The translations under genes and the position numbers were made by a program. Below the pieces are notes generated by a model. The model did not search any database, was not told the DNA's origin, and worked only from the letters and a program-made list of their open reading frames with translations. DNA of 64,000 nucleotides from Tubulanus polymorphus (Eukaryota; Nemertea; Palaeonemertea; Tubulaniformes; Tubulanidae): NCBI RefSeq assembly GCF_964204645.1, contig NC_134028.1, forward strand, positions 6,174,501-6,238,500, in the 5' to 3' direction. Below, in pieces: positions 1-64,000 of the stretch. How positions within the stretch are numbered: position 1 is the first letter of the stretch; every line of letters begins with the position of its first letter.

Positions 1-91
1 AACCCTCAATATTGGATTTTGGAATTTTAGGGGGGCCGTACTAAACCTGTAACAAAATTAATTTCAAACCGAAACATAAAACGACGCGTAC

Positions 92-1925
92 CTTCGAAAC
101 CGCCTCTAGTGTAATCATAGTATTCATAACCGTCTGTGTGTGAGCCACGTCGTCGCATGTTGTTCGATTGAGTCGACTCTTCACCGTACAAGTCGTAACG
201 TTGTTTCTTTTCCGGGTCGTTCAAAACGGCGAAGGCGTTTCCGATAGCTGCAAAAATAATCAGATAACAGAACGAATGTTGTCGTAACTGGCAACTTTTC
301 GAAGCTTTCATTTTGATTCTTATTTCTATCTATTACCCCCGACGTTTTCACTGACTCAATCTGCGCTGCTAAGAATTCAATCAATTAACGCAGTCAAATA
401 CATAAGACAAAGACAGAAACTGTTTTATTATGCATGACTTAGCACAATCACAACATATTCCCTGACTTCTCCCTGAGTTTCATACTTTACAAAAATCCCT
501 GATTTTTTCAGAAAACAGAAAAATCCCTGACTTTTCCCTGATTTCCAGCTAAGTGGCCACCCGGTTTTATCAACTTGCTGCTAGCTTGATCCACTCAGCC
601 GTTTCTGAAGCAAGTTCCATAGAAATAGAAGTCTGGAGTTCTGAATGTCTTATTGAAAACTGACTAATCGTAACCTGAGGAAGAATCGCACCTGTTTTTT
701 TTCATTCATGCACCGTTCAAAATGAACCCATTTGCTAAAATCTAAATTAAAATATATACCTTTGAAAGCTTCCGTAGCTCCAGGGGCTTTATTTTTGTCG
801 GGATGCATTTGAAGGGCGAGTTTCCGATACGCTTTTTTTAGATCATTTTCGGATGTATCTCGCCCTACGCCGAGAATCTGATAATAATCTTTGCATCTCT
901 TCACCCTGAAAACAAAAAGAAAATCAACTGAGATTCAAATAAAGTGCAAGATAGCAAGATCTTAGTCTGATATTGATAATACAGCGAAACCTAATCCAGA
1001 TGAGTTCAACGAATGAATATCTGAATATGGGTTTATTCTAAGTCTACTTAGTAAAACCAACCTTTTTACGGCTTCTAGCTGTTCCGGAGTATAATCCTTA
1101 GCCGCTGTGGACTCCGTCTTGGCACTGTCGCGTTGTTGTTCGGAATTTACGGACGATGAAGAGTTCTGTCTCGATGAAGATGAGAACGGCTGCCGTTGTC
1201 GAGGCCCGTTTTCACTTGTCGGACTGTCTGCATCTGAAGTAGCATCGCCGTTTGTTTGTTTGTGTTGAAGTCGTTCTAAAAGTTCTGAAATCGTGAACCA
1301 AAAAAATATTTAATAGAATTTGTGAAGTACCTGTTCAATTAAGGTGAATTGATTAACCTTTCCTAAAAATTAGCTTTTGAATATATTTAATTAACTAAAC
1401 TTAAGGTATGTCCGAGAAATGTTAGGTAGCCGGTAGGTAGATGGGTTAGGTTTGGCCCAAGACGTTGTTTGGAAACAATAGCCAGTAACAAGTCTCGGCA
1501 GACTTTTTAGAAATAATATGTACGTAGAGATAAATAATTTTAAGTTTCCAGTCTTTCATGTTTCTTGTCAGGCCAATGGCAACAGAGTCGGGCGGATTTT
1601 CAGCAATGTTTTCTTTCTATAAATTCATGCAACTGCTAGATATTCTAAAGGAGAAACTAAATCATTTTCGCTTTAGTGCTGACGATGAATCGGAACTGGG
1701 GGATGTAGACTTAAAAATGTTTTTTGTTGGAATTCCCATTTCAGATTTCTGAAATTCCCCCAGCATCCAAAGGAGGCGAAAAGTGCAGGTACCTTTGGCT
1801 CTATTCGACGGATAGAGTTTTTCTGCTTTATTTAAGAATTTCAGCGCTCGTTCGATATCGCCCGTATTGATGGCTTTAATCGCTATATTGATGCATTTTT
1901 CGCTGTCATCTTTATTGCCGTCCAT
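92..1925 (-). CDS. DNAJB12: DNAJB12/DNAJB14-like ER membrane J-domain protein (partial, 3' end outside window)
   Basis: Hsp40 co-chaperone that stimulates Hsp70 at the cytosolic face of the ER in membrane-protein quality control (family knowledge). Coding exons on the minus strand are 1793-1925, 1062-1284, 760-905 and 92-247; all junctions keep frame and give 219 residues. The N-terminus ([18 protein letters not shown]) aligns with the helical TPR-like start of DNAJB12, which is why the ATG at 1925 is preferred over an in-frame one at 1946. Next comes a Ser/Gln-rich linker, then a J domain from about residue 125, with the catalytic HPD at 153-155 and the family hallmark [11 protein letters not shown]. 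The last visible exon covers [22 protein letters not shown] and a Gly/Tyr-rich start of the G/F region. The transmembrane segment and DUF1977 should lie left of base 1; bases 1-91 are intron. DNAJB12 and DNAJB14 cannot be separated without the C-terminus. Confidence 0.93.
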
Positions 1926-3164
1926 TTTTAGAGACAACTCACGCATCCGCTTCCGCCGGGTATTAACCCCTTTATCAATCCAATATTCATTTATTGAAAC
2001 TCAAATAAGACTTTCCAAAAATGTTTTTCTAAACTTGTGCTCCTCCCTAATAAATAAGATCCTTTCGAAAATCATTCATTCGCCCAGGCTAATTCATTAT
2101 ATCCTAAATTGAGGCTAGGCCCAACTAGGTTTGTTTCGGAGCCACCCTCCTCATTCTCATTCTCAAGGTCGCTGACCGAAATTATAAAATCCCTTTTCAA
2201 AAACAATTTATTGCCAAATTTACGCCCCAATCTGATTTATCAATGCTGTCCAAATTATGGTCAAATGGTAATTCAAATGCTTTGATATCATAATGAGCTT
2301 TGAAAAGTAACTGACATTCCTCTGGAGTCGAAATCAAACTGTTTAAAGTTATGTGTATGATGAATCATGATGATGCCTGGAAACCTTCACCCTTGGCCTT
2401 GTAACAACTGGGTTTTTACTGTTCTGGGAATTCCATTCTCGTAGGCATAGGTTTAGTGTGGATACTTGTTCTTAAATATTAGTATATAGGATTTCTATTA
2501 TTATCTAGCATTTATTATTGTAGGCCTACCCAAGTTAAGATAGATAAACTAGATGAGCAAGATCTCTAAATGTTATCCAATTGATCAGTACCAGTATTTT
2601 TAGTGCCAGTGGGCCTATGGATCTTTGAATATAGTTATGTTCTCGCGCAATCTAAGCTCAAAAATGAATTTTGTGAGCTTGGACTCTCTTCTATGACGAG
2701 GCTTTCCTGCCCATTAATAGACATGAAATTTGACCTATATAGACCTGCTATGCATTATTCAGGCCTAAACAAGCATACTAGCTTACATGACATACTCTGG
2801 AATGAACTTATGTTGGTCATGGAGACCAAAATAAACCGCATACAAAAGTGATTACGTTTCAAAATAGCAGAATGATTTTTAATTCATTTGAACTAATTTT
2901 TTAATCGCTATTTTTTCTATTGTAGATATGAGAAGTGCTTATGATTGGTCACATTTCTTATCACAATGGCTTATTGCTGGACCTTGTTCTTCACTGCTGC
3001 TGATAAGATGATAGAATATCATTATAAGAAGTGTTGGTAAGAGACGTGTACTGTTGTAGCAGTGTGTGATAAGTGTCAGTCGTGCGTCAAAGCCTTGTGT
3101 AAAATTTCGCAATTTAATTGTAAAATCAGGAGTTCACGTGTCGACCAACATAAACTGGGACAAG
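1926..3164. other. intergenic region between divergent DNAJB and lipase genes
   Basis: Shared 5' region of two divergently transcribed genes, about 1.2 kb. It should hold both promoters and 5' UTRs, but I see no convincing TATA box or other motif. Short open frames here resemble nothing I recognise. A TAGGCCTA octamer sits at 2521-2528. Confidence 0.5.
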
Positions 3165-5920
3165 ATGAAAAATCTATGTTTTTATGGCGGTGTATTTTTG
3201 CTCGCTTTATATTGTGCCGTCGAAACTGTACCATTGTATTTGTATCCAAATTCCGTGCGCCATTTTAGAAATTTCGGCTTGGACCCGGAAGCCAACATGA
3301 ATGCAGTAAGTAGATTTAGGCAATACCAGTAAATGTTTGAGTGTGAGTCTGCTACAATAGAGTAAATATATTATGCATGATATACAAGGACCAGTTTGCT
3401 AGAGTACTGAAATCTGGTTTGCCAGTTTATGGGTCGGAACCCTTTACACTACCATAGTGTACCTTGAGCAAGAAAATTATCCTCATTGTCTCTCCACCTT
3501 AGGTACTAACTCAGTGCTAACTACCATAGCTCAGATGTTACTTCTTCTCAGAGTGAAATAAGAGAGATACAAATTGATAAACATAACAAAGATCACATAG
3601 TTTAGGGGTAATGATAGCAAAGTCTGAGCACATTGATCGAAGTGTACCACAAAGAATGACTTAGAAGAATATACTGGTATGTCAGTTACGTGGTATATGT
3701 CATTGACCTTCTGAGGATATTTCAACTTTGAGCACTTTTTGCGCTGAAATAGTGTTTAAGTCATAATGTGTATGCTGGAGAGTAAAGCCAGGAAACGTAG
3801 ACATTCAGTTATATACATTGTCTTTATAGTCTCAGTTGATAACTAGTAAAGGCTATCCATGCGAGGAATATGATGTTATAACGGAAGACGGTTACATTCT
3901 GACCATTCAAAGAATTCCGTATGGTCGAGGACAGAAACCAGGTCAGTAGAATGTTTGATAATCAAAACTTAATCGTTTGAGGCTAGAACCTGGTCCGATA
4001 TGAATGGTATATAGGTTGCGCTATCACTCCTCGATTCCATAGAAATTCCTTCTAAATAGAAAATGCTTTTAAAGGTGCTTGAAACTCCTTTTATTTGAAC
4101 AAAATGCCCAAAACTCCTCTCAAACTTTTGAGAAATAGGCATTTAGGAATTTTGAAATTAGGATATGAAAGTTGTGAACACTTCCTCAAAATATGAAATT
4201 TTCCTTTTAAAACACCTTGAAAACTCCTTATAGGCCTATCCAGGAATGACTGATCTGTAAACTGACCCCTGATCTGTAAACTGACCCTGATATAGCTTAT
4301 GTAGCTATGTAGAATTTTAATTTTTCTCTAGGTCCAAGAGAAGTTGTATTCTTGCAGCATGGTTTATTGGGTACGTCAACAAACTTCCTGACGAATCTAG
4401 TCAATGAGAGTTTCGCGTATATTCTGGCTGATCAAGGATTTGACGTTTGGCTCGGTAACGTACGTGGATGTACGTACGGCAGACGCCATGTGAAATTAAA
4501 CGTAAAAGATGTCGAATTCTGGGATTTTTCGTAAGTTTGTCTGAATAAATGAGTAAATATTAAAGTAAAGCCTCAGAATTACTATACCAAAAATCTGACA
4601 CTTGATAGTTCAGGACTTAGGCCTCTTTACATTTTTCTATCTTAGTTGGGATGAAATGGCGCTAAAAGACTTGCCAGCGATGATCTCACAAGCTCTAAAA
4701 ATCAGCAATGTTAAACAATTAAATTACGTCGGATTCTCGCAAGGAACTATGATTGGTTACGCCGGATTCAGCAGAAATCAGACGCTCGGCAAACAGATAA
4801 AGAGTTTCATGGCCTTGGGGCCAGTGTCGACTTTGAAATACATCGGTAGTCCACTAAAATATTTTGCCCCAATTGTGAAAGAACGGACGGTGAGTTTACT
4901 AAACCTAAGCTGTTATTACCGGGTAGCTATAGATTATTGTTTGATTAAATTGTGTTGTATTAATTTTCAGTTAGTCGATTGGTTGATTGATCTAGGTGAA
5001 TTCCTGCCAAGTGATGGTGTCATGAAATGGATTGGTAAACACGCTTGTTTATCAGAACTTTCATATGTGTGCGCCGATTTCCTCTTTCTCATTGCTGGAC
5101 AAGACGCCAAACAACTTAATAAGGTAACTTCAAACGAACTTCATGCTTTTTTCCTGAAATTTAATACGGTATTGGTATATGCGTATACCAATAAGGTTGT
5201 TAAACTTTAAACTAGGATATGAATATGATATCATAACTTTTTTGTCAATGGTTACAGACCCGTTTGCCTGTTTATTTGACTCACACTCCTGGTGGAACCT
5301 CGTGGAAGAATATCATTCACTATGGGCAGGTATATTACCATACCTTCACTGAGTCACTGTCATCATCAGTGGATTTTCAAAATAGATTAACTTTGTTCCT
5401 CATTTTTCGTAGGCCGTTTTAAATGGAAAATTCCAGATGTTCGATTATGGAAGTGCGGAAAAAAATATCGCCAAATATGGAACGGTAAATAGTGTTTTAG
5501 ATAAAACTATTCAAACTCATTTAATGTTTGAAAATGGTAATTGATTTTTTATATCTAATATTTCATACTCTGACTCAATTGTTCCATAACATCTGTCAAC
5601 GTCTCCTTGAAATTCATAGGAAATTCATGAAATAGAAGCTTCTAATTTTCAAATTTGATTACTATACATAATCTTTGTGTCATTTTCAGAATACTCCACC
5701 GGTTTACAACCCAGCTGACATGAACGTGCCCGCCGGATTATTCTGGGGTGGCCGAGATCTGCTCGCCGATCCCGGGGACGTCAACGTTTTACTTCCGCAG
5801 TTGAAGAAGGTGATCGCGAATGTACCCGTACCGTCGTTTGAACATTTGGATTTCATTTGGGCGGTGAATGCCACCGGTTTCGTTTACATGAAAATCATTG
5901 ATTTCTATAAGCTAATGTGA
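3165..5920 (+). CDS. acid lipase A (lysosomal acid/gastric lipase family)
   Basis: Secreted or lysosomal alpha/beta-hydrolase that cleaves triglycerides or cholesteryl esters at acid pH (family knowledge). Exons: 3165-3305, 3830-3941, 4332-4530, 4646-4889, 4971-5123, 5258-5329, 5413-5484, 5690-5920, giving 407 residues against about 399 for human LIPA. The start codon opens a hydrophobic signal peptide ([19 protein letters not shown]). Oxyanion-side motif LQHGLLG precedes the nucleophile elbow GFSQG (Ser182). The presumed catalytic Asp354 lies in [10 protein letters not shown] and His383 in FEHLDFIW. The [10 protein letters not shown] block and [11 protein letters not shown] are also typical. 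One oddity is RGCTYGRRH, with Cys where the family usually has Asn. The gene is a tandem paralogue of the next one, with the same intron positions and phases. Lysosomal versus secreted location, and the preferred substrate, cannot be read from sequence. Confidence 0.95.
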
Positions 5921-7577
5921 TCATATGATCTTCGATAAAAATCTCTCTTCACAAGTATTTAAGATCATTGCAGATATTCACCAAAAAAAACAAGTAAAAC
6001 TGATATCAAGTTCATTTGCAATTACGTGACCATAGTGTCAAATTTTTTCACTCAACCGTGGAATTTTTAATGTCAAATCCTGTACTTCTGAAAAATCCGG
6101 TCCTAAGCATTACGAAAAATTATTTACACACAAGATTTCATGGGTATCGAAAGAATCTAGAAATCGTAAGAAAAGTTAAATGTGCTATTTTTTATGAAAT
6201 GATTAATGAGATGAGCAATGCTATGTACATCTAGTTTTTATTATTTACTGTTTACGATAAGTCTTGAATCACTGGAGCCAGTTCCATATTTGTTGGTTAA
6301 AAGATTGAATGAATTCAAACTCCACAGCGATTTTACCTCATGACTGTGGAACTGGCTCCTACATTTAACCAGTATTCTATTTTTTACATGAAATAAAGTA
6401 TATGTATTTTATCACGGCATCTTCTGATAATTTTATGAAAATTCTATTCCATGTTGGTGCTATGTTATATCATGATATGGTATATATATATATATATAGT
6501 TTATGAAACATTCATACAATGTATTTTCTATGTGTAGCTAAATGATTATGGTTCTGAGTTTTAATGAAAAAGTATTTAAAGCACATCAATGAACGAAATG
6601 AGGATTATGCATTTTCATGTACGCTATGTTACAATTTTATGAATAATGGATGCACCTTATGTACTGTATGTTATGTTGTCATTGTTTGAAAAAATGTATG
6701 CTTGGGATAACACTACCATTGGACTGTAGGATGGATGTATATCGTTGCTACTTCAGTAACTCAAGGGTCAAATTTAACTCAGAACTGTGGAACCGGGCTC
6801 TGCTGATTGCATATTCTTGAAATTCATTCAAGTGGTCAAATATGTTTGATTAAAAGATGGTTAATAAACGTCAGATAAGTTCATTTGTAACGTGTAGCAC
6901 GCTTGTTTTATTTGATTGATAGGATCTCAAGTGCTCGACTGCAGGAATAAGAGAAAGGCATACATTTCTAAATAACCAAACCTGAGTCATGTTTAATTTA
7001 GAAAGACAATACAAAGGTACCTGGTGTTGCTTAATTTATTTGCGAATTGCTGTATTGCGTCAATATTGACAAAGTTAATCACTATCAAGACTTGATAACC
7101 TGTTACAGTTTTACTGATAACATATTTCAAAAAGCTGTTATTGTTCCGCTTTTTACTTGTATTAAATCTTCAAGTTTCTTCTGCTTCTTTATTGTATAGA
7201 ATATAGCAGAGTCTCCTATAGTCTATGATTATTGGAACCAAATGAATACTGTTATGAATCATGGAATTAGGATAACTACGCTTAGAATGGTTTGTATATA
7301 AACTAAAGCACATGTTCCTGCTTGATATTACTGTATTTACAGTGAACTCAACAAAAAGGACTCATTGTTGATAAACTGTATGCAGGTCATATGTGGGGCA
7401 TTTATGCAATTACTAATGAAGATTTATATATGAAATCTAATGACGTTTTTGTCCGCTGACATTCAATAGGTCACATGACTAACTTTATCATATCATCGAG
7501 AGAGACAGATAACATTTGTTTTGTAGTTCATTTGTGTCAAGCTTCTAGTCACTAGCTGAGCATTTCTATGCCTTAGA
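5921..7577. other. spacer between tandem lipases
   Basis: AT-rich DNA holding the lipase A 3' UTR and the promoter of lipase B. A short TA run lies near 6481-6499. An inverted pair built on GGAGCCAGTTCC and GGAACTGGCTCC at about 6267-6360 looks like a small degraded repeat. No gene seen. Confidence 0.5.
6392..6397 (+). terminator. candidate polyadenylation signal of lipase A
   Basis: AATAAA about 470 bases after the stop codon, preceded by a gene-free AT-rich stretch that fits a 3' UTR. Other weaker signals exist nearby, so the real cleavage site is uncertain. Confidence 0.35.
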
Positions 7578-10525
7578 ATGCAGATTTTTCATGTTATAAC
7601 AAGCTTGCTTATTTGTATTTCAAATTCAGCAGGAAGGTCGTACGTTGAAACTGGCACTACCTTGAAAATATGGGAATCGTTGCGAGAATATTCAGAAATA
7701 CTGACAAAGTCTGGTTTAACAATGACTCAACAGACTGCCGATGACTTTGTCAGACTGATGAGAAAATTTCATCGAATTCAAGAAAGTCTTGCAGCTGATG
7801 GACTAATGAATGGGATATTGAGTGGAAAATATGATCCGGATGTGTTCAGAAATGCTGTAAGTCTCTATCAACTTTAAACTCCTTCCTTGTTTATTTTTCT
7901 GTCTTGAAGAAACAGACCAAATGTCATCGGAATACTTACTCATTGGTTTGTTCATTAAAGATGTTTGAATATTGGACATAATTCTTTATTTTGATATTCC
8001 TTTAGAGTCAGCTTATCACAAGTAAAGGATACGTGTGTGAAGAGCATACAGTTGTAACCGAGGATGGTTATATTTTAGGATTGCAGAGAATTCCTCATGG
8101 ACGCCGCTCTCACAACAGATCAGGTAAAATCTTGGTGGGAAAATTTGATATCATTCATTTATCCTCATCAATATGGTTGGGAGTTTAACTTTTTATTTTG
8201 AACACTTCTGTGGAGTGAGGTATTTACCATGTAGTTAAAACGTGTACATATGTATTGTATTTTGTTATAAGAAATTGAAGGTCACTATGATGAAATATAG
8301 ATAAGTGAAAATATTTATTCAAAAGGCTAATAATAACCCTTAAATGAACTACCGGGTACTTATTTCAAATTTTGTCCAAAGAGAGTACCAGTGCTGAAAG
8401 TTAGAAATGGTGGGGAAGTTGCCATTAGCTCCTATTCATATGTTTGAAAGCGAAATCGAACTGTCTCGGGACAAGATGATTTTGTGAAACTGATTCAATT
8501 TTTGATTTATTTTCTGACAGGTCCTCGTCGAGTAGCTTTTCTACAGCATGGTTTACTGGCCAGCGCTACCAATTTTCTGGCAAACTCGGCGAATGACAGT
8601 CTAGGGTTCATGTTAGCGGACAATGGTTTCGACGTGTGGCTGGGAAATGTACGAGGCAATACTTATTCGAGGAAGCACAAATATCTCAATCCTGATAAGG
8701 ATCACGCGTTCTGGAATTTCACGTGAGTTTTTCATGATTATCACATTTCAAAAATATGATTTCAACCCAAACCAATTTTGTATTGATATATGCTCAAATT
8801 TTCCGTTACTATAAGTAAGATGACCGCTGAAGGTTTTTTCAAGAAAAAACCGGTGAAAATCAGAATTTTAAGGTTGCTTGGGACTTCAGATTATTCTCTG
8901 CTTTGTTTATCAAGGGCATTGAGTTTGTCGGGTTGTCTAGCATCACCAAGTGGGCATGATGTCCCTGGACCCCTAGTTAATCTTTGCATTTTTCAGCTGG
9001 GACGATATGGCCTCCAAGGATTTACCGGCAATGCTGGACTACGTGCTGAAAGTAACCAATCAGACACAGCTAGTATACATCGGTCACTCACAAGGTACAA
9101 TGATGGGATTTGCGGAGTTCAATCGGAACAAGGAACTCGCAGAGAAAGTGCATACTTTTGTCGCTCTAGCTCCTGTAGCCAACATCAGCAATATGATCAG
9201 CCCGATCAAAGATATTCTACCATTCGCTCATGAATTAAAGGTATTTCTACTTCGAAGATTGTGATAGTACATGTATAGTTCATTCCGTTTTATATTGAAA
9301 TGATGGGAAAATGTGATTTTTTAAAATAATTGCAGGTGATTTATGAATTGTTTGGCACTGGCGAATTTTTTTCCAGTTCAAAACTGATAAAATGGTTTGT
9401 CAGAACAGCATGTAGAGAACCTTGGGTGGAACTCTGCGAAGATTTCATATTTCTGTTGGCCGGATTTGATTTTTCTCGCCTGAACACGGTATGTAATTCA
9501 ATTTTCTATTACTGCATCAAGTCCAAAGTAACATCTAGATGCAAGTAACCTGAATGAACTAAGTAGATAACACAGAAAGCCTACATTGTTATCCATAAAG
9601 GATGTCCCATTGATCACACCTGCCCTTGAAGAAATTTGTCCACTTCCTTACTACCCCCTCCCATTGTCCACAGTAGTCCAAAGTTCATAAACCCCTCGAC
9701 CTTGGACGTTTTTTTCTTGGACGTTTTTTTCATTTTCCCTTAAACTATCAAATTAGAAAATAAACATAGAAATAGTCACACAGTATTTGAATGAATCTTT
9801 CAGACAAGGATTCCAGTGTATCTGTCTCATACTCCAGCTGGAACATCAGTAAAGAATATGGTTCACTATGCACAGGTAAAGATGGGGTCCTTTAGTTAAA
9901 ATTTGACCGTGGATCCTGAATATGTTATATCTACGTAATTTTAACTCAATTGTCAACTCTTCAATTCACAACTGGGAGACTCCTGGGTCCAGATGTTCCA
10001 CATTATAAGCCTTTTTATTCGCATTATGAATCAGATACGGTTTCTTTTCTAAAGGCAGTGAAATTAAGACAATTTCAAATGTATGATTACGGAATGGAAG
10101 GAAATATGAAGATTTATCATCAGGTAAACTGCTGAAAATAAAGGGAGTTTAGAGATACAGGATTTGCAGACTAGCAAAACTTTTCTGGTGCATCTGGGCA
10201 CACTGCGATCATAACATGACACCATTATTTGCATATGATTCACAGACAATGTAATTCGATATGAATTGTATATTTCAATTTTCAGATCACTCCTCCAATT
10301 TACAACGTTTCTACGATGAAAACTCCAGTTGTTTTATACTCGGGAGGAAAGGACTGGTTGGCAGATCCGACAGATGTAAAGCGTTTGATTCCACAACTCA
10401 AAAATGTCGTTCGCAATCGTTTTATTCCGTCGTACAACCATCTCGATTTCATTTGGGCAATTGACGCTAATAGGATGGTCTATGATGATTTGATAAATTT
10501 TCTCAAAAGGTCTTTGCTACACTAA
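7578..10525 (+). CDS. acid lipase B (lysosomal acid/gastric lipase family)
   Basis: Paralogue of the upstream acid lipase with the same predicted ester-hydrolase activity. Exons: 7578-7856, 8006-8123, 8521-8722, 8997-9240, 9336-9488, 9804-9875, 10055-10123, 10286-10525, giving 458 residues. Exons 4, 5 and 6 have exactly the same lengths as in lipase A (244, 153 and 72 bases), and all phases match. Signal peptide [18 protein letters not shown] is followed by about 70 residues before the common SQLITSKGY block, so the N-terminal pro-region is much longer than usual. Catalytic elements: LQHGLLA, GHSQG (Ser231), [10 protein letters not shown] (Asp402) and NHLDFIW (His431). The second half of exon 1 is rich in charged and helix-forming residues and resembles nothing I recognise. 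All catalytic residues are present, so the enzyme is probably active. Confidence 0.95.
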
Positions 10526-10695
10526 GACTTGTCAAATCCTGAATTGAATCTAATCTAGAGTGAGAATGGGATTTTCAATCCCAAATCTCGATTAAGTGGC
10601 TTTAACTGGAATTTAGGTTTTACTTCAATACCATTGATTCGTCAGTATTTTACTTATGTCCATTGAGAACTCGGTTAATGTAACTACCGGTGATG

Positions 10696-10701
10696 AATAA
10701 A
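10696..10701 (+). terminator. candidate polyadenylation signal of lipase B
   Basis: AATAAA 171 bases after the stop codon of the second lipase, a usual distance for a short 3' UTR. Confidence 0.5.
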
Positions 10702-11061
10702 TAGAAATATGTTCATAATTCAGTTAATTTTTTACTGATTCTCTTCACAATCCACTAAATTAGACAGATAACATTATCAATGCAGAAAATACACTAGGTC
10801 ATAGCTTAACGGTATGTACTTTCAAGTGAATAAATTGCATCCAACCTAAACCCATATATTCTTGTTGCCTCCATGTCTACAGGATCAGGTGTGACTTTTT
10901 TTTTTTGCTTTGAACTGCCCTACCCCACGTGAAGCTCCATGGTCAGTTTAATATTTGGTCCATCTAACCAAAAACCCATTTCAACTATTATCTGTAATTC
11001 GACAGTCTCAGCAATTCTTAGGTCATCCGAATTAAGTGAGTTCTTCTGCAAAGTTAATTTT

Positions 11062-11214
11062 GGGGTCATTCATTTATTACGTACGCATGATTAGGGGAGA
11101 GGTCAGTGCAATTGCGTACTGTAATACTTAATGTATATGAAAAAAAAGCCGTTTTGCGTAGAGGGGTGTTGAAAAATTCAAATTTTATGCGCACGTAATA
11201 AATGAATGATCCCC
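11062..11214. mobile_element. MITE with GGGGTCATTCATTTATTACGT ends
   Basis: A 153-bp element with terminal inverted repeats of about 26 bases: GGGGTCATTCATTTATTACG at the left, and the same word with one inserted A at the right, read on the minus strand. It has no coding capacity. A diverged relative is at 31607-31793. No clear target-site duplication was seen. Confidence 0.75.
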
Positions 11215-12661
11215 TTGATCAAGTATTTTAGAGGATAGATGTACCCTGGAGTAATCATTTGAATAATTACTCCAAGGATGTACTAAGTCCAAAGCAGTAT
11301 TCGTACTTCACTGTATATTGGTTGTCTGCACCACAATGGAAGGTGTATCGGATATATTGCCAGTCCAGTCTCCTAACAAGGTAGCTTCGCTGTGAAGTGC
11401 TTTTGTGCCGACTCGAATGAGAGCCAAATGGGTTTTAACACCTGCAACAGCTGTGCAAAAACGTGGATGTCAACTGCTAATTGAACAATACAGCGTACAA
11501 GCCACAATTTCCAGTTTCAGGGCAAAATCATGAAAAAATACTTCCAATAAACAATTACCTAACCAGAACAGCATGATTTCATGTATAAAAAGTTTCATTT
11601 TTATTATTACTAATATTTATTCAAAACGATTTGCGGCATTTCTTTTTTTATTAAAATTGCTTTCATGTTTTTTGGTGTTATTAGTATGAAGAAGTTGAAC
11701 GTTTTACTCTGAACATTGCACAGTTTTCACAGGTTTTTTTTTTAATAGAAAACTCACGACAACCTCTCGTGACAACTAACAAACATTTGATCAAATCTAA
11801 AAACTTCCAGATCGTCGCACCAAGCCCTATTACACTTTTCATACTTTTGCGGTTTTCTTAATTTGCATCTCCGATGAAATGATACTATTTACAAGATAAA
11901 ATGACAAAAATGTACACGTACATGATATTAGGCTGCATCTATGGGCAGAACGCTCGAATGTCTTCAATTCAATTTTATACCACGCCCAGACAGCGGGACT
12001 CGGCTCCGCAGTAGCCGAGATCGAGTCGAAGACTCAACCTTCGAACAACTGCGGAATCAAACCCCTGAGCCTACCCATCGTACTACGAACACGAAATGAA
12101 CTAATATCTAAAACACAATTTCGAATATTCCAAAAACCAAATATCTTAAAACGATCATTTCGTACGAAACTTTTAGAAAGCGACGCAATTCGAAAAAAAA
12201 TCTGTTCAGTGGTTTTTACATTTAAAACGATGCATTTCACTCGGAAGAAAATTACGAGAACGCTAAAAGCTAAATTCGGAGTGCTAGGCACACACAGAGC
12301 CAAATAACCGTTTCGGTACAATTTTACGGCGTGAGAGTCAGATACCAACTAGGAAAAAAAATACCATCATTATCATAATATTATTATCAATATTTAAATA
12401 TATATATCTTATAAAAAAATCGACGCAGAGTTAATCTCGCCAGACGTTCGAGTGTTGTAATGTAAATGCATGATGAATGAGAGAATTTTCAGCGGCGCCA
12501 TCTAATGGGATTAATCTTTGTTTTTACTTTTTTTCTTATCTTATCGATGAACGTTGTTGATGCGAGGACAGAATGAACGACGGTATTATAGAGAACTAGT
12601 CGATTCGCGTCTTCTAAAATAAAAACTTTCCTTTTCCCGTTCGAATATATATATAGTACAT
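11215..12661. other. probable long 3' UTR of H2A.Z and spacer
   Basis: No gene seen. On the minus strand, AATAAA words at 11616-11621 and 11600-11605 could end an H2A.Z transcript with a 3' UTR of about 1 kb. Nearer the stop codon the DNA is AT-rich, with TATATA runs. A 104-codon minus-strand frame here has no recognisable similarity and is judged chance. Confidence 0.3.
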
Positions 12662-14331
12662 CTAAGACGATCCTTTCTGTTGTCCTTTCTTGACGATGAG
12701 AGATTTGTGAATATGAGGAATGACACCACCGCCGGCTATGGTCGCTTTGATTAACGAATCCAACTCTTCATCTCCACGAATAGCTAATTGTAAATGACGC
12801 GGCGTGATACGCTTCACTTTCAGATCTTTACTCGCGTTTCCTGCCAATTCCAGAACCTGAAACCCAGTTAGAAAATAGTTAAATTAACAAGTCTATTCTA
12901 TACTTCTAAAGCAGATGAACATAGAATAACTAGGGGCGCCTCGAGTGATATATAGAAAAATTTATTAAAATTTATGTAATGTAATATTCTTCAGATTCAT
13001 CCCACAATACCTATTGGGAAGACTCTGGATTCGCGAGGGAATGATCTCCGATCAGACTCAGTATCCAACTGTAATCGAGGGGGTCTTACAGTGTTTTCAA
13101 TAAGAAATTAACAAGCCAGGTCCCTTTGAAAAACAGGAGGATCCCATAATATGTCACAGTCCCGGAAATGAAACCTGGTTTGAAAAAACAGGCGGGTCCT
13201 TTACAAACGACTGACGGGTTTGGGACCTGGTCTTTATTGAAAACACTGGTCTTACAGGATAATAGTGGACCACGGCTCAAAATGACTAACACCATCCTAA
13301 CTAAGTCCGATGTCATTATAATCGGTCCAAATGCAGACTTATGACTTATAGACCAAGAGGACTGGTACAGCTAAAGTAATGACTCGCCAGAAGAACAGCT
13401 ATCGCTACTTCTGAAATTGAAAAGGGGCTTTCTTGGTACTTACTTCAGCTGTGAGGTATTCGAGTATAGCTGCGCTGTAAACTGCTGCCGTCGCTCCGAC
13501 ACGTCCGTGACTAGTCGTCCGGTTCTTCAAATGCCGATGAATACGTCCAACTGGGAACTAAACATGAAATGAGAATATCGATAACAGAACCCCTTCAGAT
13601 CTTTTGATCTTAAATTTCCGGCTTGATCGCACGTTCGATTGAAGAATGGATGGGCTTCCTAACTAAACAAATACATAAGATTGGATGTTAATACCCTTCT
13701 CACTGGGACACTGTACCTTATGTTAAAGACAATTAATACACTCAGTCAGGCAATTCTGCTGCGATTGAAATTAACTTGGTCATGAAAATTCTCAAAATTC
13801 AAATTAATGCTGACCTCTGCACTTTAATAAAAAAGCTCACATAAAAATTAGTAGGCCTAAGTTACACTGACTGAAGGAATATAACCAAACAACTGATCGA
13901 ACTAAGCTTTGCAAAAGGGAATATTCAGTAGGCCTACAGTACATTGGATTAGCAGCAGCTGAACTTGAAAAAGGAAACGATCAACTTCAATCATTCGGTT
14001 CGGCAAAACATTCAGGAATCACATCCATTTACCTGTAATCCAGCTCTCGCAGATCGAGAAACTGCCTTAGCTTTTGCCTTTCCTGAATCTTTACCAGCTT
14101 TGCCTCCAGCCTGGAAAAAAATCGGCATTATAAGGAAAACTGTTCGTCCTGTCGTCGTAAACAAATCAAAATTTATTATCGTCGAACTAATGTCATTTCG
14201 AAGCCCAAATCGGACACCGATCACGATAATAAACACATCAGTGTACGCAAAAAATATTCACGCAAGCTCAGGTGCACAGTTTGGCGACAGATGCATACGA
14301 TAAACGGCTGATAATCGACGATTCTTACCAT
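12662..14331 (-). CDS. H2AZ: histone H2A.Z
   Basis: Replication-independent H2A variant placed in nucleosomes at promoters and regulatory DNA. Coding exons on the minus strand: 14329-14331 (the ATG alone), 14033-14110, 13444-13557 and 12662-12856, giving 129 residues against 128 in human. The N-terminal tail [20 protein letters not shown] is almost identical to human H2A.Z. It is followed by [16 protein letters not shown], the histone-fold block [18 protein letters not shown] and the variant-specific acidic-patch segment [18 protein letters not shown]. Introns mark it as a polyadenylated variant rather than a replication-dependent histone gene. The C-terminus reads [14 protein letters not shown], with Val where vertebrates have Gly and a changed extreme tail. 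A coding first exon that contains only the start codon is also typical of animal H2A.Z genes. Confidence 0.98.
13089..13248. mobile_element. 160-bp CAGTGTTTTC palindromic MITE, copy 1 (H2A.Z intron)
   Basis: Ends are CAGTGTTTTCAATAAG and its near inverse. The element is flanked by the direct repeat GTCTTA on both sides, a likely 6-base target duplication. Inside, CCAGGTCCC and GGGACCTGG form a nested inverted repeat. A second copy of exactly the same length lies at 44916-45075. Confidence 0.8.
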
Positions 14332-14400
14332 TTTCGAGCGTAATTTTAAATCCTTCCTACAAGACGCGTAAAGAACAACCGCCAAAACGTACGTTACGTT

Positions 14401-14442
14401 TATTTATACTTCGACGCTACCACGTGACCTAATTCGACCAAT
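14401..14442 (-). promoter_or_regulatory. H2A.Z core promoter (TATA box, E-box, CCAAT box)
   Basis: Read on the minus strand, TATAAATA lies at 14408-14401, 70 bases before the ATG, which would leave a 5' UTR of about 45 bases. Upstream of it are a palindromic CACGTG E-box (14421-14426) and an inverted CCAAT box (14438-14442 on the plus strand). Spacing and order fit a focused promoter. The transcription start itself is inferred. Confidence 0.6.
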
Positions 14443-16576
14443 GAAAACGGCGAGAATCAATTCGGTCGCCAGGTGGCAGACTCAAACGGTAGCCGTTCTT
14501 TGTTCTCGTTGATGCTGTCTCTTGAATTTTGGCGGGAAGAGCATGACACAATGCCGTACACAACGGCGGCTATGTATTTAACAACCCCGCAGGGAGGGCC
14601 GAAAGAATAATTGTAATGATTGTACTAAACCGTGAGACCTGAATATAGAACTTTTGTACAGTTAAAACAAAGATACGAATGAATTTGCAAAACGCCGTAA
14701 AGCGCCCGCTCCAAAATTTTATTGTGGTCCTTCCGATCAAGGGGGAAAATCAAATGAAGTTAGGATAGGATTGAATAACAACCGAATTTTTCCGGCTTCA
14801 AGAATTTCGAATAAAGCCGACTGATCAATAAAACCCCAGATCCAATTTTTTGATCTCGCAGAAAATTTCGAATTTTGACTAAATGATAAAGGTTCCTAAT
14901 ATTGAGCCATTTCAAGTTATTGGAGTTTACTAAAAAAATCATCGGTTCTCACTCGATCAGGGGCGTCATAGATTTTTTAGAGGGGTCAGAATTACAAGCG
15001 GAACTAATGCCACGCGGCCTGGTTCGAGCCTACTATACGAGATGCCACATTTCTGAATTTCGATTTTCACGACCTTTTCGGGTAAAGTAGGAAAATTCCA
15101 GAATGTGAAAAAAACAGAACCCGTCAAAAACGGAATGGAGTCGGCGATTGTTACACCTATATACGCATACGGCTCTAACTCCGACTCTCTGACTATATGT
15201 GTGAGTAGAGACGTTAGTCAAGACGTGCCCAAACTGTGACAACCGTCAGTCTGCCAAATTAACAATATGTCATCAACTATGAAAACAATCATCTCACTCT
15301 AGGCCTCCTAACAACCCGTGTCTACTCCGCGCGTGTTCGGTGACAGATATAGGTATTTTTCTGTAGAAAGCCCTGCTATTTCATAACACGGGGTGAACAT
15401 TTTGCCACGCGCCCGCCTCACTTTCATATATTTTGTGATTGAAATATTCAATAATAAGACACTACTAGAATGGAAAATCCCCGGAAATTATTTCTCGCTT
15501 GGGTGACCCACACTGAGGAAAAATTCCAGCGTGGCGAAACTTAGCCCCGTTAATGACGATACGGCGCGCATATCACGAAAATAGAAAACCGATACCTGTG
15601 CCTGTGCGACAGGCCGAGATCAAGGATTTTGGCCGTATCACAACCCTGCAGATGCGGCAGTCTGCTTTTATAAAACTTCGGCATTGGGGTTATAGACCAA
15701 GGCTCAGAGAGAAGATTTGACCATTTGAACTAGAACGGCCCGAATGAGTACGAATTTCATTGGTTCATGTCTTTTTTGCGCAACCAGAGCCACTGGCCGA
15801 GGACTCCATGCCAAAATTAGTCATTCCGGTGACTGATGATTTCGAAAATATCAGACCTCTCTTGGAAAAACTTGGAAGCAAATTGTGATCTGCAGGTTTC
15901 TGCGAGGACAGGGACTGGAAAACTAGAGCACATTGGTAGTGTTGCCCGGAACAAATGTTCGTCCTCCAGCGACTTGTGGCCCGCCGCCGGGACCACTGAA
16001 GACGAGGCCGCGACCCCGGCCCATTTAAGAGCGCGATGTCACCCGAGAAACTTAATTCTGCAGTCCATATTTATCAGAGTTTCACTCGGTGTCAGAAAAT
16101 TGTGTACCTATATCTTCATCGAGTATTTCAAAAATTTCCTGAGTCAATACTTTGCGGTATTCGGCCAGACGATTGCAATACCACGGAGCTACCCCTTATT
16201 GGAGCTACCCTCATCGTACACACAATTCCATCTGACCAACTATGGCTGACATTTTCATGCGAAAATGAATGAACGAACTGTATAATAAAGACTAGCGTGT
16301 TTTAAAGCGTTTTGAAATGAATTCTGATGTTTTCAGCATATTCTCATTTTAAATATTGTGATTTAAAGGTAATCAGCTGTGTACTTATTGGTCATTTGGA
16401 AGCCTTTTAGGGGGCTGCAGATAGATTTTTAAGTTACTTCCGGGTTTGGGAAAACCAGATTATCATTTCCTGGTTGGTTGCATCGTACTAATTATTTTAT
16501 TTACACACTACACAGGATTGGATGTCCGTTCTCTGATTCTCAAATTCTATTCTGTATGAACTGATTCATATCCTAC
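14409..16576. other. gene-free spacer upstream of the Ig/FN3/DB gene
   Basis: It separates the H2A.Z promoter from the receptor gene, in divergent orientation. Locally GC-richer patches occur, but no conserved protein is encoded. The longest plus-strand frame (15836-16249) is compositionally ordinary and unrecognised. Confidence 0.4.
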
Positions 16577-19500
16577 ATGTTGAAGATGGGCCGATTTTTT
16601 ACCATATTCATTGTGTTTTGCCTCGGTGTTTCTTCAAGTGAGTAAAAAACCTGCTAAAAACGTCAACCCATCACAAACCGTACATCGAAATTTCAAAATA
16701 TCAGATGATCATTTTTCAGGAATAACATGTGATGAAGAGCTAGCGCCTGTGATCGTAAACCAAGCTAAGGACAAGCTTGCAGTGCCTAATACTGATGTAA
16801 CCTTCAATTGTTATGTCAAGTATGGCCATAATTTTCAGGTAAATTCAAAATCCTTCATTTCACATTTTACAATTTCTTGATTCTCAATACGTTGGAACCT
16901 CGTTATGAGAAACCCAGAGTGACCTTTCGGCCTATAGGCCTATATAATAATTTATCAAATAGCTGCCTTAATCAAAAGTTTTATCCCTATTAGCACTGAC
17001 TAATTGATAGGCCTACCTGAAAGTGCTGCAGATAATTTTAAAAATAACCAAAGATTTGTGTATTTCATGTTTCGGTTTTTTTTCACTAGGTTGGTTGGTT
17101 TATGCCAGAGCAGAATTTGCAAATATCAAAAAATGCCATTATATTCGCAGCACCACAAAATCAATATCAAGTAATTGAAGTCAGAAGAGATAAAGGTATT
17201 GGGATTTATAGTTCTTTACTTCAAATCAGGCCAGTTTAATAGTCAGGGCTTACGCTTAAGACCATGTTAGTTCTATGGAGCCTCTATCAACTTAGGAACA
17301 GTCTTAAGATTTAAGAGAAATTTTGGACTTAAGTTTCGATTATGGAACTGGCCTCGAGGGGTTCAAAATGTGGGACGGCCAATGCAGGTCCCATTAAGTA
17401 TCCAATTTATAACAGAATGATGAAACCATTTAACAAAGCATCAGTTCAGTCCCAGATTATTATATTTTCAGAAAATATCATTGAGTGGAATTTGTTGATT
17501 AAGAACGTTACAGATCACGATCATGGACTTTACGAATGTAGAATATTAGGAATGACGAATATTGTGCAACAAAATCGTTTACGCATAAAAGGTACATCAT
17601 TAGCATTGTAAAATAGCCGTAAATGTAAAATCTAAAGTAACGTATGTCGGTCTGAAAGATGAAATAATTTATCAAAGATTGACATCAACTGTAATAAGTT
17701 AAGACTTGATGAATATCATAAATTTAAGAACTTAAGAATTTAACAGAAGTTTTATATATAAAGTTTTATTTTTCAATGAATCAATGATATCCACAGTCTA
17801 CAATTGAGACTTGAGTATAAAAAGAGAACACTTTACGATGACCACATGTACCCTTACCCGTAGGCTAACAGATTTTGAATGCTGCAATTCTTCTTTCAGG
17901 AATTGTAGTGCCTGGACGTCCAAGAGACGGTGAATTCAACAAAACTGGTATGAATGATGATAATCCACTTTGCATTGAAACTTTTTTAATTTGAATATAT
18001 TTTTCTGGTACCAGAAATATTGTCATTTTCTTGTTCGCAGTTTGTTGTAAAGCGTTGAACGTTTCTAGTGCGTGTATGAACACTTGCGCGTTCGCCGCCT
18101 ATCCGCTGCATCGGACTCGGTGTACGGCAAATGATTTGGAAAAAATGCTTAAATGCGGCACCGACCACGGAAACCATGTTAGATGTTGTCTACGTCGAAG
18201 AGTCCATCCGGATTGTTATGATTTATGCAGCGGTAAGGTGACTTCTTTGCGAAGCCACCACAACGTTTGCATGAGAGACATTTTTGACATCGCGATGTGC
18301 CTCGAAGAAGGCCAAGGTCAGTGTATGAGCTGTTGTTTTCATAAATTGATAAATGCCTTGGAATTCATTCAAGATTTTAAGTTTTGGAATAGTACTGTAG
18401 ATACCTTGACTTAGCTTTGCCTGATCAAGCAATGAAGCAGTATAATCTAGCTTCAGAGGAACTATTGATTTGATGAAAGTTTGTTGTTTTCGAGCATCGT
18501 TTGCCTTAGAAAAATTGAATATAATGATGATATAAGGTGGCCACTTACCTGAAAATCAGGGAATTTTCTTTTCTTTACAGAATTAGTGAATAGTCGAGGT
18601 GAATGTTTTAGATAGTTAGATTTCTTGTATAATCAAACAGTTCTTGTCTGTCTTAGACATGTCAATGTATTTGACTGTGTAAATTGATTGGGATTCTTAG
18701 CAAAAAAGTTAGGGAAACAACTTGCATGTCATGGAGGTTACAAATCAAGTAGAAGTGGTCACTCTGTGATATATTATTTTCTAGTAACAATACCGAGCCA
18801 GCCTCTAGATGTATCTGCGCAAGGTTTAGGCGATACGTCCGTCCTGGTGAACTGGTCTCCACCCGCGAAGAATGCCAAAATGGTTACCGGATATCGAGTT
18901 TTCTATCAACAAGTGATGCCAGACTCCACTCCGATTCCTGCCATTCCTCCTGCCATGTCGGTGAGGCGCTAAGATTACATTAAAAAAAACAAGAAAACTA
19001 ACTCGAAAGTTTATTGACACCTTGGAAAATAAATTGTATATTTTTATTCATTTATAATTCAGACTTCCATCCTGAGTAATGATACAAAATTTGCAGTATT
19101 GACATCGCTGAAAACCTATCAGCGATATTTGGTACATGTGATTGCTATAGGACCGCATGGTTCTAGTAAGCCGTCCACACAAGTTGAAGTAGTCGCGTCC
19201 AAAGGTATATATGAAATGAATCCCTGAATGAGGAAAAATATGAGGTTCGGAAATTACTTACTGATATCGATTTTTTTTTCTCCAGGAAATGTAGATAAAT
19301 TTCGTCCAGGTGGTTCCACAGTAAAAGGTACAAAAATCTGTTCGAGACACTTTCTGAATGTTCTTTTGAAAATCACTGTATAGAATTCGTTTTTGTATTT
19401 CCTATTTCAGACTGTTGTGTTGCGAAAGGAATGACACAGAAGTGTATTGATTACATGTGTGGAGGACCTGTTAATACGGCAGACATTGATAGTTATCTGT

Positions 19501-22500
19501 CGTGCACTGGTGAAGCTCATAAAGCTTATCAATGTTTTGCGGGTAGGTTGTTACATCGACATAGAAAACATGGTACTCCCATTTTCCTTGATTACCAATG
19601 CCAACGAAGATGATTATCAAGGATTTTCTTTGAATCTGGTTTAGTTGATGAAATGGCAGGGTCTAATAACTGTATTCCACCTCAGTATGTTGAATAACGG
19701 TTTATTGTTAGTTGATAATGTTTAACTGTGTTTGACAGGTCATTTTTCACTTAAGATAAAAACTAATTGCTAATTACATCAATACACAGCGGTGTGATGT
19801 ACTACACCATGGTACAGTGTACTAGCAAGTCCTTCCCTGATTTATACACCGCACTGCAGTGTAGATGCTGCACTGAAAGGGTTAAATCAAAGCTTGTAAT
19901 GAAATAAAGTATTCAATCTTTCATGTTCAGTTTTCGTTAGACTAATCAGACATTTAACATTTGAATACCATATGTATATTGTATATTTATGCAGGTAATC
20001 GTAACCATACGTCTTGTTGCGCGTTGATACCCGGTATCGTTCCGACGTGTTTAGAGTTATGTAGTGGAGCGCCACCTACGTATGATCTCAAACATCTCGC
20101 TTGTTTACCCAAATTCGATGAAATCAGTAATTGTTTCGCGGAAGGATTAGGTAAATGAAACCGAAATTGTCTGACCGTGAGGACCTCTAGTTTAAAGAAT
20201 GATTTTCAACTGAGCGTAAAACAATATTTTATTGAATTCTGTGGTATTTGTTTTTCTACCAGCCTTGTTGCCGGGACCACCGATCAGAGCTTACGTCAAT
20301 AAAATCGACTTTACTGAAGCGTTAATCCATTGGAGTAAACCAACGTTGAATGCTGACCGTGTGAATGAATATATCGTCAAATACCGACTGAGAAGTTCAT
20401 CGGAGTCCTATACGCTGGTAATGATTATCAAACATAACTGTCTTTAATTCTTGTCCCCCCAGGATCCAGGAGTTAGATTTAATTTCAATCATGTTGAACT
20501 TAAGAGTCTTAAGTGATTTATCATGAACCATACAACAGAATCAGTTCCACCAATTCAAATATAACTCATAAATGGGTCCAGAAGTCGGCTATGAACATCA
20601 ATGACAGTGTTATTGATGTGTCACATATGCTCGGAAAGAATAAAAATTTTTAGTTCAACTTGATTTTGTAGGCAACTACAGTGAATAGATATATCCAACT
20701 GAAAGATTTGAAACCGGACAAAATGTACGAAGCAATGGTCGTCGCTGCTAACAGTAAAGGAGAAAGTATACCAACTTCAAAACTGATTTTCTTAACCCAC
20801 GGCGAAACAGGAGGTTAGTGTCATACTAGCAACTCGATTGTAATTCTGAAATTCATTGTTAAATCATTATGATATTGAATATTGAGTGGTATAAGATATT
20901 TACACTGGACGAATCCAATTAAGCGTTTATCTGAGAGTAAACTACTCTATTGTTTAATGGATCGTCCAAATTGGGTGAATTAAATCAAATGTGCGCTTAA
21001 TGTATTTTCAGAAACAGGCACCATGAATGCGACTAAACCATTCGCAAATGATAATACAACTGGTAAGTAAAGACTGACATTTTCATCCCTGCCTATACCT
21101 ATCGAGGAATGTCTTTGAATATGAAATCATCAACTGCGGAGTGTGGTTTAGATGTGTCTGTTCGCTATTTAATTCAGATATGGCACCAACAAGCCCTGTG
21201 AATGTGCGTATTGCTAGCTCTGGTGTTGACGCCCATTCAATATCAGTTGTGTGGGACAAGCCACGCTACGCCCCGTATGGTATTACACAATACAGAATAG
21301 AGTGGTCTATGGACGAAAATTTCTTTTATTCCGTAAGTCCTTATAATTCTTTGTAAACTTGTGTGTTGTGAGGTAAACTTGAGTAAAAATGACGCTGAAG
21401 TTTGAATTGTCATTTCTTGAAAAAACGCAAAGAAATCAAGCGAAATTGATTAAAGAATTTTGGGTTTTTTTTAATGCAATACAGTCCTTTTGTGTTTTGG
21501 CATCACAAAATCATATTGTTGAAGTCATTGAGAATCAATGAGAATGTTGCCCTTGTTTTTGAATGTTTGCAACTAGCACCTGTAAATTTTATCTGTACCT
21601 ATAAGTATGGTAACTTATATCTCTGTATCAACCATGTTGTTTATTTAGGCTAATACGAAGTTGACTTCATACAAAATCCAAGGATTACAACCGTCAACAT
21701 CTTACAACATAAGACTTATTGCTATTAACCCGAAAGCTGAAAGTTCACCATCCGATATGACTCAGCAAATGACTCGAGGTAAAACCTGTCAGCTCAAATA
21801 GAAACGAACCAAACATCACTGTCAGTTTGTCTTGCTTAATCACCTCATAATGTTATGTGTGTTTATATTTCTAGATGGGGTAGTCGTAGTTAAGCCTACT
21901 AATCCACCGCCGATACAAAGTTTTAGCGGTTAGTATAAAACAACAAACATATATGACTTGTGAGTTAAATTAGTCTGATGAATTAGTACATTTTCAATCC
22001 AGAAATATGAACTGCATCGAGTAGACTTGGCTTTAATAGTTACCTATCTAATCGATTCACTCATTTGAAAATCATCCATATCTTTACTATCATCATCATG
22101 TTTATCATCATGGACTGAGGCCTGGTAGAGGCCTATTGATGTCCGACTCGTTTGGTGATTGATATCAGTTTAGGTGACAGGGTTTCTATAAAAGTTCTCT
22201 AATTCAGATAAGTAGTAAATTCCCAAACTGGAAGTTGCCATTTGGCTCCAAACTGGTGAAAATTTAATTTCCAAACTTCAGCGACTTAACCCTGGCGTAG
22301 GGCGGCTCCGCTTCTGCCAATATCTTGTTGCGACGCATTCTCGCCAACAACGATAGCATCACAAAGCCTTGATGACCTACACATCCTTGCTGCTGCTAGC
22401 GACACCAGTGGCAACAAGCTGTACATGTTCTGCTCTGACCGACATTTAGTCAACCTATGCGCCCATTTGCGACCAGTTGTAAATCATCATGTCGTATAGC

Positions 22501-25500
22501 AGGTCTTGCTACGCCGCAGTAAGGTTGAGTGCACTGTGCATGTGCAAAATATGTATACCAGTAATACCAACATGGTGTTAGTGGTTGCTCACTCGAATGT
22601 GAAAATAATGAACGATGCTTATTTTTTAGATTGTTGTAATAAAAGTGGTGTTAATCCAGCGTGCGTGCCGTTGTGTGAAGGAAAAACAGTATCCAATGTC
22701 GTTCAATGCTCAAAAGACTTGGATAAAATCGTCATATGTCTCTCAGGTACTAGGAGGACTAAGTAATAAATACGTAAAAAAATTCCACAATAAGTCCAGA
22801 AAAAGACAAAAAGTTCTTCTCTGATTCATCATTGTTTCTGGTCTTTGCTTTAAATTACTTTAAGTCGAATTCACTTTAAAACTTTTAAATTAATTGCCTC
22901 CTTGAAATATTTTTATCTTTTTCTGGAATTATTGTGGGATTTTCGATGTATTCATTGTTCAATCAAATTATGGCCTTCTCAACCTAAGTTATAAAAATTG
23001 ATTATTGAAAAAACTTCAAACATAGTTCTAATTCCCATCCATAACTGTTCCATTTTTATGGTTACAGACAGGCGTAACCATGACAGTTGTTGCAATCAGA
23101 GACATGTACCGAGTGTTTGTTTACCGTACTGCCATGGAAAGTCACAGGGTAACACGTATGCTGCTGTAGGCTGTATGCTACACATCGATTCTATGCGATC
23201 GTGTTTCTTTTCCAACTACTGTAAGTATTTTACCTAAGCATATTATCAACCCGATAAGGATTGAATTTTGTAGATACATATACTTTCAAATTCCATTTGA
23301 TTCCAGATGATTTGCCAACTGCACCGGAAGAGTTTGTAGTTACGTCAGTAGGCGTAAATAGTCTTACATGTTCTTGGAAACCACCTGCTAGCAATCAAGT
23401 CGGCATCAAGTACATCTTTTTCTACAGAGCTGACCTCTTCTATAGCAGATACACTGCCATATCGGTAAATTATTTCAATTAGCTTATAATAGAGTCCGAT
23501 AAAAGTAGTTCCCACCATTTTAATCACATCTAAGAATCTTTTGTTTAAAAGAATTGTACACTTATTTGTTTCAATATCCTATATAAGCAAATAGATTATT
23601 CATTATCATTATTATTATGATTATTATTATTACCATTATTATTATCATTGTTAACCTTTCCTGCTTCTTGTGGTTCAAAGCAGTTTTCATGTAAATTTCT
23701 GAATGTCACCTTATTTATCATTCAGAATGCAACCAGTCCCATGACGTTGAAGTATCTTTACGGAAACCAATTCTACGAGATTTTCGTCATCGCTCACAAT
23801 AATTTGGGTTCCAGTTTGCCCTCAACCATGGTCCGTGTTAGAACTCTCCAATACTGTAAGTGTCTCTGAAATCATTGAAATACTTGAATTCCGTGTTCTC
23901 TATATGCTGGAATTTTAAAGGGGCTGCATTCATTGTTAAGTGTAGTTAACTGCTGAAGTAGCAAGGTTTTCGATCACCCCTCTAAAATTTGTTGTGGAGG
24001 ACACTGGAATTGAGTGGAATTTCCAAGTGAGAAACAATATGTGGTAATCAAACTTCATACACTTTTTGAATAGCATCACAGAATATTCGAGTGAGCCAGA
24101 TACCGTCTGGTGTTGTCAGACGAGGCCAAGATGTGACATTAACCTGTCATATTCTAAATCCGCAATCAACCACATATTTGAAGTGGCAGTTCCAGCAGGA
24201 AAAAAATCCAAAAGTAACTGGTCAAGTCGGTGAAAATTTAGAACTGGTTTTGAAGTCGGTGTCCGGCAAGCAGGCCGGCTTGTACGCTTGTTCCGAACTA
24301 GATGATAAAGAAGCTGTGATAAATCGTATCAAAGTAAACCTTGAAGTCAGAGGTACGTTTGACTCAAAATTAACAACCGCTTTTTTCAAGAGTTGCTCTG
24401 CCTAAGTCAGATAGATTTGACTTATCATTAAGATACCTAATTTGTAAGGACTTTCACATAAGAATTAGTTTCTTGATAAGTGATGCAAAAAGTTCAATAC
24501 AGTAATAGTGGCTTTAGACCATAAGCACCTCATAGAATGACTAAATTACAAAAGAATTAATTACAAAGAAAACTTTTTTCCTGTGCCTTTATTTTAAAGG
24601 TATATACACTAACTGCTGCATAGACTACATCGGTGTAGCAGGTGTATTGCAAGTATTTTAAAAACTTTAGAATTTTAAAGTGAGAGTCAAATTTCACGTC
24701 ACTGGAACTGCATCCTGAAGTCTCATCTAGTGGCCCCTACCTGTTGATCCATCAGCAACTTCTTTTACTCCTTTCCTAGTCCTAGAAGCAATAAGCTTAT
24801 TCCTGTTAAGTGATGACCTTTGAAATTAGTTGTTGTGTTCTTGTTTCTTCTCACAGATACACCAGAAGTTCGTATGGATGGTGTTGAAAAAGTCGGTGTT
24901 AATGAAGTTACCACTGCTGTCGACTTTATTTGCCATATCTATGGATCACCGACAACCGTACGGTGGTTTTCCGAACCGCTCGGAATTGAAATAAATTCGC
25001 GAATGAATCACTTCAGCCGTTTCAACCGATTAAACCATGATGGCGAATTTGAATCGTGGCTCGCAATTCTCGGAGTAACTCCAAAAGATTTCGGCATATA
25101 TAAATGTGTGGCATCGAATGAATTCGGAACAGCAACTGGGCGATTTCTTCTGTACGGTCAGTACCATTCTCACTTGCATTGTGTTGAACCCTTTCTACCG
25201 ACTGAGTATCACTCAATGGCCAAAATCTTTTACTGGTTAACCCTTTCAGTGCGCGGTGCAGTGTATAAATCAGGGATGGATTTTGCTAGTACACCGCAAC
25301 CACGCTTTTATCTATTGAAAGATGGCAGCCCCTGTGCAACAAAGTGAAATATTAGTGATTAACAATACACTGCACTCTAGTGTAGAGGCACTAAAGCAGT
25401 GTGCCTGCTATTCAATGCACTGGGATGGAATTTTTCTAAATTTTCAAATAATCTCCAGCACTCTCGGGTATTGATTAGGCACTGATAGGGCTTTAATGTA

Positions 25501-28500
25501 ACTTCATGTATTAAGAAACTGACAATTTTCATATGAAATTTGAGACTTCTTTCTGTCAATTCACTATGTTCTTGTCTTTGAATTGTTGCTACATACATAT
25601 TTGAAGTATGTTTCGTAATAATTTGTTTAGATGAAAACGGCAACGTAACTGAACCAGCAGCAGAACCTGTTCTCAATGTAAGAGGTATGCATTCATTACA
25701 TTTTACCGTAAATTGGTGAAAACATACGTAGATTATAAGGGACAATAGTGGTGGGTTTTTAAATCTCAATTTGTTTACTCTATAAGAGTCACCTCTGCAT
25801 AACTCATGGTCCGATGATGCGAGTACCATTAGCTTTAAAAAATTTGCATTTACGTAATTGTCAATTTTCAATATAGCCTGCTGCGAAAAGAGAAACGTGA
25901 CTGCTGATTGTTTGGACGCTTGCACGGTCGACATCGATGCTACATTTCTACAGGATAACTTCAACAAATGTGTCAACCACGTGAACAGCGCTATTCTATG
26001 CGCTGCTGGTAAGTTAGAAACGACATAGCAATACGGATGATATATTCATAAATTATCTTGGATGTTACACAATGTATTTTTGCAGATGGAAAAGATCACA
26101 GCAGTTGTTGTAAGTCGATAGGAGTTCCATCGTACTGTACGCATTACTGTTCCGGTCATCCTGTATCTTACAATAGAATTCTTGACTGTATGATGTATAT
26201 GAGTAAGATCGTTAATTGCATGGAGCAAGGACGCCGTAAGTATTTGAGTTTCCTTCTAAAATGAAGTATAAACAAGGGAAAACTGATAAAGGACAGTCAT
26301 TCTTGTGTGTTGACACTTTTAAAAGGACCTGAACTCGTTACATCCCAAAAGGGCCCTTTGACGTACAAAAAGGCAATACATTTGTATAAGGTCACTTCTG
26401 CACTGAGGGGCAAACTGTACACTTCCTAGTGGTTCTATCTTGACAGAATGCACTTTGATATCCAACAAGGCAATATTAAGTTTACTCCTGCACTGAAATG
26501 CACCAATCTTTGGTTGAGAAAATGAAAAAGGGCTCTCAAAAAAGACCTGCGCAAGTCTCCCAAGTCCCCCCTGGATCGGATGTAGAATAACCGAAACAGA
26601 GGTTATTGACTTATTCTAATGTAATCATTTATCATTATGTATTTCAGATATTCTACCGTCTAAACCAAGAAATCTACGAGGAAACGCAGAAAATTCGGCC
26701 ATATTCATCGAATGGGACGTGCCAGCCAATCAGCCGGGATATGTACAATATTACCTGATATCGTATAAAGCTTACGTTCACAGTCGAGAGATTGATGAAC
26801 AATTGAAAGTGGTAAGCGGAGTAGATTTCAATGACAAAAATTGTAGTATACTCCTTGCCACCAAGGCAGACAATATATGCGTTTATGCCATTTTTAGCCC
26901 TGGAGAGAATGTTAATTGATAAGGGAGAGGTTGAGGAAGATCCAGCTGCCATCATTACTCCAAACCCATGAACCTATGAATTGGGACCACTATATATCAA
27001 AGACAGTCCAACTCTAGGGGCTCTAAAACCTCTGAAACTTCCTAATACTCTGTGTACTCTTGACAACTACGGAAAAAATTGACAATTCGTGTATCATTTC
27101 AGGGGCGGTCGCTGAAGATGTATCGAATCAGACACCTGATTGCTGGAATCAAATATTACATCTCACTAGAAGCTGTCAATCATTACGGACGCAGTCATCC
27201 ATCTGATACCTTGATTATTTCTACACTTGGTATGTGTAAACCGTTCAGTCAAGCTGTCGACTACTAGTAGATATATTTTGAAATAAAATGGTACAGAATA
27301 GGTTCTCGGGCTTCCATGAGATCCTGAGTCTCATCCTGTTTGTCTGTGTGGGTGTGTCTGACTTTCAGCTACTCAGCTTCGTTAATAGTGGGTCGATTTT
27401 GATGAAACTTTGTTACAATGTTAGTATGGGGGTCTGGTTCTACAGTGCAAAGAATGGACATCACCTAGTGGCAGAACTAGGCACTAAAAACTGTTTTTCA
27501 GCGACATGACCGTGAAGATGACCTCATAACTGAGGAACTGGGTCGAAATTCAAAAAGTTGTCTCAAAAAAATTTAGCTATTGGCCTAGATACAACATATG
27601 CAAAATGCAATGGAAGCTAATGCATGGTAAATTTCAAGCCTATGGCTTGTTTTGATTTTAATAGTGTGCATGTTTTAATAGGTCCAGATCCGCCAAACAA
27701 TTTAAAAGCTGCTCTGAAACCCGACGGAAAATCTCTAACATTGACATGGAGCGGGCCTATCATTGATGACGTAGATATTCAGAAGTACATAATCTATTAT
27801 TACCCATCTGGTTCCAGAAATCCTCTCACGGTAAGTTTACAAATATCTGGAGGCTTGAATTGAAGTAAATTTAGGAATCTGTTGAATCTTTTGATACAGA
27901 AAATAGAGTTGAATGATTATATGGGTTCCACCAAGTATTCATTAAGACTATTTGATTATTCTTGTAATCAAATACATTAACCTGAAGAATGTATTAATTA
28001 TTTTTTTTAGCGGACAGTAGATGCTACGGTATATTCATTAGTAATTGATCATCTGCTGCCTCAGACCATTTATTACATATATATGAAATCTGCAACGAAC
28101 GAAACAAAAAGTGGACCGACAAATACCATTAAGATAACATCAGGGGGACGATGGTTTTACGATAGTACGTATCATTACGTCAGTCTCTCAAGCCATTTTG
28201 GTTTTGCTAAAATTTTAGGTTTAGTTGCGATCTTTGTGTTTTCAAAAAAGGCCATCTCTCCTTTTTCCGGTGATCAACGAATTTGTTCGTTCGAGGACTA
28301 ACGTGTAATTTTCTGATTTTTCATTGTGATGTGATGTTTTTCAGAAAGTAACCCGGGTTTGGCTATTGGCCTCGGTATATTCATACCACTGTTGCTTGTG
28401 GCCATAGGACTTGTTGGCATCTTCTATTACTACAGGTAAAAATCGCTGTTCTCACTTGCAATACTCGTCATATGTTTATCTACATGAAAAATAAACAAAA

Positions 28501-29028
28501 TAACATTAAACCTTTCGATACGGTTTATAAATCGGTGATAAACTTGCTAGTACACCACATTGCTTAAATTGTCTTTAGCCTTTGCATTAAGATGCTCTCT
28601 CAGGGACATATCAAAGCAATGATTGTTCATTGGGGAATATAAAGAATAAGATTTATCCGCAGATCTGTGGAACAATGGGTCCAATCTCCATATGAAATAT
28701 AAGCTCATCCTTTTCTATCATTTTCAGAATGTACAAAAACGCACCACCGAAAGAAAGCCCGGTATCATTCGAGAATCCGGCGTATCGTCCGCGACAAGAA
28801 GTCATGCCGGACGGCGGTGGCACGATGATGCCACCGCCGTCGATCGGCGTGTCGTCGGTACAAATCAGTGGCATCGGCGAAAACAATATCGATCAACAAC
28901 CGATCGGTAATAATGCAGTCGGGGATCCGAATACGACAATGAATCCGTACGCGGAATGTGATCCTTATCATCAGCTAGATCAAAACACGCAGGAACAACC
29001 GGCGCCACATAATTCATCTTCTGTGTAA
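16577..29028 (+). CDS. type I membrane protein with Ig, FN3 and DB cysteine modules
   Basis: Exons: 16577-16637, 16720-16838, 17090-17195, 17472-17591, 17900-17947, 18041-18316, 18785-18960, 19063-19204, 19286-19327, 19411-19542, 19995-20150, 20263-20417, 20672-20813, 21012-21062, 21178-21332, 21649-21778, 21875-21928, 22630-22746, 23068-23220, 23307-23464, 23726-23855, 24074-24352, 24857-25156, 25631-25684, 25877-26008, 26086-26235, 26648-26811, 27103-27229, 27682-27830, 28011-28164, 28345-28435, 28728-29028; 1507 residues. Order: signal peptide (1-20), Ig1 (about 30-135), DB1 (152-243), FN3-1 (244-349), DB2 (364-459), FN3-2, FN3-3 (to about 670), DB3 (689-778), FN3-4 (to 874), Ig2 (875-967), Ig3 (968-1067), DB4 (1086-1179), FN3-5, FN3-6 (to 1377), one transmembrane helix, tail of about 100 residues. 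Ig plus FN3 plus DB is the layout of nematode proteins such as C. elegans C25G4.10. No function is known to me; adhesion or ligand binding at the cell surface is inferred. A second in-frame ATG at 16586 is possible. Confidence 0.9.
16720..17591 (+). other. Ig-like domain 1 of the receptor (exons 2-4)
   Basis: Carries the Ig disulfide cysteines in FNCYV and LYECRI, with the core Trp in VGWFMP and the DHGLYEC signature. It is split by two introns, unlike Ig2 and Ig3, which are single exons. Confidence 0.85.
18041..18316 (+). other. DB module 1 (single exon)
   Basis: Twelve cysteines in the pattern CC-C-C-C-C-CC-C-C-C-C, i.e. two similar halves, each opening with a CC pair. This matches the DB domain first described in nematodes. 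Unlike the other three copies, both halves are in one exon. Confidence 0.8.
18785..19204 (+). other. FN3 domain 1 (two exons)
   Basis: Typical FN3 features: IPSQPLDVSAQ at the start, the core Trp in VNWSPP, YRVFY in strand C' and YLVHVIAIGPHGSSKPS at the end. A phase-0 intron lies in the middle. Confidence 0.85.
19411..20150 (+). other. DB module 2 (two exons)
   Basis: Same 12-cysteine pattern, with the halves CCVAKGMTQKC... and SCCALIPGIVPTC..., each in its own exon. The intron holds a piggyBac-like repeat. Confidence 0.8.
19660..19885 (-). mobile_element. piggyBac-like TTAA MITE, copy 1 (receptor intron, truncated)
   Basis: Read on the minus strand it opens TTAACCCTTTCAGTGC and then follows the same internal sequence as the copies at 25237 and 36223. 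The far end is degraded, so the left border is approximate. Confidence 0.65.
20263..21778 (+). other. FN3 domains 2 and 3 (four exons) with a mini-exon linker
   Basis: FN3-2 (20263-20813) has GPPIRAYV, IHWSKP, YIVKYRL and YEAMVVAANSKGES. FN3-3 (21178-21778) has SPVNVRIA, VVWDKP, YRIEW and YNIRLIAINPKAESSPS. The 51-base exon 21012-21062 links them. Confidence 0.85.
22630..23220 (+). other. DB module 3 (two exons)
   Basis: Halves CCNKSGVNPACVPLC and SCCNQRHVPSVCLPYC plus the later cysteines give twelve in the same order as the other modules. Confidence 0.8.
23307..23855 (+). other. FN3 domain 4 (two exons)
   Basis: LPTAPEEFVVTS, CSWKPP and FYEIFVIAHNNLGSSLPS are FN3 hallmarks. The intron contains an ATT/ATC microsatellite. 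Confidence 0.8.
23601..23652. repeat. ATT/ATC microsatellite
   Basis: Imperfect run of ATTATTATT and ATC units within a receptor intron. Confidence 0.85.
24074..25156 (+). other. Ig-like domains 2 and 3 (one exon each)
   Basis: Ig2 (24074-24352): cysteines in LTCHI and LYACSE, Trp in LKWQF. Ig3 (24857-25156): FICHI, VRWFSEP and IYKCVASNEFGTATG, an I-set type ending. Both exons have phase-1 borders. Confidence 0.85.
25237..25496 (+). mobile_element. piggyBac-like TTAA MITE, copy 2 (receptor intron)
   Basis: TTAACCCTTTCAGTGCG at the left and GGCACTGATAGGGCTTTAA at the right; 260 bp, no coding potential. TTAA borders with CCCTTT-type ends are typical of piggyBac-related elements. Confidence 0.7.
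25877..26235 (+). other. DB module 4 (two exons)
   Basis: CCEKRNVTADCLDAC and SCCKSIGVPSYCTHYC start the two halves; twelve cysteines in total, in the common order. Confidence 0.8.
26318..26580. mobile_element. GGATCC-end dispersed element, copy 1 (receptor intron)
   Basis: Shares ACATCCCAAAAGGGC, CACTGAGGGGC and AAGTCCCCCTGGATC blocks with the elements at 30607 and 47442. The left end is decayed, so borders are approximate. Confidence 0.6.
26648..28164 (+). other. FN3 domains 5 and 6 (four exons)
   Basis: FN3-5: ILPSKPRNLRG, IEWDVP, YLISYKA and YYISLEAVNHYGRSHPS. FN3-6: PDPPNNLKAAL, LTWSGP, YIIYYYPSG and YYIYMKSATNETKSGP. FN3-6 is followed by a short juxtamembrane stretch. Confidence 0.85.
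27465..27620. repeat. dispersed repeat shared with the cadherin intron at 61160
   Basis: Blocks such as GGGTCGAAATTCAAAAAGTTG and AATGCAATGGAA recur in the same order at about 61160-61330, in an intron of an unrelated gene. Its class is unknown to me. Confidence 0.6.
28345..29028 (+). other. transmembrane helix and cytoplasmic tail exons
   Basis: Exon 28345-28435 encodes a hydrophobic helix (LAIGLGIFIPLLLVAIGLVG) ending in the stop-transfer FYYYR. The last exon encodes a Pro-, Asn- and Gln-rich tail with FENPAY (an NPxY motif), MMPPPS and the terminal residues NSSSV. Confidence 0.85.
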
Positions 29029-30606
29029 TACAGGTATCAAATTAGACTAAATCAATGAATTACATGAGCCTTTAAGTGCAACGCACATGACGCAGGGAAA
29101 CATTTCCCTGTGCTGTGTGTGTTTACGAGGAATGAGAAACATGGTTTTGTGAAACAATATTTCCACGTTTTTGTAAATTTCCTGTGCCATGTGCGTTCAG
29201 CTTTAGTGCTGACAGTAGTAAAAAGGGTGATAATTTTGAAGGAATGTATTAGAAATTTGAAAGAGTATTTTTGGCGTCAAAATGAATCAGTAAAACTTTA
29301 GATTTTTCAATATAAACTAAACTGGCAATTATTTTTTGTTTCGTTTCAGATTTTCACCTGTGAAATCTTCAAACCATTCATTTGAAATGAAAAATAGCTT
29401 TTGCCAAAAACTCTTGATTTAAAGTCATTCTTGGAAATTGATTTTGCGATGGGAAGCTTGTGATGATGAATTAGTTCGTAACAAATTCTGGTAATTTGTT
29501 TCATAGACACAGATAACACTAATGATTTTTCGATATGATGAAAATGGTCAACCTTCTGCCAAGTTGAGTATGAAATCAATAATGGAACTAACACCTCACT
29601 GTAAGAAGGACAATTATTGGTAGCATTTATATATCATTATTTTATTCTTAATGAGAAGTGTCTTTTGCACATAATAGAAATGTATTGTATTGAAAATGCA
29701 AACATTTTCATGGATTTTCTGGTAACTGATTTAGGTTCTGGCAACCAAATTATTCTGTAGTTCTTCGTACACCTCACAACACAAACAGAGCTATCCTTTC
29801 ACCGATTCGAATTTTCATTTCTATCTGTTTATTTATTGATTTATTATAGTTATCGGGCTCAAAGCTCTCATATCATGTTAAATTTTGTGAAAAAAGATGT
29901 ACAACTTTTCAGAATCTCAGAACTTTTCATATTACTTGTATCTATTATCTATATCTGTGCGATAGCATAGTTTTCCAGCACTAGGGTGTCTGTGTTTGTC
30001 GGAATGGAGCTCTTGCTACCGATTCTGGTGGTCCGGTTTTACACAAAAATTGTTGTAAGCTTAAAATTATGTAATACACAATTCCTAGTAAAATAATCGA
30101 TTAGTATGAATATTTTGTTAGCTTAAGTTTATCAGGTATGCATTATAGCATAATATATATGTATTGAATATATATCCATTGAATATTCATTCCTAGAATT
30201 CCAATTCTTTTGTGATGGAATCCGTCCTCATCAAACTTTATTCATTCCGGCCATTTTACAATTACATCATATCCGCGAAATGTATCGATAGAAATCTAAA
30301 TAGACTCTCATGGGTTAGATCTGTTTGTTTTAAATTTTTTTGTTTATATATTTTTGAAAAAAAAACGTTGATGTTGTAATTGTGTACCGGTACGTCCTTA
30401 TGAATGGATTGACATTTACAATTTGTCGTGATCTATTTTAATCATGTACATGTATAAACAAATTATAATATATTTTTGAAAATGACAGATTTCGCCGAAC
30501 TCAAGGGAAGTGTGTAGTGGCATTGATATACTGCAATATCTTACTGTTGATAATGATTAGAGCTTAGCTGTGGGGTTCATTGACAATAATGCACCTTGGC
30601 TTATTG
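29029..30606. other. probable 3' UTR of the receptor gene
   Basis: AT-rich, gene-free DNA directly after the receptor stop codon. No exon of another gene is visible. The 3' end could be anywhere up to the AATAAA at 33337-33342; this is inference only. Confidence 0.35.
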
Positions 30607-30885
30607 CAGGGACGGATCCAGAGGCCAGTTTTGAAGGACTTGTCACATCCCAAAAGGGCGCTCTCTGATATCCAAAAAAGGCAATATTATTACTCCTACA
30701 CTGAGGGGCCAGTTTTGAAGAATTTGTCACATCTAAAAAGGGCACTTTGATGTCCACGAAGGCAATATTAGGGTCACTTCCGCACTGAAATACACCAATT
30801 ATCTTTGTTGACAAAGTAGAAAAGGGCACTCAAAGAAATTTGATGGAGCTCTACAAGTCACACAAGTCCCTCTGGATCCACCCCT
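30607..30885. mobile_element. GGATCC-end dispersed element, copy 2
   Basis: Terminal inverted repeats CAGGGACGGATCCAGAGG and the inverse of CTCTGGATCCACCCCTG bound 279 bp. Inside are two copies of a unit of about 80 bp containing GGGGCCAGTTTTGAAG, AAAAGGGC and GGCAATATTA. A CAGGG start suggests a hAT-like element, but no clear target duplication was found. Confidence 0.7.
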
Positions 30886-31606
30886 GTATGGTTCTGAAGT
30901 TTGTTGATTTAGATTCCCCTTGTCCAATTCGAGGTATATTGATGAAACTGTTTGTTACATGAGTTCAAGCTGAGTTTTATCCTTTAGTGATAGCCTGTAG
31001 GTCAATCCGAATTGGTCGTACCAAGACTTCTATATGTTTCTGAAAATATATATGGTGCTTTGTAATTTCTAAATGACTAAACAAAATCTGAAGAATTGCT
31101 TGCTTTTGCTTTCGATTTAAATGAAACTTATTTACTTCGAATCTCATGAAATTTCTCCATTGACTTTTACCAAAAATGATTTGACAAGGATACGCATCTG
31201 TTTCTGTACGGATAAGCTGCAGATATCAAACTTGATGTGTTCACAGCTGGAATTTCGTCTGAAAACGCTTGTGACCAATTAGCATGGGTTCACGGTAGTT
31301 CGAACCGACCATCTCTCAGTTCAGAGTCAAACACTCGATACGCCAAGCCATGAAGGCGCTAGGACAAGATCTATTTTCTAATACGTCTTCATGAAATTCC
31401 AGCTGTTGATGATTCGTGGGTATGGTCCTCACTTTTGGAAGGAAAGTGCCTTTTCATATTCCGCGCTTGTAAACCAGTGGCTCCGCTCTTCGACTTGTCG
31501 ACCTATTGCTCCAAGGTTATGTCATTGGCCTGCGTGTACAGTGATTTTCAGTAATTTACTGCTGCTTAAAGTCCAGTTCCTGGTGACTAATATTATAATA
31601 TATCAT

Positions 31607-31793
31607 GGGGCCATTCATTTAGTATGTAGGCAAAAGTCTGCCGATTCTTAACCCACCTCCCCCCTTGTACACAGCTGTACTTTTCACTTTACCAAAACCG
31701 ATCAAAGGTGAATAGATTACAAAATGATTATTTGTAATGCATTTGCACAGATCCCCTCCCTCTATCATGCGTATGTACTAAATGGATGGTCCC
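31607..31793. mobile_element. MITE with GGGGCCATTCATTTAGTA ends
   Basis: Inverted ends GGGGCCATTCATTTAGTATG and the inverse of CATACTAAATGGATGGTCCC-like sequence bound 187 bp. Relative of the element at 11062-11214. Confidence 0.7.
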
Positions 31794-32374
31794 TATGTAC
31801 GGTTACATGTACATGTAAGAATTGTTGTTTGTGTAGTATGTATATTGTTGTAAATAGACCGATCTGTATCGATGTATAAAACAGATTATTCTCAAAGATG
31901 TGAAATATTATTAAGATTATTATTATTGGTATGATGGTTATATTTTTTATCATTATTTAAACAAGATGTTGTAAGCTTTTAAAAACTTTTCTTATGGCAG
32001 TAGAATGTTTACTAACTATATTAGTGTTCGCTAGCTTTACAATTTAGAGCCGTCCTTGTCTGTACTGTACATTTAGGTGTAGATTGATATTAATTAGGGT
32101 TTGCAGGTTTTGTGAACGTTTCAGCTGTATTTTTGTACATGCATTTGGAAACGTTTGATTGAATCTGAATTTTGGATTTTCTTGAAATCATGATAATGCA
32201 GTAATTAAACTACCAGAACATTATTGTAGTAAATTAAGGATTTCAAATCAGATTTTAAGAGATTGATCTAAACCTATAGCACGTTCGGTTTGAAGCAGAG
32301 TTTTTCTGGAAAGAGAATAGCTATGCAGCACGTGGTCCGAGAAAATTCGGATTACATGCGCTTTACTGGCTTTT

Positions 32375-32445
32375 CAGTAGCGGATACAGGGGGTCCTTGT
32401 GGGTCCAAACACCCCCCCCCCTAAAATTTTAAGGTCCCTTTAAAC
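32375..32445. mobile_element. hAT-like element end fragment
   Basis: CAGTAGCGGATACAGGGG followed by a poly-C run and CCTAAAATTTTAAGG, as at 57921. The other end was not found. Confidence 0.45.
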
Positions 32446-33336
32446 TTCTATCCCCAAAAATCCGAACCGGAAGAGAAGTCAAAATTTAGCTTGAACAACT
32501 GAAAAGAAATATCAAATTTTGTAGCGGCAACTTGCTGTTTAACATTTAAGAAATTCCGGAATACCAGGTCGGTAGTGAATGCATTGGAGGTGTATTCTGG
32601 AATTATTAGAGCTCAGTTGGTATATATCTTTTGCATTAGATTAACTTTTGCATGAGATCAACTTTCGAAAAGTCAAATACAGTAAAGTTTAGTCGTTGAG
32701 AAATGGTTTTTCATAGGTCTGATTTTTCAGACACCTCATATGAGATTATGTACAGAACGAAAAAAAATCGGATTCATGGACGTTTTTAAAGTGGAAGTAA
32801 ACCCTATTCAGTTGTTGTGTGCCATGTTATTTTCCCAAGAAACATTGGAAGACAGCTTGACGACTTTGCTTGCTATTATGATTATATATTAAAATGTGTT
32901 AAGCAATTGTGGTTTATTCTAGCAAACATTTTTTTTTTCAAGTTTGGTTTATCATATTTACCTCTTTGAATAATCAGCTTGATATTTGATTTGATTATGA
33001 ATATTAATAAACTTAAGTTCTCTTTCATAGTCATATTAACCACAGCTGTTTTATGCTATGCATGTTATGAGATGTATGGATGATAGATATTTTTCATTAC
33101 TTTGTAACATTCCCACTGCCTCTAATGCCAGCTATTATTCCTTATGTCATTTCGTTTCAAATGGACAAAAGTGGGGTACAATAACCCGGTCGATTTTGGT
33201 AGTTCATAAGTAGTTAGGGTAACCAACTTACCTACTGAATACCTAATAGAAGGCCTTAAAATGACCTGAATGGATGGACGGCTGAAATACCGTATACCGA
33301 TTTTGATGCATTTTACACTAAAGGTGGCTTTTATGA

Positions 33337-33342
33337 AATAAA
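33337..33342 (+). terminator. possible distal polyadenylation signal of the receptor gene
   Basis: AATAAA in a plus-strand context 4.3 kb after the receptor stop. It is one of several candidates, listed because no later gene on the plus strand could use it. Confidence 0.2.
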
Positions 33343-36222
33343 GTTTAAATGTATTAAAATGAATGGTTTAGTTCAGCTTGCCATAAATTCTGGTATTTTT
33401 TTTGGATATTTCAGAAAGGCCTTTGTACTCCCAAAATCTAGCGAGCTATGGCACCAAATATTTGTACATATGTGTATGCACTGTTTTTGGTCACATAAAC
33501 GGTAGCCCGGTATTCTAATTTGGCTTTAATATCAGAAATACCATTTTCAGATAAGAGGCAGCTGTGCATTCTATCAAAACTCAAACCATTCCTAGGTGTC
33601 GTTTAGATAAATGTTTTAACATAATGATAATTTGGGTTTATTTATGGGTAACATCATTAACATGTTTACAAACAGCACAGAGTTTTCCTATTTTGTAGTA
33701 TTATAATGTTATATATGATATATAGACATTGCAGGATTAAAATCATGTACGCAAATTGTTCATCTTGGTGATTTTTCTCAAGTTCTTTTCAACATCTCTT
33801 AGAAAGGATGATCAATTTGGGGATCAGAGGTCAGCTGTGTTTTAGATATAAACTGGTCCCTGTGTCATCGGATTGGCTTTGAACTGAAATTGACTTAACC
33901 AGAACTCTGGTCACATTAAGATCCGATCATCCGCGATTCGACCTTAAGAACACTCTTATCACATCGCGAGGTCGAGTCACTGATTCGGCCACGACTCATT
34001 TGCCGGAACTTATCTACACTCAGATCGCGTAAGATCCACGATAATTTTGAAACAAACTTTTTAGTCATATTTAGTCGTATGATATGTACATTGCTGTGTT
34101 CATTGGCTATGACCTACGACCTTGGTCGTTAGTATACTCAGGTCACATAAGATTCGTTCCGATCCAAAGAAATAGAACGATCTTAATTACGCTCATGTTG
34201 CAAATATTCCCCCACTGAAAATCTGCGACTGTTTGGCAATTCCTTACGACTGGACGATTGGGTCGGATCTCATGTATGTAACCTGAATAAGGCTTTAGAT
34301 AAGACAGGTCTCAGAGGTTTCTTGGTTCCTTTACATTCTGCTTGGACCTTTCGCCCATGAAGTGACCTCAAACCGGTTTCTGATAATACTCAGGGTCTGG
34401 TTTTACAGACCGGTATTAACTTTAACCTGGGGTTAACTCATAAAACTAATTCATTGTCAATTGAGCCGAGTTAATCCTTGGGTTAAAGCTAATGTACCAG
34501 CCTAATAAACCATCAATACATTCATGCAGAATTAGGCTTTTGAAACCAGAGAATGAGTAAAAACCAACAAAAACCTTTCCTCAGTTAGATACGAAATGTT
34601 TATTTTTCAATTTTCAATATAAAACCATTTACAAAATTGTTCCTTTTATGTATATATGTGTGTATGTATATGATTAATGAAGGGAAAAAAAGAATAGACT
34701 CCCTTCTGATTCATGCACCACATACATCATTAGCATAGCACCTAAAATCATAGTTATCAAAAAAATCTAACCTACCAAATTCATTCACGAAATAAATAAA
34801 CTATCTGAGTAACAGGTTCGTTACTGGTTAGGCTCCTATGAACTGTTGACACTGTCGCTACATCGCTCTACATACTAGACTTCATTTCTTAGATCTACAT
34901 GTACTTTCTTAATAGAAGGTATCCCCCTCTAGGTACAGCTGTTAGGGCTCGGAGGGTGTCCTCGAATATGTAAATTTTCAATTAATATGTAATCAATCAT
35001 AAACATTTTTATAATTTATACTTATGTTCATATATATTTGAGAAAATAAATTCTATCATTCCTTCGACTATGATCAAACCAAGCCACCTCCCCATTTCAA
35101 AACTGATGGCATCTTAACACTCTGCCTGGAGAAATAGATATATTCATCTGATTTTAATGATCACGTTAGAAAATAAAAATATGACCAACTAGGTTTATTT
35201 CAGAATTCAGCGTTAGATTTTAATTATCAAAATAGCGTAACGGTAATTTACAAATCAGTTTTTGTTCATTATGAAGAAATCAAACAAGTAAGCAGCTTAA
35301 GTGTCAATTGTATCATCTACCCATATTTGACTTAGGCTGAGTCCAGCTCCTTTGCCAGGTCACAGTTCGACTGAAAACTTCACAGGTTGGAGCATCGGAG
35401 TGCTTTCAATTGTTCTGAATGGAATGAAATGGTAAGGAGCGCTCAAAGCAACTGGATCTGTAGTTGACGATAGTCAAGGCACTTGGCGAGCTGAACTAAG
35501 CCTACCTTTCATTTACACGGGTAATCACAGACTCACTAACTGTGCACAGTACAGTATCAGTGGTTGAGAAAATCCCTCTTGATTAGATATGAGATACTGG
35601 TACGACTTCAATATCATATTGCAAATCAACAATTATATCTATAGATTAAAAAAAGATGTCTAGCTATCAAAAATTCTAAAAGGATCTAGTTCCACCGTTC
35701 GAGGTTAAGATTTGATTTGATTCTGTATCGTTAAAACATCGGCAATGAACTAATTTTAACTCAAGAGAGTTTAATTCAACCATGGATGTATCATGATACA
35801 GGACCGTAGCGTGCGGCCAAAAAATAATACCGCTCGTTTTCAATTCATAGGGAAATATCAAACAGAAACGTTAAACTTACAACTATTACAACATAATACA
35901 TTTATATATCAAATAACTGCATTAACTTTGACCTATGTTATATCAATGGGAACTGCTCACATCCGAACACAAAATTTCCAAAATTCCCATTCAGTTCAAG
36001 TCAAATACAAAACGAAGCCGCCCGCCTATTCCTCACGCTACGGAACGGTATCATACGTCCATGATTTAACAGAGAACTATGGAAGTGGGTCCGGCATGTA
36101 TGTAATACTTGTAAAGAAACGCAATACCTTATTGTTTAATGATATGGCGACTTCTAGCAATAAACAAAGTAACTCCAGTACGCTCCTGCTATAGGAAATT
36201 CAGTGAACAAATTTGGCCATTT

Positions 36223-36507
36223 TTAACCCATTCAGTGCGTCTACACCACAGTGCAGTGTATAAATTGGTGATGGACTTTGCACCACACAGCGGTGTATTG
36301 ATATAATTGGTAATTATTTCCTATCTCAAATGAAAGATGGCAGCACCTGTCAAACAGTTAAATACTAGTAACTAACGATACACTGCGTCACAGTGTGCAC
36401 TTAAACGGTATACCTGATATTCAACACAATGGGGTGGAAGTTTTAAAGAACTTTCAAATTATCTCCAGCTCTTAAGGGTATGAATCAGTCAGCACTCAAA
36501 GGGTTAA
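36223..36507 (+). mobile_element. piggyBac-like TTAA MITE, copy 3
   Basis: TTAACCCATTCAGTGCG at the left and GCACTCAAAGGGTTAA at the right. At 285 bp it is the most complete copy. Internal blocks GCAGTGTATAAATTGG and AAAGATGGCAGCACCTGTC match copies 1 and 2. Confidence 0.75.
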
Positions 36508-37536
36508 CATATGCATTATCTAGCGTCTATACCACCATATGGGGCAATTTACTAATTACAGCTTGATTTGTAAAACAAATCTATTCAGCAGATCTTGACC
36601 GATTTGTATTGAAAATATCAATGATGAGAATAGTACATAATATATAATTGATTGATTAGCTTAAAGCAGTATGGTGACAAATATACTCGGTATATAATAT
36701 ACTAGCAAATAGCAGCTTTAGAGAAAAAATAAACAATTACCGATATGGAAAATCCAGAAATCCAGTCAGAATATCAAAGAAATTTCTTAAATGTCATCCA
36801 AATGCCATAATTCATAACCTGATGATAACTGAAGTATGCATTCTATCATTAATAAAGAAGCATGTTTATATATATGGAAGTAGTTTGACATCAACAGATG
36901 GTTGTGTTACTACAGTTATGAGGAGAAACTTTTCCTTAAATTAGCAGACAAAAATATAATAAATATCTAGAATTCTATACCGGTAATTGAAATGAATCGA
37001 AGATATACAGGTAGTCGAAGTTGATCTGAAATTGCAGACTCTGCCAGTGAATTGACACCTTTTGGATGAGCGTTGAGATGCGAATGAGGGAAGATTATGC
37101 GAAATTACAGCAAATAACTGAGAGTCAAAGTCATGTAAAGCGAGTGAAATTTTTGACAGCCTAATGCACCCAATTCAATACTATTGCCACATTTAGATCT
37201 CAGAAACAATCCCAGTCCATTCTAAATGTTAGAGCAGACCTTGGACCAATGTTTCTGATTGATCAAAATTGGTTAACACAAGTCGGCTGATGAATCATTT
37301 CCGCTAGGCTATGTGTAGCACCCATCGCATGAAAACCAGCAGTATTTCAAAAGTACCCCTTCTCGAATTAATGAACTTTCAATACGTCTAAGGATAAAGG
37401 CACACCTTACAGGTAGTTAGTTAGTTAAACCGTCAAAATTCTTGGTTATTCAACAATATAATACACATTCATATAATAAGCTTCTGGCCTGGATCAACTC
37501 ATCTTTTACTTCCCAAGTACCAAGATACAGTGAATT

Positions 37537-37760
37537 ATAATACCAGTCTATAAAACCGGGCCCAGGGCTTTACTTAATTGAAAATGAAATAAGCCTCCCC
37601 CCCCCCCCCCGGTAAAAGGTAATACTAGTCTATGAAACTGGCCCCCGGGCCCGGTGTTATAGACTTGTGTAATACCTTAATGCCGGGGGCTAACTCAATT
37701 CAATTTCAATTGAGTTAAACATAATACCAGTCTATAAAAACCGGGCCTAGGTTCATTGGT
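37537..37760. repeat. nested repeat with CCAGTCTATAAAACCGGGCCC units
   Basis: The word TAATACCAGTCTATAAA(A)CCGGGCC occurs directly at both ends and in inverted form in the middle (GGGCCCGGTGTTATAGACT), around a poly-C tract. It looks like a MITE inserted in, or folded back on, a relative. Confidence 0.55.
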
Positions 37761-38469
37761 CTATAACCCAGGCTAAGATTGCCTATGCATACACGAATTA
37801 GAGAAAAAGTTACATCGATACATAACAAGGCTGTTTCGATTTCCATCATTAACTCATTGAGTTCGTTCCTTTGTGACCTGAGGACCAACGCATTAAATGT
37901 CAATTTGTAATTGAAATTCCTGAAGATCTATAATCTTTTTCTATAAATATGATGAGATCGTCTCGTTAATATCGCTCTCTGGCCGTCATCATCATCATCG
38001 TAAATACCGCCGATTCACCGGCTATTTGTGTATCGTACCAATAATTACAGTTACTGTACACACATCAGTTGAGCAAAATTTCAGCCCGATTTTCAGCGTT
38101 CATTTCTGTAATGTAATGAAAAAGACTCAAATGTTGCAGGAAACTTAATTAGCTTAACTTTTTAAATTAATCAACCCTAGAGTGAATGAAAGAAGCAACA
38201 CAACGTCCTCTGTGATATAGAAAATGAGATGTTCGAGATACTTAACATCGTAGTCAATGCAATGAGTAAACGTGCCCTGTATTGCAGAAAATGAAGAAGG
38301 GTATTGCAGCAGACTAGACAATTGTTGAATAAGTTGAGGTGCTTGAATGGTTTTGCAAGCAAATTCCTATCCTATCTATTTTCGTAATCACCTAATTGGG
38401 CAACAAATCCCGGTCCTAACTGCACTGATTTAGGCGCAGTCTATATACTGTACAACTTCTAAAATTTCT

Positions 38470-38600
38470 CATTGCCTATTTCTCAAAATTAAAGGAGTTT
38501 CAAAGGAGTTTCTGGCATTTTGCTAAAATCAAAGGCGTAAAGCACTTTCCATTTCGAGCTTTTAAGGAATCAAGGAGTTGTAAGGCCCCTGTTAGAAGAT
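38470..38600 (+). repeat. GGAGTTT/TTAAGGAATCA dispersed element fragment
   Basis: Contains CCTATTTCTCAAAATTAAAGG and CTTTTAAGGAATCAAGGAG, ending in TGTAAGGCCCCTG. Related copies lie at about 4035-4235 (inverted, in the lipase A intron) and 48785-48929. The end CAGGGGCCTTACAACTCC, read inversely, suggests a terminal repeat. Confidence 0.55.
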
Positions 38601-38670
38601 TGTATTGTAGAGAGCGACTAAAGCTGCTCGGATACTCGCACAAGGTACTCACTTGACGTTTGAAGATATG

Positions 38671-41600
38671 TCATGTCACAGCCGGATTAATACTGCCGCA
38701 CAGATCTCCTCCCGATACCATGTCGATACTCCGATGATCAATGATATCTTTCAGAGTTCCTTTCTTGTCCAGATCCGCTTGCACCGAGCCGTTCTTCTTC
38801 AGTATGAACGGACTGAAGCGTTTCGCCGGCGTCGTGTCGACCTTCGAGGCCATCGATGACGAATCGTCGTCGCTCGGGTTGATGATCACCGGGTCGCAAT
38901 CGTCGTCGTCCTCGTCGTCCATCTCTGACAGTTCCTTCGCGCTGCACGTCGGCATGTCGACGGGTATCGTCGCGTGGAACCGCGAATAGTCGATCTGGTA
39001 CTCGCCGTTCTCTTTCTGGAACGTGACGAGCCGCTCGAACCGGTGGCCCCAGACGATCTCGCCGGGCAGGTACGAGCTGCGCGCCTGCGTCGTCATGCCC
39101 GTCGACTCGACGATGCCCTCGAGTATGACGATCAGTTCGAATTGCTCGCGGTGCAGGTCCTCGACGGACATCTCCCAGAACGGACTCTCCTCGGTGATGC
39201 GGTGTTCGACGATCACCGGCCAGACGAGGAACAGCCGATCGCGGCCCTCGTCGAAACCGAAGTCGATGTCGATTTGTTCGAGCGGCAAAATCTCGCCCTC
39301 TTTCGTCATTTGTTTTTTCACCAAGGCGCCGCGTATGTGCGCCTCTATAATATGCGAGCGTCGCATGTCGCCGACGCGGAACAACAAACACATGACGCCG
39401 TTTCGTTTGCAGATCACCGCGTTCTTGCTGAACATCAACGTTTCGGCGCGTTTCTTCGGACGCGACAACTTCGCGAACACCAGACCGGTCATCAACGCCT
39501 GGATGATCACGCCGCAGCACGACTGCATCATCATGACGAGCACCGCTTCCGGGCAGTTCTCGGTCGTGTGCCGCGAGCCGTAGCCGATCGTGTGCTGCGT
39601 TTCGATCGAGAACAACAACGCCGACGTGAAGTCGTGCACCTGGTTGACGCACGGTTTCCACTCGTCGTTCTCCCAGTTCTCGAGGTCGCCGTGCGAGAAA
39701 CATATCAGCCACCAGATCATCGCAAACGCCAGCCACGATGCGATGAACGCCATCATGAACAACAGCAGATTCCAACGCCACTTTATGTCGACGAGCGTCG
39801 TGAATATATCGGCGAGGTAGCGTCGTCGGCGTTTCTTGATGTTCGTGTGCGAGATGTTGCACTCGCCGTTCTTGTAGACGAGCCGTCGACGCATGCGCTT
39901 CGAGTGCTGCCGGTCGCGGTGGTGCAACGGCCCGTTCGGCGACATCACCGGATAGTTGACGAACTCGGAAAACGAGTCATGCGAGCCGTACGCTTGACTC
40001 GACGTTTGCGAGACGAGTTCCATCTTGGAACCGCGCGAGTCCATCGTCACGAGCAGTTGTTGTTGCGGAGGCGTGTGCGCGACGCGTTGGTTTTGTTGAG
40101 CCGTCAGAAGGTGTTGCTGGGCATCGATATAAGACGGCGGCGGCGCCGACAGGAAATCCGATGAAGCAGATGATCGTTTCTTCCTCAATAAGTCTGCAAA
40201 GACAATCAAGTTGTCAATCAGTTAATAATCATTGAATAAAAAAATTGAATAAAATACAATTTTTAAGTTCGATTTTACCCTTTCAGTGAGCGCTTATTCA
40301 ACTGCTACAGTATTTCTACACCACAGTGCGGTGCATCGCTAGCTACTAATATTTCACAATGTTTAACAGGTGCTGCCATCTTTCGGTAGAGATAAGAGCT
40401 TATTATTAACATATAATCACAGCAATGCAGCGTATAGACTGCAGTATAGACTCACTGAAAGGGTTGAACTGGACTGGCACGGTGGATATTTTGCCCCTCG
40501 ACCCGGATTTATACTTGACGTGTTGTCGTGTTAGAATAAATGACAAAATAAATGGATCGTAAATCGTGTGCCGTTGTAAGTCAAAGAAAATCCGGTCCTG
40601 CCTAGAAAATCTCAGATCTAAAATTGCTTCAGCGATATACCCAAATACATACCACCTACTCTGAAAATAAATTCACTGCAAACCAGTCGACGGGAGGATT
40701 GGTATCGTAAGGTGGGCGGTTCGGAGAATGCTGACTGAACAATTGTGGGAATACGCCATATTTAAAAGAAGTTAATAACCTTATTGACGACGATGTTTAC
40801 AAATATCGATAAACCGTGTACTGGAGCGGATGATTATCAAATTGTGTCGCGCTGAATTTATCAGCAGATGAAATTTCATTCCCGACACGTACTACAAGTG
40901 TCATTAACGCAAACACTTCATATTGATGCAATTTACGAAGACGATGTCAACAAAATCGCCTGAATTTCAATGAATTTTACAAACAACGTAATCGAGTAGT
41001 TTTCTTCATTTTCAAACGCTGAAGTATGGGATAATCATTCAGGATTTTTTTTCCGTTTAGTAGCCAAAAGCCGGAATCTAGGACTTCTAGCAGTCAGAAA
41101 ACACATTTCCGACAGAAAATACGATTTTCGTTCCGCTGTACCAATTAATTGTGTCAATAATTATTTTTTTTTTCAATTTTTTTTCTTTGTTTCCACGTGG
41201 CGTCCTCTTCTTTTTTTCAGTATTGCGCACGTTTTGAATGACTTAAGATTTATTTATGATTTTTCTAAGCGCGTATTGTTGTCATCAGGCTGTTAGATTA
41301 TTTATCGCTACCGAGCATGAAAGAAAAATTCTTGGATCGAACGAATTCTTTACCGGTTAGACTGCCTGTTTTCACAGACATAACAGTCAATAACCTTTAA
41401 GCGACAGTCGATCCTAAATTTAGGTCGAGAAAAAACTTGTTCAATAGTTTGCTGCGTAAATTCATAAGAGCACGTGCGCGTTAAGTGATAGCAACAATCT
41501 TTAGATTAGTAACAGGGGCGGATCTAAGAGGGGCCAAAACAGCTCAACCCCCCCCCCCCCTTGTATTTTTTTGACAAGATAACATCTTAGGAAATTTACA

Positions 41601-42566
41601 CATATAGTGACAAATCATTGCAAGTGATATCGTACTAAGATCGCTCTAGATGCTCAGAAAATCATCCATTTCTCAAAATTTTCCATAAGAAAAACAAGAC
41701 AAATATCGCGAGGCTTCGCGCTCGCCCTCGTGTACCACGTATGCTTATAGTATACAACTAGGCCTCGGGTGTTTCGGGCCCCTCCTGTTCAAAATTCCCT
41801 GATCCGCCCCGTTGAGTAAGCAAGATTTTTAATGAAATTTTTAAGTTACATAAATTTCGTGAACAACACTTGATAATAGACGCCCCCGAGGACCGAGTAC
41901 TCTAACTTAGGATGTTACTTCCCCCAACGGAGAGATGAGCGATATACACGCTTGCTGTAATAATTCAAATGTTTGACAGTCACTGATTACATTCATAGTG
42001 GATTATTGATTTGACAATTAGAAGTATATCCCGGTTCAGATGGAATTTCATACGAACATTTCAAAACCAGAAGAAAAATGACTTTTGTATGTATAGTAAA
42101 AACACTGTATTAGATTATAACATCAAACATTATTCCTGGTGTAACGTTGTTTGTTGCAGCTACTTGAAAGTACTTCAAGAATCAATGATTAACACCAGCA
42201 ACCAACTAAGTTATTCAAAAAACAAGTCGGAATATTCATTATTTCAGCATAGTTTAATGTTTCATCACATTCGTCTTCCTCCACAGCAGCTTACAATTCT
42301 CCACCAGAGATCTGGTTCAGAACTCCGCAAGGCTCTCTCGAAACTCTGTTTCTAACTTGCTGAGGGGGCCCATTTTTATTTACAAATCTACCTTCATCTA
42401 TCTGGTGTCAAAATCATGATTTACCGGGCGATTGGAACAATAAATAAAAGTGCGATACGCATTTTTTTGCATGTCTTTCGAGAATACACGTTGTGATTTT
42501 TGAGAGAACTTCTTGCGAGATGATTCATGACAGGGATGCAGCACGATGTCCACATGATATCGCTTT

Positions 42567-42609
<43 letters not shown>

Positions 42610-44544
42610 ACAATAATCACAATATACGGGATATATACATATTATTCGATATTAAAAAAAAAATAACATTTCAAATCAGAAATACAGGGGCAGATCCAAG
42701 CTATATTCCACTGTATTCCAGAATATAGTCAGAAAAATCTGAATAACATATTTTTTACAAGTACCTAGTCTAATCTGCCTTTAAATACAAGGGAAAATAG
42801 TGATTTTCCCGAAACCCCCTTTACTGAGCTTCGGCGCCGGCATATCATCGAGCTATGATTTTTAGGAATATAGTCAAATTCACTGGCTGGATCCATCCCT
42901 GAAATATATACTAACCTTATACACTATATCACGTTCGTTCATATGATATGATTTAGTGGAAGTGCGGATATGACGGGGGTGACGGGGGGGGGGGGGGTGA
43001 TATGTAAATGATGTGTACATGATAATTGGTAGTTGATTAACAGGTGATAGGTTTACACAACCCTTGAAAGCCAGAAGCAGCTAACTATCCGACATATTCA
43101 ATAATAATAATCAATAGACACATGTGTATATACGTACGTATATGGCAAGTGTAATGTATCATGCAAACCTGCCCAATAAGTGCATCCGATCCATATTGTT
43201 CCATAAAATATCTGGCTCCAGTTGGCTCCCGTTCCACGAGCCAAGAGTTTACGATAACTCCCAACCGTGAAATATAAACTAATTTTGATGAACGTGGGAA
43301 AAATTTTTAAATGAATGTTACCGTAAATTTAACTCACAGCCGTGGCGCAGGAGCCAGATTTACGGTAGCTGAATTGTCAGAATCTGCTAATTTTCGACGA
43401 CTTGGGAATCAAATATAATTCATACTAGCCGTGGAACCTGGTCCCGATGGCCAAAAAACCGGGTCCCGCTTCGGGTGGTTCTAAAAGGTTATCTTCTGGT
43501 TGCAACCTCTGATTCAGGCATATCAAAGATTCCACATACGAAAACAGGCGTACCATAAAATTCTTCCATTTTTCGACCCAGAGGAGCGAAGTATAACTCA
43601 TGGACAGGAGCTTATAGTGGCAGTCTAAACTTTTAGTCCATGAAAATGATCGAAATCCTTGAAAATAACGTTTAAGACCGCTCTGGGGTCATAAATCATG
43701 ATCTAAATTGTTTGAATAAAAGTGACGTTAAAGACTGCTCTCACGACTGTAAAATAAGGGTCATAAATTAACGGATCATAGAAAACAAAAATTATGGAAA
43801 AAGGATTTAGTTTTGTTTGATTATGCATATTCCGTGTGCATGTCAGTCTAGAGTGTAATCAGGCGTAATGATGGGGAATGTGTGAATACGTAAGAGGATA
43901 TGTAGGGATGGGTTAGAAGAACTTGGAGTAATCATATTCTCTACAAATGAAAAGTAAGTCCCGTATACAGAGGTGCGCCCGGATTAGCTAACATACTATA
44001 TTTTGACCCGAGATGTGGCAAAAATTGAAAATTCGGTATATATGAAAAAATAGCGCTATCATACGAAAGAAATAAAATAAAAAAAACGGGTCGAAAATTG
44101 AAGCTTAGCGATTGCGGCAGATGTCTTGTGTAGGGATAGCGTATAATTGATATCGAGTAAACTCTATAGACACATCTGTTATTTGGAAACATTTTTTCTT
44201 TTCATCTCACAAAGTATCGATAATATGCATGCTATATATATATATATATATACAGGGAGGTGCATTCAATTGACTAAAACATACAGACCCCTATGATTCA
44301 TCATCATCGACGCAGTCAGGTCTATCGCAATCGAGACCCTAAATGCCAGTGTACTGCTCTAAACTAAGCCTAAACTAATATCGTATATTCATATATATTA
44401 TATATACATCGTATAGCCTATGCATCATGCATTAAATATGTAGGTAGTTTTTAAAATGAAAAGAAAATTAACTTAAGAAAATAATAATAGAAAGAAAAAG
44501 AGAGAGAGTTATTAAATCTTACCAGGTGACGATTCTTTACTCAT
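38671..44544 (-). CDS. inward-rectifier potassium channel (Kir family)
   Basis: Tetrameric K+ channel subunit gated by PIP2 at the plasma membrane (family knowledge). The main exon, 38671-40193, encodes nearly all of the protein. A tiny upstream exon at 44523-44544 (ATG to MSKESSP plus one base) has a GTAAGA donor and joins in phase, giving 514 residues. TM1 (WNLLLFMMAFIASWLAFAM) is followed by the pore SIETQHTIGYGSRHT with GYG at 211-213, the extracellular cysteine pair CVNQ/ENCPE, TM2 (VMMMQSCCGVIIQALMTGLV) and the PIP2-contact PKKRAETL. The cytoplasmic domain includes HIIEAHIRG, IDIDFGFDEGRDRLFLVWP and LEGIVESTGMTTQARSSYLP. The N-terminus is Gln-rich and the C-terminus has a DDEDDDD acidic run. 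Gln239 occupies the TM2 rectification-controller position. The exon is clearly GC-richer than its surroundings. Without the distant exon, translation could start at an internal Met (MDSRGSKMEL). Confidence 0.9.
40274..40468 (+). mobile_element. piggyBac-like TTAA MITE, copy 4 (Kir intron, diverged)
   Basis: Starts TTTACCCTTTCAGTGAGCG and ends CTCACTGAAAGGGTTGAA, 195 bp. It has an internal GTGCTGCCATCTTT block matching the other copies in inverse. Both TTAA borders have mutated. Confidence 0.65.
41513..41811. mobile_element. hAT-like element with CAGGGGCGGATC ends
   Basis: CAGGGGCGGATCTAAGAGGGG at the left and CCCTGATCCGCCCCG at the right, 299 bp. The 8 bases on each side, ATTAGTAA and TTGAGTAA, match at six positions, consistent with an old 8-bp hAT target duplication. 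Contains a poly-C run. Confidence 0.7.
42570..42602. repeat. TA dinucleotide microsatellite
   Basis: About 16 uninterrupted TA units within the Kir intron. Confidence 0.95.
42685..42901. mobile_element. hAT-like element with CAGGGGCAGATCC ends
   Basis: CAGGGGCAGATCCAAGC at the left and GGCTGGATCCATCCCTG at the right, 217 bp, flanked by AAATA on both sides. The interior differs from the other family members. Confidence 0.65.
42984..42997. repeat. poly-G run
   Basis: Fourteen consecutive G in the Kir intron. Runs like this are prone to sequencing and assembly error. Confidence 0.85.
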
Positions 44545-44915
44545 TATGTTTTTAAACAAAGATGTCGAATAAAAATATGGCCTGAAAATAGTATGTACAA
44601 CAGCAGAATTTCAGTTTAGCTTTCATTGAAACGCTCCCAAAAAAGCATTTGCGCATTCGTTCATTAGTTATAACCAACTGTTCACATGGGTGCCAAATGG
44701 GCCCGGACCAAATAAGGCCATACCAAAAATGTGCATGGGTCAAATTATTGCGTGTGAATTTCAACTTGTTCTGGAAGTGACTTACTTATTTTGTTTAGGA
44801 ATTTAGTATTGAGTGAATGGTGAACGCACTGTTTAATTATACTAGGGCAAAATTTAACTCCAGTGGTGCTAGTATGAGAAACTCGGCGATAAAAGACCCC
44901 TCAAGCGGGATATGA

Positions 44916-45075
44916 CAAGTGTTTTCAATAAGAAGTTAACAACCCAGGTCCCTTTGAAAAACAGGAGGGTCCCATAATATGTCACAGTACCTGAAAAGAA
45001 AGCTGGTTTGAAAAACCAGGCGGTCCTTTACAAACAACAGACAGGTCTGGGACCTGGCTCTCATTGAAAACACTG
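44916..45075. mobile_element. 160-bp CAGTGTTTTC palindromic MITE, copy 2
   Basis: Near-identical to 13089-13248 along its whole length, including CCCTTTGAAAAACAGGAGG and the CCCATAATATGTCACAGT core. Flanked by ATGA(C) on both sides. Confidence 0.8.
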
Positions 45076-45494
45076 ATGACCCCCGGGGACAGTTGGGGGT
45101 ATTATGGACTCAACGTTGAGGCTCCTCGACAAATTCTCCCAAACATGAACGTAATGTTGATATACACTAACCACGGAGTCATCGAGTCAATAACCTAGAG
45201 ATATGAAGGCGGCATATGCATGCATTTATTACACTCATTAACCACGGTGTAATAATGAACATTTCCGGGTAAAAAATTTGCATCAGGAATTTTCGCATGT
45301 ATTAGCTCCACTCATGCACCAGCTAGCAGGTTCTTATGTCATACATGTGGGTTTAAAGACCGGGTAAATTCAAGCCTGAACAAGACAGCAGCAACAAGTT
45401 GAAATGTTTGCATCGTTGAAATATAAAAGAATATGCTGATCGAATTAATCGTAAATCAATGGCAAGAGCTTCGGTAAACGCTTCTATTTCTCGT

Positions 45495-45690
45495 CCGTAC
45501 CTCGGCAGGGATTCGAACCTGTACAAACCCTGCCACACTAGACCGTGTGGACAGCTAAGATGATGTCATTATTAGCCAATCAGAAATCCTGTTTTATTTC
45601 TTATTTTGGCACAGGCTAGTGCAGCAGGGTTTCGTGCCGTGGCCGAGTCAAGCGATGCCATCGGGTTCAAAACCCTGCCAGAGGAGCATG
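45495..45690. repeat. inverted pair of tRNA-derived, SINE-like fragments
   Basis: On the minus strand, GGTCTAGTGTGG (45544-45533) and GGTTCGAATCC (45519-45509) resemble Pol III A and B boxes. On the plus strand, TGGCCGAGTCAAG (about 45640) and GGTTCAAAACC (45664-45674) do the same. Box spacing is too short for a true tRNA, and both share CTAGTG..GCAGGGTTT, so this is more likely SINE debris. Confidence 0.4.
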
Positions 45691-46616
45691 TTGTTTCTGA
45701 ACGCATCTAACAACATAATGAAATCAGTATCTTCTAGATCTCGAAATGCTACTGGCAATTTCTTTTTTCATACCATGTTTTCACCTTGGAACTTAAAGCG
45801 AACTATTCGAAAAGCACACCAATGATAAATATATTTACGCCGAACATCTGTAGGAGATGAATTAATGATTTCATACGGAATATCCACGATACACAGCTAT
45901 GCGATAGCGTTTCGTCGTCGTAATTATTAATATCGCCGTTAGGCTACTATTCCGCAACGGCGCGGTTATCAATATTTTTCGAACGCGCCGTTCTACGATA
46001 TTTACAAGCGTCTTGAGTCGCGTCCGAAAAATCGAGAAGTACTATTTATTTCGCGCCTCGACGTATAGGGATGAGATTAGTTACCGGGAAATTTCGTTTG
46101 CGCATCAATTTTCGAACTCGAATGCGACGAGCGTCTTCTTCGCGGGATACGCGGACAGAATCCATTTTGAATATCTGATTAATTGCGGTATCGATAAGAA
46201 AGCCTGCGCCCCCTTCAGATTCATCCCGATTTCAGATACAGTCAAGTTCAAATCGGATCAAGAATCGCCTAACCGCATTTCGAGCAGTAAATTCAAATCC
46301 TGACGGAAATTTATGGCTCTGGCCTTTCGATATTCCGACCGATCTTTGATAAACCGAGGTCACGTACTGAAATACCCTGAGGAGCTAATTCTGTACTAAT
46401 TCTGTACGGGAAAATTACCCTAATTGATATCGACTGCCGAGTCAAAGACTTCCAAGAGTCAAATGTTTACGCATTGTTACCAGGAACTGGACTCAATCAA
46501 ACTTGTCCCGCTATTCAATTCAACCGACGTAACAACATTTTAGCCTAATATAGAATTTGAAATTAAACAAATGGTATTTCGGAATACGGATTTTGCACAT
46601 TTGCACCACGCTCATG

Positions 46617-46772
46617 TAACGAGAAAGATGAAGTCCGAAAAGTTTCCTTTAAACTAATAATTTATTGATTTGACGTTTCGAATATAACCCAATAGTCATC
46701 TTCAGGAATGAAACGTTGAATCAATAAATTATTAGCTCAAAGGAACTATTCGGACTTCATCTTTCTTGTTAT
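46617..46772. mobile_element. palindromic element with hammerhead-like hairpin core
   Basis: Arms carrying AAGATGAAGTCCG and ATTTATTGATT at the left and CGGACTTCATCTT at the right form a 156-bp palindrome. The core 46672-46705, read on the minus strand, is CTGAAGATGACTAT, a loop, ATATTCGAAACGTC. See the findings. Confidence 0.65.
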
Positions 46773-47441
46773 ATTAGTTTGGGATTCCATCGTCACAACA
46801 CGACCAGTGTTTCACCAATGGTCATCATTCGAGTCATTTCTACATCCTCCAATGAGACCGACGACGAAGTTGATAACAAGACTTCAAAACACTACCAAAT
46901 ATTTAAATCTTGTACCCCTTGCCTCCCGGCCAGTATTACTATAGATCAAGATGAACAGAAACTTACTTTCGTCTTCGCATCGAGAATAAAACGCCGTGCT
47001 AAAATCCGACGAAAACATTACGATCGCCCTCGCTCGTTCGTATTTACGTCGTTCGTACGATATCCAAAGTTAGAAATGTTTTGAACGATTAATAACCTTT
47101 CCGCGAAGAGAAGTGTCCGATCTTATAACAACGCTATCGTCGTAAAACAACAGCGGTGACAGGGCCTATATCATTTGAACTGTCGGTAGACCTATCATCG
47201 TGCTATATATATATACATATATACAATAACGTCAGAGACGAACGATTGCCTGTTTTAATATAAACACCCTATAATAATGATCGTATTAATTTATAGCTAG
47301 CTACCTGTTGATACACCCAGCATACACACGGTGCGCGATTCATTAACACTATCAACCCTCGAGCTGCAGTAAATCTAGTCAATTATTGCTGTAATGCGAG
47401 TTAAACTACATCATCTAGACTATGCGCGAAACTTTCAATAA

Positions 47442-47794
47442 CAACGGCGACAGATCCAGAGGCCAACTCTGAAGGACTTGTCGCATCCCAAAAGGGCATT
47501 TGATGTCCAAAAAGCCAATATTATATGTATTCCCGCACTGAGGGGCCAGTTTTGAAGAACTTGTCATATCCCGCAAGGGCATTTTGATGTCTAGAGATGT
47601 AATATCATGTCTATTTTCGCGCTGAGGGGCCAGTTTTGGAGAGCATGTCAACCCATCCAAAAAGGGCACTTTGATGTCTAAAAATCAAGCATACTCCCGC
47701 ATTGAAATTCATAAATTCTTATATTGACAAAATGAAAAAAAAGGCACTCAGAAAAATTTGATAGACTCTTACAAGTCCCCCTGGATCCCCCCTG
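47442..47794. mobile_element. GGATCC-end dispersed element, copy 3 (three internal units)
   Basis: Same family as 30607-30885, but with three units of about 80 bp, each containing GGCCA, TTTGAAG or a variant, and AAAAGGGCA. The right end is CTGGATCCCCCCTG; the left border is approximate. Confidence 0.65.
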
Positions 47795-48372
47795 TCTGAA
47801 TAACGGTAAAGCTCATATGAACGGCGTTTTCCTATCATCAGCACGGTTTTCATTTCGTACAATTTTTAATGATGTTTACACATTTTTATACGACGTCGTT
47901 CAAAACAAACAGTTGACAGCGGAACGCGAACGAACGCACGCACGCGGCGCGAGTCAAGAGACTATATATTCCCATTAATGAACGTATCGTATTGCGTTTT
48001 TAATGATTCTCGGAAAGCATTAGTTAATTGCATACGAATTGTCAATTGTAGAATAAGTCGCCGTCTAATGCCATAGAATATACATTCGGATGTAAATGAC
48101 ATTTTTACGTCGCCTCACATGAATATCACGGAATGTTCGCGCGACGGAAAACAAAAACAGTTTTCTTTTTACACATAGGACTCGCGAAATGACTGTCTGC
48201 AGATAATTGTTTTCCTATATCTATCTCATTGGTCCGACGAGAAAAATACTAAAAAAATTACTTAATATGTACAAATACCACACAAGAGGAATTTGCTAAT
48301 AGGACTATATAAAATCTTAATAATTTGAAAAAAATATAGTGAAAAAATGTTTTTAAAGTAAATAGTTTATGT

Positions 48373-48408
48373 AACATTTCGACTATATCGTATAATAGTC
48401 ATCTCCAG
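48373..48408 (-). repeat. hammerhead-like hairpin motif, solo copy
   Basis: Minus strand reads CTGGAGATGACTAT, a loop, ATAGTCGAAATG, with a perfect six-base stem GACTAT/ATAGTC. Confidence 0.55.
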
Positions 48409-48713
48409 GAATACCGTGTTATAATAGTTATGAGATATATATGCAGGGTCCCTACAGATCAGTCATTCCTGGATATAAGCGGTTTTAAAGGAGAAAAATG
48501 CGAATTTCGAGGATTGGCTCCATCACTTTCATATCCCAATTACAGTAGACTCCTCCTAAATCGGTGCTGTTTATCACGGTACACCATTAATTTGGTGGTT
48601 ACGCAAGCAAATAAATTCTTAACACTTCCTGAACTTGGTTTTTAATTAAGTAACCCCCTAATTTGGTAAAATGTAATCTTGAAAATCCCATCCATTTAGA
48701 GGTGTAGTCTACT

Positions 48714-48802
48714 GAAATAGGCAATTAGAAATTTGTGTCTGGTTTGTATTCATGCAGTCTGCACGAATACAAACCAGACACAAATTTCTAATCACCTATT
48801 TC
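48714..48802. repeat. near-perfect 38-bp inverted repeat
   Basis: Arms 48714-48751 and 48765-48802 pair at 36 of 38 positions around a 13-base loop. The left arm begins GAAATAGGCAATTAG and ends GGTTTGTATTC. It abuts a copy of the GGAGTTT element that continues to about 48929. Confidence 0.8.
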
Positions 48803-51800
48803 TCAAAATTGAAGGAGTTTTCGAGGACTTTCAGGCATTTCGTTTAAATCAAAGGAGATTCAAGCACCTTTAAAAGCATTTTTCATTTTCGGCGGAGTTT
48901 TTAAGGAATCAGGGAGATGTACTGGACCTTGATGTGTGAACAAATAGAGAATTTTTTCATTAAAGGTATGGGGATTCTATATAATATTATCGTCGCCGCA
49001 CAACGTGCTTATATCAATGGGTATTAAGAATTTGCGGTCAACGGAATCCGCTAAAAGGATCAGTATTAACGGGGTTTACTTACCTAATTACCACCAAAGG
49101 GTGGTGGACACATTAAGATCTAACTCTGCCAACAGATATGCGTGTTAATCCAGCACACCGTGTCGTTTAGATTGAATTCGAACATGAAGTCCCACCACGC
49201 GACGACAACGACGGCTAGACGCGACGGACTGCGGAAACTTTACTCGAAGAAGTCTATAGAAAATAGAAAGACTCGATTAGATACAAATTATCGCATATAG
49301 TCGCAGGTGAATTCGTTAATAGCGCGGGCGAGTCAAATCTCGTTCTTTTATAGAGAAATCGACAAAACAGGTCGCGACCTTTTTATCAACCATCAAAGAG
49401 TCGCATTTCTCATTCTGCAGTTTATTTCAAGTTTAAGAAGTTTCGCTGCGTTCTTTCTTTGTCGCTTTGGGCTGAAAATCGCGTTTCATTTGTGAATAAA
49501 ACGGCGTATAAATTATCGATTATACTTATTTCGACAAGTCGCAACATATATATCTCTCTCTTGATAAACGGGCGTTTTGAAAGCCGAAATTCAGTGGTTG
49601 AAAAAGATTCTCGCGAGACAAAGAAAAACCTAGGCATAACTCGCGACAATAGAATCCACTTCTCTCATTGGTTATCCCAAAGTGCTGTTTTCATATCCTT
49701 TTCAGCTAAATATCTAATTGTTCCAGACCTGCATGGAAACATTTTTAATGGACCGACCGGACAGAAAGGAAACTCGGGGCCAAGCAACGTTAAAGAACAT
49801 TTACAATGAATACATTTGAATAGGGCGAAAACCAAAATAACAACAACAAACAATTAATTTACACCCTCAGGCCTCGACGTGTTACAACGTGATATATTTG
49901 GATTATTTTGAAAACATTTCCAGCGCGTAAGAGCATTCGATTACAAAACAATTCAACAATTTGTCGACAAACAAGCCCCTAAAGCTGCGATCACAAGTGT
50001 GTTTTTGAAACGCACCATAGGCCTATATCAGGCCCGACCAACCAAAAATGTCAGACCAGGCCCGTACCGAAGTAAAACATCATGGGTGTGAACATGCTCT
50101 TGAATAAAGAATCGGGCCAAATGCAACTCGAGTCTGATCCGGGCCAGTTTAACCCGGGCCAAATTCGCTCCAGCGATCGCGGCTTTAAACTAACCTTATA
50201 GAACTTGACCGAATGAGTGAACACGCTCTTAGATAAACTTGACCAACGCCCTGATGAATGAACCCAGCTGTACTGTTGGTTTAAATCGTCTCTAGATTTT
50301 ACATACAATTCTAAATGGCTTATTGATGTACGAAAGTCCGATTCCTTGAATCAATGTTGCCATGAAATTTGAAATGCAACATGTTTTATTCATTTGAATA
50401 TATAAAATCAATCATTCCACCCAAGAATATATAGACAGGCATGACACGATGAATCAATAATTAACATAGATTGATAATTACTGATATAAGTATCGTTCAG
50501 AATGAAGTCACATGCTATCCGAGAAATAGAGCTTAAATTTTTATTACTCCATTATGGGCCACAAATGACGGTTTCAAGTGCAAACGATCCTGCACCAGAC
50601 GCGAATTCCAGTTCTTTTTAGACATGGAATGATTTTCATTTTTGAATGAATTTGCAGTCAAGCAAAAATTAGGTCGGATTGAGATTTGTCAACATAGCCT
50701 AGGGCCAAGATAAGATGTTGCTCGGTCCAACTTTTTAGTATCCATTCATTTGTTTGAGTGTAAGTCGTATAAGATGAATTCAAGTCCGATGGTTTGATTT
50801 AACTGACATTTCCAGCCAGTCGAGATAAATTTTGTCAGCATATTAGGCTCGCGGATTATGGTGGGTTCCATCCGACTATGGCCTATAGAAAGGCAGGGAA
50901 TGCTCCTATCTCTCTAATGCTTAACTTACAACGGCTGGCATAGGCCTAAAGTTTGAGATAGCTGAACAATGCTGATGACAGTCAAAGGGCGGTTCCAAAG
51001 ATATTTTGGCCCTGAAATAATACGGCCAATACCATAATACCAATTCTTGATGTTTATTTGACGGCATTGACACTGTTTTAGTGCCAACAAATATAAATAT
51101 GGCTAAAAAATCGATACTTGTGCGGGAAATATGACCAGATAGGCCTAAGTATCAACATCGGAAATGCAGGATTAGGCCTACGATGGCGCCAGCTGTCCCA
51201 GGTTTAATGAAGTATAAGTTTAGCATTACGGAGATAAGATCGTTTCCTGCCTTTCTGTCTTGATGTAGAAGAGCCTGAAGAAGGGTAAATCTATTTTTGG
51301 ATTGCACTCGAGACTCGAATCTCCGAAAATCTAACTTAGAAAACATTGTTTCTAGGCCTAGTGAAAACGCCGCCATTTCGCTGTCGACCATAGAACCGGT
51401 ACAACCCCATTTTGAGCTGTCTCCGCTAAATAAACGCTGATTTCATTGTGAGACATTTGTTATAGAGTGATGGTTATAAGCTTGTTGGAAGCAGTAAGTC
51501 ATCTAGTTTGTTATTGACGCTTAATTTCAAGTGAATCGGTTGAGGATTTTGGGATTACATACTAACATAGCCATAGGCGATTAAAGTGGAGAATTTATTT
51601 GTTGCCATTTGTCGACTAGTTGCCACCCTTGTGTTTTTATTATACAGGGATAGTGGAGCTGGTCATTGATATTGGTTTTATTCATTCACTATTAATTTTG
51701 ACAAGTCCTGGTGCCCTGTCACTCCAGTCAGTGTCCGATCCGATCCGAGCCGCTATTTCTATTTTTTTTTGTTCTGAAGGGTCTGCGTCAATTGCATTTC

Positions 51801-52367
51801 CTACCTTTTCACCCACACTTTCAAACAGTTTCCTCGGCAGTAGGTTTCTCGTAAGATTACGGATATTCCCTTTTAACATATAGCTTACCAGCCTAATAAT
51901 AATCACAAAGACGTGCCATTTTTTCGCTTCTTTCCATTCATTTTTGGTTTTTCTAAGAATCGTGCATCTGGAGTATTTGGTGCTGTCAACCGCAACTTGT
52001 CACGCTACGTGCACCTGACGAGACCAAAATGCTTTTATGAAACGTCGATGAAAAACTACTCGCTTGCCTGTGTATGCTTCTTTCATTAATCGCGCGCTAC
52101 AATAGCCGAGCCGAACCTGTCGTGGATCTAGAGTCTAATTTAGGGAGGGATGGAATGTATCGCCTAAATATGTAAATATGGCAAGGGTACCCGAAAGCTA
52201 ATCGGAAAACATTGATTCACAATTTTCGAATTGGTAACGGAGATAATACCCGACCCGGTAATTTTCGACTTGTTATGCTTCGCTAGTGTCCCAACCTAAT
52301 TTTTGAAAAATTTTTTTGCTTAAGAAATTTCTGAATTCTGACATAGAATCTGATAAAGTAGAATATG

Positions 52368-52402
52368 CTTGAAGATGACTATTAGAATATAGTCGAAACG
52401 TT
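52368..52402 (+). repeat. hammerhead-like hairpin motif, solo copy
   Basis: CTTGAAGATGACTAT, then TAGAAT, then ATAGTCGAAACGTTG, with a perfect six-base stem. The downstream sequence TTTTCGGACTTTT is shared with the arms at 46617. Confidence 0.55.
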
Positions 52403-54203
52403 GAATAAACTACTAGCTCCGGTAACATTTTCGGACTTTTTTCTATTATTGTGGAATTCTCTACATTATCGACACCACAAGGATCGTGATAGAATCTGAT
52501 ATTTTTTAACGGTAAACTCGTCCGCGGATTATGATTGTAGGCCCTATGTTGTATATTTCTTAGTTTAATTGTGAAAATTCACTTTGTTTTGTACAAACAG
52601 AATACGGTTGAGGCTGATTCTTCGCAAAAAGAAACTGAGCAATGAGCGGGTAAATGAAAATCTTCTCCTCTTTTGTTCAAAGAATCGTGTGAACTCACAG
52701 AAAAATTTGTTCAGTCTTACAAAGCGGAATTTTCCATTTTGGTGCGACAACAAAAAAGAGCAAACAGCAAGATGTACGTCGTATCTGTGAGAATGACTCG
52801 TAAGGAGGTCGGAAAGCTCGCCGAAGAACCATCCGCCGGAATAATTACTGATTTGAAAGCGGAAATTGTGCTATCGTAATTGGCAGGAGTATCGGATTAG
52901 CGCAAGCGACGAAAATTCTTTAGTTTTCAGCGAGAAAAGAAAAATGGAAAAATTGATTTACACAAAAAAATTTCTTTCGTAGCCTTAAAAAATAGACGCA
53001 GCACACTCCAAATACTGTGACGTCGAATCTTCAACAGGGTGTTTTTTTGGAATATACATGATAGCCGGCAAGAAAAAAGTCTCAGACCAATACCCCAACG
53101 CCGTGAATTTTGTTGTTGATGACTTGCCAATGAATAAATTCACCCCTCGTAAACTTCTGTACATTCATTGAACCATTACATAATAGTTAATCAGTTAATA
53201 AGGAATTCTTTGGAATAGGCCTACGTACTGATTACAGAAAATCCCCAAAGCCCAAATTAAACAATTCCCATCATTTATCTAATGAGCCAAACTAGAAATG
53301 TGAAAACTACACGATTGAAACTCGATACTTGATAAGAAAAAACAAATGCGATTTTTGCTACCCAGAAATATAGATTTTTGTGGAAGGCCAATTAGTACGA
53401 ACACATCAAATTTACTTTTGAGTTGTTATATAAACAGCTTAACTGTGACATAGTGAGTGACAATTTATCATATAGGTCTACAAAATATTTTGTGATATAT
53501 TTCTGTAAATACTGGTTTCGAAAGACGGGTGTTAGGGCGTCGTTATACGCCCGAAATGTGTGATGACCCACTTTGTATTGATGCCAGTACCAACCAGGAC
53601 CGGTTTATTGCATTTTCAACGCAGCCTGTTAAAATTAAACGGCGCATTTATCTGTTGGAGAACTGGTTTTCACAGTTGAATGGAATTCTTATTTAAAGAA
53701 AACAATCGAGACATACATATTTTTATTGTTCATATGAGGATACCTTTTTATAGCACATTATTTTAAAATCGTATGTAGGTGGCCCGGTGTCGATCACACC
53801 CTTACAGCATATCAGAGGCTACTCCCTGTGTAAGGCTCACAATTTAGAGGTAAATATTTGATAAGTTTTCTACTGTTTTGCCAGATTTTCACTCGTATTG
53901 ATGACAAATATTTATTGAATATCTTGCGCGGCTCGAATAGTGTGGTGAGAATTTTCATGTTACTAGTCCAATAGTCCTAAAAAGGGTGATTTATAAGAAT
54001 CACTTTCTACGACAGAAAACTGGGCTGAAACTTACGAAATGCAATTGGTAATCTAAGAACGCTTCTAGAAATGCATAGATTTTAATGGAAATGAAGTTTG
54101 ACACTTCTTCATACGATTCCGGATTATATAACTTCACAAGATTAGGAATTTTTCCTCTCAAATTGGATTCATATGTGTGTTTTGATTTATTACAGCCGAC
54201 AAA

Positions 54204-57200
54204 ATGAGGAAACCGTATAAACCACAGGTGGAAACTGTTCTTCCATTTCTCATTATTGCAATATTTTGCATCTCGTCGGCGTTTGGCCAACAACCAACAG
54301 ATGGTGAGTACGTGACCAATTCGGTCACCAAAAAACAGTTCCATCGGTATTCACTGGCACAGGAACTTGACACAAAAGGATTTTGACCACAGTATCCTAG
54401 GTACTATATATAAAAAATATATGAAATAATGTTTTTATATATAGTACCTGGATACCCTGGGGTCGTCAAGTCCTTGTCGCCGTGTGCCAGGAGGCGGCAC
54501 GGCATGATCCCCGATCTTAAAATTCTAACCTACGCTAAGGACGCAGAACTTCCACATTTCTAGTTTAAAACTTGGACCTTTAGATCGAAAATAAGTTAAC
54601 GGGTTAATGCCTGACGAACTGATAGGATTAATTGCAATGCGGAACGGATAAGCAATAAAGATAGAATTGGATTAGAAACTGACAGTGGCAATCGAGTTTA
54701 CGGGCAAGCCGTCCTTCTTCGATACTTCGTCCCATTTTTGAATTTGACAGATGATGAATAATTACTCGTGAGATCGAATTAAACACGCGTGAATCATGGA
54801 TAAATGAAAAATAAGTCCCAGAAAAAAGTGAAGAAAGCCCCAAAAATATCTTATTCTAGAAACTCAAAAAGTCTACTGGAATACCAGCGGATTTAGGCTA
54901 AAAAAATTGATACCTTGTTTCTCCGCTCTGCTGAGCTTATAAAAAGTTGACCCTGCAGGCGGCCTATCTACCCAACACATTACTTTTTTTAAAAATCGTG
55001 ATCAACTTTACCATGACAGACCTGGCCGTTATAGAAATGTACTGGTTACAAATTTTATCATATTTTACAAAAATGACCCAGTCTTCTGCGGAGAAACAAG
55101 AAGGTATTGTTTTGTTTAGCCTTATAGACTGATCAAGCTGGTATATGCCGTATCATTACCTCTTTAGGCTATAACCCGGGGGTTAACTTGATTCATTTTC
55201 AATAGAGTTAGCCCGCGGGTTACCTGGGCTCAGTTTCACAAAAAAGTTAAACTCAAATTTTTGGTGTAATTGCCATTGGTTACTTCATGTTTTAAGATAA
55301 GTCTCGCAAGAAATTCCCATTTCCAAGAAATTATGAGTGGTTCACGCGAGTTCTTAGTACACGTAGCTACGGAGCGCCGCGAACTGGCCACTCTCAGGAC
55401 TGGGTGATTGCAGAGCAAGCCATTGGCAAAATATACAGGAATAATGCCGCATTGGCAAAATATTACCTGCCTTATATTATCTATTGCGGCATCGGCAATT
55501 CCACCTCACCAACCCAGGCATGTTGTGATTGGTGGTGGCTCCAAATTCAAAGATTTGACACAGTGCACTAGGTACCATCAATTCACCAATTTGTGGTGTG
55601 TGTTCACTAGATGAACCCTTTCAGTGCTGACTGATCAATACCTTATATGCCAGGCTATGCTGCCATATTTTGAATGATTCATAATGATTAGCTTTCAGTT
55701 ATGCTAAATTTCTTTACAGCTTGTGATAGGTACTCGCTGGTAGGTGGCGTTCCGAAAAAACAGCAATTGGGTACTTTGACCTTGAGAGTATTTGAAGCAT
55801 CTGCAGCAGGTAATGAGTTCTAGGGAAATATTTCCTTCAAAACTGGAACAGAAAAATGTTCGAATCAACCTTACTAGCTGCAGCATATTGGAAGGCTACA
55901 GATCTCCCTTGATGCAAAGTTCATTGATTAAGCAAGCTTAATAAGTTAGGACCCAAAACCACAGGGGCCTGACACATTTTTGACCCCAGATCCTAGGTAC
56001 TATATATAAAAGAACATATATGATTAGACGAGAAGACACACAATATCCGTGTATGATGATAACGAGAGAAATCCTACAGTAACGAAGCCAAGATTGAAAA
56101 ATTCTATATCAGAATGTATATATTTGAGGAGCAACGTTTCGGCTATCGACTGTTAGCCATCATCAGGCATACTGATGATGTACGCCTGAGTATGCCTGAT
56201 GATGGCTAACGGTTGTTAGCCGAAACTTCGCACATCAAATATAATAATTCTGATATAGAATTTTTCAATCTTGGCTTCGTTATTGTGGAATTTCTCTTGT
56301 CAACATGTATGATCTTTTTATATAAGCTTTACTGGGGTCAAAAACTTTTTGTGTTGGGCCCCCGTGACCAAAATAACTCGTTTTAAGTATTAAAAGGGCT
56401 GTGTCTGTTATGAATATCGTGTCAATATTAGAAAATTGATCTATGTTCTATATGTTAAATTCGTAGACTTGCAGAATGCGGCCGCGACTGATGACAGATA
56501 TCGTAGTGAGCTTTTTATCTGGGGCAACTTGAACAATCAGCCACCTGCCATAGCCAATCTCACGTTATCGGGCGGAACAACAGATTTCAAGCCGAAAGAT
56601 TACTTTACCATCATCACCGACCCTACCACAGGGAAAAAATATTTGAAACTCAATGCACCGATAGATCGAGTAGGTTCATTGGAAAACTTTGATGTCTCGA
56701 TGATATCAGGGGCCAGACTCATTCGATACAATCTATAGTTCACCCATTGAGTATTTACCAGATACGCTAGGCTTATGCCATCCCAAGTTCTTTAGATCGT
56801 TGTCGATTCAAATTATGTTCAGGTATCCGCAAAAAAGTCTGGTCCTATGAGGGTTAGTTGATAGAAGCTTGACTGACTAACAACGCTATACTAATTCTTC
56901 CATAATTTCAACTATTCGTCCATACATAACTTGTGCAAAAAATCTAACAGTGAATCTAACAGGCTATGTTCAAATACTTGCGTGAAAGTTTTCAACCTTC
57001 AATTGATTGATCTTGTATTTTCTCGCAACGAATTCATTGTTGATTGTCAATTCAGGATGACCTCATTACTGGTGTTAACACTGTGGAGTTCAATATTAAT
57101 TGTCGAAAGGCCGGTTCATCGCTGCCAGTGGTAAGTGATGATATTCTATTCAAGAAATTGATATACAGAACCCCCCCGCCCCCCCCCGATATACCGTCCA

Positions 57201-60200
57201 CATCGGTGCAGAATGATTTTGGCAGTATAGAGAGTATGGCGGTGTTTTATGGCGATGTATTTGTATAGAGATGTACATTGAGAAAACCTGGCGGTAGGTG
57301 GGGTTGGCAGCATGTGGGAGGGCGGTATATTAGGGGTTGACTGTAGATTGTAATAGGCTATAGAGGTAGTACAGTTCTCGACTGGCATGCCCAGTTTTGA
57401 AGTTCTAACTGGTTTCTGATTCCAAGACCGACAGGCGTGAGTTTATATTCGACTCAATTTAAGTGCTGTAATTTTTACTTCTCATTGGTCACAATCAATC
57501 GTACAACGTAGGCTACCACAATGTCATGAAAAGAAGTAGAAAATTAGGTGATTATTGGTAACCTAGTTCATTCGCTTTTCATTTGATATGCAATTTTTTT
57601 TTAAAATGTTTTTTAGGTATTGCCAGTTTATTTGAACATTCAAGACATTAATGACAACCCACCATTGTTTATGTTTGACCCATATTCAACATCCGTCAAT
57701 GAGGTAAGTTTATCAAAAATGATCTGATGTTAGCTGCTAGGGCCTATCATCATAAGAAAAATTGGGTTGATCTGACGCAACATGGCTGTCCTGTGATCAT
57801 TATGCCACAAACGATCGGTCATTGGTGGTCTGGATCTTGAGGCCTCTAGCTTCTTCATGGTTAGCTATTATTCATTGCTGTTTGTGCTGGGAGGAATCTT
57901 TAACATACCAAATGGGCTTTCAGGGGTGGATCCAGAGCAGGGTACCGGGGTGCGCACCCCCCTAAAATTTTATGAGTGCCCTTTTTTCTAGCCTTTCCTG
58001 TGGATTGTTAGCTATGCATATTTTGTAACCACAATTAATTGTAAATTTGCAGCTCATGATATATTCCACAATGAGTTTCAAAGTCATTGGTTGCTCTATT
58101 TAATTTGTTTATTGAATATTTATGTTGTCTGATTGGCAAGTATTTACCAAAGTGGGCATGGTGTACCTGAACCACATTGTTTATTTCCAGTTGACGCCGA
58201 TTGGTAACACAATATATAGAGGGATAGCTGCTACAGATCTGGATGAGGGCAGCAATGCGGAAATCGACATTACTTTCAGCGCAATGGAAACGGGAGTGGT
58301 ACGTTTTAACGCGGGGAAGTGAATGATTATAGTGTAGCTCTAGATAACGATTCTAGAAATACCTAACATCTTTATCTTTAAACGAAAATCAGAAATGAAC
58401 TGTTATTCGATAATCTTGAATCACGAAATGATTTCTATTGAAAATGTTTCATTCTTTGCCACCAGTTTGATGCTACACAATATTTTGCAATCGATCTACC
58501 GAGAAGTGGTTACGTAACCCTGAAATCTCCGTTAGATTACGAAGCCATTCGCAAGAGGCCATATTACCTTCTGAACATCACAGCAAGTGTAAGTTCCATT
58601 ACTTATCATATTCTTACAGAGCCCCGCGGGTGACATGGCGAAAAATACATCTAGGAACGAACGAGATGAACTTTTCAATAGAATAAATGAAAAGAATATT
58701 CTTTCGTTTGGTGAACGGGATATTTTGTTCCCACGAGAAAAAGGATATTCATTTTTCACCATGTCTTCCTCCAGGGCTTCGTATATTCTTCCTCATGATA
58801 CTGAAAACACTGGTTCCACAGATGTAAAATTTGATTCAGAGTTTAAAATTGTTAGACTCTATAGTTTGAAATTTAACTCGCAACTGTCTGTGGATCTAGA
58901 TTCCCTTTAGAATGATTACCAAATGAAAATACTTTTTTGGGAAGTAACTGTTTTGAATTTGAAAAAAATTAGGATAGACCAGCTGATGTGAGTAAAACAC
59001 TAGTTTCATTCACGACACTGCGAGTAAACATCACTGATGCCGATGACTTGCCCCCTGCGTTCATCTATGCTGGTTGTGTGACTTACAAAGAAGTTTGCGT
59101 GAACCCTCAATACACCGCAGACATCATCAGCAATGGAGGCGTGGTAAGAATTCTAGAATGTATCGAATTTTCAAATAATGGGCTGAAAGAGTCTAATCTA
59201 CGTAGATTAACTTGTCGGTAATCTGAGCAATTTTATAAATTCTAGTCCTGATTTATAATTGTAGTCGTCTGCTTTGACCGTAAAACCGGCAGCCATTTTA
59301 GCTCGCGATCAAGATTCATTGAATTTCAGAATTTCCTATTCAATCACTAATGGTACGTATTGTACAGTTCGAAGGAAGGAATGCGAATCATATTGAATAA
59401 CTTGCGGTATTTTACGTGGTAATTTTTGTTTTTCGTTTAGGAATACCGAGTAATTGGTCTTCGTATTTTACGATTGATAAAACGACAGGAGTCATCACGC
59501 AAACAGCTCCTATTGACCGTATCAGTTTCGATGAAATAAAACTTTACATAAAAGTAAGTGTTTCTTAGGTTGTATGAAATTGAAAAGATTTATCTTAGGG
59601 ATTTGTTTGACCTAGTTTTTTGGTTAACTGAAATTGCAGTGTAGTAACTATCAGGTCCATAGCCAGCCATGTCTTGGGGGGGGTTCGATTTTCATGAACG
59701 TGGTACTTTTTGTAAGTTGCCCACGCAAATGTTGGGTCCTGGGAGTGCTTGCGTAGAACTAGTTCAATTTCAGTTGACCAGAAAATAATTTCCGCTGACA
59801 AAAGTATCCGCGTTTAAATGTATGTATTGTTTCGAACAGGCGGAAGAAATTTCTGTTAATCAACGCTACAACATGGCTACCCTGACGATCAACGTCGTGA
59901 AGGCGAACAATTTCCCTCCGACGATTACGAGTTCGCTCGGAGCCGGAGCATTTACCGGTTGGGTGCGCGAAAATTCACCCGTCGGGTACATCACGAGTAA
60001 TCAAGCTTTCACTCAACAATTTCAACTGATCGTTACTGATAAAGACGTTGCGCCTGGTGATCCACCGCCCAAGTGAGTTAACTGTTGAATATAACGAATT
60101 AGAAATAATTCCGAATTTCATTCGATTTTTGCATTTGTGGATACTGGGATTCACTATACTGATAAATGCCGGTTGAGACGCTTCATGTGATAAATGTGAA

Positions 60201-63200
60201 AATTTCTGAAATGTAATTTTTGTGTGAAAAATGTGTGAGAGAATTTGAAGATCTTTGAAACTATGCGAAAATCTTTGAAAATACTTGTCTTCAAAAAACT
60301 GTAGTTTTCCCCTTTAGGCTGGATATGTTCTATCTCTGAGCTCTGCTTTGACCCTAGATAGTCCACAGTAGATGTACATGTTTATTTGTCTAGTGTCAGT
60401 CATTGATTTGTGTAGCCTAGGCTAATTACAGGTTGAAATTGTTACATTGTCTTAAACATGTTTAACTATGCAATTCTTGCATAAAACCTCCTCGAAAATA
60501 AAGAAATTGCGTTATGCATTTATGTCCCTTTTGAAAATTTGTTTGCGAAAGATTTTGTTTATGGCATGAAGAAATCTGAAAAAAAAAGTGGAAAATGGAA
60601 TAAGACAACATTTCAGAATCTTGCATCTCATCCCCTCTAAGTGAATAAGAGATGACATATTTTTTTCAATTTGTTAGGTATACTTGGTCAGTTACAAACA
60701 CAAACTGGTTTCGCGTTGACGCCCAAGGATTCGTGGTCGTGAATACTAATACGCTGGATTATGAGCAATCAGTAACAAAACAAGTTCAGTTTAAGGTATG
60801 CTCGCATAGAAATTGTTGCTACGAGATATCCGTAGATTTTTCCATATGCTTTAGAAGTTGGAAGCTATGCAAATATGTGAACTTAAAACTATTTCTCAAG
60901 GGAAAGTGATAAAAGTTGTCTTAGTTTATTAGATGATATTAAGGTAATTAGGAATTGATTGATTGTACAGCTCAATGGCAATTTAAGTTGCAAATTATTG
61001 AAAATTCAAAAGTTTAGGGTTAGACGTCTAGTAATCCTCAATACATCAAAACCAAGAAATGAATTGCGCCAAAAGTAGACTTTTCAATTTTGAACTTTCC
61101 ACATTTATAATTGGATTTTTGGTTCTCGGACTTCTGTTATGAGACCCATATTTTTGTACTGTTTAGCGCCAAAACTAGGCAGTAATAACTCAGTTTTTCA
61201 TTGACACAACCTTGGAGATGACCCCATTACCGAGAAATGGGTTCGAAATTCAAGAAGTTGTCTCGAAGGAATTTAGCTTTTATCCCTTTTAACTCATCCG
61301 AAATGCAATGGGAACTTTCGAAGTTGCCTCATGCATACATCTATGACGACAGATTCGAGTCTGAGCCCGAGAACCATTGTCGCCTGTGTGCTTTTCAAGT
61401 TATCCTATTCATTTGTATGACCCGTACCGGTATATTTCTTTTCTTAAGGCTACTGTCACGGAGGCCGACACCGCTCAAAGAAGATCAACGACGGCGGATA
61501 TTACGGTGAATATCGTCGATGTCAATGACAACACTCCGATATTTAGTTCTCCGACCGGTTACACGAATCAGCTAAAAGAAGGAACCGGAACGAGAAACGT
61601 TTTGCAAGTCGCAGCGACAGATGCCGACACCGGTCTCTTCGGCACAGTAAGATACTCGATTGTATCGACAACCGCAGCCAACACAAATCTATTCACGATC
61701 AATCCAACCACCGGCCAGATTCAAGTAATGGGCCCTGTCAATAGGGGGCAGCAGTATGTTCTCAATGTTCGTGCTGAAGATCAAGCTCCGGTCGCCGATA
61801 GAAGGTAAAAATATCCTTGTGTTAAACCTTGTTTAAGGTTGGTTTGTTGCGTTCAACAGGAGCAGGTCTAGGAAAATTGGAAGGTGGGGGTCCAGAGGCA
61901 TAAGAAAAGGCATTATTTGGATAAAAAAACTGTGCCAAAGACCACAAGCAGTCTTGTGCCATTGTCGTTAGTTTTTTTTAAAGAAATTCATCCAAAAAGA
62001 TGCAATTTCCTAGGGGATTAGAATGAAATATGCATTTAACAACCTACCGTATGTCTTGACCTAAGAGCCACCTCTATGTAAAGGCAGAGTCCGGACCCCG
62101 AGAGTGGTCTTAAGTTGTTAGATTACCTATAAGATGGTCTTCAACTGATCGTGACTACGCAACTGGCCCCAGGAAATTTCTCAACTATGCAGGGTTTGAA
62201 CCCACAGCCTGGTATCCAGGATGAGTAGAGAGTATTGGAAGGAAATTTAAGGGCACCCTTCTGATCTTAGGGCACACCCAGTATCCAGGTGAATGCGAGC
62301 GCCGAAAACTTTGAAAATATGGTAACATTTAAAGGCTTTTAGAGGGCTTCTAGAGGCTAGCAGAGCAATCCAGAATAAACGAATCCGAGACAAGATTTCA
62401 ACAGATGCGGATAAAAAATGAAGCTGGCGAACCCATGAAAGAATGGTTGTCGCCAACTTCAAGATCAACAATGAATTTCACAGAAGACACCCATGAAAAA
62501 CACTGGCATTGTTTTTTATATTTTCCCTAGTGCCCCTATAATCTTTAAAAGTGCCCCTTAACAATTATACAGAATACGGCTAAGTTGCCCCTTCATTGTT
62601 AACAATCGGCAAAAATTGCCTCGTCTTCACATTTATCCGTATGTCGTGTGCCGTATTCCAAAGCAAAAGTGCCCCTAAAATTTTAGAAATTAGGCAAAAA
62701 AGTGTCTTTTTCTTCAGCATTCACCGCGAATTAAAGCCTAACCCTTGAAAAGGCAAAGTGCCCTTTTCTTCAACATTTTCCGCGTATAGTGCCCTCTTCT
62801 AAAGTACGAGTGCCCCCTTTAGTCCTCCCTGAAAATGCAAGGACAAGGTGCCCTCATCTAAAGCATGAGTGCCCCTTGAAAAAGGAAAGTGCCCTTTTTA
62901 ATTTATCATGATAAAAGGCCTAATATCAAATATGATTATCTCTCCTCACTTTCTCGGCAGCAGTATTTACCGATTAATTTTATAATTATGCCCGGATTCC
63001 GGACACGGAATTAGCGGTTGCTGAAATAATGCCGTCAAAAATATTGCCGGTGAAATTTCGAAGGGCACTTAAAAATTCTAGACCGTATTGGGCAATACGG
63101 CTAATACGGTCTGGATCCGCCCCTGGTATCTCAGAGTTGAACACCCTGCGAGCTGTATTTCGTATTACTTTTACTTCGTATTACTTTTCGTAAACTTTTT

Positions 63201-63989
63201 TTTCTCATTTATTTAAATACGAATTTGTATGAATCTACACAGGTTCAGCATTACTCATGTGACTATCAACGTTATACGGGACAAAAACCTTCCACCGCAG
63301 ATAGATTCAGCGTCTTACACGCGACAGGTCAGTGAAGCTGCTCATACGGGTTCACGAGTATTCCAGCTCGTTGCCAAAGATCCAGAAAGTGATAAGCTGA
63401 TGTATTCGATCACAGGCGGCGATACAAACCAGGAATTCGCGATTGATCCAAATACGTACGTATGCAAGCAAAGTTAATGTCATATTGCTGAATAAATGAC
63501 ATTTGAATCTTACGTACCGGTACCAAAAAAAAACCTTTTCAATTTTGTTTGCGATTGATTTGTAGCGGTATTGTCACGGTAGCGAAGCCGTTGGACTATG
63601 AGACGAAACCTAATTACGCGCTGACGCTACAAGCAACGGATACCGTTTCGAATCAGGTTTGTTTATATGCATGGCACTCCTGCTTTGAGAATACGTTTAT
63701 CGATTTTAAAAGTGTCTATTTTGATTGAGATGACGCACTGAACAGTAGCATCACCTCAAAATCCTCAAAAACACCTCAGGATTAATGGAAGATGGCAGAG
63801 CTCCACTCATTTTACCGTCTCCACTCCCACTCATTAATCAGTTTGTCGTCGGTTTTTCTGTAGGTCGCTACAACGACGTTGAACGTACAAGTGATGGACG
63901 TAAATGATAATAATCCCGTATTTTCACCGCAAAATTATAATTTTTCCGTTCCGGAAAACCAAGTTCCTTATGAAGTCGGCTCCGTACAG
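54204..63989 (+). CDS. PCDH15: protocadherin-15 / Cad99C orthologue (N-terminal part, runs off window)
   Basis: Large cadherin of stereocilia tip links in vertebrates and of microvilli in Drosophila (family knowledge). Coding exons: 54204-54303, 55720-55809, 56467-56669, 57056-57130, 57617-57703, 58191-58298, 58466-58588, 58973-59143, 59265-59352, 59441-59553, 59840-60072, 60678-60795, 61449-61804, 63243-63455, 63566-63656, 63864-63989; 765 residues, open at the end. After the signal peptide come EC1 with the PCDH15-type Cys35/Cys147 pair, LTPIGNTIYRG opening EC2, and TDADDLPPAFIYAGC at the EC2/EC3 border, which matches the unusual Cys-containing EC3 start of PCDH15. Linkers: QDINDNPP (166), TDADDLPP (284), VKANNFPP (406), VDVNDNTP (527), RDKNLPP (635), MDVNDNNP (735). 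EC7 begins at the end. TTACAG just before the ATG suggests an upstream non-coding exon. EC8 onward, the membrane anchor and the tail lie outside. Confidence 0.92.
54381..54470. mobile_element. short TTTTGACCCCAGTATCC-end element (cadherin intron 1)
   Basis: TTTTGACCACAGTATCCTAG at the left and its inverse CTGGATACCCTGGGGTC at the right bracket an AT-rich TATATATAAAA palindrome. Small deletion relative of the element at 55981-56341. Confidence 0.6.
55613..55660 (-). mobile_element. terminal fragment of piggyBac-like MITE (cadherin intron 1)
   Basis: GAACCCTTTCAGTGCTGACTGATCAATACC matches the inverted right end of the copy at 25237-25496 and then loses similarity. Confidence 0.4.
55981..56341. 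mobile_element. TTTTGACCCC-end element with nested hammerhead-like palindrome
   Basis: The outer inverted ends are TGACCCCAGATCCTAGG and ACTGGGGTCA. Inside, 56063-56299 is a second palindrome carrying two inverted hairpin cores: 56132-56167 on the minus strand and 56195-56230 on the plus strand (CCTGATGATGGCTAAC, GGTT, GTTAGCCGAAAC). It lies in the cadherin intron between coding exons 2 and 3. Confidence 0.65.
57921..57990. mobile_element. hAT-like element end fragment (cadherin intron)
   Basis: CAGGGGTGGATCCAGAGCAGG followed by CCCCCCTAAAATTTTATGAGTGCCC. The matching right end was not found. Confidence 0.5.
61160..61330. repeat. dispersed repeat shared with the receptor intron at 27465
   Basis: GGGTTCGAAATTCAAGAAGTTG and AAATGCAATGGGAAC correspond in order to blocks in 27465-27620. 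Confidence 0.6.
61857..63125. mobile_element. 1.27-kb hAT-like non-autonomous element (cadherin intron)
   Basis: The left end CAGGAGCAGGTCTAGG and the right end TCTGGATCCGCCCCTG resemble the CAGGGGCGGATC family. The middle repeats AGTGCCCC/AAAGTGCCC words many times between 62500 and 62900. There is no transposase frame. A GGGTTTGAACCC word at 62192-62203 may be a nested SINE B box. Confidence 0.55.
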
Positions 63990-64000
63990 GTGAGAATAAA

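Follow-up and report, generated by a model that had tools for sequence, protein, structure and literature searches.

Among described proteins, the closest in domain content to the receptor gene analysed here are IGDB-1 (T04A11.3) and IGDB-2 of C. elegans, Ig/FN3 membrane proteins that are named for their Ig, FN3 and DB domains. IGDB-2 reportedly binds the ligand-gated ion channel LGC-34, to go by the title of a 2017 paper from Wang et al. It has been described as an Ig/FNIII protein that acts as an antagonist of DAF-6 in the formation of glial sensory compartments (PMC8221789); knock-down of igdb-1 leads to longer life and healthspan (PMC10751425). In Brugia malayi, the igdb-1/igdb-2 orthologue Bm2376a is a 1477-aa membrane protein with Ig domains, FN3 domains and numerous sites of N-glycosylation (PMC10187950).

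The DB module itself, according to the InterPro text quoted in PMC11702694, has no known function and co-occurs with Ig, FN3 and lipases. It is also present in the nematode protein Dao-2, in whose description no Ig domain, FN3 domain or membrane helix is mentioned (PMC4826884). The DB proteins in the literature that was found are nematode proteins throughout and mostly of unknown function, in agreement with the preliminary description of the present DNA, in which DB modules were said to be known mainly from nematodes.

Exon organization of the receptor gene

A gene for an Ig/FN3/DB receptor was rebuilt on the forward strand at 16577..29028 of the window, by which we mean the whole 64-kb stretch of nemertean DNA that was analysed. 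Its 32 exons join into a coding length of 4524 nt (1507 codons plus stop) with no internal stop codons, and all 31 introns are of the GT-AG type, with lengths of 77-701 bp (median 251). The preliminary description had arrived at the same single frame of 1507 codons over 32 exons, and the rebuilt model is identical to it. The features are as follows.

16577..29028 (+), whole coding gene, 32 exons, 1507 aa (rebuilt exon model)
16577..16637 (+), exon 1, signal peptide MLKMGRFFTIFIVFCLGVSS (exon model, hydropathy)
16720..17591 (+), exons 2-4, first Ig domain (exon model, Pfam)
17900..17947 (+), exon 5, short linker ahead of DB1 (exon model)
18041..18316 (+), exon 6, DB1, both halves in a single exon, 12 Cys (exon model, Pfam 47.9 bits)
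18785..19204 (+), exons 7-8, FN3-1 (exon model, Pfam)
19286-19327 (+), exon 9, linker before DB2 (exon model)
19411..20150 (+), exons 10-11, DB2, N-half 19411-19542 and C-half 19995-20150 (exon model, Pfam 43.9 bits)
20263..20813 (+), exons 12-13, FN3-2 (exon model, Pfam)
21012..21062 (+), exon 14, linker without a DB after it (exon model)
21178..21778 (+), exons 15-16, FN3-3 (exon model, Pfam)
21875-21928 (+), exon 17, linker before DB3 (exon model)
22630..23220 (+), exons 18-19, DB3, N-half 22630-22746 and C-half 23068-23220 (exon model, Pfam 53.3 bits)
23307..23855 (+), exons 20-21, FN3-4 (exon model, Pfam)
24074..25156 (+), exons 22-23, second and third Ig domains (exon model, Pfam)
25631-25684 (+), exon 24, linker before DB4 (exon model)
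25877..26235 (+), exons 25-26, DB4, N-half 25877-26008 and C-half 26086-26235 (exon model, Pfam 54.1 bits)
26648..28164 (+), exons 27-30, FN3-5 and FN3-6 (exon model, Pfam)
28345..28435 (+), exon 31, membrane helix (exon model, hydropathy)
28728..29028 (+), exon 32, cytoplasmic tail with NPAY and C-terminal SSV (exon model; motifs read from the sequence)

As rebuilt from the DNA, the 32-exon model is an intact single gene. The Ig pair in the middle of the protein (exons 22-23) could start a second protein, so that the model would have fused two adjacent genes, for example one encoding Ig-DB-FN3... and another encoding Ig-Ig-DB-FN3-FN3 followed by the membrane helix; yet the frame is kept through all 31 introns, there is only one signal peptide and one membrane helix, and the first part alone would have neither a membrane anchor nor a stop, which makes such a fusion extremely unlikely.

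The exons that encode the linkers, the DB pieces and the last two Ig domains are in phase 1 on both sides, and each of the FN3 domains is interrupted by one phase-0 intron. The symmetric phase-1 exons fit growth of the receptor by exon duplication and shuffling.

Predicted architecture and topology

The domain order of the receptor is signal peptide-Ig-DB-FN3-DB-FN3-FN3-DB-FN3-Ig-Ig-DB-FN3-FN3-membrane helix-tail. Pfam places fn3 on six stretches (E 3e-60) and Ig_3 on three (77.7 bits), both above the gathering score, and DB (PF01682) on four, with 148 bits combined, so the earlier count of four DB, three Ig and six FN3 domains holds in full. The single DB modules, which had been recognized from their cysteine-bearing exons, score 47.9, 43.9, 53.3 and 54.1 bits against a curated cut-off of 25 bits, and the whole 97-position model is covered. 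Every DB module directly precedes an FN3 domain and has a short linker exon in front of it (exons 5, 9, 17 and 24). A linker of the DB type also lies before FN3-3, which has no DB (exon 14, 21012-21062); this place may mark the loss of a DB module. Pfam gave no match in the receptor gene to the GDSL lipase domain, a known partner of DB.

Besides the N-terminal signal peptide, a hydropathy scan found one strong membrane helix (aa ~1383-1404), as the preliminary description had proposed. The ectodomain carries 13 N-x-S/T sequons; the cytoplasmic tail of 100 aa contains NPAY (aa 1424-1427) and ends in SSV, and no enzyme or catalytic domain was found in it. The nemertean protein is thus predicted to cross the membrane once, in type I orientation, with an ectodomain that is built of modules and rich in cysteine. 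Some nematode DB proteins have been reported as excreted/secreted or vesicle proteins, and the receptor gene could by analogy encode mainly a secreted matrix protein, with the membrane exon skipped and the DB-FN3 arrays used as a structural scaffold, but the strong membrane helix and the 100-aa tail are encoded in frame and a mainly secreted form is accordingly very improbable.

Composition of the DB module

All four DB modules contain the 12 cysteines that had been noted earlier and that are conserved in the Pfam DB family, to which six disulphide bonds are ascribed; they stand in the order CC-C-C-C-C followed by a second CC-C-C-C-C. When the six-cysteine pattern was sought in six frames of the window, it occurred at eight sites, and all eight lie in the DB exons, which argues that the DB finding is not due to chance. 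A phase-1 intron separates the two halves of DB2, DB3 and DB4, while those of DB1 share one exon.

The halves also resemble each other in sequence. Compared as profiles, the four N-halves and the four C-halves matched at P 2.4e-7, and when the non-cysteine columns were permuted with the cysteines held fixed, 0 of 200 trials reached the real score (best 22.8 versus 32.8), indicating that the likeness of the halves exceeds their cysteine spacing. Each DB module is, on the strength of these sequence comparisons, a tandem pair of six-cysteine halves, and the exon layout of the receptor accounts for the twelve-cysteine module as two six-cysteine units.

For one DB half, AlphaFold2 was given an alignment of all eight halves; the resulting model consists of three helices (mean pLDDT 84.6). 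Foldseek found no match to this model in the PDB, a result that says little given a query of only 49 residues. The model of the whole DB1 module is less certain (mean pLDDT 66.6), its N-half being poor because MAFFT placed the N-halves onto the C-half, and with this model Foldseek returned chance matches only (E 3.8 or worse). Sequence searches of the PDB likewise gave no credible DB relative; a match to endonuclease IV (E 1.1) was rejected as chance.

Relationship to IGDB receptors

The domain features of the IGDB receptors recur in the nemertean protein: Ig, FN3 and DB domains are found together, behind a signal peptide and with one membrane helix. IGDB-1 and IGDB-2 are nematode proteins, whereas the present receptor is spiralian, and they are likened to it by their described domain content. 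Bm2376a has Ig and FN3 domains, a membrane location and many N-glycosites in common with the nemertean protein and is of similar length (1477 versus 1507 aa), but it comes from a different phylum and its DB modules go unmentioned in the table of PMC10187950. With Dao-2, described without Ig, FN3 or a membrane helix, the receptor shares the DB module. Because the gene model, the Pfam domains, the single membrane helix, and the domains and size like those of Bm2376a point the same way, the nemertean protein is very probably an IGDB-type single-pass type I receptor encoded in a spiralian genome.

Dscam-type and other Ig/FN3 adhesion receptors, like the one described here, combine an Ig and FN3 ectodomain with one membrane helix and a tail end of the PDZ-binding kind; they differ in that they are not known to carry DB and have an Ig tandem followed by an FN3 tandem in place of the order alternating with DB. 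A spiralian adhesion receptor of this general kind could have gained DB independently by exon shuffling, in which case it would be IGDB-like and not an orthologue of IGDB-1 or IGDB-2. The DB halves and linkers, as phase-1 symmetric exons, are indeed movable between genes, but all three domain types and the single membrane helix are shared with the nematode receptors, the length is near that of the Brugia orthologue and, within the limited sensitivity of the search described below, the genome contains no donor DB gene elsewhere; independent gain is considered improbable.

Of the preliminary interpretation, the part that stands is that of a receptor-like Ig/FN3/DB membrane protein. Its suggestion of an undescribed adhesion or signalling system is not supported, since IGDB-1 and IGDB-2 have been named and partly studied in nematodes (PMC8221789; PMC10751425; PMC10187950; PMC11702694). 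What the present gene contributes is a spiralian member and a view of the double make-up of DB; the kind of receptor was already known.

As an IGDB-type receptor, the nemertean protein would have an ectodomain that forms a long chain, with one Ig domain at its tip, an Ig pair in mid-chain and four disulphide-rich helical DB modules, and whose most likely task is to bind partners located on cells or in the matrix. The protein's short tail may work via adaptors, with NPAY leading to PTB proteins or endocytosis and the C-terminal SSV to PDZ proteins, two motifs so short that they could be there by chance. It is possible, if tentative, that this receptor shapes the contacts of supporting cells (glia or epithelia) with neurons, a tissue role transferred from one worm paralogue, IGDB-2, over a great evolutionary distance. 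Somewhat doubtful is the wider proposal that the IGDB receptors form a family of ancient origin in protostomes (or in a wider group), often present as a single copy, in which DB arose from a tandem-duplicated six-cysteine helical exon and a role in glia-neuron compartments is ancestral; if true, that ancestral role could be tested in a spiralian.

Genomic setting

Ten Hox genes form an intact cluster on one strand of contig C6 (~316 kb, C6:5318228-5634753), and we take them to be of the lab, pb, Hox3, Dfd, Scr, Lox5, Antp, Lox4, Lox2 and Post2 types. Types Lox2, Lox4 and Lox5 are marks of Spiralia. On C5, a Cdx-like gene is separated by 20 kb from another homeobox gene, and the two perhaps belong to a ParaHox cluster. 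An exact SL1 was not found in the genome and, with the spiralian Hox types, this rules out a nematode origin of the genome that contains the receptor. A mitochondrial COX1, sought as a marker of the species, was not found. The genome being spiralian, the receptor kind is extended to Spiralia: a complete IGDB-type gene in this group means that such receptors are not confined to nematodes, and it offers a second lineage for testing their role.

The genome (268 Mb, 77 contigs) was searched with the DB family, all four DB modules and the whole protein. DB matches occurred at the receptor locus only, and no second DB gene was found at a sensitivity that is limited, as the DB family search recovers 3 of the 7 DB exons of the receptor and misses diverged half-exons. 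A 30-kb cluster of frames at C1:8394550-8425139 has weak similarity to the FN3 domains of the receptor. GDSL-esterase frames of ~506 aa and equal score occur on several contigs (e.g. C1:1678534, C6:11155697 and C8:6253248) and are probably copies of a transposable element that carries an esterase domain.

Within the 64 kb of the window, no tRNA or Rfam family was found, and nothing suggests that the receptor and its neighbours form a cluster of joint function. Upstream of the receptor is a tandem of two gene pieces for acid-lipase-like alpha/beta hydrolases (4599-9264, +). Downstream are a gene for a Kir potassium channel with IRK and IRK_C domains (38671-40221, -; 516 aa, largely one open frame) and, at 56394-61808 (+), a gene of the cadherin type in which 61365-61808 encodes a cadherin repeat.
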